Under the pieces are notes generated by a model that searched no databases, was not told the origin of the DNA, and worked only from the letters and a program-made list of their open reading frames with translations. A DNA stretch of 64,000 bases from Mitsuaria sp. PDC51 (GTDB lineage: Bacteria; Pseudomonadota; Gammaproteobacteria; Burkholderiales; Burkholderiaceae_C). How positions within the stretch are numbered: the stretch's first letter is position 1; every line of letters starts with the position of its first letter. Position numbers and translations under genes: made by a program. Where the stretch lies: the NCBI RefSeq assembly GCF_900113225.1, contig NZ_FOZE01000002.1:372001-436000 (forward strand), in the 5' to 3' direction. Positions 1 through 64,000 of this stretch are shown one piece after another.

Positions 1-452
1 GACTCCTCGTGGACCGATGCGAACGGCAGGCGTTCGAACGCGCGACGCCAGAAGCGCAGCGCCTGCTCGTCCGCCCGGAACACGCAAATCAGCCACGGGT
101 GGTCCGAGGCCAGCACCACCTGGCGCACCACCTCCGAGGCGATGCCGCGACCGCGGAACCTGGGCAGCACGTACAGGTCGCAGAACTCCATGATCGACTG
201 GCCGCGCAGGTTCTGGTGGCCGACCAGCAGCAGGCCGGCGAGCTGGCCTTCATGGCGGATCAGGTAGGCCCAGTCGAACGGGTCGGGCGTGCCCAAGCGC
301 TCGAGGAAGTCGTCCAGCGAGCTGAATCGACCCGTCTCGTCGATGTCCTCGCCGGACCAGAACGACGACTCGAGTTCGTAGAACTGCCAGAGCCTGTCGA
401 GGAGCGCTGCGTCAGCGGGCGTCACGCGGGTGAGCGTGAGGATGGGAGTCAT
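1..452 (-). CDS. GNAT-family N-acetyltransferase (3' end missing)
   Basis: The gene reads leftward from an ATG at 452 and runs off the left edge, so only about 150 N-terminal codons are visible. The product begins MTPILTLTRV and carries the GNAT acetyl-CoA loop (LPRFRGRGIASE), preceded by a strand ending EFCDLYV and followed by a stretch in which A/L/R-rich helix residues lead to FWRRAFERL, as in family members. It should transfer an acetyl group from acetyl-CoA to an unidentified amine. The missing C-terminus is probably short, since the usual length is 150-170 aa. It is separated by 25 bp from the next leftward gene (stop at 478), so the two could share a transcript. The substrate cannot be inferred. 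Confidence 0.8.
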   Translation of the reverse strand, partial: MTPILTLTRVTPADAALLDRLWQFYELESSFWSGEDIDETGRFSSLDDFLERLGTPDPFDWAYLIRHEGQLAGLLLVGHQNLRGQSIMEFCDLYVLPRFRGRGIASEVVRQVVLASDHPWLICVFRADEQALRFWRRAFERLPFASVHEE

Positions 453-477
453 GATGGGTGGGAGCCCGCGCCGTGCG

Positions 478-1170
478 CTACTTCGCGTCGAGCGACGACG
501 ACCCGTCGCAGGTGGTCTCCTGGATGCCGCAGATCTGATCCAGCCAGGCACGGAAGCGGCCCTTGGGTTGGCCGGCACGCGCGGCGGGCGAAACCTGCAG
601 GTAGGGCCGCATCTCGGCGGAGAAGCGGGATTCGTCGTAATCCACCTGCACCCAGCTGCCGCGGCAATCGACGAGACGACCCGCCGTCATCGTGCTGCTG
701 CCGTCGAAGACCAGGCCGTCCTTGAGCTGGACGGCGACGGGCGCCTTGGGATCGGGGCGGGTGCGGCCGGCGTTGGCCTGCGACTTCACGATGAGCTTGC
801 GTCCGCTGACCCAGCCCTCGCCTTCGTAGACCGGTCGCGCCGGCTGGCCCGTCAAGGCTTCATCGTCGAAGGCCTCGCGGACGCGGAACCAGCCGTTCGA
901 GCTTGCGGTGACCTTCACCAGCACGCGCGCGCGCATGCCGGAGCCATCGGTCCAGACGGGCGGCAGCTTGCCCAGCACCGGCGCGGCGCTCGACGGCTCC
1001 GCGCGCACGTTGAGCCCCGCGGGATCGGTCTCCTCGACGAAGGCGGCGAAGTCGCAGCTGGCCGGCTCCGGCGGGCCGCCGGAAGCCAGGGCCGCTCTAC
1101 CGATCCCGAGGCCGATCGCCAGGATCAGCGCTCGGCTCGGCAGCAAGGACAGGGTCCGGTCATTGGCCAT
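478..1170 (-). CDS. Secreted SH3-like domain protein (paralogue of 16310-17041)
   Basis: 230 aa with an N-terminal hydrophobic signal segment (about residues 8-28, ending ALASGG). A bacterial SH3-like region begins near residue 38 with DPAGLNVRAEPS, the usual SH3b opening, and continues through GWFRVREAF and GEGWVSG. The C-terminus carries GRFRAWLDQICGIQETTCDG, whose cysteines could form a disulfide. Bacterial SH3 domains commonly bind peptidoglycan, so a periplasmic cell-wall role is likely but not proven. The start overlaps by 11 bp the stop of the upstream L,D-transpeptidase-like gene (1160-2122), which indicates translational coupling. A close paralogue with the same C-terminal signature lies at 16310-17041. 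Confidence 0.8.
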   Translation of the reverse strand: MANDRTLSLLPSRALILAIGLGIGRAALASGGPPEPASCDFAAFVEETDPAGLNVRAEPSSAAPVLGKLPPVWTDGSGMRARVLVKVTASSNGWFRVREAFDDEALTGQPARPVYEGEGWVSGRKLIVKSQANAGRTRPDPKAPVAVQLKDGLVFDGSSTMTAGRLVDCRGSWVQVDYDESRFSAEMRPYLQVSPAARAGQPKGRFRAWLDQICGIQETTCDGSSSLDAK

Positions 1171-2122
1171 CGATCAGCACGTAGAAGAAGGAAGGGTTGC
1201 GGCCGACGGCCGAAAGGAAGCTGCCGTAATGGTTCCGGGGAATCGTCTGGCAACCGGCAGACCAGGTGTTCACGACGGGCACATTGTCAGCGCCGCCCCA
1301 ATGGATGTACATCGTCCGACCCACGAGCTTCGAATCGATGCGGGCCGCGTCGTTGAGCAGGAAGCGGCCGTCGCCGTCGGTGTCGCGCTCCACGGTCTGG
1401 TTTTCCGTCGACCTGAAGGCGCGGGCGTCCAGGAAGCCGTCGGGCTTCTCCTTGAAGAAGTAGGTGCCGGCACGCAGCCGCCCCGCATCCTTGAGACCGT
1501 CGGCATTGACGTCTTCGCCTGCCACCAGGGAGGCCTTCTTGAACGCGACGCCCTTGTAGCGATCGTCGATCGGCTTGCCGGCCTTGAGCTGGGCGCGATG
1601 CGCGTATTGGGCCGAGGGTTCAGTATTGCCAGGGAAGAAGGCGACGCTGCCACGCCGTTGCCAGCCATTGAGCACGACGATGTGATCGTCATAGCTGCCG
1701 CGGCCCTTGTTGACCAGCGTGCTGGTGTCGCGGCGCAGGCCGAGAACGAGCAGTCGCCCCTGGCGAAGCGCATTGGCGGCCTGACGGGAGCCGCGTTGCT
1801 GCACGAGGCTGGCGCAGTACTGGTAGGCCGCGCGTTGAGACAGGAAGGGCAGCCGGGGCAGCGCCGGCCGCTGTTGGCGATCAGCGGCCCACTGGCGCAG
1901 CACGACAGAGCCTTCCGGGGTTGCATTGAGCGCGAGGCGCGCGGGCCAGGCCAGACGAGCCTCGGCGAGGCGGTGAGCGGTCTCGCGCATCGGGGCGTCC
2001 AGCTGCGCGAGGCCGTCCTCCCAGGCTCGCAAGGCGGCGGAAGCGTCCTGGGCGGCACTGGCGGCGAAGGTGGCGGCCAGTTGGTCCAGGTCGGGGTCGA
2101 TGAGGGTCTGGGCGAGGCTCAT
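1160..2122 (-). CDS. L,D-transpeptidase-like (YkuD-fold-like) protein
   Basis: 320 aa from the ATG at 2122. The frame is open up to 2191, but the extra residues are Arg-rich and the alternative start has no better ribosome site. The C-terminal part shows YIHWGGADN followed by NTWSAGCQTIP, resembling the His...SxGC catalytic pattern of YkuD-type L,D-transpeptidases, with the Cys as putative nucleophile. An internal DTDGDGRF looks like a calcium-loop sequence. No obvious signal peptide is seen, so cell location is uncertain. It is coupled to the SH3-like gene by an 11-bp overlap, and the pair suggests a peptidoglycan-directed function. The family assignment rests on the short motif only; the N-terminal half (about 110 aa, helical) is not recognised. 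Confidence 0.6.
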   Translation of the reverse strand: MSLAQTLIDPDLDQLAATFAASAAQDASAALRAWEDGLAQLDAPMRETAHRLAEARLAWPARLALNATPEGSVVLRQWAADRQQRPALPRLPFLSQRAAYQYCASLVQQRGSRQAANALRQGRLLVLGLRRDTSTLVNKGRGSYDDHIVVLNGWQRRGSVAFFPGNTEPSAQYAHRAQLKAGKPIDDRYKGVAFKKASLVAGEDVNADGLKDAGRLRAGTYFFKEKPDGFLDARAFRSTENQTVERDTDGDGRFLLNDAARIDSKLVGRTMYIHWGGADNVPVVNTWSAGCQTIPRNHYGSFLSAVGRNPSFFYVLIDGQ

Positions 2123-2461
2123 GGCGGCAGTACCGAAACGGTCCGGATGACCAGTGGCGGGAATTCTGCGAATGCGGCCGCACCGACGCATTAGACAAAG
2201 GTCATGTGCGATGTCGCGCGAAGGCTCGGAAAGCGCCGGTGTCGGCGAGCGAGGTCAGGGAAGATGCGCTGCCCGCGTCCGGCCAGTTGCGACATCGACC
2301 CGGTCGGCGGCGGGCCGGTGACGAGTTCGGTATCGAGCGAACCGGTGGTGGCGCGCAGCGGCGTCATCCGAGAGATCCAGCACTTCGTCCAGGGATTTCG
2401 GTGGTGTCGTCGGGGACGACCCGCTACGGTGCCCGATCCAGCAGCAAGACAGGAGTTCCCC

Positions 2462-3337
2462 ATGGACACACGCGTGCGACACCGTCGCATCCAGGTTGGC
2501 GACGTGGACACCTTCTATCGCGAGGCAGGACCGGCGCAGGCGCCGGTCCTGCTGTTGCCGCATGGCTACCCCTGCTCGTCCTACGAGTTCCGCAACCTCA
2601 TGCCGCGGCTGGCGGATCGCTGGCGGCTCATCGCGCCCGATTACCCGGGCGCCGGCTACAGCGCGACGCCCGAGTCCTTCGACTACAGCTTCGACGGCTA
2701 CGCCGCCTTCCTCGACGAATTCGTGCGGACGCTGCGGCTCGAGCGCTACGTGCTCTACCTCCACGACTTCGGCTCGCCGATCGGCACCCGGCTGGCGATC
2801 CGCGCGCCGGAGCGCGTCGTAGCGCTGGTCATCCAGAACGGCGACATCCCTTATGAAGATGCGCTCGGCCCGAAGTACGCGGAGATCGAATCGACCTGGA
2901 CGCTCCCCGCCGACGAGATGCGCGCCAAGCTGGCGGAAGCGATCCAGGAGCCGGTCTTCAAGGAGGAATTCCTGAACGCGGTCGACGCACCGCTGGTCGA
3001 GCGCATTCCCCCGGACCTGTGGCAGTTGCACTGGTCGCTGATGACGCCCCAGCGCCGCAAGATCGCCATCGACCTGATCGCGGGTCTCAAGGACAACCGC
3101 GCCTGGTTCCCGAAGCATCGCCAGTACCTGCGCGAGCACCGTCCGCCCACGCTGATCGTCTGGGGCCCGCACGACCATTACATGCCGGAGCAGTCCGCGA
3201 GGGCCTACCTGCGCGACCTGCCGGACGCCGAGCTGCATCTGCTCGACGGCGGCCACTGGCTGCTGGAAACGCATCTCGACGAGGTCGTACCGCTGCTGCG
3301 CGACTTCCTCGGACGGGTCGCTTCGGGCAGTGCCTAG
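2462..3337 (+). CDS. Alpha/beta hydrolase, epoxide hydrolase/haloalkane dehalogenase-like
   Basis: 291 aa. The ATG at 2462 follows an AGGAG at about 2450, which favours it over upstream in-frame starts. The product shows the oxyanion-hole segment LLPHGYPCSSYEF, a nucleophile elbow with Asp rather than Ser (LYLHDFGSPIG), and a C-terminal GGHWLLE supplying the catalytic His. An Asp nucleophile after His is typical of epoxide hydrolases and haloalkane dehalogenases, so hydrolysis through an ester intermediate is likely. No signal peptide, hence cytoplasmic. It is followed 80 bp later by arsR, but the palindrome there suggests a separate promoter, so it is not obviously part of the arsenic operon. 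Substrate unknown. Confidence 0.85.
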   Translation: MDTRVRHRRIQVGDVDTFYREAGPAQAPVLLLPHGYPCSSYEFRNLMPRLADRWRLIAPDYPGAGYSATPESFDYSFDGYAAFLDEFVRTLRLERYVLYLHDFGSPIGTRLAIRAPERVVALVIQNGDIPYEDALGPKYAEIESTWTLPADEMRAKLAEAIQEPVFKEEFLNAVDAPLVERIPPDLWQLHWSLMTPQRRKIAIDLIAGLKDNRAWFPKHRQYLREHRPPTLIVWGPHDHYMPEQSARAYLRDLPDAELHLLDGGHWLLETHLDEVVPLLRDFLGRVASGSA

Positions 3338-3398
3338 CCACGGCGCTTGCCCGTGATTTCCTACCCCGAGGGATCGGGGGCATTGCTCGCCGTCATCA

Positions 3399-3416
3399 TT
3401 TCGACTATTCTCGAAA
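3399..3416. promoter_or_regulatory. Putative ArsR operator (perfect 6-6-6 inverted repeat)
   Basis: TTTCGA-CTATTC-TCGAAA is a perfect palindrome with 6-bp arms and a 6-bp spacer, ending one base before the arsR ATG at 3418. ArsR/SmtB repressors bind imperfect AT-rich inverted repeats overlapping their own promoters, so this is the natural autoregulatory site. Binding is inferred from position and symmetry only. Confidence 0.6.
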
Positions 3417-3417
3417 A

Positions 3418-3744
3418 ATGGAACAAGACGACGTCGTCCGCGCCCTGGGCGCCCTGGCCCAGCCGCTGCGCCTGCAGATCTATCGCGCGCTGGTCGTTGT
3501 CGGCGACAGCGGCCTGACACCCGGTGCGATCCAGGAGGGGCTGGGCGTGCCGGCCGCGACGCTGTCGTTCCACCTCAAGGAGCTGGTGGGGTCGGGGCTG
3601 GTGACGCAGGAGCGCTCCAGCCGCAACCTCATCTACCGCGCCGCCTACGCCCGCATGAACGAGCTGCTGGGCTACCTCACCGAGAACTGCTGCCAGGGCG
3701 CGTCCTGCGCCCTGCCGTCGGCCCCGTCCGGCTGCGGTTGCTGA
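3418..3744 (+). CDS. arsR: ArsR/SmtB-family arsenic-responsive repressor
   Basis: 108 aa. Winged-helix DNA-binding protein: ALAQPLRLQIYRAL (helix 1), GLGVPAATLSFHLKEL (recognition helix) and SRNLIYRAAY (wing). It lacks the usual CVC motif in the recognition helix. Instead the extreme C-terminus has NCCQGASC and CGC, matching the ArsR subgroup that senses As(III) through C-terminal cysteine pairs. It should repress arsR-arsC-arsH and release on As(III)/Sb(III). The start is fixed by the operator directly upstream. First gene of the arsenic operon, 45 bp before arsC. Confidence 0.9.
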   Translation: MEQDDVVRALGALAQPLRLQIYRALVVVGDSGLTPGAIQEGLGVPAATLSFHLKELVGSGLVTQERSSRNLIYRAAYARMNELLGYLTENCCQGASCALPSAPSGCGC

Positions 3745-3789
3745 ATGCCCACGCCGTTGTCGCCCTCACCTCCCGGAAGCCGCTGAACC

Positions 3790-4293
3790 ATGACTGTCCA
3801 TGTGCTGATCCTCTGCACCCACAACTCCGCGCGCAGCGTGCTCGGCGAGGGCATGCTCAATCACTGGGCAAAGCACCTCGGCAAGGACGTGCGGGCCTTC
3901 AGCGCCGGCAGCGCGCCCAGCGGCCGCGTCAACCCACTCGCCCTCGAGGCGCTGCAGGCCGCCGGCGTCGACACCGCGGGCTGCCGTAGCAAGAGCTGGG
4001 ACGAGTTCACCTCATCGGACGCGCCGCCGCTGTCCATCGTCATCACCGTGTGCGACAGCGCCGCGGCCGAGCAGTGCCCGGTCTTCTTCGGCGGCACCGG
4101 TCAACCGGTCAAGGTGCACTGGGGATACCCGGATCCGTCCGATGCCGAGGGGGGCGAGCCAGGCAAGCGCCGCGCGTTCGAGCTGACGCGGCAGGCCATC
4201 GGCTACCGCATGCTGCAGTTGCTGCAACTGCCGCTGGCGACGATGGGTCGGGCCGACCTGCAGCAGGCGCTGGCCGCCATCTCGCGGAGCTGA
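3790..4293 (+). CDS. arsC: Arsenate reductase, low-molecular-weight phosphatase type
   Basis: 167 aa. The P-loop CTHNSARS near the N-terminus is the CX5R motif of the LMW-tyrosine-phosphatase fold, and a second region WGYPDPSDAEG carries the general-acid Asp-Pro. The protein reduces arsenate to arsenite, probably with glutathione/glutaredoxin or thioredoxin as reductant. Length fits the betaproteobacterial ArsC group (about 160-165 aa). It sits between arsR and arsH and is followed after only 4 bp by a short open frame. Reduction makes arsenite, which normally needs an exporter; none is encoded in this window. Confidence 0.9.
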   Translation: MTVHVLILCTHNSARSVLGEGMLNHWAKHLGKDVRAFSAGSAPSGRVNPLALEALQAAGVDTAGCRSKSWDEFTSSDAPPLSIVITVCDSAAAEQCPVFFGGTGQPVKVHWGYPDPSDAEGGEPGKRRAFELTRQAIGYRMLQLLQLPLATMGRADLQQALAAISRS

Positions 4294-4297
4294 CGCG

Positions 4298-4441
4298 ATG
4301 GACCTGCGTCGCCAACTGCTCGCGGAGGGCCTTCGCATCGGCGCGGTCCTCGCCGTGGCCGTGAACCGCTGCCTGTCCCCGCCTCCCGGCGAGCTCCGCC
4401 ACGCCCCTTCCCCCACCTCGACACCCGCGCCCCATGTCTGA
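4298..4441 (+). CDS. 47-codon ORF in the ars operon; possible remnant of an aquaporin-type arsenic channel
   Basis: A short frame begins 4 bp after the arsC stop and ends in TGA overlapping the arsH ATG by 8 bp, so it is packed exactly as a translated operon gene would be. The first 22 residues, beginning [12 protein letters not shown] and running into a hydrophobic helix (IGAVLAVAV), resemble the N-terminus of MIP/aquaporin proteins. The rest is Pro/Ser-rich and unrelated. In many proteobacterial ars operons an aquaporin or Acr3 gene occupies this slot, so a deletion remnant is plausible. It could instead be a coupling peptide for arsH translation. No database support is claimed. Confidence 0.4.
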
Positions 4442-5210
4442 TCTCCTCTTCCCCGACGCCGACTTCCCCGCGCTGGACGGCGCGCTGTTCGACGTGCCCA
4501 GCCAGGATCGCCTGGCCGTGCCCGCGCCGTCGCGGCATCGGCCGCGCATCCTGATGCTGTACGGTTCGCTGCGCGAGCGTTCCTACAGCCGGCTGCTGAC
4601 CTTCGAGGCCGCCCGCCTGCTCGAGGCGATGGGCGCGGAGGTGCGGATCTTCAATCCGGCCGGCCTGCCGCTGCCGGACGACGCTCCCGAGTCGCATCCG
4701 AAGGTGCAGGAGCTGCGCGCGCTCGCCGCCTGGTCCGAGGGCATGGTCTGGTGCTCGCCGGAACGCCACGGGGCGATGACTGGGATCATGAAGTCGCAGA
4801 TCGACTGGATCCCGTTGTCGACGGGATCGGTGCGTCCGACGCAGGGCAAGACGCTGGCGGTGATGCAGGTGTCGGGCGGATCGCAGTCCTTCAATGCGGT
4901 GAACCAGATGCGGGTGCTGGGCCGCTGGATGCGCATGCTCACCATCCCGAACCAGTCGTCGGTCGCCAAGGCCTTCGCCGAGTTCACCGAGGCGGGCCGC
5001 ATGAAGCCCTCCGCGTTCTACGACCGCGTGGTCGACGTGATGGAGGAGCTCTTCAAGTTCACGCTCCTGACCCGCGACCTGGGCCCCTACCTGCTGGACC
5101 GCTACAGCGAGCGCAAGGAGAGCGCCGCGGCGCTGGCCAAGCGCGTCGATCTCGCGGCGGCGACCGGCTGCTCGCCGGGAGCGGGAGCTAGCCGCTGCGG
5201 ATGCGCTTGA
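4434..5210 (+). CDS. arsH: ArsH, NADPH-dependent FMN reductase/organoarsenical oxidase
   Basis: 258 aa. Flavodoxin-like ArsH family: [12 protein letters not shown] is the FMN phosphate loop, and [22 protein letters not shown] is nearly invariant in ArsH. Known members oxidise trivalent organoarsenicals or reduce quinones/metals with NADPH. The C-terminus ends CGCA with an extra CSPG upstream, a cysteine cluster reminiscent of the ArsR tail in this operon. The start ATG at 4434 lies inside the end of the 47-codon ORF (8-bp overlap), implying coupled translation. Last gene of the operon; a 124-bp gap follows before the next gene. Confidence 0.92.
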
Positions 5211-5334
5211 CGGCACGGCGGCCGGGGTCGCGACCGGTCCTTGAGCACCGCGCGTCCTCCCCTCGCCCAGCCGTTATGACTCCCGCGGCCGCATTGACGA
5301 CAATGCGGGACCCCGCACGCCCGCCGTCACGACC

Positions 5335-6453
5335 ATGACCCTCGCCCTCCCTCGCGCTGCCCGCCGCCTGCTGGCCCTCCTCTGCCTGGCCGCCGCGCCG
5401 GCGGTCCATGCCGACATCGTCGTGGGCCAGGTCGCCCCGTTCAGCGGGCCGCAGGCCGTCACCGGCAAGGCCATCCGCGCCGGCGCCAAGCTCTGGATCG
5501 ACGAGGTCAACGCCCGCGGCGGCGTCCGCGGACAGCGCATCAAGTTCGTCACCCGCGACGACGCGCAGAAGCCCGAGGAGACGGTGCGGCTGGTCAAGGA
5601 AATGATCGCCCAGGACGCCCCGACGGCGCTGATCGGCACCGTCGGCACCTCCAACCTGGAGGCCCTCAAGCAGGACGGCGTGCTCGAGAAGACCCACGTC
5701 TCCATGGTCGGCGCGATCTCCGGCGCGACCAGCATCCTCACGGCGCGCGGCATGTATCCGGTCAAGGCGAGCTACCGCGAGGAAGTCGAACGCCTGTTCC
5801 GCCAGCTCGGCGAGATGGGCCGCACCCGCGTCGCGGTCGTCTACCAGGACGACGGCCTCGGGCGCGACGCGCTGGCCGGCGCGCAGGCCTCGGCCAAGAC
5901 CCACGGCCTCACGCTGGTCGCCCAGTCGGGTTACGCGCGCAACACCACCGAGGTCGGCAAGGCGGTGGACGAGATGGTCAAGCAGACGCCGGACGTGATC
6001 TTCCTCGCCGCCACGACCGCCGCCGCGATCGAGTTCACCAGCCGCTACCAGGCCGCCGGCGGACGCGCCGGGCTGTACGGCATGTCCATCATCGACGTGC
6101 AGGCGCTGCTCAAGAAGCTCGGACCCGAGCGCGCGCGCGGCTTCGCCTTCTCGCTGGTGCTGCCGACCGACGACCGCCTGGACCGCGAGGTGGTGCGCGA
6201 CTACCTGCGCCTGAGCCAGAACACCAAGGATCCGGAACTGTCCTCGCGCTCGCTGGAGGGCTTCATCGCCGCCAAGGCGCTGGTGCGCGCCCTGGAACGC
6301 AGCAGCCCGGGCGCGGCGGGCCTGACCGAGACGCTGGAACGCGGCTTCGAGACCGACGTCGGCGGCCACCGCCTGACCTTCGGCAAGGGCCAGGCGCCGT
6401 CGCGCTACGTGGACTTCGCCGTGCTCGGCGTCGGCGGCCGGCTGGTGCGTTGA
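5335..6453 (+). CDS. Periplasmic branched-chain amino-acid-type (LivJ-like) substrate-binding protein
   Basis: 372 aa with a Sec signal peptide (hydrophobic residues about 10-27, cleavage after VHA). The mature protein opens DIVVGQVAPFSGPQA, the typical Peripla_BP_6 start, and contains VNARGGVRGQRI and a C-terminal EGFIAAKAL segment. Such proteins bind amino acids or related small ligands in the periplasm. There is no adjacent permease or ATPase. Instead it precedes a TonB receptor, a YfiR-like gene and a GGDEF/EAL gene, and a second binding protein of the same family and length closes the block at 11179. A sensory role is therefore possible. The gap to the next gene is about 200 bp with nothing else recognised. 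Confidence 0.85.
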   Translation: MTLALPRAARRLLALLCLAAAPAVHADIVVGQVAPFSGPQAVTGKAIRAGAKLWIDEVNARGGVRGQRIKFVTRDDAQKPEETVRLVKEMIAQDAPTALIGTVGTSNLEALKQDGVLEKTHVSMVGAISGATSILTARGMYPVKASYREEVERLFRQLGEMGRTRVAVVYQDDGLGRDALAGAQASAKTHGLTLVAQSGYARNTTEVGKAVDEMVKQTPDVIFLAATTAAAIEFTSRYQAAGGRAGLYGMSIIDVQALLKKLGPERARGFAFSLVLPTDDRLDREVVRDYLRLSQNTKDPELSSRSLEGFIAAKALVRALERSSPGAAGLTETLERGFETDVGGHRLTFGKGQAPSRYVDFAVLGVGGRLVR

Positions 6454-6655
6454 GCACCGCGGAGCTCGCGCCACGCCGTGGGCCTTCGCGGCGAGCGGCG
6501 GCGCCGCCGGATCTAGGTCCGGCTTCCGAACAGTGCAACCGTCCCCGCCGTTCGTGTCGCTTCCGTGAAGTCTGACAGCGCGCTTTCCGGCCTCCGTCGC
6601 TAAGCTTCGCGACCTCCCCACCACCACCGCCGTTGCCGCCGCACGGCGTTGCCTC

Positions 6656-8620
6656 GTGAAGTACCTGATCGCATTGGCCGCATGCGGCCTGCTGGGCCTG
6701 CTCACGCACGCGGGCGCCCATGCGGCGCCGGGCGCGGAAGACGAGGACCAGCTCGAGGCGCTGCTCCGGCGCGAGGTGCAAGGCCCGTCGCGTTACGCCC
6801 AGAGCCTGATGGACGCGCCCGCCGCGGTCAGCGTGATCACCCGCCAGGAGTCCGCCGCGCTGGGCCACCAGACCATCGGCGACATGCTCGGCCGCCTGCC
6901 CGGCGTCTACCTCGGCAACACGCGCAGCTACAGCAACCTCGGCGTGCGCGGGTTCAACCGGCCCGGCGACTACAACTCCCGCGTGCTCATGGCCATCGAC
7001 GGCCAGCGCGTCAACGACGCCATCTACGACCAGGGCCTGCCGCAGCTGGAATTCCCCGTCGTCGCGGAATGGGCCAAGCGGGTGGAGCTGGTCCAGGGGC
7101 CGGGGTCGTCGATCTACGGCAGCAACGCGCTGCTGGGCGTCGTGAACGTCGTCACGCTGGACGGCGCCGACGCGCCGGGCCTGTCCGTGCTCGGCAGCGC
7201 CGGCTCGCGCGGGCAGCGCCGCGTCGAGATGCATTACGGCGCCACCGACGCCGCGGGCGGCGACCTCTTCATCGGACTGAACCTGCAGCGCACCGCCGGC
7301 GAGACGCTCTTCCTCCCGGAGCTCGGCACCGCCGACGGCTGGATCCGCGGCCTGGACGGCGAGCGCCAGGCCGCGGTGCTGGCCAAGTACCGGCTCGGCC
7401 GTTGGAAGCTGTCGATGGCCGCGGTGCAGCGCGACAAGGACGCGCCGACCGCCCCCTACGGCACCCTGCCCGGCGTGTCCGGCACCCGCTACACCGACCG
7501 CCAGCTGATGGTCGAGGCCGCCTACGACGAGGGCTGGCAGGACGACCTGCGGCGCAGCCTGCGCCTGGGGCTGTCGCAGTACGACTTCCGCGGCCGCTAC
7601 GTCTTCGGCCAGTCGCCGGACGTCGTCGACCGCGACGAGGCCTATGCCCAGTGGCTCACGCTCGACGCGCGCGTGCTCTGGCGCGGCCTGCTCAACCACG
7701 AGCTGATGGCCGGCGCGGAGATCCGCACCTCGCCCTACGGCATCCAGCGCAACTACCAGGTGGCGCCCTACGAGTCGCGGCTCGACAGCGACGTCTCGCA
7801 GGATTCCGCCGCGCTGTCCGTGCAGGACCAGTGGCGTTTGTCGCAGCACTGGCAGCTGACGACCGGCCTGCGGCTGGACCACGCGCGCGGCTTCTCGCCG
7901 GCGCTGTCGCCGCGCACGGTGCTGGTCTTCCGGCCGGACGAACGCCAGACCCTGAAGTTGATGTGGGCGCGCTCCTTCCGCTCGCCCAACCTCTACGAGC
8001 GCTATTACGACGACGGCGGCCAGACGCAGCTGGCCAATCCGGGGCTCAAGCCCGAGCGGCTCGGCTCCGCCGAGCTCGCCTGGGAATACCTGCTCGCCTC
8101 GGGCCAGGCGCTCAGCGCCAACCTCTACGACACCCGCCTGAACCGCCTGATCGAACAGGTGCCGCTCAGCGACGATCCCGACGCCGTGGTGCAATACGTC
8201 AACCGCGGCCGCGTGCGTCTGCGCGGCCTGGACCTGGGCGTGGAGCAGCGCGTCGAGGGCGGCTGGCTGTGGCGCGCCAGCGCCTCCTGGATGGACGCCC
8301 GCGACGAGCAGGGCCGGCGCCTGAGCAACGCGCCCACGTGGATGGTCAAGGGCCATGCGATCACGCCGCAATGGCGAGCCTGGCAGCTCGGCGTCGAGTG
8401 GACCGCGCTGGGCACGCGGCTGGGACGCGTGAAGGTGCCGCCGGCCTGTTTCGTCAACGCCCAGCTGAGCTACCGCATCGACGCGCGCCAGAGCCTGGCG
8501 TTGCAGGTGGACAACCTGCTGGACCGCGACAACCTCGACCCCTCGTCCCCCGACGCCGCGCTGAGCGCGATCCCGCAATCGCGCCGCGCCTGGCGCCTGG
8601 CCTGGCGCACCGCCTTCTGA
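6656..8620 (+). CDS. TonB-dependent outer-membrane receptor
   Basis: 654 aa, starting at GTG 6656. Signal peptide (ALAACGLLGLL...AHA), then a plug domain (SVITRQESAALG, GVRGFNRPGDYNSRVLMAIDG, VELVQGPGSSIYG) and a 22-strand-type barrel ending WRLAWRTAF, with the usual terminal Phe. It imports a ligand across the outer membrane using TonB energy. The ligand is not evident; the size and plug fit catecholate/corrinoid-type receptors rather than the large carbohydrate type at 21983. The YfiR-like and GGDEF/EAL genes follow 10 bp later, so receptor occupancy or expression may be tied to c-di-GMP signalling. Confidence 0.9.
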   Translation: MKYLIALAACGLLGLLTHAGAHAAPGAEDEDQLEALLRREVQGPSRYAQSLMDAPAAVSVITRQESAALGHQTIGDMLGRLPGVYLGNTRSYSNLGVRGFNRPGDYNSRVLMAIDGQRVNDAIYDQGLPQLEFPVVAEWAKRVELVQGPGSSIYGSNALLGVVNVVTLDGADAPGLSVLGSAGSRGQRRVEMHYGATDAAGGDLFIGLNLQRTAGETLFLPELGTADGWIRGLDGERQAAVLAKYRLGRWKLSMAAVQRDKDAPTAPYGTLPGVSGTRYTDRQLMVEAAYDEGWQDDLRRSLRLGLSQYDFRGRYVFGQSPDVVDRDEAYAQWLTLDARVLWRGLLNHELMAGAEIRTSPYGIQRNYQVAPYESRLDSDVSQDSAALSVQDQWRLSQHWQLTTGLRLDHARGFSPALSPRTVLVFRPDERQTLKLMWARSFRSPNLYERYYDDGGQTQLANPGLKPERLGSAELAWEYLLASGQALSANLYDTRLNRLIEQVPLSDDPDAVVQYVNRGRVRLRGLDLGVEQRVEGGWLWRASASWMDARDEQGRRLSNAPTWMVKGHAITPQWRAWQLGVEWTALGTRLGRVKVPPACFVNAQLSYRIDARQSLALQVDNLLDRDNLDPSSPDAALSAIPQSRRAWRLAWRTAF

Positions 8621-8630
8621 GTCGCCGACG

Positions 8631-9206
8631 ATGCCGATGCGCGCTCGCCCGCCCCGACGACCGACCGACCTGCGCCCCTGGCGCATGGCGGCGCTGCTGC
8701 TGCTCGCGCTCGCAGGCGCGGCACCGCTGCGCCCGGTCGCGGCGCAGGCCGCCGGACCGGACGGCCTGAAGGCCGAGGTGGTCTACCGCGCGCTGATGTT
8801 CGTCAACTGGCCCGCGGAGCGGGAACACGGCCGCGCGCTGCAGCTGTGCACCGCCGGCGACAGCGGCCTGGAGACGGCCTTGCAGGGACTGGCGGGGCGC
8901 TCGATCCGGCACCTGGCGATCGAGGTGCGCCGCCTTGCCCGCCCGGACCAGCTCGCCGGCTGCCACCTGCTCTACCTGTCCGAACCCAGACCCGCCTGGC
9001 GCGCCCTGCTCGACCGGCAGCCCGTGCTGGTGCTGTCCGACCAGGCCGGCATGCTGGACCAGGGCGCCATGCTCAACCTCCAGATCGAGGACGGGCGTAT
9101 CGTCTTCGACGTCGACCTCGACGCCGTCCGGCGCGCCGGCCTGGCCATCAGCGCGAAGCTGCTGCGCCTGGCGCGCTACGTGCGTCACCCCGCCACTTCG
9201 CCATGA
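8631..9206 (+). CDS. YfiR-like periplasmic protein (DUF4154 family)
   Basis: 191 aa with an Arg-rich start and a signal helix (residues about 19-40, AALLLLALAGAAPL). The mature part has the family pattern: VYRALMFVNWP, LQLCTAGD, SIRHLAIEVRRL, CHLLYLSE, VLVLSDQAGML and IVFDVDLDAVRRAGLAISAKLLRLAR. In Pseudomonas, YfiR is a periplasmic inhibitor of the cyclase YfiN. Here the stop overlaps the start of the GGDEF/EAL gene (ATGA), so the pair is very probably a regulator-effector module. Two Cys residues about 85 apart could form the disulfide known to matter in YfiR. Confidence 0.85.
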   Translation: MPMRARPPRRPTDLRPWRMAALLLLALAGAAPLRPVAAQAAGPDGLKAEVVYRALMFVNWPAEREHGRALQLCTAGDSGLETALQGLAGRSIRHLAIEVRRLARPDQLAGCHLLYLSEPRPAWRALLDRQPVLVLSDQAGMLDQGAMLNLQIEDGRIVFDVDLDAVRRAGLAISAKLLRLARYVRHPATSP

Positions 9207-11053
9207 ACGCCAAGATCCTCGACGCGCTGGAACGCTGGCGCGAGCTGGCCGTGTCGCTGGCCGCGCTGCTCACCTTCGCCCTGCTGCTCAGCGTGATGCA
9301 GTACTGGCGGTTGCAGCAGCGCCAGCTCGAGGACCTGCGCACCCAGGCCGGCATCGTGGCGCAGACGGCCTCCGCCGCACTGGTCTTCGACAGCCGCGAC
9401 GAGGCCGGCGAGATCCTGCAGGCGCTGCGCCAGAATCCCGCCACGCTGCGGGCGCGGCTGCTCAAGCGCGACGGCCAGCCGTCCGCGGTCTACACCCGGC
9501 CGGCCGCGCAGCGCTCGCGCCTGGAGGCCTGGGTCGGACAGGTGGCGCTGGAGGTGCCGGTGATGGCCGACGGCCAGGCGGTGGGCACGCTGTCCGTCGA
9601 GGCCAGCCGGCTGCCGATGTGGTGGGACCTGGCGCAGTTCATCGGCGCGACGCTGGGCACGCTGGCGGCGACCGCCGGCCTGGCCTGGCTGCTGTCCAAG
9701 CGGCTGCGCGCGCAGATGCAGGAGGCGGAGCGCCGCACCCGCTACCTCGCCCGCTTCGACGCGCTCACCGACCTGCCCAACCGCGAGCACCTTCGCCGGC
9801 TGCTGGAGAAGGCGCTGCGCCAGGACGGCGGCGCAGCGCTGCTGCTGCTGGACCTGGACAACTTCACCCAGATCAACGACCAGTTCGGCCACGCCGCCGG
9901 CGATGCGGCGCTGCAGGCCACCGGCCAGCGCCTGCGCCAGCTCTGCCGGCCCGGCGACGCGGCCGCGCGGCTGTCGGCCGACGAATTCGCGGTGCTGCTC
10001 TCCCCGCGGCCCGACGCGGCCGCGCTGCAGGCCTACGCGCAGCGCCTGCAGGCGGGCCTGGCCCAGCCGCTGTTCTTCGACGGCCACTGGCTGCACCTGC
10101 ATGCCAGCACCGGCGCCGTGCTGCTGCCCGACCAGGCCGACGACGCCAGCGATGCGATGCGCTGCGCCGACGCGGCGATGCGCCAGGCCAAGCAGATGGG
10201 CAAGGACACCTTCCAGCTGTTCACGCCGCAGCTGGGCGAGGCGCTGCAGTCGCGCCTCGCGCTCGAGAACGACCTGCGCGAGGGCCTGATGCAGGGCGAG
10301 TTCCAGCTCGCCTACCAGCCGCAGTACGACGCCACGCGCCGCATCCGCGGCTTCGAGGCGCTGGCGCGCTGGCGCCATCCGGAGCGCGGCTGGGTCTCGC
10401 CGGCGGACTTCATCCCGGTGGCTGAATCCTCCGGCCTGATCGTGGAGCTGGGCCTGGCGATGCTCGGCCAGCTGCGCCGCGACCTCGACGGCTGGAAGGC
10501 CAAGGGCCTGGGCTGCCCGCCGGTGGCCATCAACCTGTCCTGGGAGCAGTGCCGCAAGCCGCAGCACCGCGAGCGCTTCCTGCAGCAGCTCAAGGCGCTG
10601 CAGCTCGGCCCGGGCGAGGTGGAGTTCGAGCTCACCGAGAGCCTGAGCTTCGAGGACATCGACAAGCCCGATTCCTTCGTCTTCACCCTGCAGGGACTGG
10701 GCTACGGCCTGGCGATCGACGACTTCGGCACCGGCTACAGCTCGCTGGCCTACCTGCGCCGGCTGCGCTGCCGCAAGATCAAGATCGACCGGCTCTTCGT
10801 GCACGGGCTGGCGGCCAACGACGACTCGCGCATGCTGGTGGAGTCGATGGTGCGGGTGGCCCATGCGATGCGCATGTCGGTGGTCGCGGAAGGGGTCGAG
10901 CTCGACGCCGACGAGGCGGCGCTGATCGCCATGGGCTGCGACCTGATGCAGGGCTTCGGCTTCTGCAAGCCGGTCCCGCCGGCGCAGGTCGAGGCCTTGC
11001 TCGCCGGGGGCCTGGCGCGGCCGGTGTCGCCCGCGGAACCCGCGGCGGATTGA
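9203..11053 (+). CDS. Membrane GGDEF-EAL protein, probable c-di-GMP phosphodiesterase (YfiN-like)
   Basis: 616 aa. TM helices at about 15-33 and 140-165 bracket a small periplasmic domain (CHASE8-like, as in YfiN). The GGDEF domain is degenerate: SADEF at 258-262 replaces GGDEF, though an inhibitory-site RPGD lies five residues before it. The EAL domain looks intact: EAL at 385-387, INLS, ELTES, DDFGTG at 506-511, KIDRLF, AEGVE at 562-566 and QGFGF. The likely activity is c-di-GMP hydrolysis, with the GGDEF part serving as a GTP/c-di-GMP sensor. Start ATG 9203 overlaps the yfiR-like stop by 4 bp. The domain order follows the TM-GGDEF-EAL type, unlike P. aeruginosa YfiN, which lacks EAL. Confidence 0.9.
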   Translation: MNAKILDALERWRELAVSLAALLTFALLLSVMQYWRLQQRQLEDLRTQAGIVAQTASAALVFDSRDEAGEILQALRQNPATLRARLLKRDGQPSAVYTRPAAQRSRLEAWVGQVALEVPVMADGQAVGTLSVEASRLPMWWDLAQFIGATLGTLAATAGLAWLLSKRLRAQMQEAERRTRYLARFDALTDLPNREHLRRLLEKALRQDGGAALLLLDLDNFTQINDQFGHAAGDAALQATGQRLRQLCRPGDAAARLSADEFAVLLSPRPDAAALQAYAQRLQAGLAQPLFFDGHWLHLHASTGAVLLPDQADDASDAMRCADAAMRQAKQMGKDTFQLFTPQLGEALQSRLALENDLREGLMQGEFQLAYQPQYDATRRIRGFEALARWRHPERGWVSPADFIPVAESSGLIVELGLAMLGQLRRDLDGWKAKGLGCPPVAINLSWEQCRKPQHRERFLQQLKALQLGPGEVEFELTESLSFEDIDKPDSFVFTLQGLGYGLAIDDFGTGYSSLAYLRRLRCRKIKIDRLFVHGLAANDDSRMLVESMVRVAHAMRMSVVAEGVELDADEAALIAMGCDLMQGFGFCKPVPPAQVEALLAGGLARPVSPAEPAAD

Positions 11054-11178
11054 AACCGTCGTGAATTTGTCCACGGTCAATCTGGAAAATCCGGAGTTGT
11101 GACAAGTACGCACATCTTCTGTCGGCGGCATCACGGAAGATCCTGCCCTTTTCAGAAGTGCCAGGAAGTGCCACGCCC

Positions 11179-12297
11179 ATGAACCGCCGTCACCTGCTCC
11201 AGAACTTCGCCGCGCTCGCAGGCGCCGGCAGCCTGCCGGCCTTCGCTGACAGCACCCGCATCCTGCTGGGCCAGTCGGCGCCCTTCAGCGGCCCGGCCCG
11301 CGAACTGGGCGAGCAGTTCAAGGAAGGCGCGATGCTGGTGTTCGACCAGGTCAACCAGCGGGGCGGGGTGAACGGCCGGCGCATCGAGTTGCGCAGCCTG
11401 GACGACGGCTACGAGCCCGAGCGCTGCGCGGCCAACACCCGGCGTCTGATCGAGGACGGCGTCACGGCGCTGTTCGGCTACGTCGGCACGCCCACCACGC
11501 TGGCCGCGGTGCCGCTGCTGACGGCCGCCAAGGTGCCGCTGGTGGCGCCCTTCACCGGCGCCGAGGCGCTGCGCACGCCCTTCAACCGTCACCTCTTCCA
11601 CATCCGTGCGTCCTACAACGACGAGGCGGCCGAGATCGTCAAGCAGCTGATGGCGGTGGGCATCAAGCGCGTCGCGGTGTTCCTGCAGAACGACAGCTAC
11701 GGCCAGTCGGGCCTGGCCGGCGTCACGGCGGCGCTCAAGCAGCACAACCTGGCGCCGGTGTCGCAGGGCACGGTGGAACGCAACTCGGTGGACGTCAGCG
11801 GCGCGCTGGGCTCGATCATGGCCGGCCAGCCGGAGTGCGTGGTCCAGATTGCCGCCTACAAGTCCTGCGCCGCCTTCATCCGCGCCTCGCGCAAGGCCGG
11901 TTTCCTGGGCAACTTCTACAACCTCTCCTTCGTCGGCGCGCAGGCGCTGGCGGCCGAGCTGGGCAAGGATGCGCGCGGGGTGGTGGTGTCGCAGGTGGTG
12001 CCCTTCCCGTTCTCCGGCCTCACGCCGGTGGCCGGCGAATACATCCAGCGCTGCAAGGCCGCCAACAAGGAACTGGGCTACACCGGCATGGAAGGCTTCA
12101 TCGCCGCCAAGACCATGGTGGAAGGCCTGCGCCGCGCCGGCAACAACCCGACGCCCGACAGCGTCATCAGCGGCCTGGAAGCCCAGAACGAGCTCAACCT
12201 CGGCGGCTTCTACATCAACTTCTCCAGCCAGCGCCACGCCGGCTCGCGCTACGTGGACATGACCATCCTCACCGAGGACGGCAAGGTCCGGCGCTGA
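11179..12297 (+). CDS. Second LivJ-like periplasmic substrate-binding protein
   Basis: 372 aa from ATG 11179, with an AGGAAG eight bases or so upstream; an in-frame ATG at 11158 is less well placed. The N-terminus MNRRHLLQNF is followed by a hydrophobic stretch ending PAFA, a Sec or weak Tat signal. The mature start ILLGQSAPFSGPA and VNQRGGVNGRRI mirror the protein at 5335, and both end with EGFIAAK and RYVD. It is the same length as its paralogue and closes the block containing the TonB receptor and c-di-GMP genes. No permease genes accompany it. Its promoter would lie in the 125-bp gap after the GGDEF/EAL gene. Confidence 0.85.
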   Translation: MNRRHLLQNFAALAGAGSLPAFADSTRILLGQSAPFSGPARELGEQFKEGAMLVFDQVNQRGGVNGRRIELRSLDDGYEPERCAANTRRLIEDGVTALFGYVGTPTTLAAVPLLTAAKVPLVAPFTGAEALRTPFNRHLFHIRASYNDEAAEIVKQLMAVGIKRVAVFLQNDSYGQSGLAGVTAALKQHNLAPVSQGTVERNSVDVSGALGSIMAGQPECVVQIAAYKSCAAFIRASRKAGFLGNFYNLSFVGAQALAAELGKDARGVVVSQVVPFPFSGLTPVAGEYIQRCKAANKELGYTGMEGFIAAKTMVEGLRRAGNNPTPDSVISGLEAQNELNLGGFYINFSSQRHAGSRYVDMTILTEDGKVRR

Positions 12298-12381
12298 TCG
12301 TCCAGGCAGCGGGCGGCCGCGCTTGCCCCTGAAGATCACGACATCGTGATCGCTGAAGTCGCGAGGTGAAGTCGTGATGGA

Positions 12382-12936
12382 ATGCGGCGGATGTCCTCCC
12401 CCGTCCGCCGCGTGCTCCCACCGCTCGACAGCCGGCTCGCGCCGACCTATGGCGGCGCGAACCTGGCCGACGCCTTCGCCATCACGCTGTCGGACGGCGC
12501 GCCCGACGACGCGATGGCGCTCGCCCGCGCGGCGCTGGCCGACCCGCCGTCCTGGTTCCGCGCGCTGCTGGCGATCCGCGACGCCGCGGTCAGGCCCTTC
12601 GGCCTGAAGACCTCGGCGGCGATGCGCCGGCACCTCGACGAGATCGGCGTCGCCCATGTCGACATCTTCCGGGTGCTCGAGGCCTCGCCTCGGGAGGCGA
12701 TCTTCGGCGAGCAGGACCGGCACCTGGACTTCAAGCTGTCGATCCTGATCCGCCAAGTCGACGGATCGACGCGCCGGGAGGCCGTCGTCACCACGGTCGT
12801 GCACTGCCACAACCGGCTCGGACGGTGTTACCTCGCGCTGATCCTGCCGGGGCATGTGCTGGTGGTGCGCTCGCACCTGGCGGCGGCGGCGCGGCGGTTC
12901 GGAGCGAGGGACGGCACGCGGGCCGGGGGCGACTGA
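12382..12936 (+). CDS. DUF2867-family protein
   Basis: 184 aa. Recognisable DUF2867 features: an early DAFAITL segment, PSWFRALLAIRDAAVRPFGLK in the middle, and a strand pair LDFKLSILI...VVTTVVHCHNRLGRCYLALILPGH. The family has a START/SRPBCC-like shape; function unknown. An internal ATG at 12391 is an equally possible start. It stands alone between the binding protein and a methyltransferase, with about 85-100 bp on either side. Confidence 0.75.
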   Translation: MRRMSSPVRRVLPPLDSRLAPTYGGANLADAFAITLSDGAPDDAMALARAALADPPSWFRALLAIRDAAVRPFGLKTSAAMRRHLDEIGVAHVDIFRVLEASPREAIFGEQDRHLDFKLSILIRQVDGSTRREAVVTTVVHCHNRLGRCYLALILPGHVLVVRSHLAAAARRFGARDGTRAGGD

Positions 12937-13038
12937 GGCCCACCCGGCCCTGGGGTCTCTCCCCGTCAAGCGCGCGGGCGGACGGGCCAGAATCCGCCTC
13001 CATCGGCGCAACCGGCGCAACCGGCACAGGGGCAGCAG

Positions 13039-13890
13039 ATGGACTGGCGATTCAAGGTAGGTCGGCAAGCGGTCCTGGCGCGATTGCCGTTCGGGCAGGG
13101 CCTTCGACGCGCGAAGCGCCAGCTGTTCGGCTACCAGCCCGACGAGGACAACCTGCGCAGCACCATCCAGGCCTGGACGCAGATGCGTCGGGGCCTGGAG
13201 CGCTCCGGCGGCGCGATCGAAGGCGCCACCGTGCTGGAGATCGGCACCGGCTGGTTCCCCACCATCCCCGTCCTGCAATGCCTGCAGGGCGCCCAGCGCG
13301 TCTACATGTCCGACCTCAACGTCCATCTGGACGAGGTCAGCTTCGCCGCGACGCTGGCGTTCCTGCGCCAGGCCTGTCCCGACGAGGCGCGGTTGCGCGC
13401 GATCCAGACGCGCGCCGACCTGCCGCTGACCTACCTCGCCCCGTTCGACGTGAACGAGCTCGCCGACGGCTCGATCGACCTGGTGACCTCGCGCACGGTG
13501 CTCGAGCACATCCCGCCGGGCGACCTGGTCCAGCTCTTCAAGGCGCTGCGGCCCAAGCTCTCGGCCCGCGGCCGGATGGTGCACCTGGTGGACCACTCCG
13601 ACCATCTGGAGCACTCGGACAAGTCGATCACCAAGATCAACTTCCTCACCTGGCCCGAGCGCAAGCATGCGTGGGTCAACCGCCTGACGCGCGAGGGCGA
13701 GAACCGCCTGCGCCACCACGAGTACCCGGCGCTCTTCGCCGAGGCCGGTTATCGGGTCACGCTGGAGGAACACATGGTCCATGAGCCGACGCGCCAGCTC
13801 GCGAAGTCGCTGCCGCTGCAGCCGCACTACGCGGCGATGACGCCGGAGCAGCTGGCGACGATGGCGTCGCTGTACGTGCTCGAACCCTGA
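13039..13890 (+). CDS. Class I SAM-dependent methyltransferase
   Basis: 283 aa. Motif I is VLEIGTGWFPTIP, followed by MSDLN (acidic residue after strand 2) and a motif-IV-like SIDLVTSRTVLEHIPPGDL. The LEHI segment is typical of methyltransferases acting on small molecules, lipids or glycans. The C-terminal half has many His (LVDHSDHLEHSDKS), close to proteins annotated near polysaccharide or lipid modification clusters, but no such cluster is present here. Soluble and cytoplasmic. Substrate unknown. Confidence 0.8.
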   Translation: MDWRFKVGRQAVLARLPFGQGLRRAKRQLFGYQPDEDNLRSTIQAWTQMRRGLERSGGAIEGATVLEIGTGWFPTIPVLQCLQGAQRVYMSDLNVHLDEVSFAATLAFLRQACPDEARLRAIQTRADLPLTYLAPFDVNELADGSIDLVTSRTVLEHIPPGDLVQLFKALRPKLSARGRMVHLVDHSDHLEHSDKSITKINFLTWPERKHAWVNRLTREGENRLRHHEYPALFAEAGYRVTLEEHMVHEPTRQLAKSLPLQPHYAAMTPEQLATMASLYVLEP

Positions 13891-13959
13891 TCAGCGCCGG
13901 CGCTCGTCGGCTCGTCGGCTCCACGGACCGCGACGGCGCTCCACGCGGCTCGCGCCGGC

Positions 13960-15222
13960 TCACCCGGCCGGCGCCACCCGTTCCTGCGAGCGACGGCCGG
14001 CGGTGAGCCACAGGACCAGCGCGAAGACCGCGCCGCCGACGCTGGCCAGGCCGAAGAACAGCATCATCGATTCATAACCGGCGGGGTTCTGCGCGCTGGC
14101 GCCGGCGCGGTCGTTGAGCCAGCCGGCCACCAGGTTGGCCCCGGCGATGCCGGCGTTCTGCGCCACCCACATCAACCCGATCGCCGTGCCGAAGCGCGAC
14201 GGCGACACCAGCCGGCTGGCCAGCGGCCACATCACCGCCGGCACCAGCGAGAAGCTGACGCCGATCAGCGCGGTCGAGACCCACAGGCTGGCGGTGGTCA
14301 GCGCCATCAGCGCCATCGCGACCGGCAGCAGCGCCGCGCCGAAGGCCAGGAAAGGCGCGTAGCGGCCGACCCGGTCGCACAGCCAGCCGAAGGCCGGCGT
14401 CGCGAAGACGGCGGCGAGGAACACGTAGCTGTTCATCGCGCCGGCGGCCGCGAGATCCAGGCCATGCGCGTGCTGGAAGTACTTGATCGCGAAGGTGCTG
14501 CGGAAGGCCAGGATCACCGAGTACCAGAGCACGCACAGCGCGAGCAGGAACCAGTAGGCCTTGCCGAAGTGCAGCAGGTCGCGCCAGGCGAAGGGTTGAG
14601 CCTGCTGCTGCGCGGCGCCCTTGTCGGCGGCGGCGACGCGCCGGTCGAGCCACCAGTACAGCAGCGCGCCGCCGAAGGAGGCGGCCGCCATCGCCGCCGC
14701 GATCAGCAGCGGCGGCTGCCAACCCTGGGCGTAGGCGTGGGGGAACCAGGTCGGCGACATGTCGGACGAGAAGGAGCCGAGCCGGCCGATGGACAGGGCC
14801 AGTCCCATCGAGAACGCCACCTTGCCGCCGACGAAGTACTGCGCGAGCGCCGCCAGCGTGGCGATGCCGAAGGTCTCGGCGCCGATGCCGAACAGCAGCC
14901 GGCCGGCGGCCATGCCGACGAAGCCGGGGCTCAGCGCGGTGAGCAGCGCGCCGAGCAGGCAGACGGCGGCGGTCCACAGCGTCATGCGCGCGGCGCCGAA
15001 GCGGTCCACCAGCACGCCGCCGACGAGGATCAGCACGACGTTGGGCAGGCTGTAGATCGCGTTGAGCAGGCCGATCTGCTGGTCGCTGAAGCCGCGCTGG
15101 CTTTGCAGCGCGTCGGCGACGGGGCCGATCGAGTCGTAGACGTAGTAGTTGCCGTACAGCGACGCGGCCACCAGGGCGCACACCAGCCACGCGATGGCGC
15201 GGCTCGGGGACTTGTCGTTCAT
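13960..15222 (-). CDS. MFS transporter
   Basis: 420 aa with about 12 hydrophobic segments and the MFS loop 2-3 motif (GGVLVDRFGAARM) plus its second-half copy (GWLCDRVGRYAPF). It begins MNDKSPSRAIAWLVC with an ATG at 15222. The overall pattern, including SLYGNYYVYDSIGPVAD and FSSDMSPTWF, resembles the MFSD1-like/nitrate-sulfonate-like clade that exports or imports small organic acids or dipeptides, but the substrate cannot be assigned. It is the only leftward gene in this stretch and is convergent with the methyltransferase. A 195-bp gap separates its start from the next rightward gene. Confidence 0.85.
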   Translation of the reverse strand: MNDKSPSRAIAWLVCALVAASLYGNYYVYDSIGPVADALQSQRGFSDQQIGLLNAIYSLPNVVLILVGGVLVDRFGAARMTLWTAAVCLLGALLTALSPGFVGMAAGRLLFGIGAETFGIATLAALAQYFVGGKVAFSMGLALSIGRLGSFSSDMSPTWFPHAYAQGWQPPLLIAAAMAAASFGGALLYWWLDRRVAAADKGAAQQQAQPFAWRDLLHFGKAYWFLLALCVLWYSVILAFRSTFAIKYFQHAHGLDLAAAGAMNSYVFLAAVFATPAFGWLCDRVGRYAPFLAFGAALLPVAMALMALTTASLWVSTALIGVSFSLVPAVMWPLASRLVSPSRFGTAIGLMWVAQNAGIAGANLVAGWLNDRAGASAQNPAGYESMMLFFGLASVGGAVFALVLWLTAGRRSQERVAPAG

Positions 15223-15417
15223 GGTCGGGTTCTTGGGCGGTCGCTCGGACCGAAGGGGCGGATTCTCGCCGCGGCGCGGTAACCAGCCGTAAAGACGCCG
15301 TCAGGACACGACATTCAGCGACGCGACCACCCATCGGTGGGGGCCGCATCCCCCATCAAGTGCGCTATGGTCCCGCCCGTTTCTGGCAATCGCAGCCCTT
15401 GCATTCAGGAGATCGGC

Positions 15418-16284
15418 ATGGCAATCGCGCGCTCCCTCGTTTCCTTCGGCCCTTCCCTGCCCCGGGTGGGCGGCCTTGTCGCCGCCGGCGTGGCGCTGGT
15501 CCTGCTCGCCGCCTGCGGCAAGCAGGGCGCGACGCTGGGGGACGGCAGCTCGGAGATCACCGGCTCGGCCGGTCCGGCGGGCGCGAACAAGGCCAACCGC
15601 GAACTGATGAAGTGCGAGGCGCCGGTGGCGACGCTGTCGCTGATGGAGAACCCGAACGGCTACACCATCAGCGCGCCCAACGGGCTGCCGAATTCGCCGC
15701 TGCCGCTGGTGCGGCTGCTGGCGCAGCAGAGTGGCTGCTTCCGCGTCGTCGACCGCAACTCCGGGCTGAAGGCCACGATCCGGGAGCAGGAGCTCAAGGA
15801 CAGCGGCATCCTGCGCCAGCAGGGCAGCACGGTCCATAAGGGCAAGGGCTACGAGGCGCAGTACACGCTGATCCCCAGCCTCACCTTCAGCGAGCAGGAT
15901 GCGGGCCGGCAGGTGGGCGGCATCCTCGGGATGATTCCGGTGCTCAACAAGTTCGTCGGCGCGGCCGAGCACATCAAGCTCAAGGAAGCGCAGGTGGCGC
16001 TGCTGCTCACCGACAACGAGACCACCGAGCAGGTCGCGGCCGCGACCGGCTCGGTCCGCGTCACCGACCTGGGCATGGGCGGCCTGGTGCTGGGCAAGCT
16101 CGGCGGGGCGGCCGGCGCGGGCTGGGCCAACAGCAACGAGGGCAAGGTCATCGCCGCCGCCTTCCTGGACGCGCACAACCAGCTCGTCGTCCAGGCCCGC
16201 ATGCTGCAGGCCAAGGAGCTGCCCGATCCGGTGCCGATGAAGAAGGCGGGGGAGTCCGGCAAGAAGGTGGCGGCGGGCGCTTGA
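15418..16284 (+). CDS. CsgG/HfaB-like outer-membrane lipoprotein
   Basis: 288 aa from ATG 15418, preceded by CAGGAGA. The signal peptide ends in a lipobox LLAACGKQG, so it is acylated on Cys. The middle shows the CsgG-type pattern SGCFRVVDRNSGL followed by IREQELKDSGI, and GKGYEAQYTLIPSLTFSE. CsgG-family proteins form outer-membrane secretion pores or assist envelope assembly. No curli or holdfast partner genes are nearby, and the transmembrane-hairpin region is not obvious, so a role as a periplasm-facing lipoprotein is equally possible. It is 25 bp upstream of the SH3-like lipoprotein gene and probably co-transcribed with it. Confidence 0.65.
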   Translation: MAIARSLVSFGPSLPRVGGLVAAGVALVLLAACGKQGATLGDGSSEITGSAGPAGANKANRELMKCEAPVATLSLMENPNGYTISAPNGLPNSPLPLVRLLAQQSGCFRVVDRNSGLKATIREQELKDSGILRQQGSTVHKGKGYEAQYTLIPSLTFSEQDAGRQVGGILGMIPVLNKFVGAAEHIKLKEAQVALLLTDNETTEQVAAATGSVRVTDLGMGGLVLGKLGGAAGAGWANSNEGKVIAAAFLDAHNQLVVQARMLQAKELPDPVPMKKAGESGKKVAAGA

Positions 16285-16309
16285 GTCGACGCCCGCGAGC
16301 GTCTTCACT

Positions 16310-17041
16310 ATGTCCTCGTCGATGGCTACTGATCACCGCCTGCGCAACGCCGCGCTGCTGCTCGCGACCGCCGGCTTCGCCACGCTGGCGAGCTGCGCGG
16401 GCACGGGCGACCCAGCCCTGCCCGCGACGACGACCGCCGAGCCGCCTGCCAGCACCTGCAGCTTCGGCGCCTTCGTTGCCGAGACCGATCCCGCCGGACT
16501 CAACGTCCGCAGCGCGCCGAAGGCCACCGCCAAGGTCCTCGGCAAGCTGCCGCCCACCTTTGTCGAACCCTCGATGAACTACGGCGTGCGGGTCGAGGTC
16601 GACGTCGTCGGCGCGCGCAGCGGCTGGTTCCTGATCCGCAACGCCCGCGACAACGAGGCCTTGACCGACCGCCCCGCGCGTCCGATGTTCTCGGGCGAAG
16701 GCTGGGTCAGCGGCAGCAAGCTGACCGTGAAGTCACAGGCCGACGTCGGCCGCGCGCGGCCGAGCCCGAAGGCGCCCGCCGTCCTGCGCATCGGCGACAA
16801 CGAGACCTTCGACAACGACGTCGTCATCGAGGCCGGACGACTCGCCGACTGCAACGGCAAGTGGGCCCAGGTGGAGTTCGCGGATCAACGCTTCGCCGCC
16901 AAGGATCGAAGCTCGCTGAAGATCGACGCCGCGGCGCGCGCCGGCTTGCCGCCGGGCCGCTTCCGGGCCTGGGTCGACCGCCTCTGCGGGATCCAGGAAA
17001 CCAGCTGCGACGGTCTGGCGGGCGGGGACCCCGCGCCCTGA
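16310..17041 (+). CDS. SH3-like lipoprotein (paralogue of 478-1170)
   Basis: 243 aa. The signal peptide ends TLASCAG, a probable lipobox, unlike the paralogue at 478, which has an ordinary signal. The mature protein has DPAGLNVRSAP (SH3b opening), SGWFLIRNA, GEGWVSG and the same C-terminal signature GRFRAWVDRLCGIQETSCDG. A second ATG at 16322 is an alternative start. Co-directional with the CsgG-like lipoprotein. Likely anchored in the outer membrane facing peptidoglycan. Function unknown beyond the domain. Confidence 0.8.
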   Translation: MSSSMATDHRLRNAALLLATAGFATLASCAGTGDPALPATTTAEPPASTCSFGAFVAETDPAGLNVRSAPKATAKVLGKLPPTFVEPSMNYGVRVEVDVVGARSGWFLIRNARDNEALTDRPARPMFSGEGWVSGSKLTVKSQADVGRARPSPKAPAVLRIGDNETFDNDVVIEAGRLADCNGKWAQVEFADQRFAAKDRSSLKIDAAARAGLPPGRFRAWVDRLCGIQETSCDGLAGGDPAP

Positions 17042-17080
17042 GGCCGTCCCCCCCCCCGCTGAGCCGGGGGTGCCGTCCCG

Positions 17081-19915
17081 CTATGCCTCGAGCCGCAGCT
17101 GACCAAACGCCGCCGGCACGTGGAAGTTGGGCTTTTCGCTGCCCGTCGGATTCCACGCGCTGAACTGCCGCGTCTCCTTGTTCCCCTCGATGCGGAACAG
17201 GTTGATGCGCCACCCGTCGAGCGGCTGGGGACCGCGCGGCATCGGCACCACCAGTTCCGCCGTCCACAGGCGATGGCCGGTATCGACCGCCGTGCGCGCC
17301 CGGCTTTCGCCGACGAAGCGCCGACGCCCGGCGCCGCGCACCTCCAGGTCCATCACCAAGCCGTTGGGTGACACCTCCACCTCGCGGTAGCGGTCCGACC
17401 CGGCGTCCTGCGGCGCCTGCAGGAAGACCTCCACCACGTCGCGCTGCCACAGCGGCCAGATCTCCGTCGAGGACTGCTCGCGATCGAAGGTGCTGAGCGC
17501 GTTGTAGCGACTGCTGAAGCGCAGGTGCAGCGCGCCGTCCGCATGCAGCAGCTGCACCCGCGTCGACTGCGTCCCGGTCAGCGGCCGGCCGCGCCAGTCG
17601 TGGGCGAAGAACATCGCCGGCGCGTCCTCCCAGGCCGAGGCCAGCGCGAAGCCGTCCCGCCCGATCAGCCGCGACGGCAGGCGCGCCGCGCGCGCCAGCG
17701 GGCGCTCGACCGCCGCCTCCAGCACCGCCTCGATCAGCAGGTGCTCGCGAAACGCCGCCTTCAGCGTCGGCCTCGCGGCGTCGACGCGGCCGAGGTCCAC
17801 GCCATTCACGTAATCACGCACGCGCCACATGCCCGGGCCCAAGCCGCGCAGCGTCACCGTGCCGTCGAAGCGCGGCGCATAGAACGCGTAATGCATCACC
17901 CCGTTCTTCTCGACCACATGGGTCTCCGGCTTGTCGAAGGCGATGTCGTAGAGCTCGCCGCGATACACGCCATCCGACAGGCCCTTCGCGTTGTGCGCCG
18001 CGATCCACTTGCGCCAATGTGACTCGCGCTCCGGCGTCAGCAGGAAGGAGTCCTTGGGCTTGGGATCCTCCGGCCAGGTGAATTTGGTCGACACCACCGC
18101 GCCCACGCCGACGGCCGACGCGAAATCCATGCCGCCGGTCGACAGCTCGACGTGGTCGCCCGCGTAGGCCGACCAGCGTCCCATCTGCGCCTTCAGCGCC
18201 TTGCCCTTGTGCCGCACCTGCCAGCTCGACAGCGGGTCCGACGCCGGCGCCTGGTCGATCCACGGCATGTTGTGGAAGGCGTAGCTCGTGCCGCAGGGGC
18301 AGACCTCGACCACCGCTTCCGGATTCACCGCATGCGCGGCCTCGAACATCGCGCGGTAGAAATCGGCCATCTGCTCGACGGACTCCTCCGGCTTCGCATG
18401 CCGGTGCTTCGGGTTGAAGCACGGCGCCACGCCGTTGAGATGCTGGCCGTCGACCTTCACCCCGTCGAAGCCCCAGTCCTGGATGATCTTGCGGAACATC
18501 GCCGCCGTGCGCTCGCGTGTCTCCTTCGCGCCCGGGCACAGGTAGAGGCAGTTCCACCAGGTGATCATCTGCGGCGCGCCGTTCTGGTCGAGCAGCAGCA
18601 GGTCCGCGTGTTCGTGCAGCTCGTCGCTGCCCGGCGCCACCGCCAGAGGCGCGATCCACAGCCGCGCCTTCATGCCGCGCGCGTGGATGTCGGCCACCAG
18701 CGCCTTCATGTCCTCCTCGCCGCGCGGGAATTTCTTGAGGTCGATGTCGAACCAGTCGCCGGTCTGACGCTGCCAGCCGTCGTCCAGCACCGCCCACTTC
18801 AAACCGAGTTCCCGCGCCTTGGGCAACGTCGCGCGCACGCGGTCGAGCGAGAAGTCGCGCTCGTACCCCCACGCGCACCAGACCGACTCATGCGCGCTGC
18901 GCGGCGGCTCAGGCGCTGCCAGCCCCTGCGCGTTCATCAGACGCCGGTAGCGGTCCAGCGGGACGAAGCAGTCACCCTCATGCACGGCGATGAAGGCCAG
19001 CGGCAGCGCGAGCGTCTCGCCCGGTGCCAGCGTGCGCGGCTCATCGCCGCGCATCGCGATGTCCACCTGCTCACCCACCGCCTTCACCGGCAGCGAGACC
19101 AGGCGCGGCAGGGTATCCAGATGGCCGATCGCCACGCCCAGGTCGCGCCGCCACACGTCCACCAGCGGCGTGCCGCCGCCGTAGTCGGACGAATCCATGC
19201 CGAGGAAGTTGCGCTGCTGGAAGCCACGCTTGACCGGCTGCATCCAGTCGCGCCGGTCGGTGTGCGTCGCGCCCGAGTAGGTCCACCACCCGCCCGCATG
19301 CCGGGGCGCGGCCAGCAGCCGGTGCGCGGCCACCGTCCAGCCCTGCACCGTCAGCGGCCTGTCCGAGCGGTTGACGAAAGCGACCGCCATCAGCGCGACG
19401 CCGGGGTGCTCGTCCAGCAGCGTCACCGTGACTGTCTTCGCGACGGCCGCTCCCTCGGCACGGCCGGTCAGCACGAGTCGCTGGCCGGCGCCGAACGGCG
19501 TCGCACCGCTGCTCGGAACGGCGCTCGCGAGCGCGAAGCGGTCGAGCGTCCTCGTCTTCACAGCACCGGCGCTCGCACCGCCCGCCGGCGTGACACCAGC
19601 CACCGGCGCCGGTCCGCCCAGCGCAGCTGTATCTCCGGCCAGCCCCTGGCCATCGACGATCACGATCGACTCGCCCGCATCGAAGCCGGTGAGCGCCAGC
19701 GGCCGCGGGCCGCCCAGACGCACGAGACGGCTGCGCATCCGGTCATCGAAGTGCAGCGACAGCCGCTCATCCTGCAGACGCACGTGTCCGCGTCCGAGGT
19801 CCGCGGCGCGGGCCGACGCGGCGGCGCCCGCGCTCGCGGCGAACGCCACACGCGGCGCGACGGTGGCCACGGGCGCGGCGCCCAGCCACTGGAGGAAGGC
19901 GCGGCGGCCGGTCAT
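17081..19915 (-). CDS. Exported GH36-like alpha-galactosidase with C-terminal CBM9-like domain
   Basis: 944 aa from ATG 19915; the frame stays open further upstream but runs through the amidohydrolase gene. The N-terminus MTGRRAFLQWLG with a following Ala-rich stretch suggests a Tat or Sec signal. A beta-rich N-domain precedes a clan GH-D barrel: KWAVLDDGWQ (about 373-382) and GFDGVKVDGQ (about 482-491), where the Asp of KVDG is the expected nucleophile. Clan members act on alpha-galactosides and alpha-GalNAc. The last 200 residues resemble a CBM9/DOMON-type sandwich (EIWPLWQRDVVEVFLQAP). The start overlaps the amidohydrolase stop by 4 bp. In context it should trim galactose or GalN/GalNAc ends from a galactosamine polymer in the periplasm. 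Confidence 0.8.
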   Translation of the reverse strand: MTGRRAFLQWLGAAPVATVAPRVAFAASAGAAASARAADLGRGHVRLQDERLSLHFDDRMRSRLVRLGGPRPLALTGFDAGESIVIVDGQGLAGDTAALGGPAPVAGVTPAGGASAGAVKTRTLDRFALASAVPSSGATPFGAGQRLVLTGRAEGAAVAKTVTVTLLDEHPGVALMAVAFVNRSDRPLTVQGWTVAAHRLLAAPRHAGGWWTYSGATHTDRRDWMQPVKRGFQQRNFLGMDSSDYGGGTPLVDVWRRDLGVAIGHLDTLPRLVSLPVKAVGEQVDIAMRGDEPRTLAPGETLALPLAFIAVHEGDCFVPLDRYRRLMNAQGLAAPEPPRSAHESVWCAWGYERDFSLDRVRATLPKARELGLKWAVLDDGWQRQTGDWFDIDLKKFPRGEEDMKALVADIHARGMKARLWIAPLAVAPGSDELHEHADLLLLDQNGAPQMITWWNCLYLCPGAKETRERTAAMFRKIIQDWGFDGVKVDGQHLNGVAPCFNPKHRHAKPEESVEQMADFYRAMFEAAHAVNPEAVVEVCPCGTSYAFHNMPWIDQAPASDPLSSWQVRHKGKALKAQMGRWSAYAGDHVELSTGGMDFASAVGVGAVVSTKFTWPEDPKPKDSFLLTPERESHWRKWIAAHNAKGLSDGVYRGELYDIAFDKPETHVVEKNGVMHYAFYAPRFDGTVTLRGLGPGMWRVRDYVNGVDLGRVDAARPTLKAAFREHLLIEAVLEAAVERPLARAARLPSRLIGRDGFALASAWEDAPAMFFAHDWRGRPLTGTQSTRVQLLHADGALHLRFSSRYNALSTFDREQSSTEIWPLWQRDVVEVFLQAPQDAGSDRYREVEVSPNGLVMDLEVRGAGRRRFVGESRARTAVDTGHRLWTAELVVPMPRGPQPLDGWRINLFRIEGNKETRQFSAWNPTGSEKPNFHVPAAFGQLRLEA

Positions 19916-21066
19916 CGGGCGGCCTTCCACGCGGTCGGGAAGCTGCGCGCCGCATTGAGGTGGTACAGCTTGTCCACGACGGCCTTGGGCAGGCCCAGGC
20001 CCTGCACCGGTTGCTCGAGATCCGACACCTTGAACGTCTCCTCCGTGTTGAAGTAGCGCCAGTGCATGCGCCACACCGGCTCGACTTCCTTCAGCAGCTC
20101 GGCGCCCGATTGTTGCGGCGGCTGTGAGACGTCGGTGCCGTACATCAGGCGGTCCTGGTACTGGATCATGAAGCGGCGCACCTTCTCCCGGTCGCGCTGG
20201 CTCTGGTACTGCAGCTGGCCGATGCGCGCGGCCAGGTCCACCTTGGCCAGCGGGAAGCGGTCCAGGAAGGCCGCCAGCTCGTCGACGTTGCGCTCCAGCG
20301 AGGCCATGTGCATGCCGATGAACTTCAGCTTCGGATGCGCCGCCACCATGCGGTCGCGCGCGGCCATCTGGTCCTCCCAGCTGGGCATCTCCGGGTGCAA
20401 CGCCATGTGGTACTGCGGGTGATGCGCGAAGTAGTCGCGGTCGTTGAGGACCGTCATCTGGTCCAGCGGCAACCAGCAGTTGTGGGGCTCGCCCTGATGG
20501 CCGAGCATCGGGATGCCGCGTTCCTCGAACCAGCTGAACAGCGGCTGGAAGCGGGCGTCGTCGATCATCACCAGCTGGCCCTGCGGGTCGCGCAGGCTCA
20601 TGCCGATGTTCTTCCACACCTTCACCCCGACCGCGCCGGCGCGCAGGCCGGCATAGATGCGCTGCTTCGTCGCATCGAGCCAGCCCGGCCAGTCGGACGT
20701 GTCCGACGAGAAGCTCACCGCCCAGGCCACCGCCGCCGGCCGCGCCTGGCGCAGCGCGACCGCCACCCGCTGCTGCTCGTCCAGCGGCGGGAAGTCGGGG
20801 TAGTCGACGTTGATCGTCAGCACCTGGAAGCCGAGCCGCCGCGCGGCATCGACGAACGCCGGATCGGCGTTGTGCAGGTGGACGTGCGCGTCGATCTTGG
20901 GCACCTTGGCGAAGTCCGCCATCGTGTAGCGGTCCTCGCCCGCAGCGGTCGCCGCCAGGGCACCAGGGACGGCGCCCATCGAAGCGACCATCGCCGTCGC
21001 CATCAGGCTGGCGGCCAGCCAGGCCGGCAACGCGGCGCGGGAGGGAGTTCTCGTCGTGTCGGTCAT
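19912..21066 (-). CDS. Exported amidohydrolase-2 family metal-dependent hydrolase
   Basis: 384 aa with a long signal region (residues about 12-40, ending GALAAT). TIM-barrel amidohydrolase markers: IDAHVHLHN (H61, H63), GVKVWKNIG, GHQGEPHN, FIGMHMAS and YGTDVSQP (metal-site Asp). This matches the amidohydrolase_2 group, whose members cleave or decarboxylate cyclic substrates or act as sugar lactonases. It lies between the GH114 and GH36 genes in the same transcript (24 bp after GH114, 4-bp overlap with GH36), so it probably acts on the same carbohydrate. Whether it removes an acyl group or opens a lactone cannot be read from the sequence. Confidence 0.8.
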   Translation of the reverse strand: MTDTTRTPSRAALPAWLAASLMATAMVASMGAVPGALAATAAGEDRYTMADFAKVPKIDAHVHLHNADPAFVDAARRLGFQVLTINVDYPDFPPLDEQQRVAVALRQARPAAVAWAVSFSSDTSDWPGWLDATKQRIYAGLRAGAVGVKVWKNIGMSLRDPQGQLVMIDDARFQPLFSWFEERGIPMLGHQGEPHNCWLPLDQMTVLNDRDYFAHHPQYHMALHPEMPSWEDQMAARDRMVAAHPKLKFIGMHMASLERNVDELAAFLDRFPLAKVDLAARIGQLQYQSQRDREKVRRFMIQYQDRLMYGTDVSQPPQQSGAELLKEVEPVWRMHWRYFNTEETFKVSDLEQPVQGLGLPKAVVDKLYHLNAARSFPTAWKAAR

Positions 21067-21090
21067 CGTGGGAAATGCAGGTTCAGGCGA

Positions 21091-21906
21091 TCAATCGCAG
21101 CTGTAGCGATAGGCGTCGTTGAGGTCCAGCGGCAGCACCAGCGTGCGGATCTTCGCGGCCCGCATCTTGGTGCAGAGCTTGTCGCGCGCGCCGTTCGTGT
21201 TCTTGCGGTACTTGGACGCGTACTCGGCGTTGAACACGGGCTTGTTCTTGCTGGTGAAGACCGTGTAGCCGCCGCACTCGTCGTACTGGTTGCACTGCTC
21301 GTTGACCGCCATGTCGAAGTAGGGCTCGAGCTGCGCCAGCTGGTCGACGTCGTTCTTCAGCGCGATCGCCAGGCCGCGGCCGTGCGCCGCGTTGGCGAGG
21401 TACTTGTTGTAGTCGAGCTGCGTGGCCGCCGTCAGCGGGAAGCCGGTGCCGTTGGTGTAGCCGTCCACGTTGTCCGGCTCGACGCCGTCGCAGCCCTTGG
21501 ACACGGCCAGGTCCAGCCGGCTCAGCATCACCGCGCGCACGGTGGCCGAGCGCGTGTCCAGCCACTTCTCGCCTTCCCAGCCGTCCAGCGCGTTGCCCAT
21601 GTCGGCGGCGTTGAAGCGGTTGAAGTCGGAGCGCCAGTTCTCCGAGCTGCCGGCCGAGAAGTAGCACAACACCTTGCGGCCCTGCGCCTTCAACTGCGCG
21701 ATCGTCTGCGCGGAGGTGTCGAACAGGTCGATGTCGTAGACGGCCACGTTGTAGCCGGTGTTGAGCGTGCCGCTCAGCTGCCACTGCCAGGTCGTCGCGA
21801 CGCCGGGCTTCCACCACGACTGCGCCTGGGCACCAGTGGTGGCGGCGAGCGCGGCGGCGGCGGCGACGAGGCCGGTGGCCATCGAACGGATCAGCGATCG
21901 TTTCAT
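21091..21906 (-). CDS. GH114 endo-alpha-1,4-polygalactosaminidase
   Basis: 271 aa. ATG 21906 is preceded by ACAGGAGAA. The signal peptide ends GAQAQ (about residue 29). The mature protein shows WQWQLSGTLN, VAVYDIDLFDT, KVLCYFSAGS, the acidic active-site strand CDGVEPDNVDGY (residues 139-150), AIALKND and KPVFNAEY, all characteristic of GH114. Known members hydrolyse alpha-1,4-linked galactosamine in fungal galactosaminogalactan and the bacterial polysaccharide Pel. It should act outside the cell or in the periplasm, producing galactosamine oligomers for the adjacent TonB receptor. Length matches the family's catalytic domain with no extra module. Confidence 0.88.
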   Translation of the reverse strand: MKRSLIRSMATGLVAAAAALAATTGAQAQSWWKPGVATTWQWQLSGTLNTGYNVAVYDIDLFDTSAQTIAQLKAQGRKVLCYFSAGSSENWRSDFNRFNAADMGNALDGWEGEKWLDTRSATVRAVMLSRLDLAVSKGCDGVEPDNVDGYTNGTGFPLTAATQLDYNKYLANAAHGRGLAIALKNDVDQLAQLEPYFDMAVNEQCNQYDECGGYTVFTSKNKPVFNAEYASKYRKNTNGARDKLCTKMRAAKIRTLVLPLDLNDAYRYSCD

Positions 21907-21982
21907 GAGTTCTCCTGTGGGTCGGGCCGTGTGCCGGCCCGGGTGTTGTGGAACCCCCAACGTCCTCTCCGGGAAGCCGGCG

Positions 21983-24847
21983 TCAGAACTTGATGCTCGC
22001 GCCGATCGTGAACGCCCGGCCCCAGCGGTTGTAGCCCTGAGGCAGCGTGATGGAGCCGTTGCCCAGCGTGTACTCCTGCTTGGCGTCGGTCAGGTTGCGG
22101 CCCTCGATCGAGAGCTTCAGCCACTTGTTGAACTCGTAGGACGCCTGCGCGGTCACCCAGGTGATCGCCTTGGCGCGCTCGTTGAAGCCGGGGCCGATCA
22201 CGTTGATCGCCGAGACGAAGTCGTCGGTGTGGTCGGCCGTCGCGCTCAGGCTCCACGGGCCCTTCTCGTACAGCAGGCTCAGCGAGGAGGTCGCCGGCGC
22301 GATGCCTTCGAGCGGCCGCTTCTCGCCGCCGACCCAGCTGTCCGAGCGGTTGCGCGTGTACTGCGCCCGCACGCCCAGGCCGTTGTCCCACAGGTGCTGG
22401 AAGCCGATCTCCATGCCGCGCACCTTGGCCTTGTCGCCGTTGATCGGCTTCATCACATTGAAGAGATGGCCCGGCACGCCGATGTCCACGCCGGTCTGCC
22501 AGCTGGTGGTGATCTGGTTCTTGATGTCCTTCTGGAACACCGCGAAGGTCAGCGCCGAGTTGCGGGCGTAGTACCACTCCAGCGAGGCGTCGTACTGCTT
22601 GGCGCTGTAGGGCTTGAGGTCGGCGTTGCCGCCGAAGACCTGGGTGAAGTCGCCCCAGGCCACGCTGGCCGTGGTGCTGGTGGGTGCGAGCTGCTCGACC
22701 GAGGGCCGCGCCATCGTCTTGGCCGCGCCCAGGCGCAGCTGCAGCTGGTCGGTGAAGTGCCAGACGAAGTTGGCCGACGGCAGGCCGAAGGTGTACGAGG
22801 CGTCCTGCCCGATCTGTGTCGGCGCGGCATAGACCGCGGTGTAGTTGAAGGGGCCGTTCTCGGTCAGGCTCTCGATCTTGGCGTCCCAGGCCCTGGCCGA
22901 GGTCTTGGTCTTGACCAGGCGCACGCCGATGTCCGCGTTCCAGCGCTCGCCGGAGAGGTCGGCCTCGATGAAGAAGGAAGTGGTCTTCTCGCGCACGCGG
23001 TAGCTCTGCAGCGGGTTCCACACCGGCGCGGCCAGGCTGAAGTCGTAGCTGCCGCCGTCGGGGCGCGGCTTGCCGTTGTAGGCCTGCAGCGCCGCGAGGT
23101 AGTTGGGCACGTCGAAGCCCAGGAAGCTGCGCGGGAAGCTGCCGCTGACGCCGTTCATGAAGTTTGGCGGGCTCAGGTGCTGGTCCAGCACGTTGCCGCC
23201 GAGCTGGCCGACGTTGATCGCGTTGGCGCCGGAGTAGTAGTTCTCGCCGCCGTTGATCGCGTTGTCGACCAGGTCGCGGTGCTTGTCGCGCCGGGTGCTC
23301 TGCACGCCGAACTGGATCTGGTCGACGTTGAAGCGGTCCACCGACCACGCGCCGTTCAGCGTCAGGCCGCGGATCTTGTCGTCGATGTTGTCGCCGCTCA
23401 GGCCCAGGTAGTGGGTGTTGAAGTCGCTGGCGCCGAACTGGCCGCCGGCCAGGCCGTTGATCAGGTCGCGGCCGTCGGCGAAGGTCGTGCTGATGCTGGG
23501 CACCTGCGAGCCGGTCAACTGCACCGTCGTCACATTGGGCTGGTTCATGCGCAGCACCGTGTAGGTGTCCTGCCCGCCCGAATGGCGCTTGGAGGTCGAC
23601 TGGTACAGATCGCCGCTGAACTTCAGCGTCTCGGTCGCCTTCCACTCGGCGTTGACGCCGTACAGGGCGCTGTCGACGACGCGATGGGTGGTCAGGTTCA
23701 GCAGCTCCGGATTGAGCCGCTGCTCCGGGTCCGGGTTGTCCATCGTGAAGCCGGTGACAACCCCGTTGCGGATCTGCATGTTGGACCAGCGACCCGGCGC
23801 GAACAGCGTGTAGAAGGACTGCTGGTAGCCGACCTGCGGCGAGTCCAGCCGCGTCCTGATGCCGTCGATGGTGACCTTCAACTGCTCGCTGGGCCGCCAC
23901 TCGACCTTGCCCGACAGCGCGGTGCGCTTCTTCTGCTCCTGGATGGTGCCGACGCGGAACTGGCCGGGGCCGATCAGGCCTTCCTCGTCGGGGTCGAGCA
24001 CGCCGTTGCCGTTCGGGTCGATGTTGCCGCCCCAGGCATTGCCGGTCCAGTTGGCGGCCGGGTCGGCGATCGGGTTGCGGGTCCAGCCGCCGTCGTTGCC
24101 GGCGGTGTCGGTGCGGACCTTGCGGTCGGCGTAGACCAGACCGACCAGCACGCCCAGTTCCTTGCCGAAGGTGTTGCTGTAGGTGGCCGAGAGCTTGCCG
24201 CCGTTGAGCCTGGACATCAGGTTGCGGTCGCCCTCCACGCGCAGCAGGCCGTGCTGGCCGGGCTGGTCGAAGGGACTGGCGGAGCGCAGGTTGACCAGGC
24301 CGCCGATCGCGCCTTCCATCACCGAGGCCTGCGCCGACTTCACCACGTCGGCGCCGCTGATGATGTCCGACGGCAGCACGTCGAAGGCGAAATCGCGGCC
24401 CTCGCCATCGGTGGCCAGGATGCGGTTGTTGAAGGTCGTCAGCGTGTATTCCGGCCCCAGGCCGCGCACGCTGACCTTCTGGCCCTCGCCGCCGGCGGTC
24501 CGCGAGATCGACACGCCGGTGATGTGGCTCAGCGAGTCGGCCACGTTGTCGTCCGGGAAGCGGCCCAGCTCGGTCGCGCTGATGCTGTCCTGCACGCCCG
24601 AGGCACTGCGCTTGAGGTTGAGCGAGCGCTGCAGGCTGGCGCGGGTGCCGGTGACCTCGACGCGCTCGAGCGTCTGGTCGGCGTCCCTGGCCTTGGCGTC
24701 GGCCTTGGCTTCCGACGCCGCCGGCGCCGGTGGCTGCACCTGCGCCTGGGCCGCGCCCATGGCGGCCAGCGCGGCGATCGCCGCGGCGGCGGCGACGGGC
24801 CGCGGCGCGAATCGGGCGGTCAGGAGGGAGGACTGGGGAGCTCGCAT
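21983..24847 (-). CDS. TonB-dependent receptor, Xanthomonas/Caulobacter carbohydrate type
   Basis: 954 aa, ATG 24847. After a signal peptide there is a Pro/Ala/Lys spacer, then VEVTGTRASLQRSLNLKR, the hallmark start of the large receptor subfamily used for oligosaccharides. The plug follows (FPDDNVADSLSHITGVSI, VSVRGLGPEY), then a long barrel ending FTIGASIKF. An internal DPNGNGVLDPDEEG loop may bind calcium. It is first in the leftward operon, 76 bp before GH114, and would import galactosamine oligosaccharides. Its promoter lies in the divergent region, where CTTTCG-type boxes occur. Confidence 0.9.
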   Translation of the reverse strand: MRAPQSSLLTARFAPRPVAAAAAIAALAAMGAAQAQVQPPAPAASEAKADAKARDADQTLERVEVTGTRASLQRSLNLKRSASGVQDSISATELGRFPDDNVADSLSHITGVSISRTAGGEGQKVSVRGLGPEYTLTTFNNRILATDGEGRDFAFDVLPSDIISGADVVKSAQASVMEGAIGGLVNLRSASPFDQPGQHGLLRVEGDRNLMSRLNGGKLSATYSNTFGKELGVLVGLVYADRKVRTDTAGNDGGWTRNPIADPAANWTGNAWGGNIDPNGNGVLDPDEEGLIGPGQFRVGTIQEQKKRTALSGKVEWRPSEQLKVTIDGIRTRLDSPQVGYQQSFYTLFAPGRWSNMQIRNGVVTGFTMDNPDPEQRLNPELLNLTTHRVVDSALYGVNAEWKATETLKFSGDLYQSTSKRHSGGQDTYTVLRMNQPNVTTVQLTGSQVPSISTTFADGRDLINGLAGGQFGASDFNTHYLGLSGDNIDDKIRGLTLNGAWSVDRFNVDQIQFGVQSTRRDKHRDLVDNAINGGENYYSGANAINVGQLGGNVLDQHLSPPNFMNGVSGSFPRSFLGFDVPNYLAALQAYNGKPRPDGGSYDFSLAAPVWNPLQSYRVREKTTSFFIEADLSGERWNADIGVRLVKTKTSARAWDAKIESLTENGPFNYTAVYAAPTQIGQDASYTFGLPSANFVWHFTDQLQLRLGAAKTMARPSVEQLAPTSTTASVAWGDFTQVFGGNADLKPYSAKQYDASLEWYYARNSALTFAVFQKDIKNQITTSWQTGVDIGVPGHLFNVMKPINGDKAKVRGMEIGFQHLWDNGLGVRAQYTRNRSDSWVGGEKRPLEGIAPATSSLSLLYEKGPWSLSATADHTDDFVSAINVIGPGFNERAKAITWVTAQASYEFNKWLKLSIEGRNLTDAKQEYTLGNGSITLPQGYNRWGRAFTIGASIKF

Positions 24848-24936
24848 CTCAGGGTTCCTTGTGTTGGCTGGCGGCTTGCGGCAAGTCTACGCAGTCTTTC
24901 GAATGATTTCGCATATCGTTTTTACCGACGTTTTGT

Positions 24937-24961
24937 CTTTCGCTTATCACTTTGACGAAAG
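24937..24961. promoter_or_regulatory. Putative AgaR box: CTTTCG-N13-CGAAAG
   Basis: An inverted repeat with 6-bp arms separated by 13 bp lies about 90 bp upstream of the receptor start (24847) and 176 bp upstream of the permease start (25137). DeoR-family repressors such as AgaR bind arrays of TTTCGTT-like repeats in divergent promoters. Assigned by position and by recurrence at the agaR promoter. Confidence 0.45.
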
Positions 24962-25091
24962 AATTAGGACGGTCGAATCACCTTCAATCGTGCCACCACA
25001 CCCCTCGCATCCACGGGTTTTCCCTCGAAATCAAGCCTTTCAGGCCTTGCTGACGCTTCTTCCGTTGTGTTTTCAATTTCGCTGCACTATT

Positions 25092-25105
25092 CTTTCGTTC
25101 GAAAG
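25092..25105. promoter_or_regulatory. Putative AgaR box: CTTTCG-TT-CGAAAG palindrome
   Basis: CTTTCGTTCGAAAG consists of perfect 6-bp arms around TT, 31 bp upstream of the permease ATG. The right half, TTCGAAAG, recurs exactly at 29729-29736 upstream of agaR, and its complement CTTTCGAA lies at 24896-24903 on the receptor side. Confidence 0.5.
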
Positions 25106-25136
25106 CTCAATCCTTCGAACGAGACGAAAGCGATTC

Positions 25137-26018
25137 ATGCAACGACCCTGGCTGACCTACGCGCTGATCACCACCCTGTTCTGGGGCGCCTGGGGCGCGC
25201 TGACCGGCCTGTCCTCGGCGCGCGGCTTTCCGGACACGCTGGTCTACGTCGTGTGGGCGCTGACCATGGTCCCGCCGGCGCTGATCGTGCTGGCGCGCGC
25301 CGGCTGGCGGCTGCAGCGCGACCGGCGCGCGGTGGTGCAGGGTCTCACGGTGGGCTTGCTCGGCGCTGGCGGGCAGATGCTGCTGTTCCGCGCGGTGGAA
25401 AGCGGCCCGGCCTACCTGATCTTCCCGATCGTGTCGCTGTCGCCGGCGGTGACGATCGCGCTGTCCTTCGGGCTGCTGCGCGAGCGCACCGGCAAGCTCG
25501 GCGTGGCCGGCATCGTGCTGGCGCTGTGCGCGCTGCCGCTGTTCGACTTCCAGCCCGGCCAGCAAGGCCAGCCGCTGGGCGCCTGGTTCGCGCTGGCGCT
25601 GGTGGTGATGGCGGCCTGGGGCCTGCAGGCCTATTTCCTGAAGACCGCCAACAACGCCGCCAGCGCCGAGAGCGTCTTCTTCTACATGACCGTCAGCGCG
25701 CTGCTGTGCATCCCTGCCGCGCTGTGGATGACCGACTTCTCGCGTCCCATCCCCTGGGGCTGGGACGGCCCCGGCCTGGCGGCCGCCATCCAGGTGCTGA
25801 ACGCGATCGGCGCGCTGACGCTGGTCTACGCCTTTCGCCACGGTCAGGCGCTGGTGGTCTCGCCGCTGGTCAACGCCGGCGCGCCGCTGCTGACGGCGCT
25901 GGCCTCGATGGCGATGAGCGGCAGCGCGCCCGGCGGCACCAAGCTCGCCGGCGTGGCGCTGGCGCTGCTCGCCGCGCTGCTGCTGGCGCTCCAACCCGAA
26001 GGCGAGGCCAAGGCCTGA
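25137..26018 (+). CDS. DMT-superfamily (EamA-like) permease, candidate galactosamine importer
   Basis: 293 aa from ATG 25137, with ten hydrophobic segments in two five-helix repeats (first begins WLTYALITTLFWGAWGALTG; second begins LGAWFALALVVMAAWGLQAYFL). This is the EamA/sugar-transporter-like architecture of the DMT superfamily. It is the first gene of the rightward operon, before kbaZ-agaS-kinase. The classical Aga pathway imports its sugar by PTS; here no PTS genes are present and a dedicated kinase is, so the permease should move the unphosphorylated amino sugar across the inner membrane. Substrate and direction are inferred from context only; many DMT proteins are exporters. Confidence 0.75.
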   Translation: MQRPWLTYALITTLFWGAWGALTGLSSARGFPDTLVYVVWALTMVPPALIVLARAGWRLQRDRRAVVQGLTVGLLGAGGQMLLFRAVESGPAYLIFPIVSLSPAVTIALSFGLLRERTGKLGVAGIVLALCALPLFDFQPGQQGQPLGAWFALALVVMAAWGLQAYFLKTANNAASAESVFFYMTVSALLCIPAALWMTDFSRPIPWGWDGPGLAAAIQVLNAIGALTLVYAFRHGQALVVSPLVNAGAPLLTALASMAMSGSAPGGTKLAGVALALLAALLLALQPEGEAKA

Positions 26019-26094
26019 CCGCCGGGTCCCGGCCCCGCCACGCCCCAGCCACACCGCGTCCACACGCATTGCCCCCGGACAGGAAGGACCTCCC

Positions 26095-27432
26095 TTGAAG
26101 CTCATGCTCGATCTCGTGCGGCGCCACCGGCAGTCGGCGTCCGCCAGCGCGATCTCCGCCACGATCTCCACCTCGGCCGACGGCCCGGCCGTCGGCATCC
26201 CGTCGATGTGCTCGGCGCATCCGGTCGTGCTGGCGGCGACGCTGCGCGAGTGCGCCGCGCTCGGCCGGCCGGCGCTGATCGAGGCGACATCCAACCAGGT
26301 CAACCAGGACGGCGGCTACACCGGCATGACGCCGATCGACTTCCGCCGCTTCGTCGAATCGCTGGCCCGCATCGAGGGCCTGGCGCCGGAGCTGCTCGTG
26401 CTGGGCGGCGACCACCTCGGGCCCAACGCCTGGCGCCGATTGCCCGCGGCGCAGGCGATGGCCAAGGCCGAGGTGATGGTGGCGCAGTACGTCGCGGCGG
26501 GCTTCCGCAAGATCCACCTGGACTGCTCGATGTCCTGCGCCGACGACCCGGTGCCGCTGCCCGAGCCCGAGATCGCGGCCCGCGCGGTGCGGCTGTGCCT
26601 GGCGGCCGAGCAGGCCTGGCGCGAGGCGCCCGACCGCGGCGAGCCGCCGGTCTACGTCATCGGCACCGAGGTGCCGGTGCCGGGCGGCGCGCACGAGGAC
26701 CTGGACGAACTGGCGGTGACCTCGCCCGAGGCGGCCGGCGCGACGCTGGCGCTGCACCGCGAGGCCTTCGCCGCGGCCGGCCTGGACGCGGCCTGGGCGC
26801 GGGTGATCGCGATGGTGGTGCAGCCGGGGGTCGAGTTCGACCACCACAAGGTCATCGACTACCGGCCGGAGAAGGCCCGCGCGCTGAGCGCCTTCATCGA
26901 ATCGCAGCCGGGCCTGGTTTTCGAGGCGCACTCGACCGACTACCAGACGCCGCAGCGGCTGGCGCAACTGGCGCGCGACCACTTCGCGATCCTCAAGGTC
27001 GGGCCCGGCGCCACCTTCGCGCTGCGCGAGACGCTGTGGGCGCTGGCCGCCGTGGAGCACGAGTGGCTGGGCCGCGGCGGTCGCGACGCCAAAGAGGACG
27101 GCCTCATCGGCACGGTGCTCGGCGTGATGCGCGCCGAGCCCGAGCACTGGCGCCCCTACTACCAGGACCCCGCGCGCCTGCAGGTGGACCTGGCCTACAG
27201 CCTGAGCGACCGCATCCGCTACTACTGGGCGCATCCCAAGGTCCAGGCCGCCTGCGCGGCGCTGCTGGACCGGTTGGAGCACTCCCCGCCGCCGCTGACG
27301 CTGCTGAGCCAGTTCCTGCCACGCCAGTACGACGCGATCCGCGACGGCCGCCTGCGCAACCGTCCGGCGGAGCTGCTGCGCGATGGCGCGGCGCAGTCGC
27401 TGCGTCCCTACCTCGCCGCCTGCGCCGCCTGA
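26095..27432 (+). CDS. kbaZ: GatZ/KbaZ-family protein, probable tagatose-6-phosphate 4-epimerase or aldolase subunit
   Basis: 445 aa. The chosen start is TTG 26095, 7 bp after AGGAAGG; ATG 26104 is the alternative. TIM-barrel family signatures: VGIPSMCSAHPVVL, LIEATSNQVNQDGGYTGM, LVLGGDHLGPN, IHLDCSMSC, YVIGTEVPVPGG, FEAHSTDYQT and LKVGPGATFALRE. In enterobacteria this family is the non-catalytic partner of the class II aldolase GatY/KbaY. Members from organisms lacking that partner are reported as D-tagatose-6-phosphate 4-epimerases giving fructose-6-P. No gatY or tagatose-6-P kinase is in this locus, so the epimerase role fits better. It is 77 bp after the permease and 37 bp before agaS. 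Confidence 0.85.
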   Translation: MKLMLDLVRRHRQSASASAISATISTSADGPAVGIPSMCSAHPVVLAATLRECAALGRPALIEATSNQVNQDGGYTGMTPIDFRRFVESLARIEGLAPELLVLGGDHLGPNAWRRLPAAQAMAKAEVMVAQYVAAGFRKIHLDCSMSCADDPVPLPEPEIAARAVRLCLAAEQAWREAPDRGEPPVYVIGTEVPVPGGAHEDLDELAVTSPEAAGATLALHREAFAAAGLDAAWARVIAMVVQPGVEFDHHKVIDYRPEKARALSAFIESQPGLVFEAHSTDYQTPQRLAQLARDHFAILKVGPGATFALRETLWALAAVEHEWLGRGGRDAKEDGLIGTVLGVMRAEPEHWRPYYQDPARLQVDLAYSLSDRIRYYWAHPKVQAACAALLDRLEHSPPPLTLLSQFLPRQYDAIRDGRLRNRPAELLRDGAAQSLRPYLAACAA

Positions 27433-27469
27433 GCGACGGGCGCCCTCCTCCAGAACCCGACCTGCCACG

Positions 27470-28639
27470 ATGAGCCTGCTCCACTTCGCCCCCGCCGACC
27501 TCGATCGCCGCGGCGCGGCCCACACCGCCCGAGAGATCGCCCAGCAACCCGAGGTGTGGCGCGCCGTGCATGCGCTGGTGGCGTCCCGGCGCGAGGCGCT
27601 CGACGCCTTCCTGCAGCCGCTGCTGGCGCGGCCCGACCTGCGCATCGTGCTCACCGGCGCCGGCAGCTCGGCCTTCATCGGGCAATGCCTGGCCCCGGCG
27701 CTGCTGCAGCAGCTGGGCGCGCGGCCCGGCATCCGCGTCGAGGCGATCGCCACCACCGACATCGTCTCGAGCCCCGCCCAATGCCTGCAGCCCGGCGTGC
27801 CGACGCTGCTGGTGTCGTTCGCGCGCTCGGGCAACAGCCCCGAGAGCCTGGCCGCGGTCGACCTGACCGATGCCACGGTCGATGAATGCCACCACCTGGC
27901 CGTCACCTGCGCGGCCGAGGGCACGCTGGCGCGGCGGCTCGGCGCGCACCCGCGCGCCCAGGTGCTGCTGCTGCCGGACGAGACCCACGACCGCGCCTTC
28001 GCGATGACGTCCAGCTTCACCGGCATGCTGCTCGCCGCCGCCTGGGCCTTCGGGCTGCCGCTGCCCACGCCGCAGGCGCTGGGCGACGCGGCCACGCGGC
28101 TGCTGGCCAGCGAGGCGGATCGCCTGGTGGCGCTCAGCGAGCAGCCCTTCGAGCGCGTCGTCGTGCTGGGCAGCAACGGCCTCAAGGGCCTGGCCCACGA
28201 GGCGGCGCTGAAGATCCTGGAGCTGACCGACGGCCGGCTGGTGGCGCTGGCGGATTCGCCGCTGGGCTTCCGGCATGGGCCCAAGACGGTGCTGAACGAG
28301 CGCACGCTGGTGCTGATCCTGATGTCCAACGACAGCTACACCTGCCGCTACGACCAGGACCTGCTGCGCGAGCTGCGCCGCCAGGGCCGCGGCCGCGTCG
28401 TCGCGCTGAGCACGGCGGCGCTCAACGGCACCGACGCGCTGTCCGAGGACGACGTGCTGCTGGACCTGCCGGCCAACGTGCCCGACCTGGCGCTGGCGCC
28501 GGTGGCGCTGGTCTTCGGGCAGTGCCTGGCGCTGCTGGCCTCGCTCAAGCTGGGCATCACGCCGGACAATCCGAGCGCATCCGGCACCGTGACCCGCGTG
28601 GTCAGCGGCGTCACCATCCACCCGCATCCGCAGGGCTGA
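27470..28639 (+). CDS. agaS: AgaS, galactosamine-6-phosphate deaminase/isomerase (SIS domains)
   Basis: 389 aa from ATG 27470, close to the 384 aa of E. coli AgaS. Two SIS domains: the first has VLTGAGSSAFIG and VSFARSGNSPES (sugar-phosphate loop), the second has VLGSNGLKGLAHEAALKILELTDG and DSPLGFRHGPKT. AgaS converts GalN-6-P to tagatose-6-P with release of ammonia. It is cytoplasmic and placed directly between the GatZ/KbaZ protein and the kinase, six bases before the latter. Together with agaR it is the strongest indicator that the pathway handles galactosamine rather than glucosamine. Confidence 0.9.
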   Translation: MSLLHFAPADLDRRGAAHTAREIAQQPEVWRAVHALVASRREALDAFLQPLLARPDLRIVLTGAGSSAFIGQCLAPALLQQLGARPGIRVEAIATTDIVSSPAQCLQPGVPTLLVSFARSGNSPESLAAVDLTDATVDECHHLAVTCAAEGTLARRLGAHPRAQVLLLPDETHDRAFAMTSSFTGMLLAAAWAFGLPLPTPQALGDAATRLLASEADRLVALSEQPFERVVVLGSNGLKGLAHEAALKILELTDGRLVALADSPLGFRHGPKTVLNERTLVLILMSNDSYTCRYDQDLLRELRRQGRGRVVALSTAALNGTDALSEDDVLLDLPANVPDLALAPVALVFGQCLALLASLKLGITPDNPSASGTVTRVVSGVTIHPHPQG

Positions 28640-28645
28640 CTCCCG

Positions 28646-29656
28646 ATGAGCGCGATGACATCGACGATCGCCGACGACCACCAGCGCGCGGCTGACCGCG
28701 ACGCGGTCTACCTCGGCATCGACGGCGGCGGCACGAAGACCAGCTTCCTGCTGCTGGCCGGCGACGGCCGTCTGCTGGCGCGGCATGTGTCGACGACCAG
28801 CTACTACCTGGAGATCGGTTTCGACGCGCTGCGCGCGCTGCTGCACGAGGGCATCGCCCAGACGCTGCGGCAGGCGGGACTGAGCCACGCATCGGTGCGC
28901 TCGGCCTTCGCCGGGCTGCCGGCGCATGGCGAGGACAGCGCGCTGCTGCCGGCCTTCGACGCGCTGCTCGCGGACCTGCCGCTCGCGCGGGTCGGCAACG
29001 ACATGGTGTGCAGCTGGGCGGGCTCGCTCGGCGGACGCGACGGCATCAGCCTGGTCGCGGGCACCGGCTCCATTGCCTATGGCGAGTGGCGGGGCCGGGG
29101 CGCACGCAGCGGCGGCTGGGGCGAGGTCTTCGGCGACGAGGGCTCGGCCTACTGGCTGGCGCGCGAGGGCCTGGCGCTGTTCTCGCGCATGGCCGATGGG
29201 CGCGCGGCGCCCGGGCCCTTGCTCGCGCTGGTGCGACGGCATTTCGGACTGGCGCACGACCTCGATGTCTGCGCGGCGGTCAACGGCGCCGCGGCGCGCA
29301 GCCGTCTCGCACAGCTGGCGCGGCTGGTCTCGGCCGCGGCGGCCGAGGGCGATGCGCAGGCCGCGGCCCTGCTGGCACGCGCCGGGGAGGAACTGGCGCT
29401 GCTCGCGGCCGGCGTGGCGCGGCAGCTGGATCTCCCGGCTGATGCAGCGGTCGAGGTGTCGTACACCGGCGGCGTCTTCGAGGCCGGCGATGCGGTCACC
29501 GGCGCGCTGCGGGCGGCGATGGCGAAGTCGCTGCCGAATGCGGTGCTCGTGGCACCGAGGTTCGGGCCGGAGCTGGGCGCGGCGATGTATGCGGCGCGGT
29601 TGGCCGGGGCGCGGCTGGAGCCGGACACGCACGCCGTTGCCGCGCTGGCGCGCTGA
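28646..29656 (+). CDS. BadF/NAGK-type amino-sugar kinase (probable galactosamine kinase)
   Basis: 336 aa. Actin-like ATPase fold: phosphate-1 loop YLGIDGGGTKTSFLL, phosphate-2 VAGTGSIAYGEW, GWGEVFGDEGSAYWLAREGL, and the adenosine-loop-like VEVSYTGGVFEAGD. The family includes N-acetylglucosamine kinases and glucosamine kinases. In this operon it should phosphorylate galactosamine at O6 to feed AgaS, replacing the phosphorylation done by PTS in other Aga systems. Start ATG 28646, only 6 bp after the agaS stop. Specificity for GalN versus GalNAc cannot be told from sequence. Confidence 0.85.
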   Translation: MSAMTSTIADDHQRAADRDAVYLGIDGGGTKTSFLLLAGDGRLLARHVSTTSYYLEIGFDALRALLHEGIAQTLRQAGLSHASVRSAFAGLPAHGEDSALLPAFDALLADLPLARVGNDMVCSWAGSLGGRDGISLVAGTGSIAYGEWRGRGARSGGWGEVFGDEGSAYWLAREGLALFSRMADGRAAPGPLLALVRRHFGLAHDLDVCAAVNGAAARSRLAQLARLVSAAAAEGDAQAAALLARAGEELALLAAGVARQLDLPADAAVEVSYTGGVFEAGDAVTGALRAAMAKSLPNAVLVAPRFGPELGAAMYAARLAGARLEPDTHAVAALAR

Positions 29657-29728
29657 GCGAGCGCCATCCGGCCGCCGCTTCGGCGCCCTCTCACTCACTG
29701 GCTTCCGAACGCAGCGACCTCGATATCA

Positions 29729-29736
29729 TTCGAAAG
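29729..29736. promoter_or_regulatory. Putative AgaR box upstream of agaR
   Basis: TTCGAAAG lies 20 bp before the agaR ATG (29757) and is identical to the half-site in the permease promoter at 25098-25105. The surrounding gap (29657-29756) is AT-richer than its flanks, so agaR may have its own autoregulated promoter. Confidence 0.45.
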
Positions 29737-29756
29737 TTCACGTCTTCCGGATCCTC

Positions 29757-30575
29757 ATGTCCACCACCCGCGCCCCGAGTCCCACGTCCGCCGACAAGCG
29801 TGACGCCTCGCTGCTGATCGACGAGCGGCGCCAGCTGATCCGCGACCAGGTGCAGGCGCAGGGGCGGGTCACGGTGGAGGAACTGGCCGAGCGTTTCGGC
29901 ATCTCGGTGGTCACCATCCGCAGCGACCTCAACGCGCTTGCCGCCGGCGGCGCGCTGCTGCGGACGCACGGCGGCGCGCTGGCGCATCGCGACACCGAGG
30001 AGGTGCCGATCAGCGTCAAGCAGAAGCTGCATCACGAGCAGAAGGTGCGCATCGCCATCGAGGCGGCGAAGCTGATCCGCGACGGCGAGACGGTGATGCT
30101 GGACTCGGGCTCGACCACCGAGGAGATCGCCAAGCAGATCCGCGGCCTGCGGCTGCAGTCGCTGAACGTGATCACGAATGCGCTGAACATCGCGATGCTG
30201 CTGGCGACGGTGCCTGGCGTGAACGTGATCATGCCGGGCGGGCTGCTGCGGCCGAACTCGTACTCGCTGTCGGGCCCGCAGGCGGTGACCGCGCTGCAGA
30301 GCCTGTACGCGGATCGCCTCTTCCTCGGCGTGGACAGCCTGGATCCGGAGATCGGCGTCATGACGCCGCACCTGCTGGAGGCGCAGCTGAACGCGCAGAT
30401 GATGAAGATCGCGCGCCAGGTGGTCGCGGTCGCGGATGCGTCCAAGCTGATGAAGCGCAACCTGTCGGTGATCGCGCCCGTCGAGCAGCTCGACCTGCTG
30501 ATCACCGACAAGGACGCCGACGAGGCCATCGTCAGCGAGCTGCGGCGCCGCGGCGTCGAGGTCGTGCTGGCCTGA
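29757..30575 (+). CDS. agaR: DeoR-family repressor, AgaR-like
   Basis: 272 aa from ATG 29757. The N-terminal DeoR helix-turn-helix spans ERRQLIRDQVQAQGRVTVEEL to FGISVVTIRSDLNAL. The C-terminal DeoR sugar-phosphate-sensing domain shows MLDSGSTTEEIA, NVITNALNIA, VIMPGGLLRPNSYSLSGPQA, FLGVDSLD and VAVADASK. The long inter-domain stretch and the PNSYSLSGP segment are typical of AgaR, which responds to amino-sugar phosphates. It is the last gene of the rightward block, 100 bp after the kinase, and is convergent with the ChaN-like gene. It should control both divergent operons through the CTTTCG/CGAAAG boxes. Confidence 0.88.
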   Translation: MSTTRAPSPTSADKRDASLLIDERRQLIRDQVQAQGRVTVEELAERFGISVVTIRSDLNALAAGGALLRTHGGALAHRDTEEVPISVKQKLHHEQKVRIAIEAAKLIRDGETVMLDSGSTTEEIAKQIRGLRLQSLNVITNALNIAMLLATVPGVNVIMPGGLLRPNSYSLSGPQAVTALQSLYADRLFLGVDSLDPEIGVMTPHLLEAQLNAQMMKIARQVVAVADASKLMKRNLSVIAPVEQLDLLITDKDADEAIVSELRRRGVEVVLA

Positions 30576-30607
30576 ACGGCCCGGCGTCGCGCGGCCCGCG
30601 GGCCCGA

Positions 30608-31525
30608 TCAGCGCTTGAACTGCGCGCAGGGATCCTCGCGCGACGGCGCGGGCGCGCGCTCGACGCGGTCGTAGCCGCCGGCGGGCGCGGCGCTGCCGGG
30701 CTCGAGGTAGGCGACGGCGTCGATGTCCATCGACGGCACGCCGGCCGCCTGCAGGTAGACCGGCACCGCGAGGTCGCGTCGCACGTGGCCGTTGCCGGCG
30801 ATCAGCACGACCCGCTTCGCGCCCGCCTCGCGGGCGTCGAGCATCGCCCGCGCCATCGCCGCATCGCGGGCCCGCTGGGCTTGCACCATGCCGGGCAGCA
30901 TCGCCTCGGGCATCGCGCCGCAGTGGCCGTCCTGGATGTCCTGGCGCAGCGCGTCCTGCTGTGCGCTGTTCCATGCGGTGCGCTCGCGCAGCGCGAGCAG
31001 GTCGGCGGGCCAAGCCGCGTCGCCTTCACGGACGATGCGGCGGACCTGGTCGCGATCGATGTTGCCGCCGCGGACTTCGGCGCCGGACTGCAAGACGGCC
31101 TCGAACAGCGGCTGGTGCAGCGGCCAGCGCCAACTCTTGCGGTCGAGCTTCGCGGCATCGATGACGGCATTCACGTCGCCGGGCGCCGCCTGGCGCGCGC
31201 GCGCGACCGCCGCATCCTCGCTGCGCGAGAACTGCTCGAAGACGACGACCGTGCGCGGCTCCTGCGCGATCAGGCGGCGCAGCTGCTCGGCGCGGGCGCG
31301 GTGGTGCTCGGGGTTGTCGTGGAGCTCGCCGAGCAGGACGAACGGCGGTTCGGACCGGGCGGCCGGCACCGAGACGGTCGGCGCCGAGCGCAAGTCCACC
31401 GAGGCGACGGAGGCGGAGGCGGAGGCCGCCGAGCGTGCCGTGGCCGTGGCTGTCGTCGAAGACGCGCAGGCTGCGAGCAGCAGCGGGGCCAGCGCCAGCG
31501 CGGCGCTACGGAAGGCGATGTTCAT
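30608..31525 (-). CDS. ChaN-like heme-binding/TIKI-fold lipoprotein
   Basis: 305 aa. The signal peptide ends LLLAACASS (lipobox). After a Ser/Ala/Thr linker the ChaN domain begins FVLLGELHDNPEHHRARAEQL, with VVFEQF, a central EAMLPGMVQAQRARDAAMARAML and the terminal VLIAGNGHVRRDLAVPVYL. ChaN proteins are outer-membrane-linked and have been connected to haem/iron uptake; the wider superfamily includes TIKI proteases and erythromycin esterases. The conserved E-x-H and GxxH pair could bind metal or haem. It stands alone, convergent with agaR and about 146 bp from sppA. Confidence 0.82.
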   Translation of the reverse strand: MNIAFRSAALALAPLLLAACASSTTATATARSAASASASVASVDLRSAPTVSVPAARSEPPFVLLGELHDNPEHHRARAEQLRRLIAQEPRTVVVFEQFSRSEDAAVARARQAAPGDVNAVIDAAKLDRKSWRWPLHQPLFEAVLQSGAEVRGGNIDRDQVRRIVREGDAAWPADLLALRERTAWNSAQQDALRQDIQDGHCGAMPEAMLPGMVQAQRARDAAMARAMLDAREAGAKRVVLIAGNGHVRRDLAVPVYLQAAGVPSMDIDAVAYLEPGSAAPAGGYDRVERAPAPSREDPCAQFKR

Positions 31526-31671
31526 GGTCGATCCTGGAAGACAGGGAAACGGGAACAGGCCTGCCGAGCGATAGCTGGGTCGGGCGGAGGGTCTGCGGCG
31601 GATTGTCGCCGCCGCGCGGGGCCGGACCGGCTCCCGCGTTCAGCGCATGGGTGCGTCGGTGCGCCGGCCCT

Positions 31672-32751
31672 TCAACGGATCGTCGTCACCGACCGCATCG
31701 CCTTCACCGCGCCCTCGCCCATCGCGGCGCCGAAGCGCTTGGCGATGCGTTCGGCGACGTTGTCGCGCGGCGTGTAGTCGACGACCTCCTCGGCCTTCAC
31801 CACCTCGCGGGCGACGTAATCCAGGTTGCCGGTGCCGTCGGCCAGACCCAGCTTGATCGCCTGCTCGCCGTTCCAGAACAGGCCCGAGAACATCTCCGGC
31901 GTTTCCTTCAGGCGCGCGCCGCGGCCCTCGCGCACGACGGCGATGAACTGCTGGTGGATCTGGTCCAGCATCGCCTGCGCATAGGCCTGCTGCTTGGGCG
32001 TGACCGGCGAGAACGGATCCAGCATCCCCTTGTTCTCGCCCGCGGTCATCAGGCGGCGCTCGACGCCGACCTTCTTCATCACCTCGGTGAAGCCGAAGCC
32101 GTCCATCAGCACGCCGATCGAGCCCACCACCGAGGCCTTGTCGACATAGATCTCATCGGCGCCCGCCGCGATGTAGTACGCGCCCGAGGCGCAGATCTCC
32201 TCGACCACCGCGTAGACCTTCTTGTTGTGCAGCGCCTTCAGGCGCTTGAGCTCGTCGTTGACGATGCCCGCCTGCACCGGGCTGCCGCCGGGCGAGTTGA
32301 TGCGCAGCACCACCGCCTCCGAGCCCTGGTCCTCGAACGCGGCCTTCAGCGCGGCGTTGATCAGCTCGGCGCTGGCCTCGGTGTCCGGCGCGATCTCTCC
32401 GCGCACCTCCACCAGCGCGGTGTGCGGGCCGGTGGTCGCGCCGCCGTGGTGCCGGGTCGAGAACATGGACCAGACCAGCAGCAGGAACAGCGTCACCCAG
32501 ATCAGGCGGAAGAAGGTCTTCCAGCGCCGGTCGCTGCGGCGGTCGCGCAGGTAGTCATGGGCGAACTGCTCGATCACGTGTTCATAACGCCCGGGCAGGC
32601 CGGTCGCGGGCGTCGCCGGGGCCGGCGCGGCCGATGCGTTCGCGGGGGCAGGAGCGGATGCCGGGCTGGGCGCCGGCTTCAGCATGTCCTCGGGCCGCGG
32701 CGTCGCGTCGGGGATGGGACGCGGCAGGTCGGAGTCGTTGTCTTGGCTCAT
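31672..32751 (-). CDS. sppA: SppA-type signal peptide peptidase (S49)
   Basis: 359 aa. A cytoplasmic Pro/Ala-rich tail precedes one TM helix (about residues 88-106, LIWVTLFLLLVWSMF). The catalytic Ser lies in CASGAYYIAAG and the general-base Lys 52 residues later in AGENKGMLDPF, the same spacing as in 36-kDa SppA enzymes. RINSPGGSPVQ forms the oxyanion-hole segment. It degrades cleaved signal peptides at the inner membrane. The start codon abuts the stop of the Rieske gene with no spacer, so the two are translationally coupled. Confidence 0.9.
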   Translation of the reverse strand: MSQDNDSDLPRPIPDATPRPEDMLKPAPSPASAPAPANASAAPAPATPATGLPGRYEHVIEQFAHDYLRDRRSDRRWKTFFRLIWVTLFLLLVWSMFSTRHHGGATTGPHTALVEVRGEIAPDTEASAELINAALKAAFEDQGSEAVVLRINSPGGSPVQAGIVNDELKRLKALHNKKVYAVVEEICASGAYYIAAGADEIYVDKASVVGSIGVLMDGFGFTEVMKKVGVERRLMTAGENKGMLDPFSPVTPKQQAYAQAMLDQIHQQFIAVVREGRGARLKETPEMFSGLFWNGEQAIKLGLADGTGNLDYVAREVVKAEEVVDYTPRDNVAERIAKRFGAAMGEGAVKAMRSVTTIR

Positions 32752-33168
32752 TCAATCCTCGAAGGCTGGCCGCGTGTCGCGGGAGGGATACCAGAAGACC
32801 TGGCCGTCGCGCTCGCGCACGTCGAGCTTGGTCAGGCCGATGCGGCCGCACATGCCGGTGACGCAGCGCCCGTCTCGCGGGTGGTACACGGCGCCATGGA
32901 TGCTGCAGATGATGTATTCCTTCCGGCTGTCCAGGAACTCGCCTTCCTGCCAGTCCATCTCGGTGGGCACGTGGGCACAGCGGTTGAGGTAGCCGACGAC
33001 CTCGCCGTCGAAGCGCAGCGTGAAGGCCGATGCCGGCTGGCGGAAGTGCAGCACGTCGAAGGTGTGCGCGCGGCCGCGCTCCTCCAGCTCGGCGGAGGCG
33101 CACAGCGGCACGGGGGACGGGTCTTGCTCGGGGGGCATGGGGAGGGAACGGTCGGGGGAATCGGGCAT
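32752..33168 (-). CDS. Rieske [2Fe-2S] ferredoxin-like protein
   Basis: 138 aa. Cluster ligands appear as NRCAHVPTEMDW (C-x-H) and CSIHGAVYHPRDGRC (C-x-x-H), the standard Rieske pattern. A Pro-rich N-terminus precedes it. Soluble, so probably an electron carrier or a cluster-binding accessory protein. It lies between the HAD phosphatase (6 bp away) and sppA (0 bp), an arrangement common next to rluC in Burkholderiales. The partner enzyme is unknown. Confidence 0.88.
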   Translation of the reverse strand: MPDSPDRSLPMPPEQDPSPVPLCASAELEERGRAHTFDVLHFRQPASAFTLRFDGEVVGYLNRCAHVPTEMDWQEGEFLDSRKEYIICSIHGAVYHPRDGRCVTGMCGRIGLTKLDVRERDGQVFWYPSRDTRPAFED

Positions 33169-33174
33169 GGGCCC

Positions 33175-33831
33175 TCAGGCGTGGGCCAGCAGCCAGTCGC
33201 GCAGCGTCGGCACGTCGTGCGCGACCAGCAGCGGCTCGAAGTCCCGCAGCGACTCGTGCGCATGGGCGCCGTAGGTCACCGCGATCGCCGGGCAGCCCGC
33301 GTTGCGCGCCAGCTGCAGGTCGTGGGTCGTGTCGCCGATCATCAGCGTGCGCTCGGGATCGGCGCCGAACTCGCGCATCAGCTCCAGCAGCATCTGCGGG
33401 TTGGGTTTGCCGGCGGTCTCGTCGGCGGTGCGGGTGCCGTCGAACAGCGTCGTCATCTCGACCGCGGCCAGCGCCTCGTCCAGGCCCCGGCGGCTCTTGC
33501 CGGTCGCCACCGCCAGCCAGTGGTGGCGCGCCTTGAGGTCCCGCAGCAGCCCGGGCACGCCGTCGAACAGCGTCACCTCGTGGGCGGACGCGAAGTAGTG
33601 ATGGCGATAACGCTGACCGAGCTCCGGATAACGCGTCCGGTCCAGCCCCGGCAGCGCATATTCCAGCGCCTCGATCAGACCCATGCCGATGACGTAGGCG
33701 GCGCGCTCGCGCGAGGGCGGCTCCAGGCCCAGGTCGGCGGCGGCCGCCTGCATGCAGCGCACGATCAGCGCGGTGGAATCGAACAGGGTGCCGTCCCAGT
33801 CGAAGACGATCAGGTCGAAGCGTTGAGGCAT
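33175..33831 (-). CDS. HAD-superfamily hydrolase, phosphoglycolate-phosphatase-like
   Basis: 218 aa. HAD motif I FDWDGTLFDST (nucleophile Asp and acid Asp), motif II VATGKSRRG, motif III lysine in AGKPNPQM and motif IV MIGDTTHDLQLA. A helical cap follows motif I, as in Gph/PpaX proteins. It dephosphorylates a small phosphoester; 2-phosphoglycolate or pyrophosphate are candidates. It sits 33 bp downstream of rluC and 6 bp upstream of the Rieske gene, likely in one transcript rluC-HAD-Rieske-sppA. Confidence 0.88.
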   Translation of the reverse strand: MPQRFDLIVFDWDGTLFDSTALIVRCMQAAAADLGLEPPSRERAAYVIGMGLIEALEYALPGLDRTRYPELGQRYRHHYFASAHEVTLFDGVPGLLRDLKARHHWLAVATGKSRRGLDEALAAVEMTTLFDGTRTADETAGKPNPQMLLELMREFGADPERTLMIGDTTHDLQLARNAGCPAIAVTYGAHAHESLRDFEPLLVAHDVPTLRDWLLAHA

Positions 33832-33864
33832 GGCGTCAAGGGGCGGGTCGTCAGGGGCGGGTCG

Positions 33865-35034
33865 TCAGGGCGCCGGGCGGCGCAGCGCGGCCAGGAGTGT
33901 CTCGCACTCGGGCGGCAGCGGCGCGCTCAAGGCCAAGGTCTCGCCGGTGGCGGGATGCGTGACGCGCAGCTGGCGCGCGTGCAGGAACATCCGGTCGAAG
34001 CGCAGCGCGCCGCGCGCGAGCGCGCGGTTGGCCTCGAAGTCGCCGTATTTCGGATCGCCGACGATCGGATGGCCCTCGTGGGCCAGGTGCACCCGGATCT
34101 GGTGCGTGCGCCCGGTCTTGATGGTCACGTCCAGCAGGCTGTAGCCGGCGTCGTCCGGCGTCCGACCCGGGAGGGCCTCCATCACCTTCACCAGGCTGAT
34201 CGAGCGCTTGGCCTGGTCCGCCTGCGGATCGCCCGGGTTGGGGACCGCCCGCACCCAGCGCTCGCCGTCGCTGCCGACGAACTTGAGCAGCGGGACGTCC
34301 ACCACCTTCCTGGACTTCGCCCACGCGCCGCTCACCAGCGCCGCGTAGGTCTTGCCGGTTTCGCGGTCGCGCAACTGGTCCTGCAGGTGCGTCAGCGCGC
34401 TGCGCTTCTTGGCGATCATCAGCAGGCCGGAGGTCTCCTTGTCCAGCCGGTGCACCAGCTCCAGGAACTTCGCCTGCGGCCGCGCGCGACGCAGCTGCTC
34501 GATCACGCCGAAGCTGACGCCCGAGCCACCATGCACCGCGACGCCGGCGGGCTTGTCGACGACGATCAGGTGCTCGTCCTCGAAGACGATGGGGAATTCG
34601 CGGGCGGGGATGGCGGGCTCGGCGGGTTTCTCCGCCAGCCGCACCGGCGGCACGCGGACGACGTCGCCCACTTCCAGGCGCGAATCGGCCGAGCAGCGGC
34701 CCTTGTTGATGCGCACCTCGCCGGACCGGATGATCCGGTAGACCAGCGTCTTGGGCGCGCCCTTGAGCTCGCGGATCAGGAAGTTGTCCAGCCGCTGACC
34801 GGCGGAACCGTCGTCCACCGTCAGCAGCCGCACCTGCGCCGGGGCCGAAGCCGACTCCGACACGGCCGGCGCCGGCGGCACCGGGGCCGTGGTGGCCCGC
34901 GCCGCGGGACGGGTCACCGGGGGTGGAGCGCCCTTGGCGCGTCCCGGTTTGACGGGGCTCGCCCCCCTCGTGGCACTGCGGGCAGTCCCTGGGGCGGCCT
35001 TGCGGGCTTTAGCCCCTATAATGCTGCTTGCCAC
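33865..35034 (-). CDS. rluC: 23S rRNA pseudouridine synthase RluC
   Basis: 389 aa, starting at GTG 35034. A low-complexity basic/Pro/Ala N-terminus of about 65 residues (longer than usual) precedes an S4 domain (GQRLDNFLIRELKGAP...VRINKG). The RluA-family catalytic core follows, with active-site Asp in VHRLDKETSGLL, then IKTGRTHQIRVHLAH. It isomerises uridines in 23S rRNA. The first codons (residues 5-6, ATT ATA) are the complement of a TATAAT on the other strand, a probable rne promoter. Divergent rluC/rne is typical of proteobacteria. Confidence 0.92.
   Translation of the reverse strand: MASSIIGAKARKAAPGTARSATRGASPVKPGRAKGAPPPVTRPAARATTAPVPPAPAVSESASAPAQVRLLTVDDGSAGQRLDNFLIRELKGAPKTLVYRIIRSGEVRINKGRCSADSRLEVGDVVRVPPVRLAEKPAEPAIPAREFPIVFEDEHLIVVDKPAGVAVHGGSGVSFGVIEQLRRARPQAKFLELVHRLDKETSGLLMIAKKRSALTHLQDQLRDRETGKTYAALVSGAWAKSRKVVDVPLLKFVGSDGERWVRAVPNPGDPQADQAKRSISLVKVMEALPGRTPDDAGYSLLDVTIKTGRTHQIRVHLAHEGHPIVGDPKYGDFEANRALARGALRFDRMFLHARQLRVTHPATGETLALSAPLPPECETLLAALRRPAP
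35017..35022 (+). promoter_or_regulatory. Putative -10 box (TATAAT) for rne
   Basis: A perfect TATAAT lies on the plus strand inside the first codons of rluC. The -35 side (around 34994-34999) is GC-rich and not a good match. If used, transcription would start near 35030 and give RNase E mRNA a leader of about 660 nt. Confidence 0.45.
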
Positions 35035-35687
35035 GTTTGCGTTGTAAGTATTTGATTTTTCTCATTTTACTCGGACGTGAGCGTTCGAGTCCGACGAGAA
35101 CGTGGCATTGAGCGGCCATTGTGAGTAGGCTGCTCATTACTTTTGGTGATGCAACATCAGGTCATCGCGTCGAGTCCGCTTCCCAAAGCGAGCGGGCAGT
35201 CACGAGGGCCGGATGGCAGAGCAACGTCGTCAGAACCATTGCTCACGCGGTCGACCGCATCCTCGGATGTCGGCAGGCGGCGCGGGCAGCACAACAAGGT
35301 TTCACGACGTCAGCGAGGGGGCGCAAGTCCCGGCGCTGACGTCAGCACCCAGGCCCCGTTTCCGGATGTTTTCCTCGGTCTTTCCCACCCCCCGCCGCCT
35401 GCGAGCGCGTGTTGGCTTCGTCCACACGCCGGGCTCCGGCCGTGGTCGGGTCGCGCCTGAAGCGGCGCGCAGGCGGACCGGAACAGACGACCCGGGGCCC
35501 GCGGTGCACGCGCCAACGCTGCAGCGCTGAACGGTCAACGCGCCGTTCAATTGCAGTCCAGGGCGATCCTTTCATTGGTTCTTTCGCGTTTCTCGTGCAT
35601 CGGTCGAATCGCCCGCCGGTGAATAGCCGGCAGCGGTTCACTTGAAGATGCGCGCCAGCGGCTTGGCCCTGGCGTGGAGGAGAACTG
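35035..35687 (+). other. 653-bp gene-free region: rne leader
   Basis: No convincing coding frame is present on either strand; short frames here lack ribosome sites and have non-coding composition. The first part (35040-35160) is AT-richer, with runs such as TTTGATTTTTCTCATTTTAC, and probably holds rluC promoter elements and possibly a second rne promoter. The rest is probably the untranslated leader of rne, by analogy with enterobacterial rne, whose leader (about 360 nt) mediates autoregulation by RNase E cleavage. A clear GGAGGAG ribosome site ends it, at 35675-35681. Confidence 0.55.
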
Positions 35688-38600
35688 ATGAAACGCATGC
35701 TGATCAACGCGACGCAGCAGGAAGAGCGTCGCCTGGCCATCGTCGATGGCCAGAAGCTGCTGGACTTCGAGACTGAAATCGAAGGCCGCGAGCAGCGCAA
35801 GGGCAACATCTACAAGGCGGTGGTGACGCGCGTCGAGCCGTCGCTGGAAGCCTGCTTCGTGGACTACGGCGAGGACCGCCACGGCTTCCTGCCCTTCAAG
35901 GAGATCTCGCGCCAGTACTTCCGGGACGGCGCCGACGTGCGCTCGGCCAAGATCCAGGACGTGATCAAGGAAGGCCAGGAACTGCTGGTCCAGGTCGAGA
36001 AGGAAGAGCGCGGCAACAAGGGCGCGGCGCTGACGACCTTCGTGTCGCTGGCCGGTCGCTACCTGGTGCTGATGCCCAACAACCCGCGCGGTGGCGGCGT
36101 CTCGCGCCGCATCGAGGGCGAGGACCGTGAGGAACTCAAGGAAGCGCTGGACCAGCTCGAATATCCCAAGGGCATGTCGCTGATCGCGCGCACCGCGGGC
36201 ATCGGCCGTTCCGCCGCCGAGCTGCAGTGGGACCTGAACTACATGCTCAAGCTGTGGACCGCCATCGACGAGGCGGCCCAGGGCGGCAAGGGCGCGTTCC
36301 TGATCTATCAGGAGTCGTCGCTGGTGATCCGCGCGATCCGCGACTACTTCACCGCCGACATCGGCGAGATCCTGATCGACACCGACGACATCTTCGAGCA
36401 GGCCCATCAGTTCATGACCCACGTGATGCCGGAGACGGCACACAAGGTCAAGCGCTACCGTGACGACGCGCCGCTGTTCAGCCGCTTCCAGATCGAGCAC
36501 CAGATCGAGACGGCCTTCAGCCGCACGGTGAACCTGCCGTCGGGCGGCGCCATCGTGATCGACCACACCGAGGCGCTGGTCTCGGTGGACGTGAACTCGG
36601 CGCGCGCCACCCGCGGCGGCGACATCGAGGAAACCGCCACCCGCACCAACCTGGAAGCCGCCGACGAGATCGCGCGCCAGATGCGTCTGCGGGACCTGGG
36701 CGGCCTGATCGTCGTGGACTTCATCGACATGGAGGAGTCCAAGAACCGCCGCGAGGTCGAACAGCGCCTGCGCGACGCGCTGCGCCAGGACCGCGCCCGC
36801 GTGCAGTTCAGCTCGATCAGCAAGTTCGGCCTGCTGGAGCTGAGCCGCCAGCGCCTGCGTCCGGCGCTGAGCGAAGGCAGCCACATCACCTGCCCGCGCT
36901 GCAACGGCACCGGCCACATCCGCGACACCGAATCGTCGGCGCTGCAGATCCTGCGCATGGTCCAGGAAGAGTCCATGAAGGACAACACCGCGGCCGTGCA
37001 CGTGCAGGTCCCGGTGGAAGTGACCAGCTTCCTGCTCAACGAGAAGCGCACCGAGATCACCAAGATCGAGCTCAAGCAGCGCGTGACCGTGCTGCTGGTG
37101 CCCAACAAGCATCTGGAGACGCCGAACTACAAGCTCGAGCGCCTGCGCCACGACGATCCGCGCCTGGAGAACCTGCAGGCGAGCTACACGATGATCGAGG
37201 AGCCGCAGGAAGAGGTGGGCATCACCCGCCGCGGCGCCGAGAAGAAGAACAAGCAGGAGCCGGTGATCAAGGGCCTGATGCCGGAGCAGCCGGCACCGAT
37301 GCCCGCGCCGGCACCCGCGCCCAAGGCGGCGGAACCGGTGGTCGCGGCGCCCGCGCCGACGGCTCCCGCGGCGCCGGTCGCGGCGGGCGGTGGTTTCTTC
37401 GGCTGGATCAAGAACCTGTTCGGCGGCGCGCCCGCGCCGGCCCCGGCGCCCGCTGCCGAAGCGAAGGCCGCCGAGCCGGCCAAGAAGGAACGCGGCGAGC
37501 GCGGCGATCGTGACCGCAACGCCCGTGGCGAGCGCGGTGACCGCAACCGCCGTGGCGAGCGTGGTGAACGCGGCGACCGTGCCGAGCGTGGTGACCGTGG
37601 TGACCGCAACGAGCAGAAGGCCCGTGACGGCAAGCCGCGCGGCGAAGGCAAGCCGCAGCAGGAAGGCCGCGGCGAGCGTCCGGAGCGTGGCGAGCGCGGC
37701 GACCGTGCCGAACGCGGTGAGCGCGGTGAGCGCGGTGAGCGCAACCGTCGCAACGAGCGCGCCGACAAGCCGGAGCAGGCCGTCGAAGGCGCACCGCGCC
37801 AGGAACGCGCGGAGCGTGGCGATCGTCCGGAACGGGGCGAGCGCGGTGATCGTGGCGAGCGTGGCGAAGGCCGCCGCCGCCGCGAGGAGCGCGCCGCCGA
37901 GGTGACGCAGGAGCAACTCGCGCCGCTGGCCGGCACCGAGACCGCCAACACCGAGTCGCCGATCGCTTTCGCCGACACCCAGCCGCTGGAGACGCCGCTG
38001 GAAACGCCGCTGGGCGAGGCCGGCGAAGAGCGTCAAGGCCGTCGCCGTCGCCGTCGCGGCAACCGCGGTGAGCGTGGCGCCGAAGGCATCGAGGGCGCGG
38101 AGCAGGTCGAAGGCACGCTGGTCGAAGGCCAGGCGCCGGAAGCGGGCGAGGCCTCGTTCGCCGAGGGCGCCGAGTCCGCCGCCGCACCGGTCGTCGAGGG
38201 CGAAGCCCCCGCCGAAGCCGTTGAAGGCGCCGAAGGCGAAGGCCGTGGTGAAGGCCGCCGCCGTGGCCGGGGTCGCGACCGCTATCGTCGCGACCGCCGC
38301 GAAGGCGAAGGCGCTCCCGCCGAAGGCGGCGAGGGTGCGAACGGCCTGATCGCTGAAGGCGAGGTCGCTTCGCCGGCCGTGGCCGCGCTGGATGGCATCG
38401 TCCTGGACGCGGGTGCCGCGCCGAAGCAGCTGGAACTGGGCGAATCGCCGAAGCAGGCGCCGGCGCAAGCCGTCGCGCCCGCACCGGTGGCTGCCGCGCC
38501 GGCTCCGGCCGCCGCCCCGGTCGTGCCGCGCTTCGAGCTGCCGATGACCGAGCTCAGCGCCGTCGCCGATGGCGCCGGCCTGGTCTGGGTCAACAGCGAT

Positions 38601-38762
38601 GCCGACAAGATCGCCGCCGCCCAGGCCGCGATCGCCGCCGAGCCTGCCCCGGCACCGCTGGGCCGCGAGCCGGCACCGGTCGTGGTGGTCGACGACGGCC
38701 CGCTGGTGCTGGTCGAGACCCGCAAGGACCTCAGCCAGTTCAAGCTGCCCTTCGAGGCCTGA
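35688..38762 (+). CDS. rne: Ribonuclease E
   Basis: 1024 aa, ATG 35688 after GGAGGAGAACTG. The N-terminal catalytic half has an S1 domain ([21 protein letters not shown]), the DNase-I-like catalytic site with metal-binding D301 (SVDVNSA) and D344 (VVDFIDME), and the zinc link CPRC at about 402-405. The C-terminal half is unstructured: Ala/Pro-rich (about 535-590), then a long Arg/Glu/Gly/Asp repeat (about 600-740), then more acidic/Ala-rich sequence, ending in a short conserved-looking tail ([19 protein letters not shown]). RNase E initiates mRNA decay and processes rRNA/tRNA; the tail likely scaffolds a degradosome and binds RNA. A repeat and an intrinsic terminator follow. Confidence 0.95.
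37488..37890 (+). repeat. In-gene repeat encoding Gly-Glu-Arg/Gly-Asp-Arg units of RNase E
   Basis: Units of nine to eighteen bases related to GAGCGTGGTGACCGT recur many times within rne, encoding blocks such as GERGDR and GERGERG. The spacing stays in frame. They form a positively/negatively alternating Arg-Glu-rich stretch expected to bind RNA. Direct repeats of this kind could change in copy number by slippage. Confidence 0.75.
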
Positions 38763-38777
38763 TCGCCCGCATGAACT

Positions 38778-38881
38778 CCCTCTCCCGCTTGCGGGAGAGG
38801 GATGGGGTGAGGGCCGGCCTCCGCAGGTGCGCCTGATGGAGACCCCTCACCCCTCCCTCTCCCTGTCCGCGGGGAGAGGGT
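38778..38881. repeat. REP/BIME-like pair of inverted palindromes
   Basis: The first element is a perfect 11-bp stem (CCCTCTCCCGC at 38778-38788, complement at 38791-38801, TT loop) followed by ATGGGGTGAGGG. The second, opposite in orientation, begins CCCTCACCCC at 38844 and ends with the GGGGAGAGGG stem at 38871-38880. The two are largely complementary, so the whole could fold as one long hairpin. Similar CCCTCTCCC...GGGAGAGGG intergenic elements are widespread in high-GC proteobacteria. Confidence 0.7.
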
Positions 38882-38910
38882 GTCATCGAGGCACGAGTTG
38901 ATTTCGCAAG

Positions 38911-38944
38911 AGCCGCCGAGTTACCCCCGGCGGCTTTCCTTTTG
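38911..38944 (+). terminator. Intrinsic terminator after rne
   Basis: AGCCGCCG (38911-38918) pairs with CGGCGGCT (38928-38935) over a 9-nt loop, followed by TTTCCTTTT. It lies 150 bp past the rne stop and 40 bp before the POT transporter start. Confidence 0.85.
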
Positions 38945-38983
38945 GGGCGTCACAAGCGCCCGACGACACGACGGAGACTTCCC

Positions 38984-40573
38984 TTGAACACCTCCACCAT
39001 CGCTGCCCCGGGCGGCGCCGCCGGCAGCGCCGCGCAGGCCGCGCCCAAGATGCCGCCGCAGATCCCCTTCATCATCGCCAACGAGGGCTGCGAGCGTTTC
39101 AGCTTCTACGGGATGCGCAACATCCTGACGGTATTCCTGATGACCAGCCTGCTGCTGGCCATTCCTGAACCGCTGCGCAAGGGCGAGGCCAAGGAGGTGT
39201 TCCACACCTTCGTGATCGGCGTCTATTTCTTCCCGCTGCTGGGCGGCTGGCTGTCCGACCGCTTCTTCGGCAAGTACAACACCATCTTCTGGCTGAGCCT
39301 GGTGTACTGCGCCGGCCACGCCTGCCTGGCGATCTTCGAGGACAACCTGCGTGGCTTCTACTTCGGCCTGTTCCTGATCGCGCTGGGCTCGGGCGGCATC
39401 AAGCCGCTGGTCAGCTCCTTCATCGGCGACCAGTTCGACAAGAGCAACCGCACGCTGGCGCAGAAGGTCTTCGACGCCTTCTACTGGATCATCAACTTCG
39501 GCTCCTTCTTCGCCTCGCTGCTGATGCCGATCTTCCTGGACAGGTTCGGCGCCAGCGTCGCGTTCGGCATCCCGGGCGCGCTGATGTTCCTGGCCACCCT
39601 GATCTTCTGGAGCGGCCGCCGCAAGTACACCCATGTGCCGGCGGGCCAGTCGCACCGCGATCCGCATGGCTTCCTGAAGGTGGTGCGCACGGCGCTGCTG
39701 ACGCAGGCGCCGGGCCAGGGTCGCGGCGGCCTGATCGTGGCCGGCCTGGGCGTGGTGCTGGCGATCGGGGCGCTGGCCCTGACGCCCAACCTGGGCTTCG
39801 TGATCGCCTTCTGCTCGGCGCTGGTGCTGGTCATGGGCTTCGGCGGCATCGGCGCCTGGATGCAGCTGGAACGCGCCCGGGCGGTGCATCCGGCCGAGGC
39901 CGTCGAGGGCGTGCGCCAGGTGCTGCGCCTGCTGGTGCTGTTCGCGCTGGTCACGCCGTTCTGGTCCCTGTTCGACCAGAAGGCCTCGACCTGGGTGCTG
40001 CAGGCCGACCAGATGGCCAAACCGGAGTGGTTCAAGTCCTCGATGATGCAGGCGCTCAATCCGGCCCTGGTCATGATCCTGATCCCGTTCAACAACCTGG
40101 TGCTGTACCCGCTGCTGGCCCGCCTGGGCCTGAAGGTGACGGCGCTGCGCCGCATGGGCGCGGGCATCGCGTTCGCCGGCTTGGCCTGGATCGTGGTGGG
40201 CGGGCTGCAGCTGTGGATCGACGGCGGCCACGCGGTCGACATCACCTGGCAGGTGCTGCCCTACGCGCTGCTGACGCTGGGCGAGGTGCTGGTGTCGGCG
40301 ACCGGCCTGGAGTTCGCCTACAGCCAGGCGCCGCTGGCGATGAAGGGCGTCATCACCAGCTTCTGGAACCTGTCGGTGACCATCGGCAACTTGTGGGTGC
40401 TGCTGGCGAATTCGAGTGTCAAGGGTTCGGCGGTGACGGCCTACATCCAGTCGACCGGCACCAGCGTGACGGCCTTCCAGATGTTCTTCTTCGCCGGCTT
40501 CGCGCTGCTGGCGGCACTGCTGTTCGCGCTCTACGCGCGTGGCTACCGCATGCAGGACAACTACCGGGGCTGA
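38984..40573 (+). CDS. Proton-dependent oligopeptide transporter (POT/PTR family)
   Basis: 529 aa. The start is TTG 38984, 7 bp after GGAG; no ATG lies before the conserved N-terminus. The POT signature NEGCERFSFYGMRNIL (E-x-x-E-R proton site) is in helix 1, GGWLSDRFFGKYNTI in the loop after helix 2, and IALGSGGIKPLVSSFIGDQF matches the second PTR signature. About 14 TM segments are visible. It imports di/tripeptides with protons across the inner membrane. Followed 29 bp later by a periplasmic protein gene that ends in a terminator, so the two may be co-transcribed. Confidence 0.92.
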   Translation: MNTSTIAAPGGAAGSAAQAAPKMPPQIPFIIANEGCERFSFYGMRNILTVFLMTSLLLAIPEPLRKGEAKEVFHTFVIGVYFFPLLGGWLSDRFFGKYNTIFWLSLVYCAGHACLAIFEDNLRGFYFGLFLIALGSGGIKPLVSSFIGDQFDKSNRTLAQKVFDAFYWIINFGSFFASLLMPIFLDRFGASVAFGIPGALMFLATLIFWSGRRKYTHVPAGQSHRDPHGFLKVVRTALLTQAPGQGRGGLIVAGLGVVLAIGALALTPNLGFVIAFCSALVLVMGFGGIGAWMQLERARAVHPAEAVEGVRQVLRLLVLFALVTPFWSLFDQKASTWVLQADQMAKPEWFKSSMMQALNPALVMILIPFNNLVLYPLLARLGLKVTALRRMGAGIAFAGLAWIVVGGLQLWIDGGHAVDITWQVLPYALLTLGEVLVSATGLEFAYSQAPLAMKGVITSFWNLSVTIGNLWVLLANSSVKGSAVTAYIQSTGTSVTAFQMFFFAGFALLAALLFALYARGYRMQDNYRG

Positions 40574-40602
40574 AGCTCCATCTCCTCAAGGAAGCGACAA
40601 CG

Positions 40603-41628
40603 ATGAATCGACTCCTCTCGCTGGCCACCGCGCTGGCCCTCCATGCCGCGATCGCGACGCCGGCGGCGCTGGCACAGACCAGCGTCAAGCTCAACCTGGT
40701 GCCGCTGCCGTCGACGCGGCAACAGGTCGACCTGACCATGGACACCCGCATGAACATGTCCATGCGGCTGCCGGCGGACGCGCCCGAGCAGGCGCGCGCC
40801 GAGGCCGAGCAGCTGAAGGCCGCCATGCCGTTGACGATGACCATGGCGATGCGCCAGACGCTGTCGACCTCGGCCAAGGCGGCCGATGGCGGCTACACCC
40901 TGGATGCGGAGATGGCAACGCTCAAGACCGAGATGCGCAATGCGTCCGGTCAGCTTCAGCCGCTGCCGCCGCCGATGACCTTCCGCTTCAACGCGCGGCT
41001 GAAGGACGACCAGTTCGAGCAGATCGACATGCAGCTGCCTGCCACGGCCGCGTCCCAGGCGCTGAGCAAGGAGCTGCAGGAGCAGCTCTTCAACCAGAGC
41101 TTCGACTGGATGCGCAAGTTCAACGGCGTGACGCTGAAGGTCGGCGAATCGATCGAGGTGCCGGTCGAGATGAACCTGCCGATGGGCGCGTCCAAGCAGC
41201 TGGGCAAGGTGGTGGGCCGCTACACCCTGACCGGCGTGCGCCAGGGCGTGGCGTCGTTCGATGTCGCGGTGACGATGGCCATGGACGTCGCGCTGCCGGT
41301 GTCCGCGCCGGCGTCGGCGGCCGCCACCTCTGCCGCCGCCTCCAGCGCGACGGAGGCCACTCCCCCGGCGCCGGCCGCATCCGCGCCGGCCGAGGTGAAG
41401 GGCTCGATGACCGCGACCGGCAGCGGCAAGATGGACGTGCGCCTGGCCGACCGTCTGATGCTGCGCAGCACGATGTCGATGACGATGGGCATGGACATGG
41501 CGGGACCGCAGGGCAAGCTGCTGCGCATGGACACGCAGATGAACATGGCCAGCACCGGCAAGGCCTTGCCCGCTGTGAAGAAAAAGGCCGAGAAGGCCAC
41601 GCCGGCCAAGCCCGCCAGCAAAGGCTGA
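40603..41628 (+). CDS. Secreted protein of unknown function, Met/Thr-rich
   Basis: 341 aa from ATG 40603, with GGAAGCGACAACG upstream as ribosome site. The signal peptide (about residues 1-24) ends ALAQT. The mature protein alternates polar/hydrophobic residues (DLTMDTRMNMSMRL, MTMAMRQTLST, STMSMTMGMDMAGP), suggesting a beta-rich fold like the lipoprotein-carrier/DUF6263-type proteins. There is an Ala/Ser/Pro linker near residues 235-270 and a Lys/Ala-rich C-terminus. I do not recognise it with certainty. It is 29 bp after the peptide transporter and followed by a strong terminator. Confidence 0.75.
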   Translation: MNRLLSLATALALHAAIATPAALAQTSVKLNLVPLPSTRQQVDLTMDTRMNMSMRLPADAPEQARAEAEQLKAAMPLTMTMAMRQTLSTSAKAADGGYTLDAEMATLKTEMRNASGQLQPLPPPMTFRFNARLKDDQFEQIDMQLPATAASQALSKELQEQLFNQSFDWMRKFNGVTLKVGESIEVPVEMNLPMGASKQLGKVVGRYTLTGVRQGVASFDVAVTMAMDVALPVSAPASAAATSAAASSATEATPPAPAASAPAEVKGSMTATGSGKMDVRLADRLMLRSTMSMTMGMDMAGPQGKLLRMDTQMNMASTGKALPAVKKKAEKATPAKPASKG

Positions 41629-41667
41629 GCGCCTGATGCGCGCCGGGGACCCGGCGGCGCCGTGACC

Positions 41668-41694
41668 AGGACCGCCCGAGGGCGGTCCTTTTTC
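41668..41694 (+). terminator. Intrinsic terminator
   Basis: A perfect 10-bp stem (AGGACCGCCC at 41668-41677, complement at 41680-41689) with a GA loop ends in TTTTTCTT. It closes the POT transporter/secreted-protein transcript and lies 10 bp from the end of the opposing small gene. Confidence 0.92.
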
Positions 41695-41703
41695 TTGAGC
41701 GCG

Positions 41704-41910
41704 TCAGCGATCGAGAGCGGCAGCCCAGAACAGCGACAACAGGAAGGTCGCCATCAGCGCCAAGCAAAGCCATCGCTCGCTCTCGAAGAGCTTCACCGAC
41801 ATGTCGGCTTTCGCGTTCGCAACCTCCAAATGGATCGCCTGAGAAATCGCGAGCGCTTCTTGCGCGCTCACGCCGGCGTTGATCAAGGTCCTCGTCGTCT
41901 CAACGTTCAT
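41704..41910 (-). CDS. Small single-span membrane protein with N-terminal helix
   Basis: 68 aa. ATG 41910 is preceded by CAGGAG. The first 45 residues are an amphipathic, coiled-coil-prone helix (SAQEALAISQAIHLEVANAKADMSVKLF), and the last 20 form one TM helix (LCLALMATFLLSLFWAAAL), giving a C-tail-type anchor. Base composition is less GC-extreme than the neighbours. No partner gene is evident. Coding is supported by the ribosome site, amphipathic pattern and terminator-bounded position; function unknown. Confidence 0.65.
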   Translation of the reverse strand: MNVETTRTLINAGVSAQEALAISQAIHLEVANAKADMSVKLFESERWLCLALMATFLLSLFWAAALDR

Positions 41911-42037
41911 TGCATGGCTCCTGGCAAGGGGAACGGAAGGGATCCCACGAGCGAGGCAATCTAGGCGGAAGTGGATCCGGTTTCACTGGCCCATCCATGC
42001 GTCGTTGAACGCGCGCGCCTGGAGGGACGCTGCTGCC

Positions 42038-43000
42038 TCACCGCCGGCGCAGTTCGCGCATGCCGGGCAAGGTCGGGATGACCTCGCGCATCACTTGCTG
42101 GAACGCGCGCAGCCGGGCCGGCTGCAGGCGGCGCGACGGATACACGAGCGAGATCGGCAGCGGCGTCGCGCACCAGTCCGGCAGCAGCCGCACCAGGCGC
42201 CCTTGCGCGAGGTCGTCGATGACCGCCCATTGCGAGACCAGCGCCAGGCCCAGGCCGCGCCGCGCGGACTCGATCAAGGCAAACAGGCTGTCCGTGCCCA
42301 GCCGGGGCCGGAAGCCGATGTGCAGGCTCGCGTCGCCCGTCGCCGCGCGCAGGTCGATGCCGTCCCGGTAGAAGGCCAGCAGCGCCAGCCAGGGCTGCGC
42401 GCCGAGCAGCGCCGCGATCTCCTCCGGTGTCTTCCGGTCCAGGCCCTTGGGCAGCTTCTTCGCGAGCGACGGCGCGGCCACCAGCACCCGCGGGACCTCC
42501 GCCAGCTGCGTGGCGATCAGATTAGGCTGGCTGATCTCGCCCACGAGCAGGGAGCAGTCGACGTTCTCCCGGCTGAAGTCCGGCAACTGGTCCTGCAGCA
42601 TCCATTCGACGGACACCCGCGGATGGCGCTTCAGGAAGGCGGCCAGCGGCTCGATCAGCTGGCTCTGCCCGAAGGCATGCGGCACCCGCAGCCGCAGCGT
42701 GCCGGAGAGCTCCTCGCCGCCGTCGAGCTCCTCGGCCAGCGTCTGCCAGCCATCGATCAGTTCCTGCGCCTGCGCGGCGCAGCGCTCGCCCTCCTCGGTC
42801 AGGCGCAGGCCGCGCGTCGAGCGCTCCACCAGCCGCGCGCCGAGCAGCGATTCGAGCATCTGCACCCGGCGGCTGACCGTCGGCTGGGTGGTCGCGAGCT
42901 GCAGCGCCGCCGCGGAGAAACTGCCCGCCTCCGCGACACGGAGGAAGGTCTGCAGCAGTGCGAGGCGGTCCTGGCCGCCGTCCCGGACAAGGTCTTTCAT
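42038..43000 (-). CDS. LysR-family transcriptional regulator
   Basis: 320 aa, ATG 43000. The helix-turn-helix is LLQTFLRVAEAGSFSAAALQLATTQPTVSRRVQMLE, followed by LGARLVERSTRGLRLTEEG. The C-terminal effector domain resembles the PBP2 fold seen in the CrgA/aldehyde-type LysR group. It is divergent from an MFS transporter (start 43149), and the 148-bp gap contains a perfect LysR-type palindrome 11 bp from its own start. It most likely regulates that transporter and itself; the inducer is unknown. Confidence 0.9.
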   Translation of the reverse strand: MKDLVRDGGQDRLALLQTFLRVAEAGSFSAAALQLATTQPTVSRRVQMLESLLGARLVERSTRGLRLTEEGERCAAQAQELIDGWQTLAEELDGGEELSGTLRLRVPHAFGQSQLIEPLAAFLKRHPRVSVEWMLQDQLPDFSRENVDCSLLVGEISQPNLIATQLAEVPRVLVAAPSLAKKLPKGLDRKTPEEIAALLGAQPWLALLAFYRDGIDLRAATGDASLHIGFRPRLGTDSLFALIESARRGLGLALVSQWAVIDDLAQGRLVRLLPDWCATPLPISLVYPSRRLQPARLRAFQQVMREVIPTLPGMRELRRR

Positions 43001-43010
43001 GGGGCGCTTT

Positions 43011-43025
43011 ATACGCCGGGCGTAT
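43011..43025. promoter_or_regulatory. LysR box (T-N11-A palindrome)
   Basis: ATACGCCGGGCGTAT is a 7-bp perfect inverted repeat around one central base and contains T-N11-A, the consensus for LysR-type regulator sites. It lies in the lysR/MFS divergent promoter, 11 bp before the lysR start and 124 bp before the transporter start. Confidence 0.65.
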
Positions 43026-43148
43026 GGCCGCTGTGCATGCGGGGCCGGTTCCGCGGGCGGGCGCCGATCCGAAGAATGCGAGGCATCGCGGGGCCGGCGC
43101 GCCGCCGCCCACCGATTCCCGCTTCCTCGTTACCCTTCCGGAGTTGCC

Positions 43149-44390
43149 ATGTCTGCCCTGCCGCTGACTTCGCCCTCGACACCCACCGTGACAACGACCT
43201 CGACCGCCTCGCCGCCGGATGCCGGCGCAACGCCCTCGGCGCCGCTGATCGTCCTGCTGGCCGCATCGGCCGGCCTGGGCGCCGCGTCGCTCTACTACAG
43301 CCAGCCGATCCTGGCCCCGCTGGCCGAGGATCTGCACGCCTCCACCGGCGGCATCGGCGCGGTGCCGATGCTCACTCAGCTCGGCTACGCCGCCGGCATC
43401 CTGCTGCTGACGCCGCTGGGCGACCGCTTCGACCGCCGCCGCGTGATCCTCACCAAGTTCGTGCTGCTGATCGCGACCCTGCTGATGAGCGGCTTCGCAC
43501 CGGGCTTCGCGCCCTTCCTGGTCGCCAGCGCGCTGCTCGGACTGACGGCGACGCTGGCGCAGGACGTCGTGCCGATGGCCGCGGCGCTGAGCCCGGCCGA
43601 GCACCGGGGGCGCATCGTCGGCCAGGTGATGACCGGGCTGCTGCTGGGCATCCTGCTGTCGCGCGTGATGAGCGGCGTCATCGCGGACCTGCTGGGCTGG
43701 CGCTGGGTCTATGGCTTGGCGGCGCTGGCCCTGACCGTCGCGGGCCTGGCGAGCTGGCGCTGGCTGCCGTCCTCGCCGCCGGCGATGCGCACGACGTATG
43801 GCGGCCTGCTGCGCTCGCTGGGCGGCTTGTGGCGCACCTGGCCGACGCTGCGCCGCGCCGCGATCGCGCAGGGCTTGCTGGCCGTCGCCTTCAGCGCGTT
43901 CTGGTCGACGCTGGCGGTGATGCTGCATGCGCGCTTCGGGCTGGGCAGCGCGGTCTCGGGCGCTTTCGGCCTGGCCGGCGCGGCGGGCGCGCTGGCCGCG
44001 CCGCTGGCCGGCCGCATCGCCGACCGGCGCGGTCCCGGCGTGGTGACGCGGCTCGGCGCCCTGCTGGTGGTGCTGTCGTTCGCGGCGATGTCGGTCACCG
44101 CCTGGCTGGACCGTAGCGCGGCGATCGCCGTGCTGGTGGTGCTGGCCATCGTCTTCGACTTCGGCGTGCAGGCCGCGCTGGTCGCGCACCAGACCATCGT
44201 CTACAGCCTGGACCCGGCCGCGCGCAGCCGCCTGAATGCGCTGCTGTTCACCGGCATGTTCATCGGCATGGCGACCGGCGCCGCGCTCGGCAGCCTGCTG
44301 CTGGCGCACTGGGGCTGGCTGGGCGTGACCGGCCTGGCGACGGTCGCGAGCGCCGCGGCGCTGGTCGTGCGGCTCACGGCTGACGAGTGA
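43149..44390 (+). CDS. MFS drug/metabolite efflux transporter
   Basis: 413 aa from ATG 43149. After a Ser/Thr/Pro tail of about 30 residues come 12 TM helices. Signatures: LYYSQPILAPLAEDL in helix 1, TPLGDRFDRRRVIL (loop 2-3 motif A), and GLTATLAQDVVPMAAAL in helix 4-5. This matches the arabinose-polymer/NepI-like DHA1 group of small-molecule exporters. It is divergent from a LysR gene and is its probable target. It ends 34 bp before the stop of the opposing TerD-like gene. Confidence 0.88.
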   Translation: MSALPLTSPSTPTVTTTSTASPPDAGATPSAPLIVLLAASAGLGAASLYYSQPILAPLAEDLHASTGGIGAVPMLTQLGYAAGILLLTPLGDRFDRRRVILTKFVLLIATLLMSGFAPGFAPFLVASALLGLTATLAQDVVPMAAALSPAEHRGRIVGQVMTGLLLGILLSRVMSGVIADLLGWRWVYGLAALALTVAGLASWRWLPSSPPAMRTTYGGLLRSLGGLWRTWPTLRRAAIAQGLLAVAFSAFWSTLAVMLHARFGLGSAVSGAFGLAGAAGALAAPLAGRIADRRGPGVVTRLGALLVVLSFAAMSVTAWLDRSAAIAVLVVLAIVFDFGVQAALVAHQTIVYSLDPAARSRLNALLFTGMFIGMATGAALGSLLLAHWGWLGVTGLATVASAAALVVRLTADE

Positions 44391-44424
44391 GGCGCCTGGC
44401 GGGGCAAGCACCCCGCGTCTCTCG

Positions 44425-46497
44425 TCAGAGGAAGGCGGCGCGGATCTCGTCGAGGGCCAGCGGCACGATGCCTTCATCGACGCTGAAGATCGTGCGGGCC
44501 TGTTCGCGCTGCTGCACCCGTTCTCCGCGAGCCCGGACGTGCAGATCGAACAGCGTGTACAGATCCGGCCGGATGGTCTCGTGCATCGCGCGCAGCATCT
44601 GCGAGATGCGGCCGTGGTTGCCCGGCACCGCGTTGTGCCAATGGGGATGCTCGGTCAGCGCCAGATCCGCCCAGAGCATCTGGTGGCGTTCGAGATCCAG
44701 GATCAGTGGCAGACAGATCTTCGTGTTGGCGCTGATGTCGATCTTGTCGACCACCGTCCGGGCATCGAAGGCCTCGCCCGAGCCGGGATGACGCCGCGAC
44801 ATCCAACCGGCGAAGCATTCCGGCAGGTCGCAATAGGCCTGGGCCGTGTAGCTGTTGATGCACATCACGACGAAACGCGCGCCCCGCTGATGCACCTTCG
44901 GGAGATCCAGGTCGATGAACTCCGCCGCGCCCTGTGGCGCGTCGACGATGTCGCCGCTGTGCACGCCGTAGCCCCCCGTCCCGCGCAAGTTGTAGAAGCC
45001 GAGGGCCTCGACGAGCCGGTATTCGCTGTCGAACATGGCCGCGGACAGGTCGATGTCGGTGCGGCCGCGGCCGTTCTTCCACCACAGGAAGAAGCGCAAG
45101 GTTTCTCCCGTGGGCAAGGGCACGCGGCTCCCGCGCGCGAGCGTGCGCAGCGACTTGGAGGCGCTGCGCTGCGCCAACGGGATCATGTAGTTGCGCAGCG
45201 CCGGATCGATGTAGCTCGGGCCGAGCGGCGCCAGCTCGGCGAACCGTGCCAGCAGGGCCTGCTCACAGGCGTCGACGATGGTGGCGGCCAGCGCCTGCGG
45301 CACGGCAGGCCTCCGGTCCGCGATCGAGAAGATCTTCGACATCTCGCCTTTGGGCGTGAACGCGCGGATCGCCGGCGGCGCCGCGCGATGCCGGAAATGC
45401 GTCATGACCTGAAGCAGCACGGGCGTCGACACGCGCGGCGCGAGCGTCGCGAAGCGGACCGCCAGTTCCGGCGTGGCGGCAGGCGAGCGCAGCAGGACGT
45501 CGAGCTTGCGCGCGTACTCGCCGGGGCGCTCCGCCAACCGGGCCGCGGCGGTGGCGACATCGCCCGTCGCGAGCGCGCGCTCGACGCCGCTGGCCCAATT
45601 CGGAGGCGCCGTGTCGTTGCGCAATTGCTGGAAGGCCTCGTGCGCCTGCGGGAAGCGCTCGGCGAACTCGCCAGGATGCAGCCGCTCGCCCAATCGCTTC
45701 CAGGGCTCACGCCAGCGCATCATGTCCTCGACCGGACGGTGCATGCCCTCCAGGGCCTGGAGGATCAGCTTGCGCCAGGCGCGCCCCATGCGGCCAAAGC
45801 GCGTTGGCGCCGCCAGCGACGCATCGCCTTCGAAGAGCGAGACCGCGACGCGCAGCAGGTCGGTGGCAGTCCCGCACTGCGTCAGCAGGAAGGCGTTGGC
45901 GCGCTCACCCGGCACTTCCCGCAGCAGCATGGCGGCCACCAGCGCGAGGTTTTCCTTGAAGGGGAACTTCGCGGGCAAGAGGCGGAAGATGCCCTCGCGA
46001 TACTGGCGGATGAACCAGGTCACATCCTCGCGATCCTGCTGCGACAGCGAAGTGGGTGCGCCCGCCAGCTGGGTGAAGATCCGTTCGAACTCCTCCGGAC
46101 TGCCCAGATCGAGCACGCGCGGCCGCTGGCCTTCGAGCGCCGCTTCACGGCGCGGCTCGTCATCCGGCAAGCGGCTGTGCGTGAGGTAGTGATGGATCGC
46201 GTTGAGGAACAGCTCCGCGTCCGACGCCGCCATCACCTGGTCAGGAAAGCCGGGATAGAACGGCCGGTGCGCCTGATGCGCGCCTGTGAGCTGGTGAAGC
46301 TCGCGAAGAAGATCGCGCGACACCGACGCAAGCCGCGACGCGTCGAGCGTGGCGAGGCGCGCGGACAGCGCTTCAGACATGACGTAGCCCAGCCCCGTCA
46401 ACTCCTTCTGAAGCGTGGCGAGCTGCGTGGACGTCGCCGCCCCTTCGCCGGCGGCCACATGCAGCTTCGATCGACGGCGGACAAAGATGGCGTGCAA
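44425..46497 (-). CDS. Large TerD-domain-like protein (MXAN_6230/SCO0854-like)
   Basis: 690 aa, TTG start at 46497 with a strong GGGGAGGGGA ribosome site. The N-terminal third opens AIFVRRRSKLHV and GLGYVMSEAL, and the central region is helical (VPGERANAFLLTQCGTATDLLRVAVSLFEGD). The C-terminal part resembles TerD/CABP folds: TLRFFLWWKNGRGRTDIDLSAAMFDSEY, SGDIVDAPQGAAEFIDLDL and RFVVMCINSYTAQAY. TerD-type proteins bind calcium and act in tellurite/phage/stress responses. I recall actinobacterial and myxobacterial relatives carrying a RING domain; no RING cysteine pattern is visible here. No terABC genes are adjacent. An intrinsic terminator sits in its 5' leader. Confidence 0.65.
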   Translation of the reverse strand: MHAIFVRRRSKLHVAAGEGAATSTQLATLQKELTGLGYVMSEALSARLATLDASRLASVSRDLLRELHQLTGAHQAHRPFYPGFPDQVMAASDAELFLNAIHHYLTHSRLPDDEPRREAALEGQRPRVLDLGSPEEFERIFTQLAGAPTSLSQQDREDVTWFIRQYREGIFRLLPAKFPFKENLALVAAMLLREVPGERANAFLLTQCGTATDLLRVAVSLFEGDASLAAPTRFGRMGRAWRKLILQALEGMHRPVEDMMRWREPWKRLGERLHPGEFAERFPQAHEAFQQLRNDTAPPNWASGVERALATGDVATAAARLAERPGEYARKLDVLLRSPAATPELAVRFATLAPRVSTPVLLQVMTHFRHRAAPPAIRAFTPKGEMSKIFSIADRRPAVPQALAATIVDACEQALLARFAELAPLGPSYIDPALRNYMIPLAQRSASKSLRTLARGSRVPLPTGETLRFFLWWKNGRGRTDIDLSAAMFDSEYRLVEALGFYNLRGTGGYGVHSGDIVDAPQGAAEFIDLDLPKVHQRGARFVVMCINSYTAQAYCDLPECFAGWMSRRHPGSGEAFDARTVVDKIDISANTKICLPLILDLERHQMLWADLALTEHPHWHNAVPGNHGRISQMLRAMHETIRPDLYTLFDLHVRARGERVQQREQARTIFSVDEGIVPLALDEIRAAFL

Positions 46498-46523
46498 GGT
46501 CGTCCCCTCCCCGGGCGCTCCGG

Positions 46524-46552
46524 AAAAAACAACGCCTGCCGGGCGGCAGGCG
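46524..46552 (-). terminator. Intrinsic terminator/attenuator before the TerD-like gene
   Basis: On the minus strand a perfect 8-bp stem (CGCCTGCC/GGCAGGCG, 4-nt loop) is followed by TTGTTTTTT. It lies 117 bp after the NTF2-like gene stop and only 27 bp before the TTG start of the TerD-like gene, so it either ends the upstream transcript or attenuates the downstream gene. Confidence 0.8.
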
Positions 46553-46669
46553 AAGGGCGGAAAGCGGAGGCTCTAGATCAGTGGAAGAGAAGGAAGAACC
46601 CCCATAGCCGCGCCGCGACCTTATCACGGGTGCCCGCCCCTTCGCCAATACCGCCTCTCGCGGGCCCGA

Positions 46670-47008
46670 TCAGTCTCCGCGACCGAGGTAGGCCCGGATC
46701 GCGCTGATGCGGCCTTCGTCGTCAAAGTCCAGTACGTCGACCACGAACAGCTCGATGTGCCCGTCGACGACGATGCGCAGCTCGCCAGCGACGGAGCGGT
46801 CGCCTTCGAGCACGCGAAGCACGTCAATGCGGATCGACGCCGCGGATTCGAAGTTCTTGCGCGTCTCGGCGATCGCGGCATCGCGGCCCTTCACCGAAAG
46901 GTTCCAGTCGCGCAGCGTCACCTCGGGCGCGAGCATCGCGGCGATGCCGTCCAGGTCCTTCGCTTCGTAGCGGCGCAGGTAGTCGATGAAGATGGCTTGC
47001 AGGCTCAT
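46670..47008 (-). CDS. SnoaL/NTF2-like protein
   Basis: 112 aa from ATG 47008. Compact NTF2 fold: an N-terminal helix (SLQAIFIDYLRRYEAKDLDGIAAML), then strands around VTLRDWNLSVKGRDAAIAETRKNF, ELRIVVDGHIELFVVDVLDFDDEGRISAIRAYLGRGD. Members bind or isomerise small hydrophobic molecules, and many act as polyketide cyclases or stress proteins. It is 83 bp downstream of the glycolipid-binding-like gene and could be co-transcribed with it. Confidence 0.82.
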   Translation of the reverse strand: MSLQAIFIDYLRRYEAKDLDGIAAMLAPEVTLRDWNLSVKGRDAAIAETRKNFESAASIRIDVLRVLEGDRSVAGELRIVVDGHIELFVVDVLDFDDEGRISAIRAYLGRGD

Positions 47009-47091
47009 GAGGGGGTGTCGGACGGAAGGCAAGGAAGGCTGGCGCCAGGGCCGGCCCGGATCGCGGCGCATTGTGGCGCGAAGCGGCTGGC

Positions 47092-47667
47092 TCACACGCG
47101 ACGGAACAGTCCCGGGTAGTCCACCACCAGGCCGTGCCCGTCGACCTCCAGGTCCGCGGTGAAGCCGGACCCATCCAGCGACTCGAAGCGATAGCGCCGC
47201 TCATCGAGCCGCCTATAGGCCTGAGCCTGGGGTCGCACGGTCAACGCGGTGCCATCGACCCACGCCATGCGGAACTCGCGCCGCTCGCCAACCGCCAGGG
47301 ACACGCGCCGGATCGGAAAGCTGTTGGTGAACGGCGTGGGCCAGATGTCGATGTCGAGGCAGCCCTCCAGCGCGGGGAGCGCCGCGCCGCGGTCATCGGT
47401 CCAGTGCCCCTGCCCATCGGTGGCGAGGCCCATCGTTCGTGCGGCGACACCCTCCCCGCCGATCAGCGACAGCGCCGCATCGCGCAGGCACCACTGCGCG
47501 TCCCAGCTCAAGCGGTAATGGAGGCGGAACGGTCCGCGCTCGTCGTCGATCGCAACGACCAGCCCGTCGGCCTGCCCCTCCGAGAGGCGCAGATGTTCGA
47601 TGCCGACGTCAGGATGCGAAGCGCTCCAGCTCGGGATCCAGCAAACGGTGCGGGGGATGGGCAACAT
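47092..47667 (-). CDS. Putative glycolipid-binding protein (DUF1089 family)
   Basis: 191 aa; ATG 47667 gives the expected family length, while the frame's upstream extension overlaps the neighbouring VOC gene. Signatures: FRLHYRLSWDAQWCLRDAAL, ALEGCLDIDIWPTPFTNSFPIRRVSL, FRMAWVDGTALTV and GLVVDYPGLFRRV at the C-terminus, all strongly conserved in the family. The fold is an antiparallel barrel whose ligand is only predicted. Cytoplasmic. Cluster context (VOC, NTF2-like) suggests small-molecule handling. Confidence 0.85.
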   Translation of the reverse strand: MLPIPRTVCWIPSWSASHPDVGIEHLRLSEGQADGLVVAIDDERGPFRLHYRLSWDAQWCLRDAALSLIGGEGVAARTMGLATDGQGHWTDDRGAALPALEGCLDIDIWPTPFTNSFPIRRVSLAVGERREFRMAWVDGTALTVRPQAQAYRRLDERRYRFESLDGSGFTADLEVDGHGLVVDYPGLFRRV

Positions 47668-47716
47668 GTCGGCTCCTGTCCCTGGCTGGGCAATCGACGT
47701 GCGAGAGCCGCTCGGG

Positions 47717-48124
47717 TCAATCCCGCGAGGGCGCCGGCGGCGAATGGCAGGCCACGCACAGCTTGTTCCCGTCGGGATCGCGGAAGTAGGCGCCGTAGTA
47801 GTGCTCGTGATATTCCGGGCGCAGGCCTGGCGCACCTTCGCAGCGGCCGCCGTGCGCAAGCGCCGCCGCGTGGGCCGCATCGACCATCACGCGCGAGTCG
47901 GCCATGAAGGCGGTCATCTGCCCGTTGCCCGCGGCGTGCGCCATGCCGTCGAAAGGACGCCCGATGAGGAAGAGCGGCCGCGGCCCCGGAACCGACTGCC
48001 AGCCGGCCCAAGGCCGCGTGGGATCGCAGAAGCGCTGCGGTAGCCCGAGCGCCGCCATCAGCGGCGTGTAGAACGCGAGCGACCGGTCGAAATCGCCGAC
48101 GCCGATGAACACGTGCGAGAACAT
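47717..48124 (-). CDS. VOC/glyoxalase-like protein
   Basis: 135 aa, ATG 48124. The vicinal-oxygen-chelate pattern is FSHVFIGVGDFDRSLAFYTPLMAALGL (betaalphabeta with first-position His), AGNGQMTAFMA, and GAYFRDPDGNKLCVA with the terminal metal/acid region. It may be a dioxygenase, glyoxalase or resistance-type protein; the active-site set is not enough to choose. It is 13 bp from the LysE gene stop and is probably transcribed with it. Confidence 0.85.
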   Translation of the reverse strand: MFSHVFIGVGDFDRSLAFYTPLMAALGLPQRFCDPTRPWAGWQSVPGPRPLFLIGRPFDGMAHAAGNGQMTAFMADSRVMVDAAHAAALAHGGRCEGAPGLRPEYHEHYYGAYFRDPDGNKLCVACHSPPAPSRD

Positions 48125-48137
48125 GGCGGTGCCGCGC

Positions 48138-48803
48138 TTACTGCGTCCGCCCGCGCCAGCCGAGGAGGCTCACGCCCAGCGCCACGAAGCACGCGCCGAA
48201 GCTGCGGTTCATGACCTTCACGCGGCGCGGGGACGCCAGGCCGCGGCGCAGCGCGCGGGCCAGCACGACGTAGAAGCCATGCGCCAGCACGGCGCACAGC
48301 GAGAAGGTCACCGTCAGCACGACGAAGTCGCGCATCGCCGTCTCCGGGTGATTCATGAATTGCGGAAACAGCGCGGTGAAGAACAGGATCGCCTTGGGAT
48401 TCGTGAGCGCGACCAGGATGCCGCGCAGGAACAGCGCCCGGCGCGAGAGCCCCGCCGTTTCGGCCGCGGCCGCGTCGCCGTCCGCGATCGAGGCCATGCG
48501 CTCGCCCTGGCGCCATTGCTTGATGCCGAGCCAGATCAGGTAGCAGGCGCCCAGCAGCTTGACGACGAGGAAGGCCTTGGCCGAGGTGCTGAGCAGCACG
48601 CCCAGCCCGGCCGTCGTCGCGGCGGACACCGCCAGCAGCCCGATCGCATTGCCCAGCGAGCCGACCATCGCGCGCCGCGGCCCGACGCTGAGCGAGTTCG
48701 AGATCGCCATCAGCACGGCCGGTCCCGGCGTGAAGGTGACGAACAGCGCCACGCTGACAAAGCCCAACCAAGCGGTCACATCCACGACGAACTCCCAGCG
48801 CAC
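48138..48803 (-). CDS. LysE/RhtB-family exporter
   Basis: 221 aa starting at GTG 48803; a slightly later start would also keep the first helix. Six TM helices. The family signature is VALFVTFTPGPAVLMAISNSLSVGPRRAM in helix 1-2 and the loop GNAIGLLAVS. LysE/RhtB proteins export amino acids such as homoserine, threonine or lysine. It is divergent from the VOC gene at 48882, with a 78-bp gap serving both promoters. Confidence 0.88.
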   Translation of the reverse strand: MRWEFVVDVTAWLGFVSVALFVTFTPGPAVLMAISNSLSVGPRRAMVGSLGNAIGLLAVSAATTAGLGVLLSTSAKAFLVVKLLGACYLIWLGIKQWRQGERMASIADGDAAAAETAGLSRRALFLRGILVALTNPKAILFFTALFPQFMNHPETAMRDFVVLTVTFSLCAVLAHGFYVVLARALRRGLASPRRVKVMNRSFGACFVALGVSLLGWRGRTQ

Positions 48804-48881
48804 GACACAGCGGCTATGTTAACGGCGGCGTTCTCGCAGCTAGGATCGCCCGATCGATTGACCCTCGAGCGGGAGTGCTCC

Positions 48882-49295
48882 ATGCGATCGCTGTTCCACC
48901 TGGCCTATCACGTGCGCGACCTCGCCGATGCCCGCGCCTTCTATGGCGACGTGCTCGGCTGCGAGGAAGGCCGCAGCACCGACACCTGGGTCGATTTCGA
49001 CTTCTTCGGCCATCAGATCTCGCTGCACCTGGGCGAGCCGTTCAAGACCGGCAACACCGGCAAGGTCGGCGATCACCTGGTCCCGATGCCGCACCTGGGC
49101 GTGATCCTGCGCATGCCCGAGTGGCGCGCGCTCGCGGACCGGCTGGAGGCGCGCGGCATCGAGTTCGTGCTCAAGCCCAGCATCCGCTTCGCCGGCCAGC
49201 CGGGCGAGCAGGCGACGATGTTCTTCCTCGACCCCTCGGGCAATCCGATCGAGATCAAGGGCTTCGCGTCGACGGACGGCATCTTCGCCACCTGA
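48882..49295 (+). CDS. VOC/glyoxalase-like dioxygenase-family protein
   Basis: 137 aa from ATG 48882 (GGGAG upstream). FHLAYHVRDLADARAFYGDVLGCEEGRS is the first VOC half, with metal-ligand His. WVDFDFFGHQISLHL supplies a second ligand and FFLDPSGNPIEIKGF the third (Glu). The full H-H-E set is present, so it should be an active metal enzyme. Not a paralogue in detail of the gene at 47717. It is followed by a TlpA-type gene 35 bp downstream. Confidence 0.88.
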   Translation: MRSLFHLAYHVRDLADARAFYGDVLGCEEGRSTDTWVDFDFFGHQISLHLGEPFKTGNTGKVGDHLVPMPHLGVILRMPEWRALADRLEARGIEFVLKPSIRFAGQPGEQATMFFLDPSGNPIEIKGFASTDGIFAT

Positions 49296-49330
49296 TCGAT
49301 GAGCGGCCCGCAATGTCCCGGAGGGACGCG

Positions 49331-50134
49331 ATGAGCGATGCCGTCGCGATCGGCCCCCTGGTCCTGCCGTGGACCTTCGTCCATCTGTGCATCGCGGTCG
49401 CGGTGTCGAGCGCCGTGGCCACGGTGCTTGCCCGCCGGCGGCAGCTGGATGCCGGGCCGCTGCTCTGGCGATGCCTGCTCGTCGCATTGCTGTTCGCGCG
49501 GCTGGGCTTCCTCTATCAATACAAGGAGCTCTATGTCGAGCATCCTCTGAGCGTCTTCAACCTCCGTGATGGCGGCTGGTCGCCCGAGATCGGGATCATC
49601 GCGATGTGGATGTACGCGACCTACCGGTTGAGGAACGCGCCGGGCTTGCGCGTGCCGGCGACGGTGCCGCTGGCGATCGGGACGGCGCTGATCGTCGCGG
49701 GGCAGATCCAGCTCGCGCTGCAGCCCGCTTCCGCGCCGCTGCCGGCGCTCCAGTTCACGCAGTTGAACGGCGAGCGCCTGGATCTCGCCGCGCGCGATGG
49801 CAAGCCCGTCCTCGTCAACCTGTGGGCGACCTGGTGCGGGCCCTGCGTGCGTGAGATGCCGATGCTCGCGCAGGCGCAGCGCGATCGCCCCGACGTGCGC
49901 TTCGTGTTCATCAACCAGGGCGAGGACGCGCCCCATGTCGCCAAGTGGCTGAGCGCTCAGCGCCTCACGATGGACAACGTCGCCATCGATGAACGGCGCC
50001 AGGCGAGCGCGACCTTCCAGCAGGCGGGTTATCCGACGACGCTGCTCTTCGATGCATCCGGCCGCCTGGTGGCCAAGCGCACCGGCGAGTTGTCGGAGCC
50101 TGCCCTTCAGGCGATGCTGACGCGGCTGCGCTGA
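49331..50134 (+). CDS. Membrane-anchored TlpA-type thioredoxin with Lgt-like N-terminal segment
   Basis: 267 aa; ATG 49331 lies behind GGAGGGA and is preferred over the ATG at 49313. The N-terminal 115 residues have three to four hydrophobic helices (WTFVHLCIAVAVSSAVATVL, LLVALLFARLGFLYQY, IGIIAMWMYATYRL, VPLAIGTALIVAGQI) similar to the core of prolipoprotein diacylglyceryl transferase. The C-terminal 145 residues are a thioredoxin domain with LWATWCGPCVREMPML (CGPC active site) and GYPTTLLFDASGRLV (cis-Pro). It should reduce or isomerise disulfides of periplasmic proteins. Such fusions occur in Burkholderiales. Confidence 0.88.
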   Translation: MSDAVAIGPLVLPWTFVHLCIAVAVSSAVATVLARRRQLDAGPLLWRCLLVALLFARLGFLYQYKELYVEHPLSVFNLRDGGWSPEIGIIAMWMYATYRLRNAPGLRVPATVPLAIGTALIVAGQIQLALQPASAPLPALQFTQLNGERLDLAARDGKPVLVNLWATWCGPCVREMPMLAQAQRDRPDVRFVFINQGEDAPHVAKWLSAQRLTMDNVAIDERRQASATFQQAGYPTTLLFDASGRLVAKRTGELSEPALQAMLTRLR

Positions 50135-50147
50135 GAGAGTCGGCATC

Positions 50148-50675
50148 GTGCATCCCTCTGCATCCCACACCATGCAACTCCGCACCATCATGCTCGACGA
50201 CACCGCCGCCATCGACCTGATCGCGCAGCGCATGCGGGCGACGCTCGTCGAGGTCGAAGGCGAGGAGGCTGGCGGCGGCATGTACTCGATGGACTGGCTG
50301 CGCGACCGCGTGCGATGGCATCTGGACGGGCGCGCCGCCGAAGTGGTCATCGCCGAGGATTTAACCGGCGCGATCGTTGGCCACACGATCTACCGGATTG
50401 AAGCGGATGCGGACGACGCACCGTTCGGCCTCGTCTCCACGACCTACGTCGTGCCGCAGGCACGGCGGCTCGGCGTCGCGCAGCAGTTGCTCGCGCGCGC
50501 CGAGTCCTGGTTCCGCGGACATGGCCTGCCCCAGTGCTGCACCTGGACCTCGTCGACGAACGCGCCGCTGATCGCGCTCTACGCGCGCAACGGCTTCGTG
50601 CAAGTCGAGCGCGCCCTCAACGAGCTGTCGCGCACGCCCATGGTCCGCCTCGCCAAGCAACTCGCTGCACGGTGA
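50148..50675 (+). CDS. GNAT-family N-acetyltransferase
   Basis: 175 aa from GTG 50148 (GAGAGAG eight bases upstream); ATG 50172 is the alternative with no ribosome site. GNAT motifs: VVIAEDLTGAIVGHTIYRIE, then VSTTYVVPQARRLGVAQQLLARAESWFRGHG (acetyl-CoA loop Q/R-x-x-G-x-A) and NAPLIALYARNGFVQVERALNELS. The pattern is of a single-domain enzyme acting on an amino acid, peptide or antibiotic. It is 13 bp after the TlpA-type gene and likely in the same transcript. A second GNAT gene sits at the left window edge. Confidence 0.85.
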   Translation: MHPSASHTMQLRTIMLDDTAAIDLIAQRMRATLVEVEGEEAGGGMYSMDWLRDRVRWHLDGRAAEVVIAEDLTGAIVGHTIYRIEADADDAPFGLVSTTYVVPQARRLGVAQQLLARAESWFRGHGLPQCCTWTSSTNAPLIALYARNGFVQVERALNELSRTPMVRLAKQLAAR

Positions 50676-50741
50676 AGAAACTCGCCGGCTGATCTCCCCT
50701 GAAGACAGGGCCGCGGGCACGCACCTTGCCGCCTCTGCGGC

Positions 50742-51377
50742 ATGAACGCTCCATCCCGCACCGCCCATCTCTACCTCTTCGAGGGCTTCGCCGACTGGGA
50801 GGCCGCTTATGCGGTCGCCGGCATCAACACGCCGGAATTCCAGAAATCGCCAGGCACCTGGCAGGTGAAGACCGTCGCCGCCGCGGGCGCCAACCTGGCG
50901 CGATCGATGGGCGGGCTGTCGGTGATGCCGGACATCCGGCTCTCGACGCTGTTCCCCGACGACAGCGAGCTGCTGATCCTTCCCGGCGGCGCCGGCTGGG
51001 ACAAGGGCGAGCACCTGGAAGCAGCGAAGAAGGCCAAGGAGTTCCTCGATGCCGGCAAGCGCGTGGCCGCGATCTGCGGCGCCACGGCGGGCCTGGCGCG
51101 GCTCGGCGTGCTCGACGACCGCCAGCACACCAGCAACGCGCTGGCCTACCTGAAGGGCGTGCCGGAATACGGCGGCAGCGACCGCTACGTCGACGAGCCC
51201 GTCGTCATCGACCGCGGGCTGATCACCGCCGGCGGCATGTCGGCGCTGGACTTCGCGCGCGCCATCTTCGAGACGCTCGACGTCTACGAGCACCAGACGC
51301 TCGAGGCCTGGTACCAGCTGAACAAGACCGGCCAGTCGGCCTGGTTCGCGAAGATGGCACAGGGCGAAGGACGCTGA
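50742..51377 (+). CDS. DJ-1/PfpI-family protein
   Basis: 211 aa from ATG 50742. Class I glutamine-amidotransferase-like fold: YLFEGFADWEAAYAVAG at the N-terminus, LLILPGGAGWDKGEHLEA, and the nucleophile elbow VAAICGATAGLARLGVLDD, with Cys in AICGAT. The Glu of FADWE is in the position that lowers the Cys pKa. Members act as chaperone/deglycase, protease or transcription-associated proteins; this one is longer than the usual 165-190 aa. It is the last gene before the convergent VWA cassette, 73 bp away. Confidence 0.88.
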   Translation: MNAPSRTAHLYLFEGFADWEAAYAVAGINTPEFQKSPGTWQVKTVAAAGANLARSMGGLSVMPDIRLSTLFPDDSELLILPGGAGWDKGEHLEAAKKAKEFLDAGKRVAAICGATAGLARLGVLDDRQHTSNALAYLKGVPEYGGSDRYVDEPVVIDRGLITAGGMSALDFARAIFETLDVYEHQTLEAWYQLNKTGQSAWFAKMAQGEGR

Positions 51378-51423
51378 TCGGCGCTGAGCAGCGCGGGCCG
51401 CTCGCCCTCACCGCCCGTCAACC

Positions 51424-51456
51424 GCGTTTCAGCCGCGGTTCAGCCGCGTTTCAGCC
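51424..51456. repeat. Three tandem 11-bp repeats
   Basis: GCGTTTCAGCC, GCGGTTCAGCC and GCGTTTCAGCC follow one another directly, with a partial fourth copy. They sit between the DJ-1 gene end and the stop of the opposing VWA gene (stop codon at 51451-51453 is inside the last copy). Confidence 0.6.
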
Positions 51457-52635
51457 GCCTTTCGCCGCCGTCACGATCCCCTGCCCGGCCGCCCAGGCGC
51501 CGATGTCGTCCCGGCGGATCGCCGCGGCCATCAGGCCCGGGAACGCATCCGGCGTGCAGGCGAACGACGGCACGCCCAGCGCGGCGAGCTTCGCCGCGAG
51601 CGCGCGGTCATAGGCCGGCGCGCCTTCGTCGCTGAGCGCCAGCAGCGCCACGCACTGCACGCCGCTCTCGACCAGCGACGCCGCGCGGCGCAGCAGCTGC
51701 GGCTCCACGCCGCCTTCATAGAGATCCGAAATCAGCACGAAGATCGTGTTGCGCGGCTCGCGGATCAGCGACTGGCAATAGGCCACCGCGCCGTTGATGT
51801 CCGTGCCGCCACCCAGCTGGACACCGAACAGCAGATCCACCGGATCGTCCAGCTGCTCGGTCATGTCGACGACCGCCGTGTCGAAGACCACCAGCTTCGT
51901 GCTCACCGCCGGCAGCGAGGCCAGCACCGCGCCGAAGATGCTCGAGTACACCACCGAGTTCGCCATCGACCCGCTCTGGTCGATGCACAGCACCACCTCG
52001 CGCTGCGGCCGCCGCGCCTTGCGGCCGAAGCCATGCAGCGTCTCCGGGATCACCGTGCGATGCGTCGGCTGCCAATGCCGCAGGTTGGCGCGGATGGTGC
52101 GGTGCCAGTCGATCTCCGCCAGCCGCGGCCGGCGGTTGCGCTGGCTGCGGTCCAAGGCGCCCGTCACCGCCGCGCGCATCGGCTCCTCGAGCCGCTTCAT
52201 CAACTCGTCGACGACCTGGCGCACCACGCGGCGCGCCGTCTCCTTCGTGCCCGCCGGAATCACCCGCGACAGCGCCATCAAGTTGGCCACCAGGTGCACG
52301 TCCGGCTGCACGCCCTGCAGCATCTCCGGCTGCAGCAGCATGTCGCGCAGGTTCAGACGCTCCAGCGCGTCCTTCTGCATCACCTGCACCACCGTGCTCG
52401 GGAAGTACTTGCGGATGTCGCCCAGCCAGCGCGCCACGCGCGGCGCGGAGTTGCCTCCCCCCCCGCGCCGGTCGTCGCCCAGCCCGCCGTGATCGTCGTA
52501 CAGCGCGCTCAGCGCCTGGTCCATCTCCGCCGCCTCGCCGCTCAACGCGCCGCAGCTGTCCTGCGCCTCGCCGCCAAGCACCAGCCGCCAGCGGCGCAGG
52601 CGATCCGCGTCGTTCCTTTCGTCCGAGCCGCTCAT
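51451..52635 (-). CDS. VWA-domain protein (last gene of the five-gene cassette)
   Basis: 394 aa. The N-terminal region is helical with a Gly-rich stretch (GDDRRGGGGN) and WLGDIRKYFPSTVVQVMQKDA. The von Willebrand A domain begins REVVLCIDQSGSMANS, an intact MIDAS D-x-S-x-S motif, with LVVFDTAVVDMT and GGGTDINGAV (metal-site Thr/Asp). MIDAS-VWA proteins pair with MoxR AAA ATPases as substrate-binding partners. The start overlaps the preceding DUF5682-like gene stop by 4 bp. Cytoplasmic. The product ends AAKGG within the tandem repeat. Confidence 0.9.
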   Translation of the reverse strand: MSGSDERNDADRLRRWRLVLGGEAQDSCGALSGEAAEMDQALSALYDDHGGLGDDRRGGGGNSAPRVARWLGDIRKYFPSTVVQVMQKDALERLNLRDMLLQPEMLQGVQPDVHLVANLMALSRVIPAGTKETARRVVRQVVDELMKRLEEPMRAAVTGALDRSQRNRRPRLAEIDWHRTIRANLRHWQPTHRTVIPETLHGFGRKARRPQREVVLCIDQSGSMANSVVYSSIFGAVLASLPAVSTKLVVFDTAVVDMTEQLDDPVDLLFGVQLGGGTDINGAVAYCQSLIREPRNTIFVLISDLYEGGVEPQLLRRAASLVESGVQCVALLALSDEGAPAYDRALAAKLAALGVPSFACTPDAFPGLMAAAIRRDDIGAWAAGQGIVTAAKGG

Positions 52636-55001
52636 GCGTCCACTCCCAACATCGCGCGCAGCAGCGGCAGAGGCAATGCCGCGCGCGCCTCATCCCATTC
52701 CGCCCGGGCCGGCGCCATCTCCGTGCCGCCGCCCTTGCGCGCCGCGCGGTGACCCAGGTCACGGCGCTCAGCCGCGTCGAAATGCGCGAAAGTCCGCCGC
52801 ACCAGCGGCAGCACGCGGATGAAATGTTCCTCGTCGAGCCCGCGCAGCCACGCATCCACCAAGGGCCAGACGCCATCGTGATGCAGCAGCACCACCGCAT
52901 TGCGGTTCAGGAACCCATCCAGCCACGCCGCCGCCTTGCCCGGCTCGGCCGCGCGCGACAGATGCAGCGAGATCGCCGTGCCCGCGTCCTGCGCCGTGAT
53001 CAGGCCGTCGTCGAGCAACAGCCGCGTGCAGAGCCCGCGCAGCAAGGCATGCGCGCCCTCACGCGCCGCGAGTTGCGCGATCGCGGCTCGCCATTGCGCG
53101 GAGGGCTCGGTCTGCCGCCCCGGATCGCGCAAGCGGATCGCCGATTGCGCGCCCAGCACGCGATCGCGGCACTGCGCGGCCGCCGCGTCGTCGAGCGAAT
53201 CGCCCGCCAGCGGCAAGCTGATCGCCGCCCGCGTGACCAGGCCATCGAAGACATGACCCACCATCGCCGCGTCGGTCTGCCGCACGTTGCCGTAGCGGAA
53301 GACATTGGCGAGCGGCGGCAGCGCCGCCAGCAGCTGATCGGCATCCCCGGTCACCGCGGCGTGATCCTGCAGCGCGCGCGACGCGACGAACACCGCCTGC
53401 GGCAGATCGGCCAGCAGCACGCGGTCCACGAGCTCGGCCAGCGCGCCCAGCGTACGTTCGCCGCCGCAGCGCTCGGCCACCGCCGCCGTCGCCGCCTGCG
53501 CGACCGACTGGCCCCAGCGGCTGGCCTCGATCAGGCGCAGCGCGAATTCCGGCTGCCATTGCAGCGACCACAGCTCGTGGAAGGTGCCACGCGAGGACTT
53601 GCCCGTGCGCGCGATCTCGCCCCACGGCAGATCGATCAGCCGCAGCCGGTGCAGCAGATGGCTGCGCGCCAGGTCGTTGGGCTGACGCAGGTCCAGGTCC
53701 AGGGTCTTCTGCGTCGCCTCCGGCTTCATCCGCAGCGACTTCTGCATCTGTTCGAGATCGCGCTGCAGCGGCACCGTCGGCACGCCGGCCGGCACCTGGC
53801 CGAGCCGGTCGCCGATGACCAGCTCGTCGCGGATGAAACCGAGCACGGCCTCGTCGCCCAGCGTCATCACGGTGCGCGTGGCCTCGTGCAACTCGTCCAG
53901 GCCCGGCGCCGGCCGTTGACGCAGCGCGGCCAGCGTGTCGGCCAGGCGGCTGGCCTCGATCAGGTGGGCGGAGGAGCAGTCCAGGTCGCGCTCGCGCATC
54001 AGCCGCGCGACGCGCGCCAGCCAGCCGATCGCGCGCGGCCGCCGCTCGCCATCGAGGCCGCTCAGCCACAGGTGCTCGTACCAGCCCGGCGAATGGATGC
54101 CGGCGCCGTAGCCGCTCTCACGCGCCAGGTGGCGATAGGTCCACGGCACCCAGGTGCTGCTGACCTTCAGCTTGGGCAGGCCCTTGAGCAGCGCCTGGTC
54201 CGCCTTCATCGTGATGTCCGCCTGCAGGCCGCCGAGGTGCCACGCGCCGCAGACCACCGCGATGCGCTCGAAGCCCTCCTTGCGCGCGGCGCGGATGCAC
54301 TGCCGCATGTGCGCCTCGCGCAGCACCTCGCGGCGTGCGCGCGGCGTCTTCGGATCGAGCGTCTCGTCATCGCCGGATTCGGCGCGTAGCGTGGTCATCG
54401 CCTCGCCGATCGCGGCGAAGAGATCCTCGCCGTCGCCGCGCTCTTCGACCATGTGGTTCCACCACGCCTCGCCATCGGCGTAGCCCGCCGCGCGCGCGAA
54501 CCAGTCCAGCGGATCGCCACGGCGCGACGGCGCGGGATCAGGCGTCTCGGCGGAGACGGGCTGCGCCTGCTGATCCCCCGCTTGTTGTGCCCCGACTTGC
54601 TGTGCCCCCGCTTGCTCGTCGTCCGGCTCGTTCCCGTCCGGCTTGTCGTCTTCCGAATTCAGCTGACCCGCCTGCTCGAGCGCCAGTGACACGCCCACCG
54701 GCAGGTCGATGAACCGCGCCGGCACGCCGGCCCCGGCCGCCCAGCGCAGGGCCTGCCATTCGGGCGAGAAGCTCGCGAACGGGTGGTACACCGCGCGGCT
54801 CGCGTCCTCGACGCCATGCGTCAGCAGCGCCACCGGCGGCGTCATGTCGGCCTCGAGCGCCGCCGCGACGAGGCCATCCGCCTCGGGCGGCCCCTCGATC
54901 AGCACGCAGTCCGGCTTCAATGCCTCGAACGCGGCCAGCAGGCTGCGCGCGCAGCCTGGCCCGTGGTGCCGGACACCGAAGTAATGGACCGGATCGCTCA
55001 T
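52632..55001 (-). CDS. DUF5682-like protein, possibly ChaN/TIKI/EreA-related
   Basis: 789 aa from ATG 55001. The N-terminus HYFGVRHHGPGCARSLLAAF and CVLIEGPPEAD, then FIDLPVGVSLALEQAG and, later, IAVVCGAWHLGGL, resemble the paired-His metal centre of the TraB/TIKI/ChaN/erythromycin-esterase fold. A Gln/Ala/Asp-rich insert (EPDDEQAGAQQVGAQQAGDQ) separates two parts of that domain. The C-terminal 450 residues are helical repeats with no recognised catalytic motif. It lies between the MoxR ATPase (20 bp) and the VWA gene (4-bp overlap), so it is probably a core subunit or effector. The enzymatic inference is from motif resemblance only. Confidence 0.8.
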   Translation of the reverse strand: MSDPVHYFGVRHHGPGCARSLLAAFEALKPDCVLIEGPPEADGLVAAALEADMTPPVALLTHGVEDASRAVYHPFASFSPEWQALRWAAGAGVPARFIDLPVGVSLALEQAGQLNSEDDKPDGNEPDDEQAGAQQVGAQQAGDQQAQPVSAETPDPAPSRRGDPLDWFARAAGYADGEAWWNHMVEERGDGEDLFAAIGEAMTTLRAESGDDETLDPKTPRARREVLREAHMRQCIRAARKEGFERIAVVCGAWHLGGLQADITMKADQALLKGLPKLKVSSTWVPWTYRHLARESGYGAGIHSPGWYEHLWLSGLDGERRPRAIGWLARVARLMRERDLDCSSAHLIEASRLADTLAALRQRPAPGLDELHEATRTVMTLGDEAVLGFIRDELVIGDRLGQVPAGVPTVPLQRDLEQMQKSLRMKPEATQKTLDLDLRQPNDLARSHLLHRLRLIDLPWGEIARTGKSSRGTFHELWSLQWQPEFALRLIEASRWGQSVAQAATAAVAERCGGERTLGALAELVDRVLLADLPQAVFVASRALQDHAAVTGDADQLLAALPPLANVFRYGNVRQTDAAMVGHVFDGLVTRAAISLPLAGDSLDDAAAAQCRDRVLGAQSAIRLRDPGRQTEPSAQWRAAIAQLAAREGAHALLRGLCTRLLLDDGLITAQDAGTAISLHLSRAAEPGKAAAWLDGFLNRNAVVLLHHDGVWPLVDAWLRGLDEEHFIRVLPLVRRTFAHFDAAERRDLGHRAARKGGGTEMAPARAEWDEARAALPLPLLRAMLGVDA

Positions 55002-55021
55002 GGCCTCTCGCGGTTCCGCGC

Positions 55022-56128
55022 TCAGGACTGCTCGCGGCAGGCGCGATACAGGTCCTTCCAGTCGGCGCGTTCCTTGACGACGGTCTCGAGGTACTCGGTC
55101 CACACGACCTGGTCCTGCACCGGGTCCTTGACGATCGCGCCGAGCAGGCCCGAGGCCACATCGCGCGGGCGCATCACGCCGTCGCCGAAGTGGCCCGCCA
55201 GCGCCATGCCGCTGTTGATCACCGAGATCGCCTCCGCCGTCGACAGCGTGCCGCTGGGCGACTTCAGCTGCGTCTTGCCGTCCTCGGTGCGGCCGTTGCG
55301 CAGCTCGCGGAAGATCTGCACGATGCGCCTGACCTCCTTCAGCGCCGGCGGCTCGGCCGGCAGCTGCAGTGCGGCGCCCAGCTCCGCGACCCGCTTGACC
55401 ACGATGGACACTTCCGCGTCCTCGCTCGCCGGCACCGGCAGCACCACCGTGTTGAAGCGCCGCTTGAGCGCGGCCGACAGCTCGTTCACGCCCTTGTCGC
55501 GGTTGTTGGCCGTGGCGATCACGCTGAAGCCGCGCGTGGCCTGCACCTCGCCGCCGAGCTCCGGAATCGGCAGCGTCTTCTCCGACAGCACCGTGATCAG
55601 GCTGTCCTGCACGTCGGCCGGGATGCGCGTCAGCTCCTCGATACGCGCGATCTTGCCGGCCCGCATCGCCTTCATCAGCGGACTCGGTACCAGCGCCGCC
55701 TCGCTCGGGCCGTTGGCCAGCAGCTGCGCGTAGTTCCAGCCGTAGCGCAGCTGTTCCTCGCCGGTGCCGGCGGTGCCCTGGATCAGCAGCGTCGAGTCGC
55801 CGCTGACCGCCGCCGACAGATGCTCCGAGACCCACGACTTCGCCGTGCCCGGCACCCCGTAGAGCAGCAGCGCGCGATCAGTGGCGAGCGTCGCGACGGC
55901 GATCTCCATCAGGCGCTCGTCGCCGATGTACTTGGCGCTGACTTCGAAGCCGTTCTCCAGCGTGCCGCCCATCAGGTAACGCAGCACCGCCCAGGGCGAC
56001 ATCGCCCAGTTCTCGGGACGCGGGCGCGTGTCCTGGCGCTTCAGCTCGGCGAGCTCCTCGGCGTACTGGTGCTCCGCGTGGCGGCGCAGGACCTGCGAGG
56101 CGGCGGAAGTGTCGGGCGTGGTCGTCAT
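55022..56128 (-). CDS. MoxR-type AAA+ ATPase
   Basis: 368 aa, ATG 56128 overlapping the DUF5691-like stop by 4 bp. Walker A is LYGVPGTAKSW, a Walker B-like segment is IARIEELTRIP, and the sensor region ATANNRDKGVNELSAALKRRFNTVVLPVP ends with the arginine-finger type RRF. The C-terminal lid follows (RPRDVASGLLGAIV). MoxR ATPases act with VWA partners as chaperones or in metal insertion and stress regulation. Here the partner VWA protein is encoded two genes downstream. It should be hexameric and cytoplasmic. Confidence 0.92.
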   Translation of the reverse strand: MTTTPDTSAASQVLRRHAEHQYAEELAELKRQDTRPRPENWAMSPWAVLRYLMGGTLENGFEVSAKYIGDERLMEIAVATLATDRALLLYGVPGTAKSWVSEHLSAAVSGDSTLLIQGTAGTGEEQLRYGWNYAQLLANGPSEAALVPSPLMKAMRAGKIARIEELTRIPADVQDSLITVLSEKTLPIPELGGEVQATRGFSVIATANNRDKGVNELSAALKRRFNTVVLPVPASEDAEVSIVVKRVAELGAALQLPAEPPALKEVRRIVQIFRELRNGRTEDGKTQLKSPSGTLSTAEAISVINSGMALAGHFGDGVMRPRDVASGLLGAIVKDPVQDQVVWTEYLETVVKERADWKDLYRACREQS

Positions 56129-57693
56129 GGGGTCCTCGGGGTCGGATCCGGTTGAAGAGCGATCAGGGCGCGGCGCAGCGCGGCCGTCTGCACGACGGCC
56201 TGCAGCATGTCCGCGTAGGCGGCGGTCTCGCCGGCCGCGCGCTGGTCGGCGATCGAGCCGTAGGCGGACAGGCAGTCGGGATGCACGACGGCGCCAAAGT
56301 CGGCCAGCATCGCGCGCACGGTGTAGTCGTCCTTGAGCGTGCCGGCGCGGGCGCGCGTGAGCAGCTGCTCGGTCAGCGCCTGCGACAGCAGCGGACCGAG
56401 CGTCTCGCCGCCGCTCGCCGCCGCGATCAGCGCGGACAAGGGAAGCGTGCCTTGCTGCAAGTGGCGTAGCCAGTAGCGCTCGCGGCGCGCCTGCGGCAGC
56501 CAGCCCAGCACCTGCGCCGCGCGGTGCGACTCGATGCCCGCGCCAAGGTCGCCGAACGCGTGGTCGAGGAAGGCCTCGCACCAGTCGATCTCGCGCGTGG
56601 CGCCGAGCACGCCGAACCAGCCGCGCTGCAACGCCTCGGCCCAGTCGGTCTTGCGCGCCCAACCGAGCAGCTCGGCGGGCGTCATGCCGGTGGTTTCGGT
56701 CCACCAGGTCAGCGGCACCTGACGCACCAGCTGGAACAGCCACCAGCCGCGCTCGCCGAGCTTCTCCGTCTGGGGGCGCTCGGCGATGAGTTGATCGGCG
56801 GCCCAATCGCTGTCGGCGGCGGCCGGCGCGTCGATGACCCAGTGCTGGCGCAGCAGCACACGCTCGCTGCGCAGCAGCGGCGCGAGGCGATCGATGGCGC
56901 GACGCGGATGCACCGCGCCGGGCAGCCGCAGCAGCAGGCCGAGCGCGACGTCGCGCACCTCGCGGCTGCGATCGACACGCAGGCGGTCGAGCAGCGCTTC
57001 GTCGTCGAGGGAAAGCCCGACGGCGAGCTGGGACGCGAGATCGGCGCGCTCCTTCGCGGGCAGTTCGGCCAAGGCGGCTTCAAGCCGGGCGCGGCCGGCG
57101 GCGGCATCGGCCGCGCGCTCGCGGGCGAGGAAGGCGCGGCGCTGCTCGAGCGTGCCCTCGGTCCACTGCGAGTCGTCAAGGGCCTCGCCGCCGACACCGG
57201 CCGCATAGCGCCACTCCTCGCGCTGGCGGGCAAGCCACAGGCCGCGTTCGCCGAGCACCGGCAGCAGCGGCGCCCGCAGCGCCACCGAGCGCCGGCCGAG
57301 TTCGAGCGCCTGCGGCAGGAGCGTCTCGGGCAGGCGCAGCCCGGCGGCGGCCAGGTCCGCGAAGAGCTGCTGTTGGAGCCGGGTCGGCGCTTCGTTCAGC
57401 GCCCAGCGCAGCAACGATCGCAGGTGTCCGCCCTGCCCGTCCGGGACCACCGGCCGGCGGTCCGCCGCGGCCGGTTCCGGCGGCGCGGCGGCCCAGGCGC
57501 GGTCCTGCAGGCCGGCGGCCTCGCAGGCCGCGATGACGGCCATCGTGCGCAGGACCTGGCCAGAAGGGCTGTCCGCGGCCAGCGCGGCCTGCGCCGCGAG
57601 CTGGCCGATTGCGCCGGACCATTCAGGCAGCGGTCCGGGCTGGCGTTCGGTGCCGACCATCGCGATCGGTAGCAGCGGCGTCCAGGCGCTCAT
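56125..57693 (-). CDS. DUF5691-like helical-repeat protein
   Basis: 522 aa from ATG 57693. The N-terminus opens WTPLLPIAMVGTERQP, a family hallmark, and the rest is alpha-helical with HEAT-like repeats (LRLPETLLPQALELGRRSVALRAPLL, DVALGLLLRLPGAVHPRRAI, SHRAAQVLGWLPQARRERYWL). No catalytic residues stand out, so it is probably a scaffold or adaptor. It overlaps both neighbours by 4 bp (SWIM gene upstream, MoxR gene downstream), indicating stoichiometric co-translation. Confidence 0.82.
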   Translation of the reverse strand: MSAWTPLLPIAMVGTERQPGPLPEWSGAIGQLAAQAALAADSPSGQVLRTMAVIAACEAAGLQDRAWAAAPPEPAAADRRPVVPDGQGGHLRSLLRWALNEAPTRLQQQLFADLAAAGLRLPETLLPQALELGRRSVALRAPLLPVLGERGLWLARQREEWRYAAGVGGEALDDSQWTEGTLEQRRAFLARERAADAAAGRARLEAALAELPAKERADLASQLAVGLSLDDEALLDRLRVDRSREVRDVALGLLLRLPGAVHPRRAIDRLAPLLRSERVLLRQHWVIDAPAAADSDWAADQLIAERPQTEKLGERGWWLFQLVRQVPLTWWTETTGMTPAELLGWARKTDWAEALQRGWFGVLGATREIDWCEAFLDHAFGDLGAGIESHRAAQVLGWLPQARRERYWLRHLQQGTLPLSALIAAASGGETLGPLLSQALTEQLLTRARAGTLKDDYTVRAMLADFGAVVHPDCLSAYGSIADQRAAGETAAYADMLQAVVQTAALRRALIALQPDPTPRTP

Positions 57694-59099
57694 GCGGCGC
57701 TCCGCGTCCAGAGGGGCCGCGCCGATCCGGCGGCCCATGCGGTCAAGGGACTCAGGCGCACGCCGTCCCATTCGCCCATGACGTCGAGCGGATGCGCGCC
57801 GGAGACCGCCATCAGCGACCACCAGTCCTCATCGCCCAGACGCAGCGGCACGGCGCGGCCCTCGGCGGTCAGATGCGGCCCTGCGTCGGAGGCGACGGGC
57901 GTCGCGTTGGCGAGCACCACGGGATGCAGGGACGCGAACGGATGCGCGGCGATGCGCTGCGCGACGCGCTCCCATTCGGCGCTCCAGGCCTGCGGGGTCA
58001 CGCCCGCGGCGGCTTCGGTGGAGGCCGGCTCCGTCGATGGCGCCTCGTCCGCGACCAGCGCGCGCAGCGGCGCGCCGCCGGGATAGAAGACCAGCGTGAG
58101 GTCCTTGCCGGAACCCGGCAGCCACAGCCCCTCGAAGCCGCGTCCGCCATGCGTGTGATCGAGCAGCCAGGCGCGGCGGCCGGAGCGCGCGCCGTGCAGC
58201 CAGACGCGGCGTTCGTTGAGGCGCGCATCGCGTTCCTCGACGATGACGCCGATGACGGTCCAGCGATCGGTCAGGCGCTCGCCCGTGGCGAGCACCTCCG
58301 CCTGGTCGAGCGGCCAGCCGCAGACGGTGCGCAGATCCGCCTGGACGGCGGCCGGCAGCGCCTCGCGCCGGCCGATCGCCTCGCAAGCCAGCTGCAGCAG
58401 GCCCAGGCGCGCGAGCATGCGCTCGGGCCAGTCCGCGCCGGCGCGCCAGCCATCGGCGGCCGCGGTGAGCCGCTGCCCGAGCCCGGGCGCCTGCGCATCG
58501 ACCATGCGGGCGGCCATCGTGCGCCAGCCGCGGATCGCGGCGTCGTCGAGCGCGCCGAGGCCGCGGCCGATCTGATCGCCGAGCCAGCGTTGCAGTTCGC
58601 CGGCGGCCTCTTCAATGCGACGCCAGCGCTGCGCTTCGCGCTTGGTCGCGCCCTCCGGATCGGCAAGCGCCGAGGCGGCCTGCGCGGGATCGACGCCGTC
58701 GGCGAGCTGGACCGCGCGCTCGGCGGCGCGGTCGGCGGCCTTCTGGTCGCGCTCTTCCTTCTTCTGCGCCCGCTCGCCACGCGAGGCCAGCCATTCGGCG
58801 ACCCAGGCGGGCGGCTCGCCGCCGCTGAACTTCGACGCGTCCTGCGCGCGCAGCATCAACAGCGCGAGGCCATGCTTGCAGGGGAACTTGCGGCTGGGGC
58901 AGGAGCAGCGGAAGGCGGGACCGCTCAGGTCGACCTGCGTCTGGTACGGCTTGGAGCCGCTGCCCTGGCACTCGCCCCAGACGGCGGCGTCATCGGCGCC
59001 GAGCAAGGGCCACTTGGCCAGCGAAGTGAGCCCGCGCGCGGCCTTCGCCGATGCCTCGTCCGGCGCCAGCGCCAGCACTCCCTCCATGGTCAGCGTCAT
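57690..59099 (-). CDS. SWIM zinc-finger protein (first gene of the cassette)
   Basis: 469 aa from ATG 59099. The SWIM finger FRCSCPSRKFPCKHGLAL (CxC...CxH) lies at about residues 64-81 after an Ala-rich N-terminal helix region. A charged Lys/Arg/Glu helix (RAQKKEERDQKAADRAAERA) and a long helical domain follow, and the C-terminal region (WSLMAVSGAHPLDVMGEWDGVRLSPLTAW) is beta-rich. SWIM domains bind nucleic acid or protein. As the first gene it carries the operon promoter in the 83-bp gap before nagZ. Its stop overlaps the DUF5691-like start by 4 bp. Confidence 0.88.
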   Translation of the reverse strand: MTLTMEGVLALAPDEASAKAARGLTSLAKWPLLGADDAAVWGECQGSGSKPYQTQVDLSGPAFRCSCPSRKFPCKHGLALLMLRAQDASKFSGGEPPAWVAEWLASRGERAQKKEERDQKAADRAAERAVQLADGVDPAQAASALADPEGATKREAQRWRRIEEAAGELQRWLGDQIGRGLGALDDAAIRGWRTMAARMVDAQAPGLGQRLTAAADGWRAGADWPERMLARLGLLQLACEAIGRREALPAAVQADLRTVCGWPLDQAEVLATGERLTDRWTVIGVIVEERDARLNERRVWLHGARSGRRAWLLDHTHGGRGFEGLWLPGSGKDLTLVFYPGGAPLRALVADEAPSTEPASTEAAAGVTPQAWSAEWERVAQRIAAHPFASLHPVVLANATPVASDAGPHLTAEGRAVPLRLGDEDWWSLMAVSGAHPLDVMGEWDGVRLSPLTAWAAGSARPLWTRSAA

Positions 59100-59182
59100 G
59101 CTGGCCCGCTCCCTGATTGATCGTTGTCCGGTCAGTTGGGGCGGAGTCTAGCTGCCCGTCGCGGCCCCAAGGCCGCAAGGTC

Positions 59183-60268
59183 TCACGGCAGCCGCGCCAG
59201 CGCCTCCAGATACCTCGGCGCGAGCATCAGCTCATCCCAGGTCAGCGGCGCGGACTGCGGCACCAGCGCCGCGCGGCGCGCCTCGCTGTCGATCGCCGGC
59301 ATCCAGGCCCCGGTCGACTGCGCCACGGTCAGGCCGTCCAGCAGTTCATCGATCGCGCGGCCGCCCTGCTCCAGGCTCTGATTGCACAGCAGCACCAGGT
59401 CGCAGCCCGCATCCAGCGCCGCCAGCGCGGCCTCGGTGTACCCGACCGGCCGGCCTTCGATGACGCGCGCCGCCGCCATGCCCAGGTCGTCGCTGAACAC
59501 CGCGCCGGCGAAGCCCAGCCGGTCGCGCAGGATGTCCTGCAGCCAGCGGCGGCTGAAGCCCGCCGGCCGGCTGTCCACCTTGCGGTAGATCACGTGCGCC
59601 GGCATCACCGCCGACAGGCTCAGGCTCAGCCACTCGAAGGGCCGCACGTCCTCCGCCAGGATGGCCTTCAGCGAGCGCGTGTCCACCGGCACGCCCACAT
59701 GCGAATCGACGCTCACCGCGCCATGCCCCGGGAAGTGCTTGCCGCAGCTGCCCATGCCGGCCAGCGCCAGGCCCTGCATCAGGCTCTGCGCCAGCAGGCT
59801 CACCACCCGCGGATCGCCGTGGAAGCTGCGCGAGCCGATCACCGGACTCACCGATTGCCGCGAGGCGTCCTGGTGGTCCAGGTCGAGCACCGGCGTGAAG
59901 CTCATGTCGACGCCGCAGGCCCGCAGCTCCAGCGCCAGCACCAGGCCGGTGGCCGTCGCGGCCTGCACCGCGCGCATCGCATCGTCCATCCACAGCTCGC
60001 CGAGCGTGCGCATCGCCGGCAACGCGGTGAAGCCATCGGTGCGGAAGCGCTGCACGCGGCCGCCTTCCTGGTCGACCGCGATCAGCAGGTCCGGCCGCAG
60101 CGACTTGGCCTCGGCACACAGCGCCGTCAGCTGGGCGCGGCTCTCGAAGTGGCGCGCGAACAGGATCATCCCGCCGGTCAGCGGATGCGCCAGTCGGCGA
60201 CGGTCGTCAGCGGTCAGCGTGGTGCCCGCGATGTCGAGGATCACCGGCGAATGCAGGGAATCGGTCAT
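59183..60268 (-). CDS. nagZ: Beta-N-acetylhexosaminidase NagZ (GH3)
   Basis: 361 aa from ATG 60268. GH3 barrel: [27 protein letters not shown], the mobile-loop His in [16 protein letters not shown], and the nucleophile Asp in [10 protein letters not shown]. NagZ removes GlcNAc from anhydro-muropeptides during cell-wall recycling in the cytoplasm, which also influences ampC-type induction. It lies 90 bp downstream of acpS, in the usual betaproteobacterial order with pdxJ and recO. Confidence 0.93.
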
Positions 60269-60358
60269 TGGTCTGTCTCTCTCGTTGAACAGGCGTCGTC
60301 GCGCCCGCATGGTTTCTGATCGTCGCGGCCGCGGCGAGGGCGGCGTCGCCGGCGCGGC

Positions 60359-60754
60359 TCAGTCCCGCGTCTCGACGACGACGAACGCGGTGGCGTAGTC
60401 CGTCTCGTCGCTGACGCTGACGTGGGCTCTCAGGCCCTTGGCCTCGAACCACTCGGCCAGGCCGTCGTGCAGCCGGATCTCCGGCTTGCCGCTGCGCGCC
60501 TTGACGATCTCGCAGGCGCGCCAGGTCATCGGCATGCGCATGCCCAGCCCGATCGCCTTCGAGAACGCCTCCTTCGCCGAGAACCGCGTCGCCAGGTAGG
60601 CGATGCCCCGCGCCGGGACCTTGGCATACCGCTCGCGGAACACCTCGATCTCGTGCGGGCCCAGCACCTTCCCGGCGAAGCGCTCCCCGCGCCGTTCGAA
60701 CGTGCTGCGGATGCGCCGGATGTCGCAGACGTCCGTGCCGATGCCGTAGATCAT
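60359..60754 (-). CDS. acpS: Holo-[acyl-carrier-protein] synthase
   Basis: 131 aa from ATG 60754. The AcpS signature is [14 protein letters not shown] (metal-binding Asp) and [17 protein letters not shown] (metal-binding Glu and catalytic Lys). It transfers 4'-phosphopantetheine from CoA to apo-ACP for fatty acid synthesis. Length is normal. It is 70 bp downstream of pdxJ, the standard neighbour. Confidence 0.94.
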
Positions 60755-60824
60755 CGCGACCCTTTCATGCGCGCCCGGTGCGCGTCTCGTGCCCGCTGCG
60801 TGGTGCTTGCGTGCGCAAATGCAA

Positions 60825-61607
60825 TCAGACGTAGGCGCGCTGGATGCAGCGCTGGTAGTCCCGCACCGTCTCGGCATAACCGAGCTCGAGCGCATCCGCG
60901 ATCAGCGCGTGGCCGATCGACACCTCCGCCACGCCCCGCACCTCGCGCAGGAAGCGCGTCAGGTTCTCGCGGTTCAGGTCGTGGCCCGCGTTGATGCCCA
61001 GGCCCTGCGCCAGCGCCGCGCGCGCCGCGGCGGCGAAACCGGCCGCCACCTCCGCCTCGCGCGGCGTGCCGAAGGCGCTCGCCCAGGTCTCGGTGTAGAG
61101 CTCGATGCGCTCCGCGCCCAGCGCCGCCACATGGACCATCGCTTCGGGCAGCGGGTCCATGAACAGGCTCACCCGCACGCCCAGCGACCGGCATTCGGCG
61201 ATCATCGGACGCAGCCGCTCGGCATCGGCCGGCAGGTTCCAGCCGTGGTCGGAGGTGAACTGGTCCTCGCTGTCCGGAACGAAGGTCGCCTGGTGCGGAC
61301 GGACTTCGCGGATGAAGTCCATCAGGTTCTGCGTCGGGTTGCCCTCGATGTTGTATTCGGCCTGCGGCCAGGCCTTCATCAGCGCGGCGAGCTCGCGCAC
61401 GTCGTGCGCGCGGATGTGGCGCTCGTCGGGCCGCGGATGCACCGTGATGCCCTGCGCGCCGGCCTCCAGGCACCGCTGCGCCGCGCGCGTCACGCTGGGG
61501 ATGCCCAGGTGCCGCGTGTTGCGCAGCAGCGCGACCTTGTTGACGTTGACCGAGAGCGCGCAGCGCGCGTCATGGCGACCGGATTCGGGAGCGATCAGCG
61601 GATTCAT
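60825..61607 (-). CDS. pdxJ: Pyridoxine 5'-phosphate synthase
   Basis: 260 aa from ATG 61607. Family markers: [67 protein letters not shown] and VSIGHALI. PdxJ condenses 1-deoxyxylulose-5-phosphate with aminoacetone-3-phosphate in vitamin B6 synthesis. The start overlaps the recO stop by 4 bp. A near-universal arrangement recO-pdxJ-acpS supports the assignment. Confidence 0.95.
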
Positions 61608-62380
61608 GTGAGCAGCTTCTGGACGTCGAGCAGCACCTGCCGCGTCCGCAGAGGACGATGGCCCAGATGATAGTGAAGCAGGCCGCGCAGCAGCGGCTTC
61701 AGGGTCGGCCCGGCGAGTTCGCAGGCCTGCTGCAGCGCCGCCTGGCTGCCATGCAGCAGCGCCGCCTGGATCTGGATGAAGGCCATGCCGGTGAGCTGCG
61801 GCGCGTCATGCGTGGGCACGATCACGCCGGACTCCGGCGCCAGCATGTAGGGCCGCTCCGGATCGAGCGGCGCCTGCGTCGTGGCCAGCACGCTCAGGTC
61901 AGGCAGCAGGCCGCAGGTCGCCAGCAGCGTCAGCTCGAAGGCGCGCAGCGCCGCCTGCGCATCGTCCACCGAGGCCAGGCGGGGCAGCAGCGCCGCATAG
62001 GCGTCGAACAGCCCCGGCTGCGGATCCTGCCGCGGCAGGAATTTCAGCAGCAGCTCGTTGACGTAATAGCCGCTGAACAGCGCCGCGCCGCTGGGCAGCG
62101 TCTGTCCGCCGACCCACTCGGCACCGCGCAGCGACTGCACCTCGGCCGCGCCGTCCTCGTTCATCTTCGAGGGCTTGGACAGCGTCACCTGCAGGCGCAG
62201 GAAGGGCAGCAGCACCGATCTCAGCTGCGAATAGGGTCGCTTGGCGCCCTTGGCGACGACCGCCAGCCGGCCGTGCTCGCGGCTGAACAGGTCCAGCACC
62301 AGGCTGGTCTCGCTCCAGTCGTAGTGGTGCAGGACAAAAGCCGCCTGCGTGGCGGGCGGCTTCGGGGCGCGGGTGGCCAT
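61604..62380 (-). CDS. recO: DNA repair protein RecO
   Basis: 258 aa from ATG 62380. The N-terminal OB fold is AAFVLHHYDWSETSLVLDLFSREHGRLAVVAKGAKRPYSQLRSVL, followed by a helical domain with ELLLKFLPRQDPQPGLFDAYAALL. RecO loads RecA onto SSB-coated gaps in the RecFOR pathway. The usual C-terminal zinc cysteines of some RecO proteins are absent, as in many proteobacteria. It lies 32 bp after era. Confidence 0.94.
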   Translation of the reverse strand: MATRAPKPPATQAAFVLHHYDWSETSLVLDLFSREHGRLAVVAKGAKRPYSQLRSVLLPFLRLQVTLSKPSKMNEDGAAEVQSLRGAEWVGGQTLPSGAALFSGYYVNELLLKFLPRQDPQPGLFDAYAALLPRLASVDDAQAALRAFELTLLATCGLLPDLSVLATTQAPLDPERPYMLAPESGVIVPTHDAPQLTGMAFIQIQAALLHGSQAALQQACELAGPTLKPLLRGLLHYHLGHRPLRTRQVLLDVQKLLT

Positions 62381-62412
62381 GGGCGCGGATCGTCAGCGAG
62401 CGCGCGGCGCGC

Positions 62413-63600
62413 TCACTCGTAGCCGTAGCTTCTGAGGTGCTCTTCGCTGTCGGCCCAGCCGGAGCGGACCTTCACCCACAGCTCCAGGAACACGCGCGCG
62501 TCCATCAGCGTCTCGAGCTCCTGGCGGGCCTCGGAGCCGATGCGCTTGAGGCGCTCGCCGCCCTGGCCGATGACCATGCCCTTCTGGGCGTCGCGCTCGA
62601 CCACGATGGTCGCGGCGATGCGGCGCAGGTTGCCCTCTTCCTCCCAGCGGTCGATGATCACCGTCGCCTCGTAGGGCAGCTCGTCGCCGGTCAGGCGGAA
62701 GAGCTTCTCGCGAATCATCTCGGCGGCCAGGAACTTCTCGCTGCGGTCGGTCAGCGCGTCCTCCTCGTAGAACCATTCCTGGTTCGGGAGGTAGGGCTTC
62801 AGGATCTGGAACAGGCGCTGGACGTCCGAGTCCTTCTTCGCCGACAGCGGCACGAACTCGCTGAAGTTGCGCCGCTCCTGCATGCTCTTGAGCCAGGGCA
62901 TCAGTTCGGCGCGGCGGTGCACCGCGTCGAGCTTGTTGGCGATCAGCACCACCGGCTTGTCCTGCGGCAGCAGCGACAGCACCTTGGCATCGTCCAGGCC
63001 AAAGCGTCCCGCCTCGACGACGAACAGCACCAGGTCCACGTCCGCCAGCACGCCCTGCACCGTGCGGTTCAGGTTGCGGTTCAGCGCGGTGCTGTGCTTG
63101 GTCTGGAAGCCGGGGGTGTCGACGAAGACGAACTGCGCCTCGTCGACGGTGCGCACGCCGGTGATGCGATGGCGCGTGGTCTGCGCCTTCTTCGAGGTGA
63201 TCGACACCTTCTGCCCGACCAGCGCGTTCAGCAGCGTGGACTTGCCGACGTTGGGCCGGCCGACGATCGCGATCAGGCCGCAGCGCTGGTCGCCTTCGTA
63301 CGGCGGCGCGCCGATGCCGCCCTGCACCTCGGGCAACCCGTCGTCGTCGAGGTCCTCATCGAGGTCCTCGTCCCGGTCATCGCCGCCTTCGGGAGCGGCG
63401 GCGGCGTTGGGGTCCAGCGGGGTGTCGGGGGCGTGCGGGGCGTTCAGAGCGGGGTCCTTGGGAAGGGGGGCGCCGGCCGAGGAGGCGGACGGCGATTCGG
63501 GCGTCGATTCGGGCGGCGAATCGGAAACGGATTCGGAAACAGAAAGGGAATCGGACGAGGACGCCGTCGGCGGCGTCCTCGGGGGTCTCGGTGCGTTCAT
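62413..63600 (-). CDS. era: GTPase Era with a long acidic N-terminal extension
   Basis: 395 aa from ATG 63600. The G domain has [15 protein letters not shown] (G1), VDTPGFQ (G3), NKLD (G4) and SAKKD (G5), followed by the KH domain [16 protein letters not shown]. Era binds 16S rRNA during 30S maturation. Typical Era is about 300 aa; here around 105 extra N-terminal residues, rich in Ser/Pro then Asp/Glu ([15 protein letters not shown]), precede the G domain. A start further in, such as within the linker, cannot be excluded. It is 13 bp after rnc. Confidence 0.93.
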
Positions 63601-63613
63601 CGCGGGCTCCGCG

Positions 63614-64000
63614 TCAGTCGCGCAGGCCGGTGCCGGGCCGGTCGCCGGCCAGCAGTTCATCGAGCACCTGCCGGGCCGCCTCCTGCTCGGCGATCCGGCG
63701 CGAGCGGCCCTCGCCGCGGCGCGACAGCGTCAGCGCGGCCACTTCGCACTCGACGGTGAAGGTCTGCGCATGCGCCTGGCCCCGCGTCTCGACGATGCGG
63801 TAGGCCGGCACCGCCAGCTTGCGGGCCTGCAGCCATTCCTGCAGCGCGGTTTTCGCGTCCTTGGCCCATTGGTCGATGCCGCTGGCGGCGATCGTCTCGC
63901 CCAGCAGGCGGCGGACGATCTCGCGGGCGGCCTCGTAGCCGCCGTCCTGGAAGGCGGCGCCGATGACCGCTTCCAGCGCGTCGGCCAGGATGGACGGCCG
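63614..64000 (-). CDS. rnc: Ribonuclease III (C-terminal part; start beyond the window)
   Basis: The visible 128 C-terminal residues begin [21 protein letters not shown], the second part of the catalytic signature with the metal-binding DALEA acidic pair. The double-stranded RNA-binding domain follows ([59 protein letters not shown]). RNase III cleaves double-stranded RNA, including the 16S/23S precursors. The 5' end is past the right edge. Position next to era is the conserved rnc-era order. Confidence 0.93.

Follow-up and report, generated by a model that had tools for sequence, protein, structure and literature searches.

The window analyzed here is a 64,000-nucleotide stretch of DNA in which a cluster of genes resembling amino sugar utilization systems had been noted. 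Using Pfam and NCBIfam models to assign gene families directly, we recovered all of the genes and both operons where an initial annotation had placed them. The Amidohydro_2 gene overlaps the start of the GH36 gene by four bases. No match resulted from a plasmid search that used a 43-base piece.

Table 1 Features of the cluster (window coordinates).
Position	Strand	Feature	Basis
17081-30575		Whole cluster: nine genes, two divergent operons (Mitsuaria sp. PDC51, Roseateles group)	
17081-19915	-	Exported GH36 protein, putatively exo-alpha-galactosaminidase-like, 944 aa	Pfam Melibiase/GH36
19912-21066	-	Exported Amidohydro_2 protein, candidate periplasmic deacetylase	Pfam PF04909
21091-21906	-	Predicted GH114 endo-alpha-1,4-galactosaminidase, signal peptide-like start	PF03537 300 bits (cut-off 27)
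21983-24847	-	TonB-dependent receptor, TonB-Xanth-Caul type	TIGR01782 579.7 bits (cut-off 310)
24848-25136		Divergent regulatory region, 289 bp	Six CTTTCG/CGAAAG half-sites
25137-26018	+	EamA (DMT) permease, candidate inner-membrane galactosamine importer	PF00892 80 bits
about 26104-27432	+	GatZ/KbaZ/AgaZ	Pfam GatZ_KbaZ; TIGR02810 583.5 bits (cut-off 568.8)
27470-28639	+	AgaS, probable galactosamine-6-phosphate deaminase/isomerase	Pfam SIS; TIGR02815 453.2 bits (cut-off 529.2)
28646-29656	+	BadF-type amino-sugar kinase	Pfam BcrAD_BadFG
29757-30575	+	AgaR-type DeoR repressor	Pfam DeoR; NF040755 249.9 bits (cut-off 260)

The GH36 protein had been read as an alpha-galactosidase, but its nearest solved relative is instead the galactosaminidase FpGalNase. 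In a PDB search, residues 100–731 (632 residues) matched the FpGalNase chains 8x1b, 9awt and 9ayu with 242–250 bits and 30% identity; the best match outside FpGalNase scored 46 bits and the best other GH36 entry 37 bits. The depositor label of 8x1b is ‘Alpha-galactosidase’, yet this chain is nearly identical to 9awt and 9ayu, labeled ‘A type blood alpha-D-galactosamine galactosaminidase’, and holds all nine residues named in the FpGalNase paper at a single offset of 43. The active site is galactosaminidase-like: FpGalNase W317, D346, D347, W387, K461, C513 and D532 are all kept in 82 of 82 GH36 sequences, with C513 and D532 corresponding to C541 and D560 of the cluster protein. The K-x-D nucleophile motif is also found in all 82, K487-x-D489 corresponding to K461-x-D463 in an ungapped reading; owing to a two-residue insertion, MAFFT set D463 against Q491. 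Y464 is not kept, its place being taken in all 82 sequences by Gly (ungapped reading) or His (MAFFT). According to the FpGalNase paper, C513 and D532 are not conserved between FpGalNase and alpha-galactosidase, and the D463A, C513A and D532A mutants are nearly inactive, while Y464A has reduced activity. Given its closeness to FpGalNase and the kept catalytic set, we reject the reading as an ordinary alpha-galactosidase. We predict an exo-alpha-galactosaminidase-like enzyme, the specificity of which is only putative given the loss of Y464 and the 30% identity. An Arg-Arg pair at residues 4–5, invariant in 16 sequences, likely belongs to a Tat-type signal. The ‘CBM9-like tail’ of the initial annotation corresponds to a weak match (PF16011, 19.5 bits, below the cut-off of 25).

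The best PDB match of the GH114 protein is Ega3 (6oj1; 228 bits, next 79). The Asp and Glu of Ega3 lie 58 residues apart, the same spacing as D189/E247, and are identical in the cluster protein (PDN, NEQC). Its score of 26 bits against the MJ1477/TM1410 model TIGR01370 (cut-off 181) points to GH114 rather than GH191, TM1410 being, as we take it, the T. maritima GH191 enzyme. Family genomes contain PF03537 matches of 60–90 bits within frames of 900–1100 aa, which we took for PelA. In this genome the cluster GH114 is the sole PF03537 match and there is no PelA-like one, so the polymer is probably not made by the cell itself.

Among the genes of the other operon, AgaS is 45% identical to E. coli AgaS and matches PDB entry 3c3j with 304 bits. 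Its TIGR02815 score is below a strict cut-off: of 150 family genomes none exceeds it, and of 14 control genomes one does. Knockouts in E. coli, as described in the accessible part of PMC3668189, indicate that galactosamine use requires AgaS. GatZ/KbaZ/AgaZ is either the non-catalytic subunit of tagatose-bisphosphate aldolase or a proposed tagatose-6-phosphate kinase. The cluster contains no catalytic subunit of this aldolase; the one class II aldolase of the genome lies on the same contig, about 0.52 Mb away. The kinase scores 84.9 bits with the NagK_SO3507 model, far under the cut-off of 370, and 86 bits with the GlcNAc/MurNAc kinase 8zo3. AgaR is 40% identical to E. coli AgaR and falls short of the NF040755 cut-off, yet this is the best of its models.

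The divergent gap contains half-sites at 24896, 24937, 24956, 25092, 25100 and 25125, compared with 0.31 per kb across the window, and four of the six form two dyads (24937–24961 and 25092–25105). The corresponding Poisson figure (about 7e-10) is no fair test because the motif was chosen by reading the same gap. The dyad CTTTCG-N(2-14)-CGAAAG occurs at five places in 5.85 Mb, two of them in the gap, and a reversed-pattern control at four; across the genome the dyad thus does not exceed its control. Fifteen Roseateles/Pelomonas-type loci have 5–7 half-sites each in the matching gap, and three Burkholderia loci, where GH36 rather than the receptor faces EamA, have 7–8 in the EamA/GH36 gap; the motif is mostly missing from Xanthomonadaceae-type loci. 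No promoter emerged from a sigma-70 scan of the gap. From the operator-like half-sites repeated in this gap and the corresponding gaps of related loci, the two operons appear to be co-regulated, as first proposed, presumably with AgaR as the half-site binder.

To describe the distribution of the cluster we used the best 80 (L041–L120) of 445 relatives found by two peptide patterns. A gene was counted as present if tblastn gave a hit of more than 80 bits at any position of the stretch, or more than 150 in the case of GH114 and the receptor; from short stretches, genes are missing because the sequence ends. Several of the 80 share their genome with a member of the genus set, so the genus counts and related-locus counts overlap and cannot be treated as independent. 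L057 and L069 represent two sites on a single contig. An eight-gene core (GH36, Amidohydro_2, TonB receptor, EamA, GatZ, AgaS, BadF and AgaR-like) is complete in 59 of these 80 Pseudomonadota loci, and in 51 of the 62 that have about 10 kb on both sides. EamA is present in 75 of the best 80, and 73 have AgaS no more than about 10 kb from GH36. In distant loci, many of the matches to ‘AgaR’ and the TonB receptor reach only 28–48% identity, and these proteins may not be orthologous. For the genes behind GH36 in L064 and L070 (Duganella and Massilia), no assignment rose above a cut-off. Of 16 genus genomes, 13 encode GH36 and 12, counting the window’s own, have GH114 as part of the block, which argues against a chance assembly. 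At the family level, with at most five candidates per genome scored, GH36 was matched in 6 of 150 genomes, four of them weakly over about 90–130 residues.

The initial annotation is supported in describing a catabolic cluster directed at galactosamine that includes GH114 and AgaS. The two are paired in 12 of the best 80 of 445 loci, all from the Roseateles group and the Burkholderia cepacia complex, so the refuting case named at the outset, in which related loci would never combine them, does not hold. The counts do not support GH114 as a constant part or marker of the system, since it is absent from the other 68; GH114 is an accessory, lineage-specific add-on to a widespread core. Canonical GH114 (E < 1e-80) occurs in six family-level genomes, and among the matches listed only the window’s own also has a true AgaS. 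With GH114 missing from so many loci, the substrate of most relatives need not be a galactosamine polymer. The locus could instead serve alpha-GalNAc or alpha-GalN glycoconjugates (capsules, O-antigens, glycoproteins), with GH36 as the main enzyme and GH114 as a late, opportunistic neighbor, a reading that we regard as rather unlikely. It would fit (i) the far commoner core without GH114, (ii) the GH27 protein with an NPCBM domain linked in 26 of the best 80 of 445 loci, none of which has GH114, and (iii) the R. aquatilis genome (G002), in which the block persists without GH114. However, all but one of the 13 genus genomes with the block have GH114 inside it, as do three Burkholderia loci. Moreover, in the GH114 tree the cluster GH114s of Roseateles separate from those of Burkholderia (support 97/92), as two recruitments would; the tree favors two independent recruitments, although the AU test does not reject a single origin (p 0.27, or 0.086 after the addition of two rows). 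We consider it likely that the window’s locus is a locally regulated utilization system for an alpha-linked galactosamine polymer.

The distribution of deacetylases bears on which sugar enters the cell. A NagA-type deacetylase is present in five of five AgaS loci without GH36 versus only 4 of the best 80 of 445 GH36 loci, which suggests that galactosamine rather than GalNAc probably enters. No AgaA or NagA was found among the window genes at 17081–30575, and no deacetylase match in the genus stretches L024–L038 or in the remaining 76 of the 80 loci, some of these stretches ending at the cluster edge. About 15 Roseateles/Pelomonas-type stretches end within about 500 bases of AgaR, and a deacetylase farther out would escape; L121, from the same genome as L052, reaches 4.7 kb past AgaR and has none. 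It would thus be difficult to reconcile the locus with a conventional GalNAc pathway of the AgaK/AgaA/AgaS type beside an ordinary alpha-galactosidase. AgaR, AgaS, GatZ and the kinase do resemble known aga genes, NagA is encoded elsewhere in the genome, and E. coli nagA can replace agaA according to the accessible part of PMC3668189. But the scarcity of deacetylases in GH36 loci, the five AgaS loci that do have one, and the distance of GH36 from other solved alpha-galactosidases make this pathway very improbable.

The exported amidohydrolase may itself be a periplasmic deacetylase. Its 50 listed fold matches are mostly uncharacterized amidohydrolases, decarboxylases and lactone or C–C hydrolases; no deacetylase is among them, which excludes nothing. 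No PDB sequence matched at E 0.001, and the amidohydrolase alignment comprised 53 of the 71 sequences at hand. We tentatively propose, as a possibility less probable than its negation, a deacetylate-first route by which polymers of alternating GalN and GalNAc, Pel among them, would be consumed. In this route the exported Amidohydro_2 would be a new galactosaminoglycan deacetylase acting together with a proteobacterial GH36 exo-alpha-galactosaminidase, and the endo step would be modular. With deacetylation first, only galactosamine would reach the cytosol and AgaA would be unneeded. Roseateles and the Burkholderia cepacia complex would use GH114 as the endo enzyme; Pelomonas and Massilia relatives would rely on a DUF4874-DUF4832 hydrolase. 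Of the best 80 of 445 loci, 8 have a linked DUF4874-DUF4832 protein, every one without GH114. In the accessible parts of two reports, a Streptococcus TIM-barrel hydrolase bearing DUF4832 disrupts Pel-dependent aggregates (PMC12345266), and DUF4832 genes lie next to pel genes in streptococci and clostridia (PMC7112168). A strict exchange of GH114 for DUF4832 is weakened by the presence of DUF4832 elsewhere in 11 of 16 genus genomes, nine of which also have the GH36 block, and by its absence from the R. aquatilis genome. Of six such regions inspected, one (L140) has a dyad site upstream of the DUF4832 gene. The ORF call L058:12664-14154(-) runs antisense to a DUF4832 gene.

For the polymer utilization system that we favor, the gene content suggests the following route. 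Exported GH114 would cut deacetylated stretches of the polymer, and the oligomers would enter the periplasm through the TonB receptor. There galactosamine would be released by the amidohydrolase, which may remove N-acetyl groups, together with GH36, probably exported by Tat; EamA would then carry the sugar across the inner membrane. The BadF kinase would form galactosamine-6-phosphate, and AgaS would deaminate and isomerize it to tagatose-6-phosphate. GatZ/AgaZ with the housekeeping class II aldolase would then feed glycolysis, and AgaR, acting at the gap between the operons, would govern both. The polymer may be Pel-like, galactosaminogalactan or another; a target of fungal origin or Pel is possible, as are the biofilm stripping and antifungal feeding suggested at the outset.

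Pel and fungal galactosaminogalactan are biofilm matrix polymers, and enzymes that cut them are wanted as tools, while their natural consumers are little described in the literature searched. The locus offers a full candidate pathway and an environmental genus, a specific predicted role for two protein families (exported Amidohydro_2 and DUF4874-DUF4832), and a proteobacterial galactosaminidase branch akin to the blood-group-converting FpGalNase. If the deacetylate-first route held, several hundred GH36 relatives would mark specialized consumers of microbial galactosamine slimes.

One of the closest known systems is the FpGalNAcDeAc/FpGalNase pair of Flavonifractor plautii, which shares the GH36 catalytic residues and a possible deacetylase, here encoded by a neighbor. 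It differs in that the cluster GH36 is 30% identical and lacks Y464, and in that the neighbor is an Amidohydro_2 TIM barrel, a fold different from that of FpGalNAcDeAc. Ega3 and other GH114 endo-galactosaminidases share the family and catalytic pair of the cluster GH114; whereas Ega3 modifies and remodels the fungus’s own galactosaminogalactan (accessible part of PMC12054363), the cluster GH114 is part of a catabolic operon. The BT4240-50 locus of B. thetaiotaomicron is likewise a glycan locus and includes an alpha-N-acetylgalactosaminidase as well as a GalNAc kinase, but it bears SusD and is directed at mucin glycans, and the accessible part of its description names neither AgaS nor GH114 (PMC11992087). 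The aga/gam clusters for GalNAc and galactosamine in E. coli and Shewanella have AgaR, AgaS and KbaZ/AgaZ in common with this locus, and in the Shewanella aga cluster, as here, a sugar kinase, a permease and an outer-membrane protein replace the PTS (accessible parts of PMC2996990 and PMC12118421). Unlike the aga/gam clusters, the present locus lacks PTS, AgaA and KbaY genes and instead combines EamA, GH36, GH114 and an exported amidohydrolase.

The nine genes lie where the initial annotation had placed them and form two operons diverging from a 289-bp gap, in a genome of 5.85 Mb on six contigs, where the window occupies G000:C4:372001-436000. Each family assignment is backed by Pfam and NCBIfam, but the reading of GH36 as an ordinary alpha-galactosidase has to be revised, FpGalNase being its nearest relative. 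In a PDB search, the FpGalNase entries 8x1b, 9awt and 9ayu matched GH36 with 242-250 bits across 632 residues; the runners-up, all named alpha-galactosidases, reached at most 46 bits over shorter stretches. Entry 8x1b is labelled alpha-galactosidase, yet it is near-identical to 9awt, and the residues named in the FpGalNase paper map onto it with a single constant offset. As excerpted, that paper lists W317, D346, D347, W387, K461 and D463 as common to alpha-galactosidase and FpGalNase, Y464, C513 and D532 as non-conserved relative to alpha-galactosidase, and the mutants D463A, C513A and D532A as nearly inactive. Identity between FpGalNase and the window GH36 is 30% (179/603). Every named residue except Y464 is kept in 82/82 proteins (the window GH36 and 81 related), with the D463 equivalent taken from the K-x-D motif because MAFFT put a two-residue gap there. 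GH36, 95% identical to its Roseateles chitinivorans counterpart, is thus predicted from sequence to be exo-alpha-galactosaminidase-like in specificity.

Scanning genome contigs with a GH36 alignment gave 445 relatives, and the loci of the best 80 were retained; judged by record titles, they belong to Burkholderiales, Xanthomonadales, Caulobacterales, Rhodospirillales and other groups. Among these best 80 of 445, we found EamA at 75 loci, GatZ at 74, AgaS at 73, AgaR-like genes at 72, the amidohydrolase and BadF at 71 each, the TonB receptor at 68 and GH114 at 12. The gene set proposed as one system recurs in related genomes as a core of eight genes (59/80), but not with GH114 as a constant part (12/80). 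Loci with about 10 kb on either side give 51/62 for the full core and 11/62 for GH114. Within the genus, GH36 and GH114 each occur in 13/16 genomes and share one block in 12; in three of these blocks GH114 sits behind GH36 in inverted orientation. R. aquatilis has the block without GH114 and another genome (G013) a stand-alone GH114 only, and some of the compared stretches stop short of AgaR. Of 150 genomes from the family, two have a strong GH36 match, both with AgaS nearby; four others match GH36 weakly and over part of its length. True AgaS (E < 1e-100) occurs in seven and canonical GH114 (E < 1e-80) in six; the window's genome alone has GH114 together with AgaS.

Apart from the cluster GH114, the genome has no PF03537 match. 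The enzyme shares 90% identity with its counterpart in Roseateles sp. L2-2. Its nearest solved relative is Ega3 (228 bits), whose D189/E247 counterparts are retained. According to the accessible passages of PMC12054363, selected bacterial GH114 enzymes were not obtainable soluble and well-folded, and a Pseudomonas enzyme is characterised only in part. GH114 genes also stand alone, some of them within long open frames, in genus (L036, L037, L038) and family (L127-L129) stretches; in the GH114 tree these fall on another side, and the fetched stretches show no aga genes next to them.

Three Burkholderia cepacia complex loci place GH36 and GH114, together with a porin (Porin_4 in B. lata), opposite EamA-GatZ-AgaS-BadF-AgaR; GH114 and the porin stand in for the TonB receptor and amidohydrolase, which are absent there. 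GH27 with NPCBM is found at 26 and DUF4874-DUF4832 at eight of the best 80 of 445 loci, none of them GH114-bearing. The former might fit a galactose-containing galactosaminogalactan. The latter, which in L052 has an additional ricin-type lectin domain, may be a galactosaminidase family, because a hydrolase with DUF4832, encoded in a pel operon of Streptococcus, breaks up Pel aggregates (PMC12345266, in part).

Features of loci related to the cluster
Feature	Loci	Coordinates
Burkholderia cepacia complex loci	L061 (Burkholderia lata), L062 (cepacia), L063 (cenocepacia)	about 4400-14450
GH27-NPCBM linked to GH36 cluster	L051-L060, L067-L069, L072, L074, L085, L091-L093, L095	
GH27-NPCBM linked to GH36 cluster, rest of 26	L098, L107, L110, L112, L116, L118	
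DUF4874-DUF4832 linked to GH36 cluster	L052	14710-16641
DUF4874-DUF4832 linked to GH36 cluster	L053	12631-14112
DUF4874-DUF4832 linked to GH36 cluster	L054-L058, L060	
NagA match in the window's genome	G000:C4	1008430-1010152

Using a piece of NagA from the window's genome as query, we found a homologue at 5/5 AgaS loci without GH36 and at no fewer than four of the best 80 of 445 GH36 loci, all four in Duganella, a lower bound because some stretches stop at the cluster edge. On the simplest reading, the sugar reaching the cytosol is galactosamine rather than GalNAc. Searches of L024-L038 and L041-L129 found no relative of E. coli KbaY or AgaI, nor one of the aldolase that the genome itself encodes; the one class II aldolase of the genome lies outside the cluster. 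E. coli knockouts show that agaS is required for both GalNAc and galactosamine (PMC3668189), and a tagatose-6-P kinase role has been proposed for AgaZ (PMC12118421), both sources as excerpted. The AgaS loci without GH36 (L122-L126) form a second AgaS cluster type in the family. In them AgaS (about 45% identical) is accompanied by a NagA-type deacetylase, GatZ and AgaR, and nothing matches the window GH36, amidohydrolase or EamA. Elsewhere in the window's genome, a NagA match beside a weak SIS-domain (AgaS model) match is probably the GlcNAc pathway.

The gene of the exported amidohydrolase (71 of the best 80 of 445 loci) shares four bases with that of GH36 in the window. All 53 aligned amidohydrolase sequences keep H61, H63, K149, H190, H253 and D312, which by amidohydrolase rules make up a complete metal site. 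The AlphaFold model (pLDDT 88.4) resembles, among the matches listed, uncharacterised amidohydrolases, ACMSD-type decarboxylases and COG3618 hydrolases; from its fold the protein may be a deacetylase, lactonase or other enzyme. Pel consists for the most part of a repeated GalN-GalNAc dimer (PMC9135694, in part). On such a polymer an exo-enzyme specific for GalN would come to a halt unless a deacetylase acted. This argument, the F. plautii enzyme pair and the missing AgaA speak for a less likely route in which the amidohydrolase would deacetylate such polymers before GH36 frees galactosamine; the Burkholderia loci, with GH114 and GH36 and no amidohydrolase, count against it.

The 289-bp gap holds six CTTTCG/CGAAAG half-sites, against 0.31 per kb across the window, although the Poisson figure of ~7e-10 is no fair test because the motif was read from the same gap. 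Core-gene gaps of 80-900 bases carry 4.8 half-sites per kb (188 in 39,018 bases) and core coding sequence 0.26 (214 in 818,005 bases). The EamA/receptor gap contains 5-7 half-sites in fifteen Roseateles and Pelomonas-type loci. In three Burkholderia loci a different gene lies opposite EamA, yet the EamA/GH36 gap contains 7-8; this retention across a rearrangement is better evidence than the Poisson figure. Where the operons lie apart (L053, L054, L058, L060), half-sites stand upstream of both. Visual inspection of L053 shows four exact copies ahead of the receptor, and ahead of EamA a single copy together with near matches. The motif is largely absent from Xanthomonadaceae-type loci. The dyad CTTTCG-N(2-14)-CGAAAG occurs at five places genome-wide, two of them in the gap, and a reversed-pattern control at four. 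We infer that AgaR binds the half-sites, which resemble a TTTCG-rich AgaR consensus of E. coli.

We conclude that this galactosamine utilisation cluster is real, conserved and apparently co-regulated. Its target is likely to be a polymer in the Roseateles group and is putatively one elsewhere. In titles and abstracts of the open-licence literature, we found no published gene set like it among the matches listed; aga clusters of Proteobacteria related to it may be covered in Leyn et al. 2012. Its known relatives are the aga/PUL systems, of which it is a variant.
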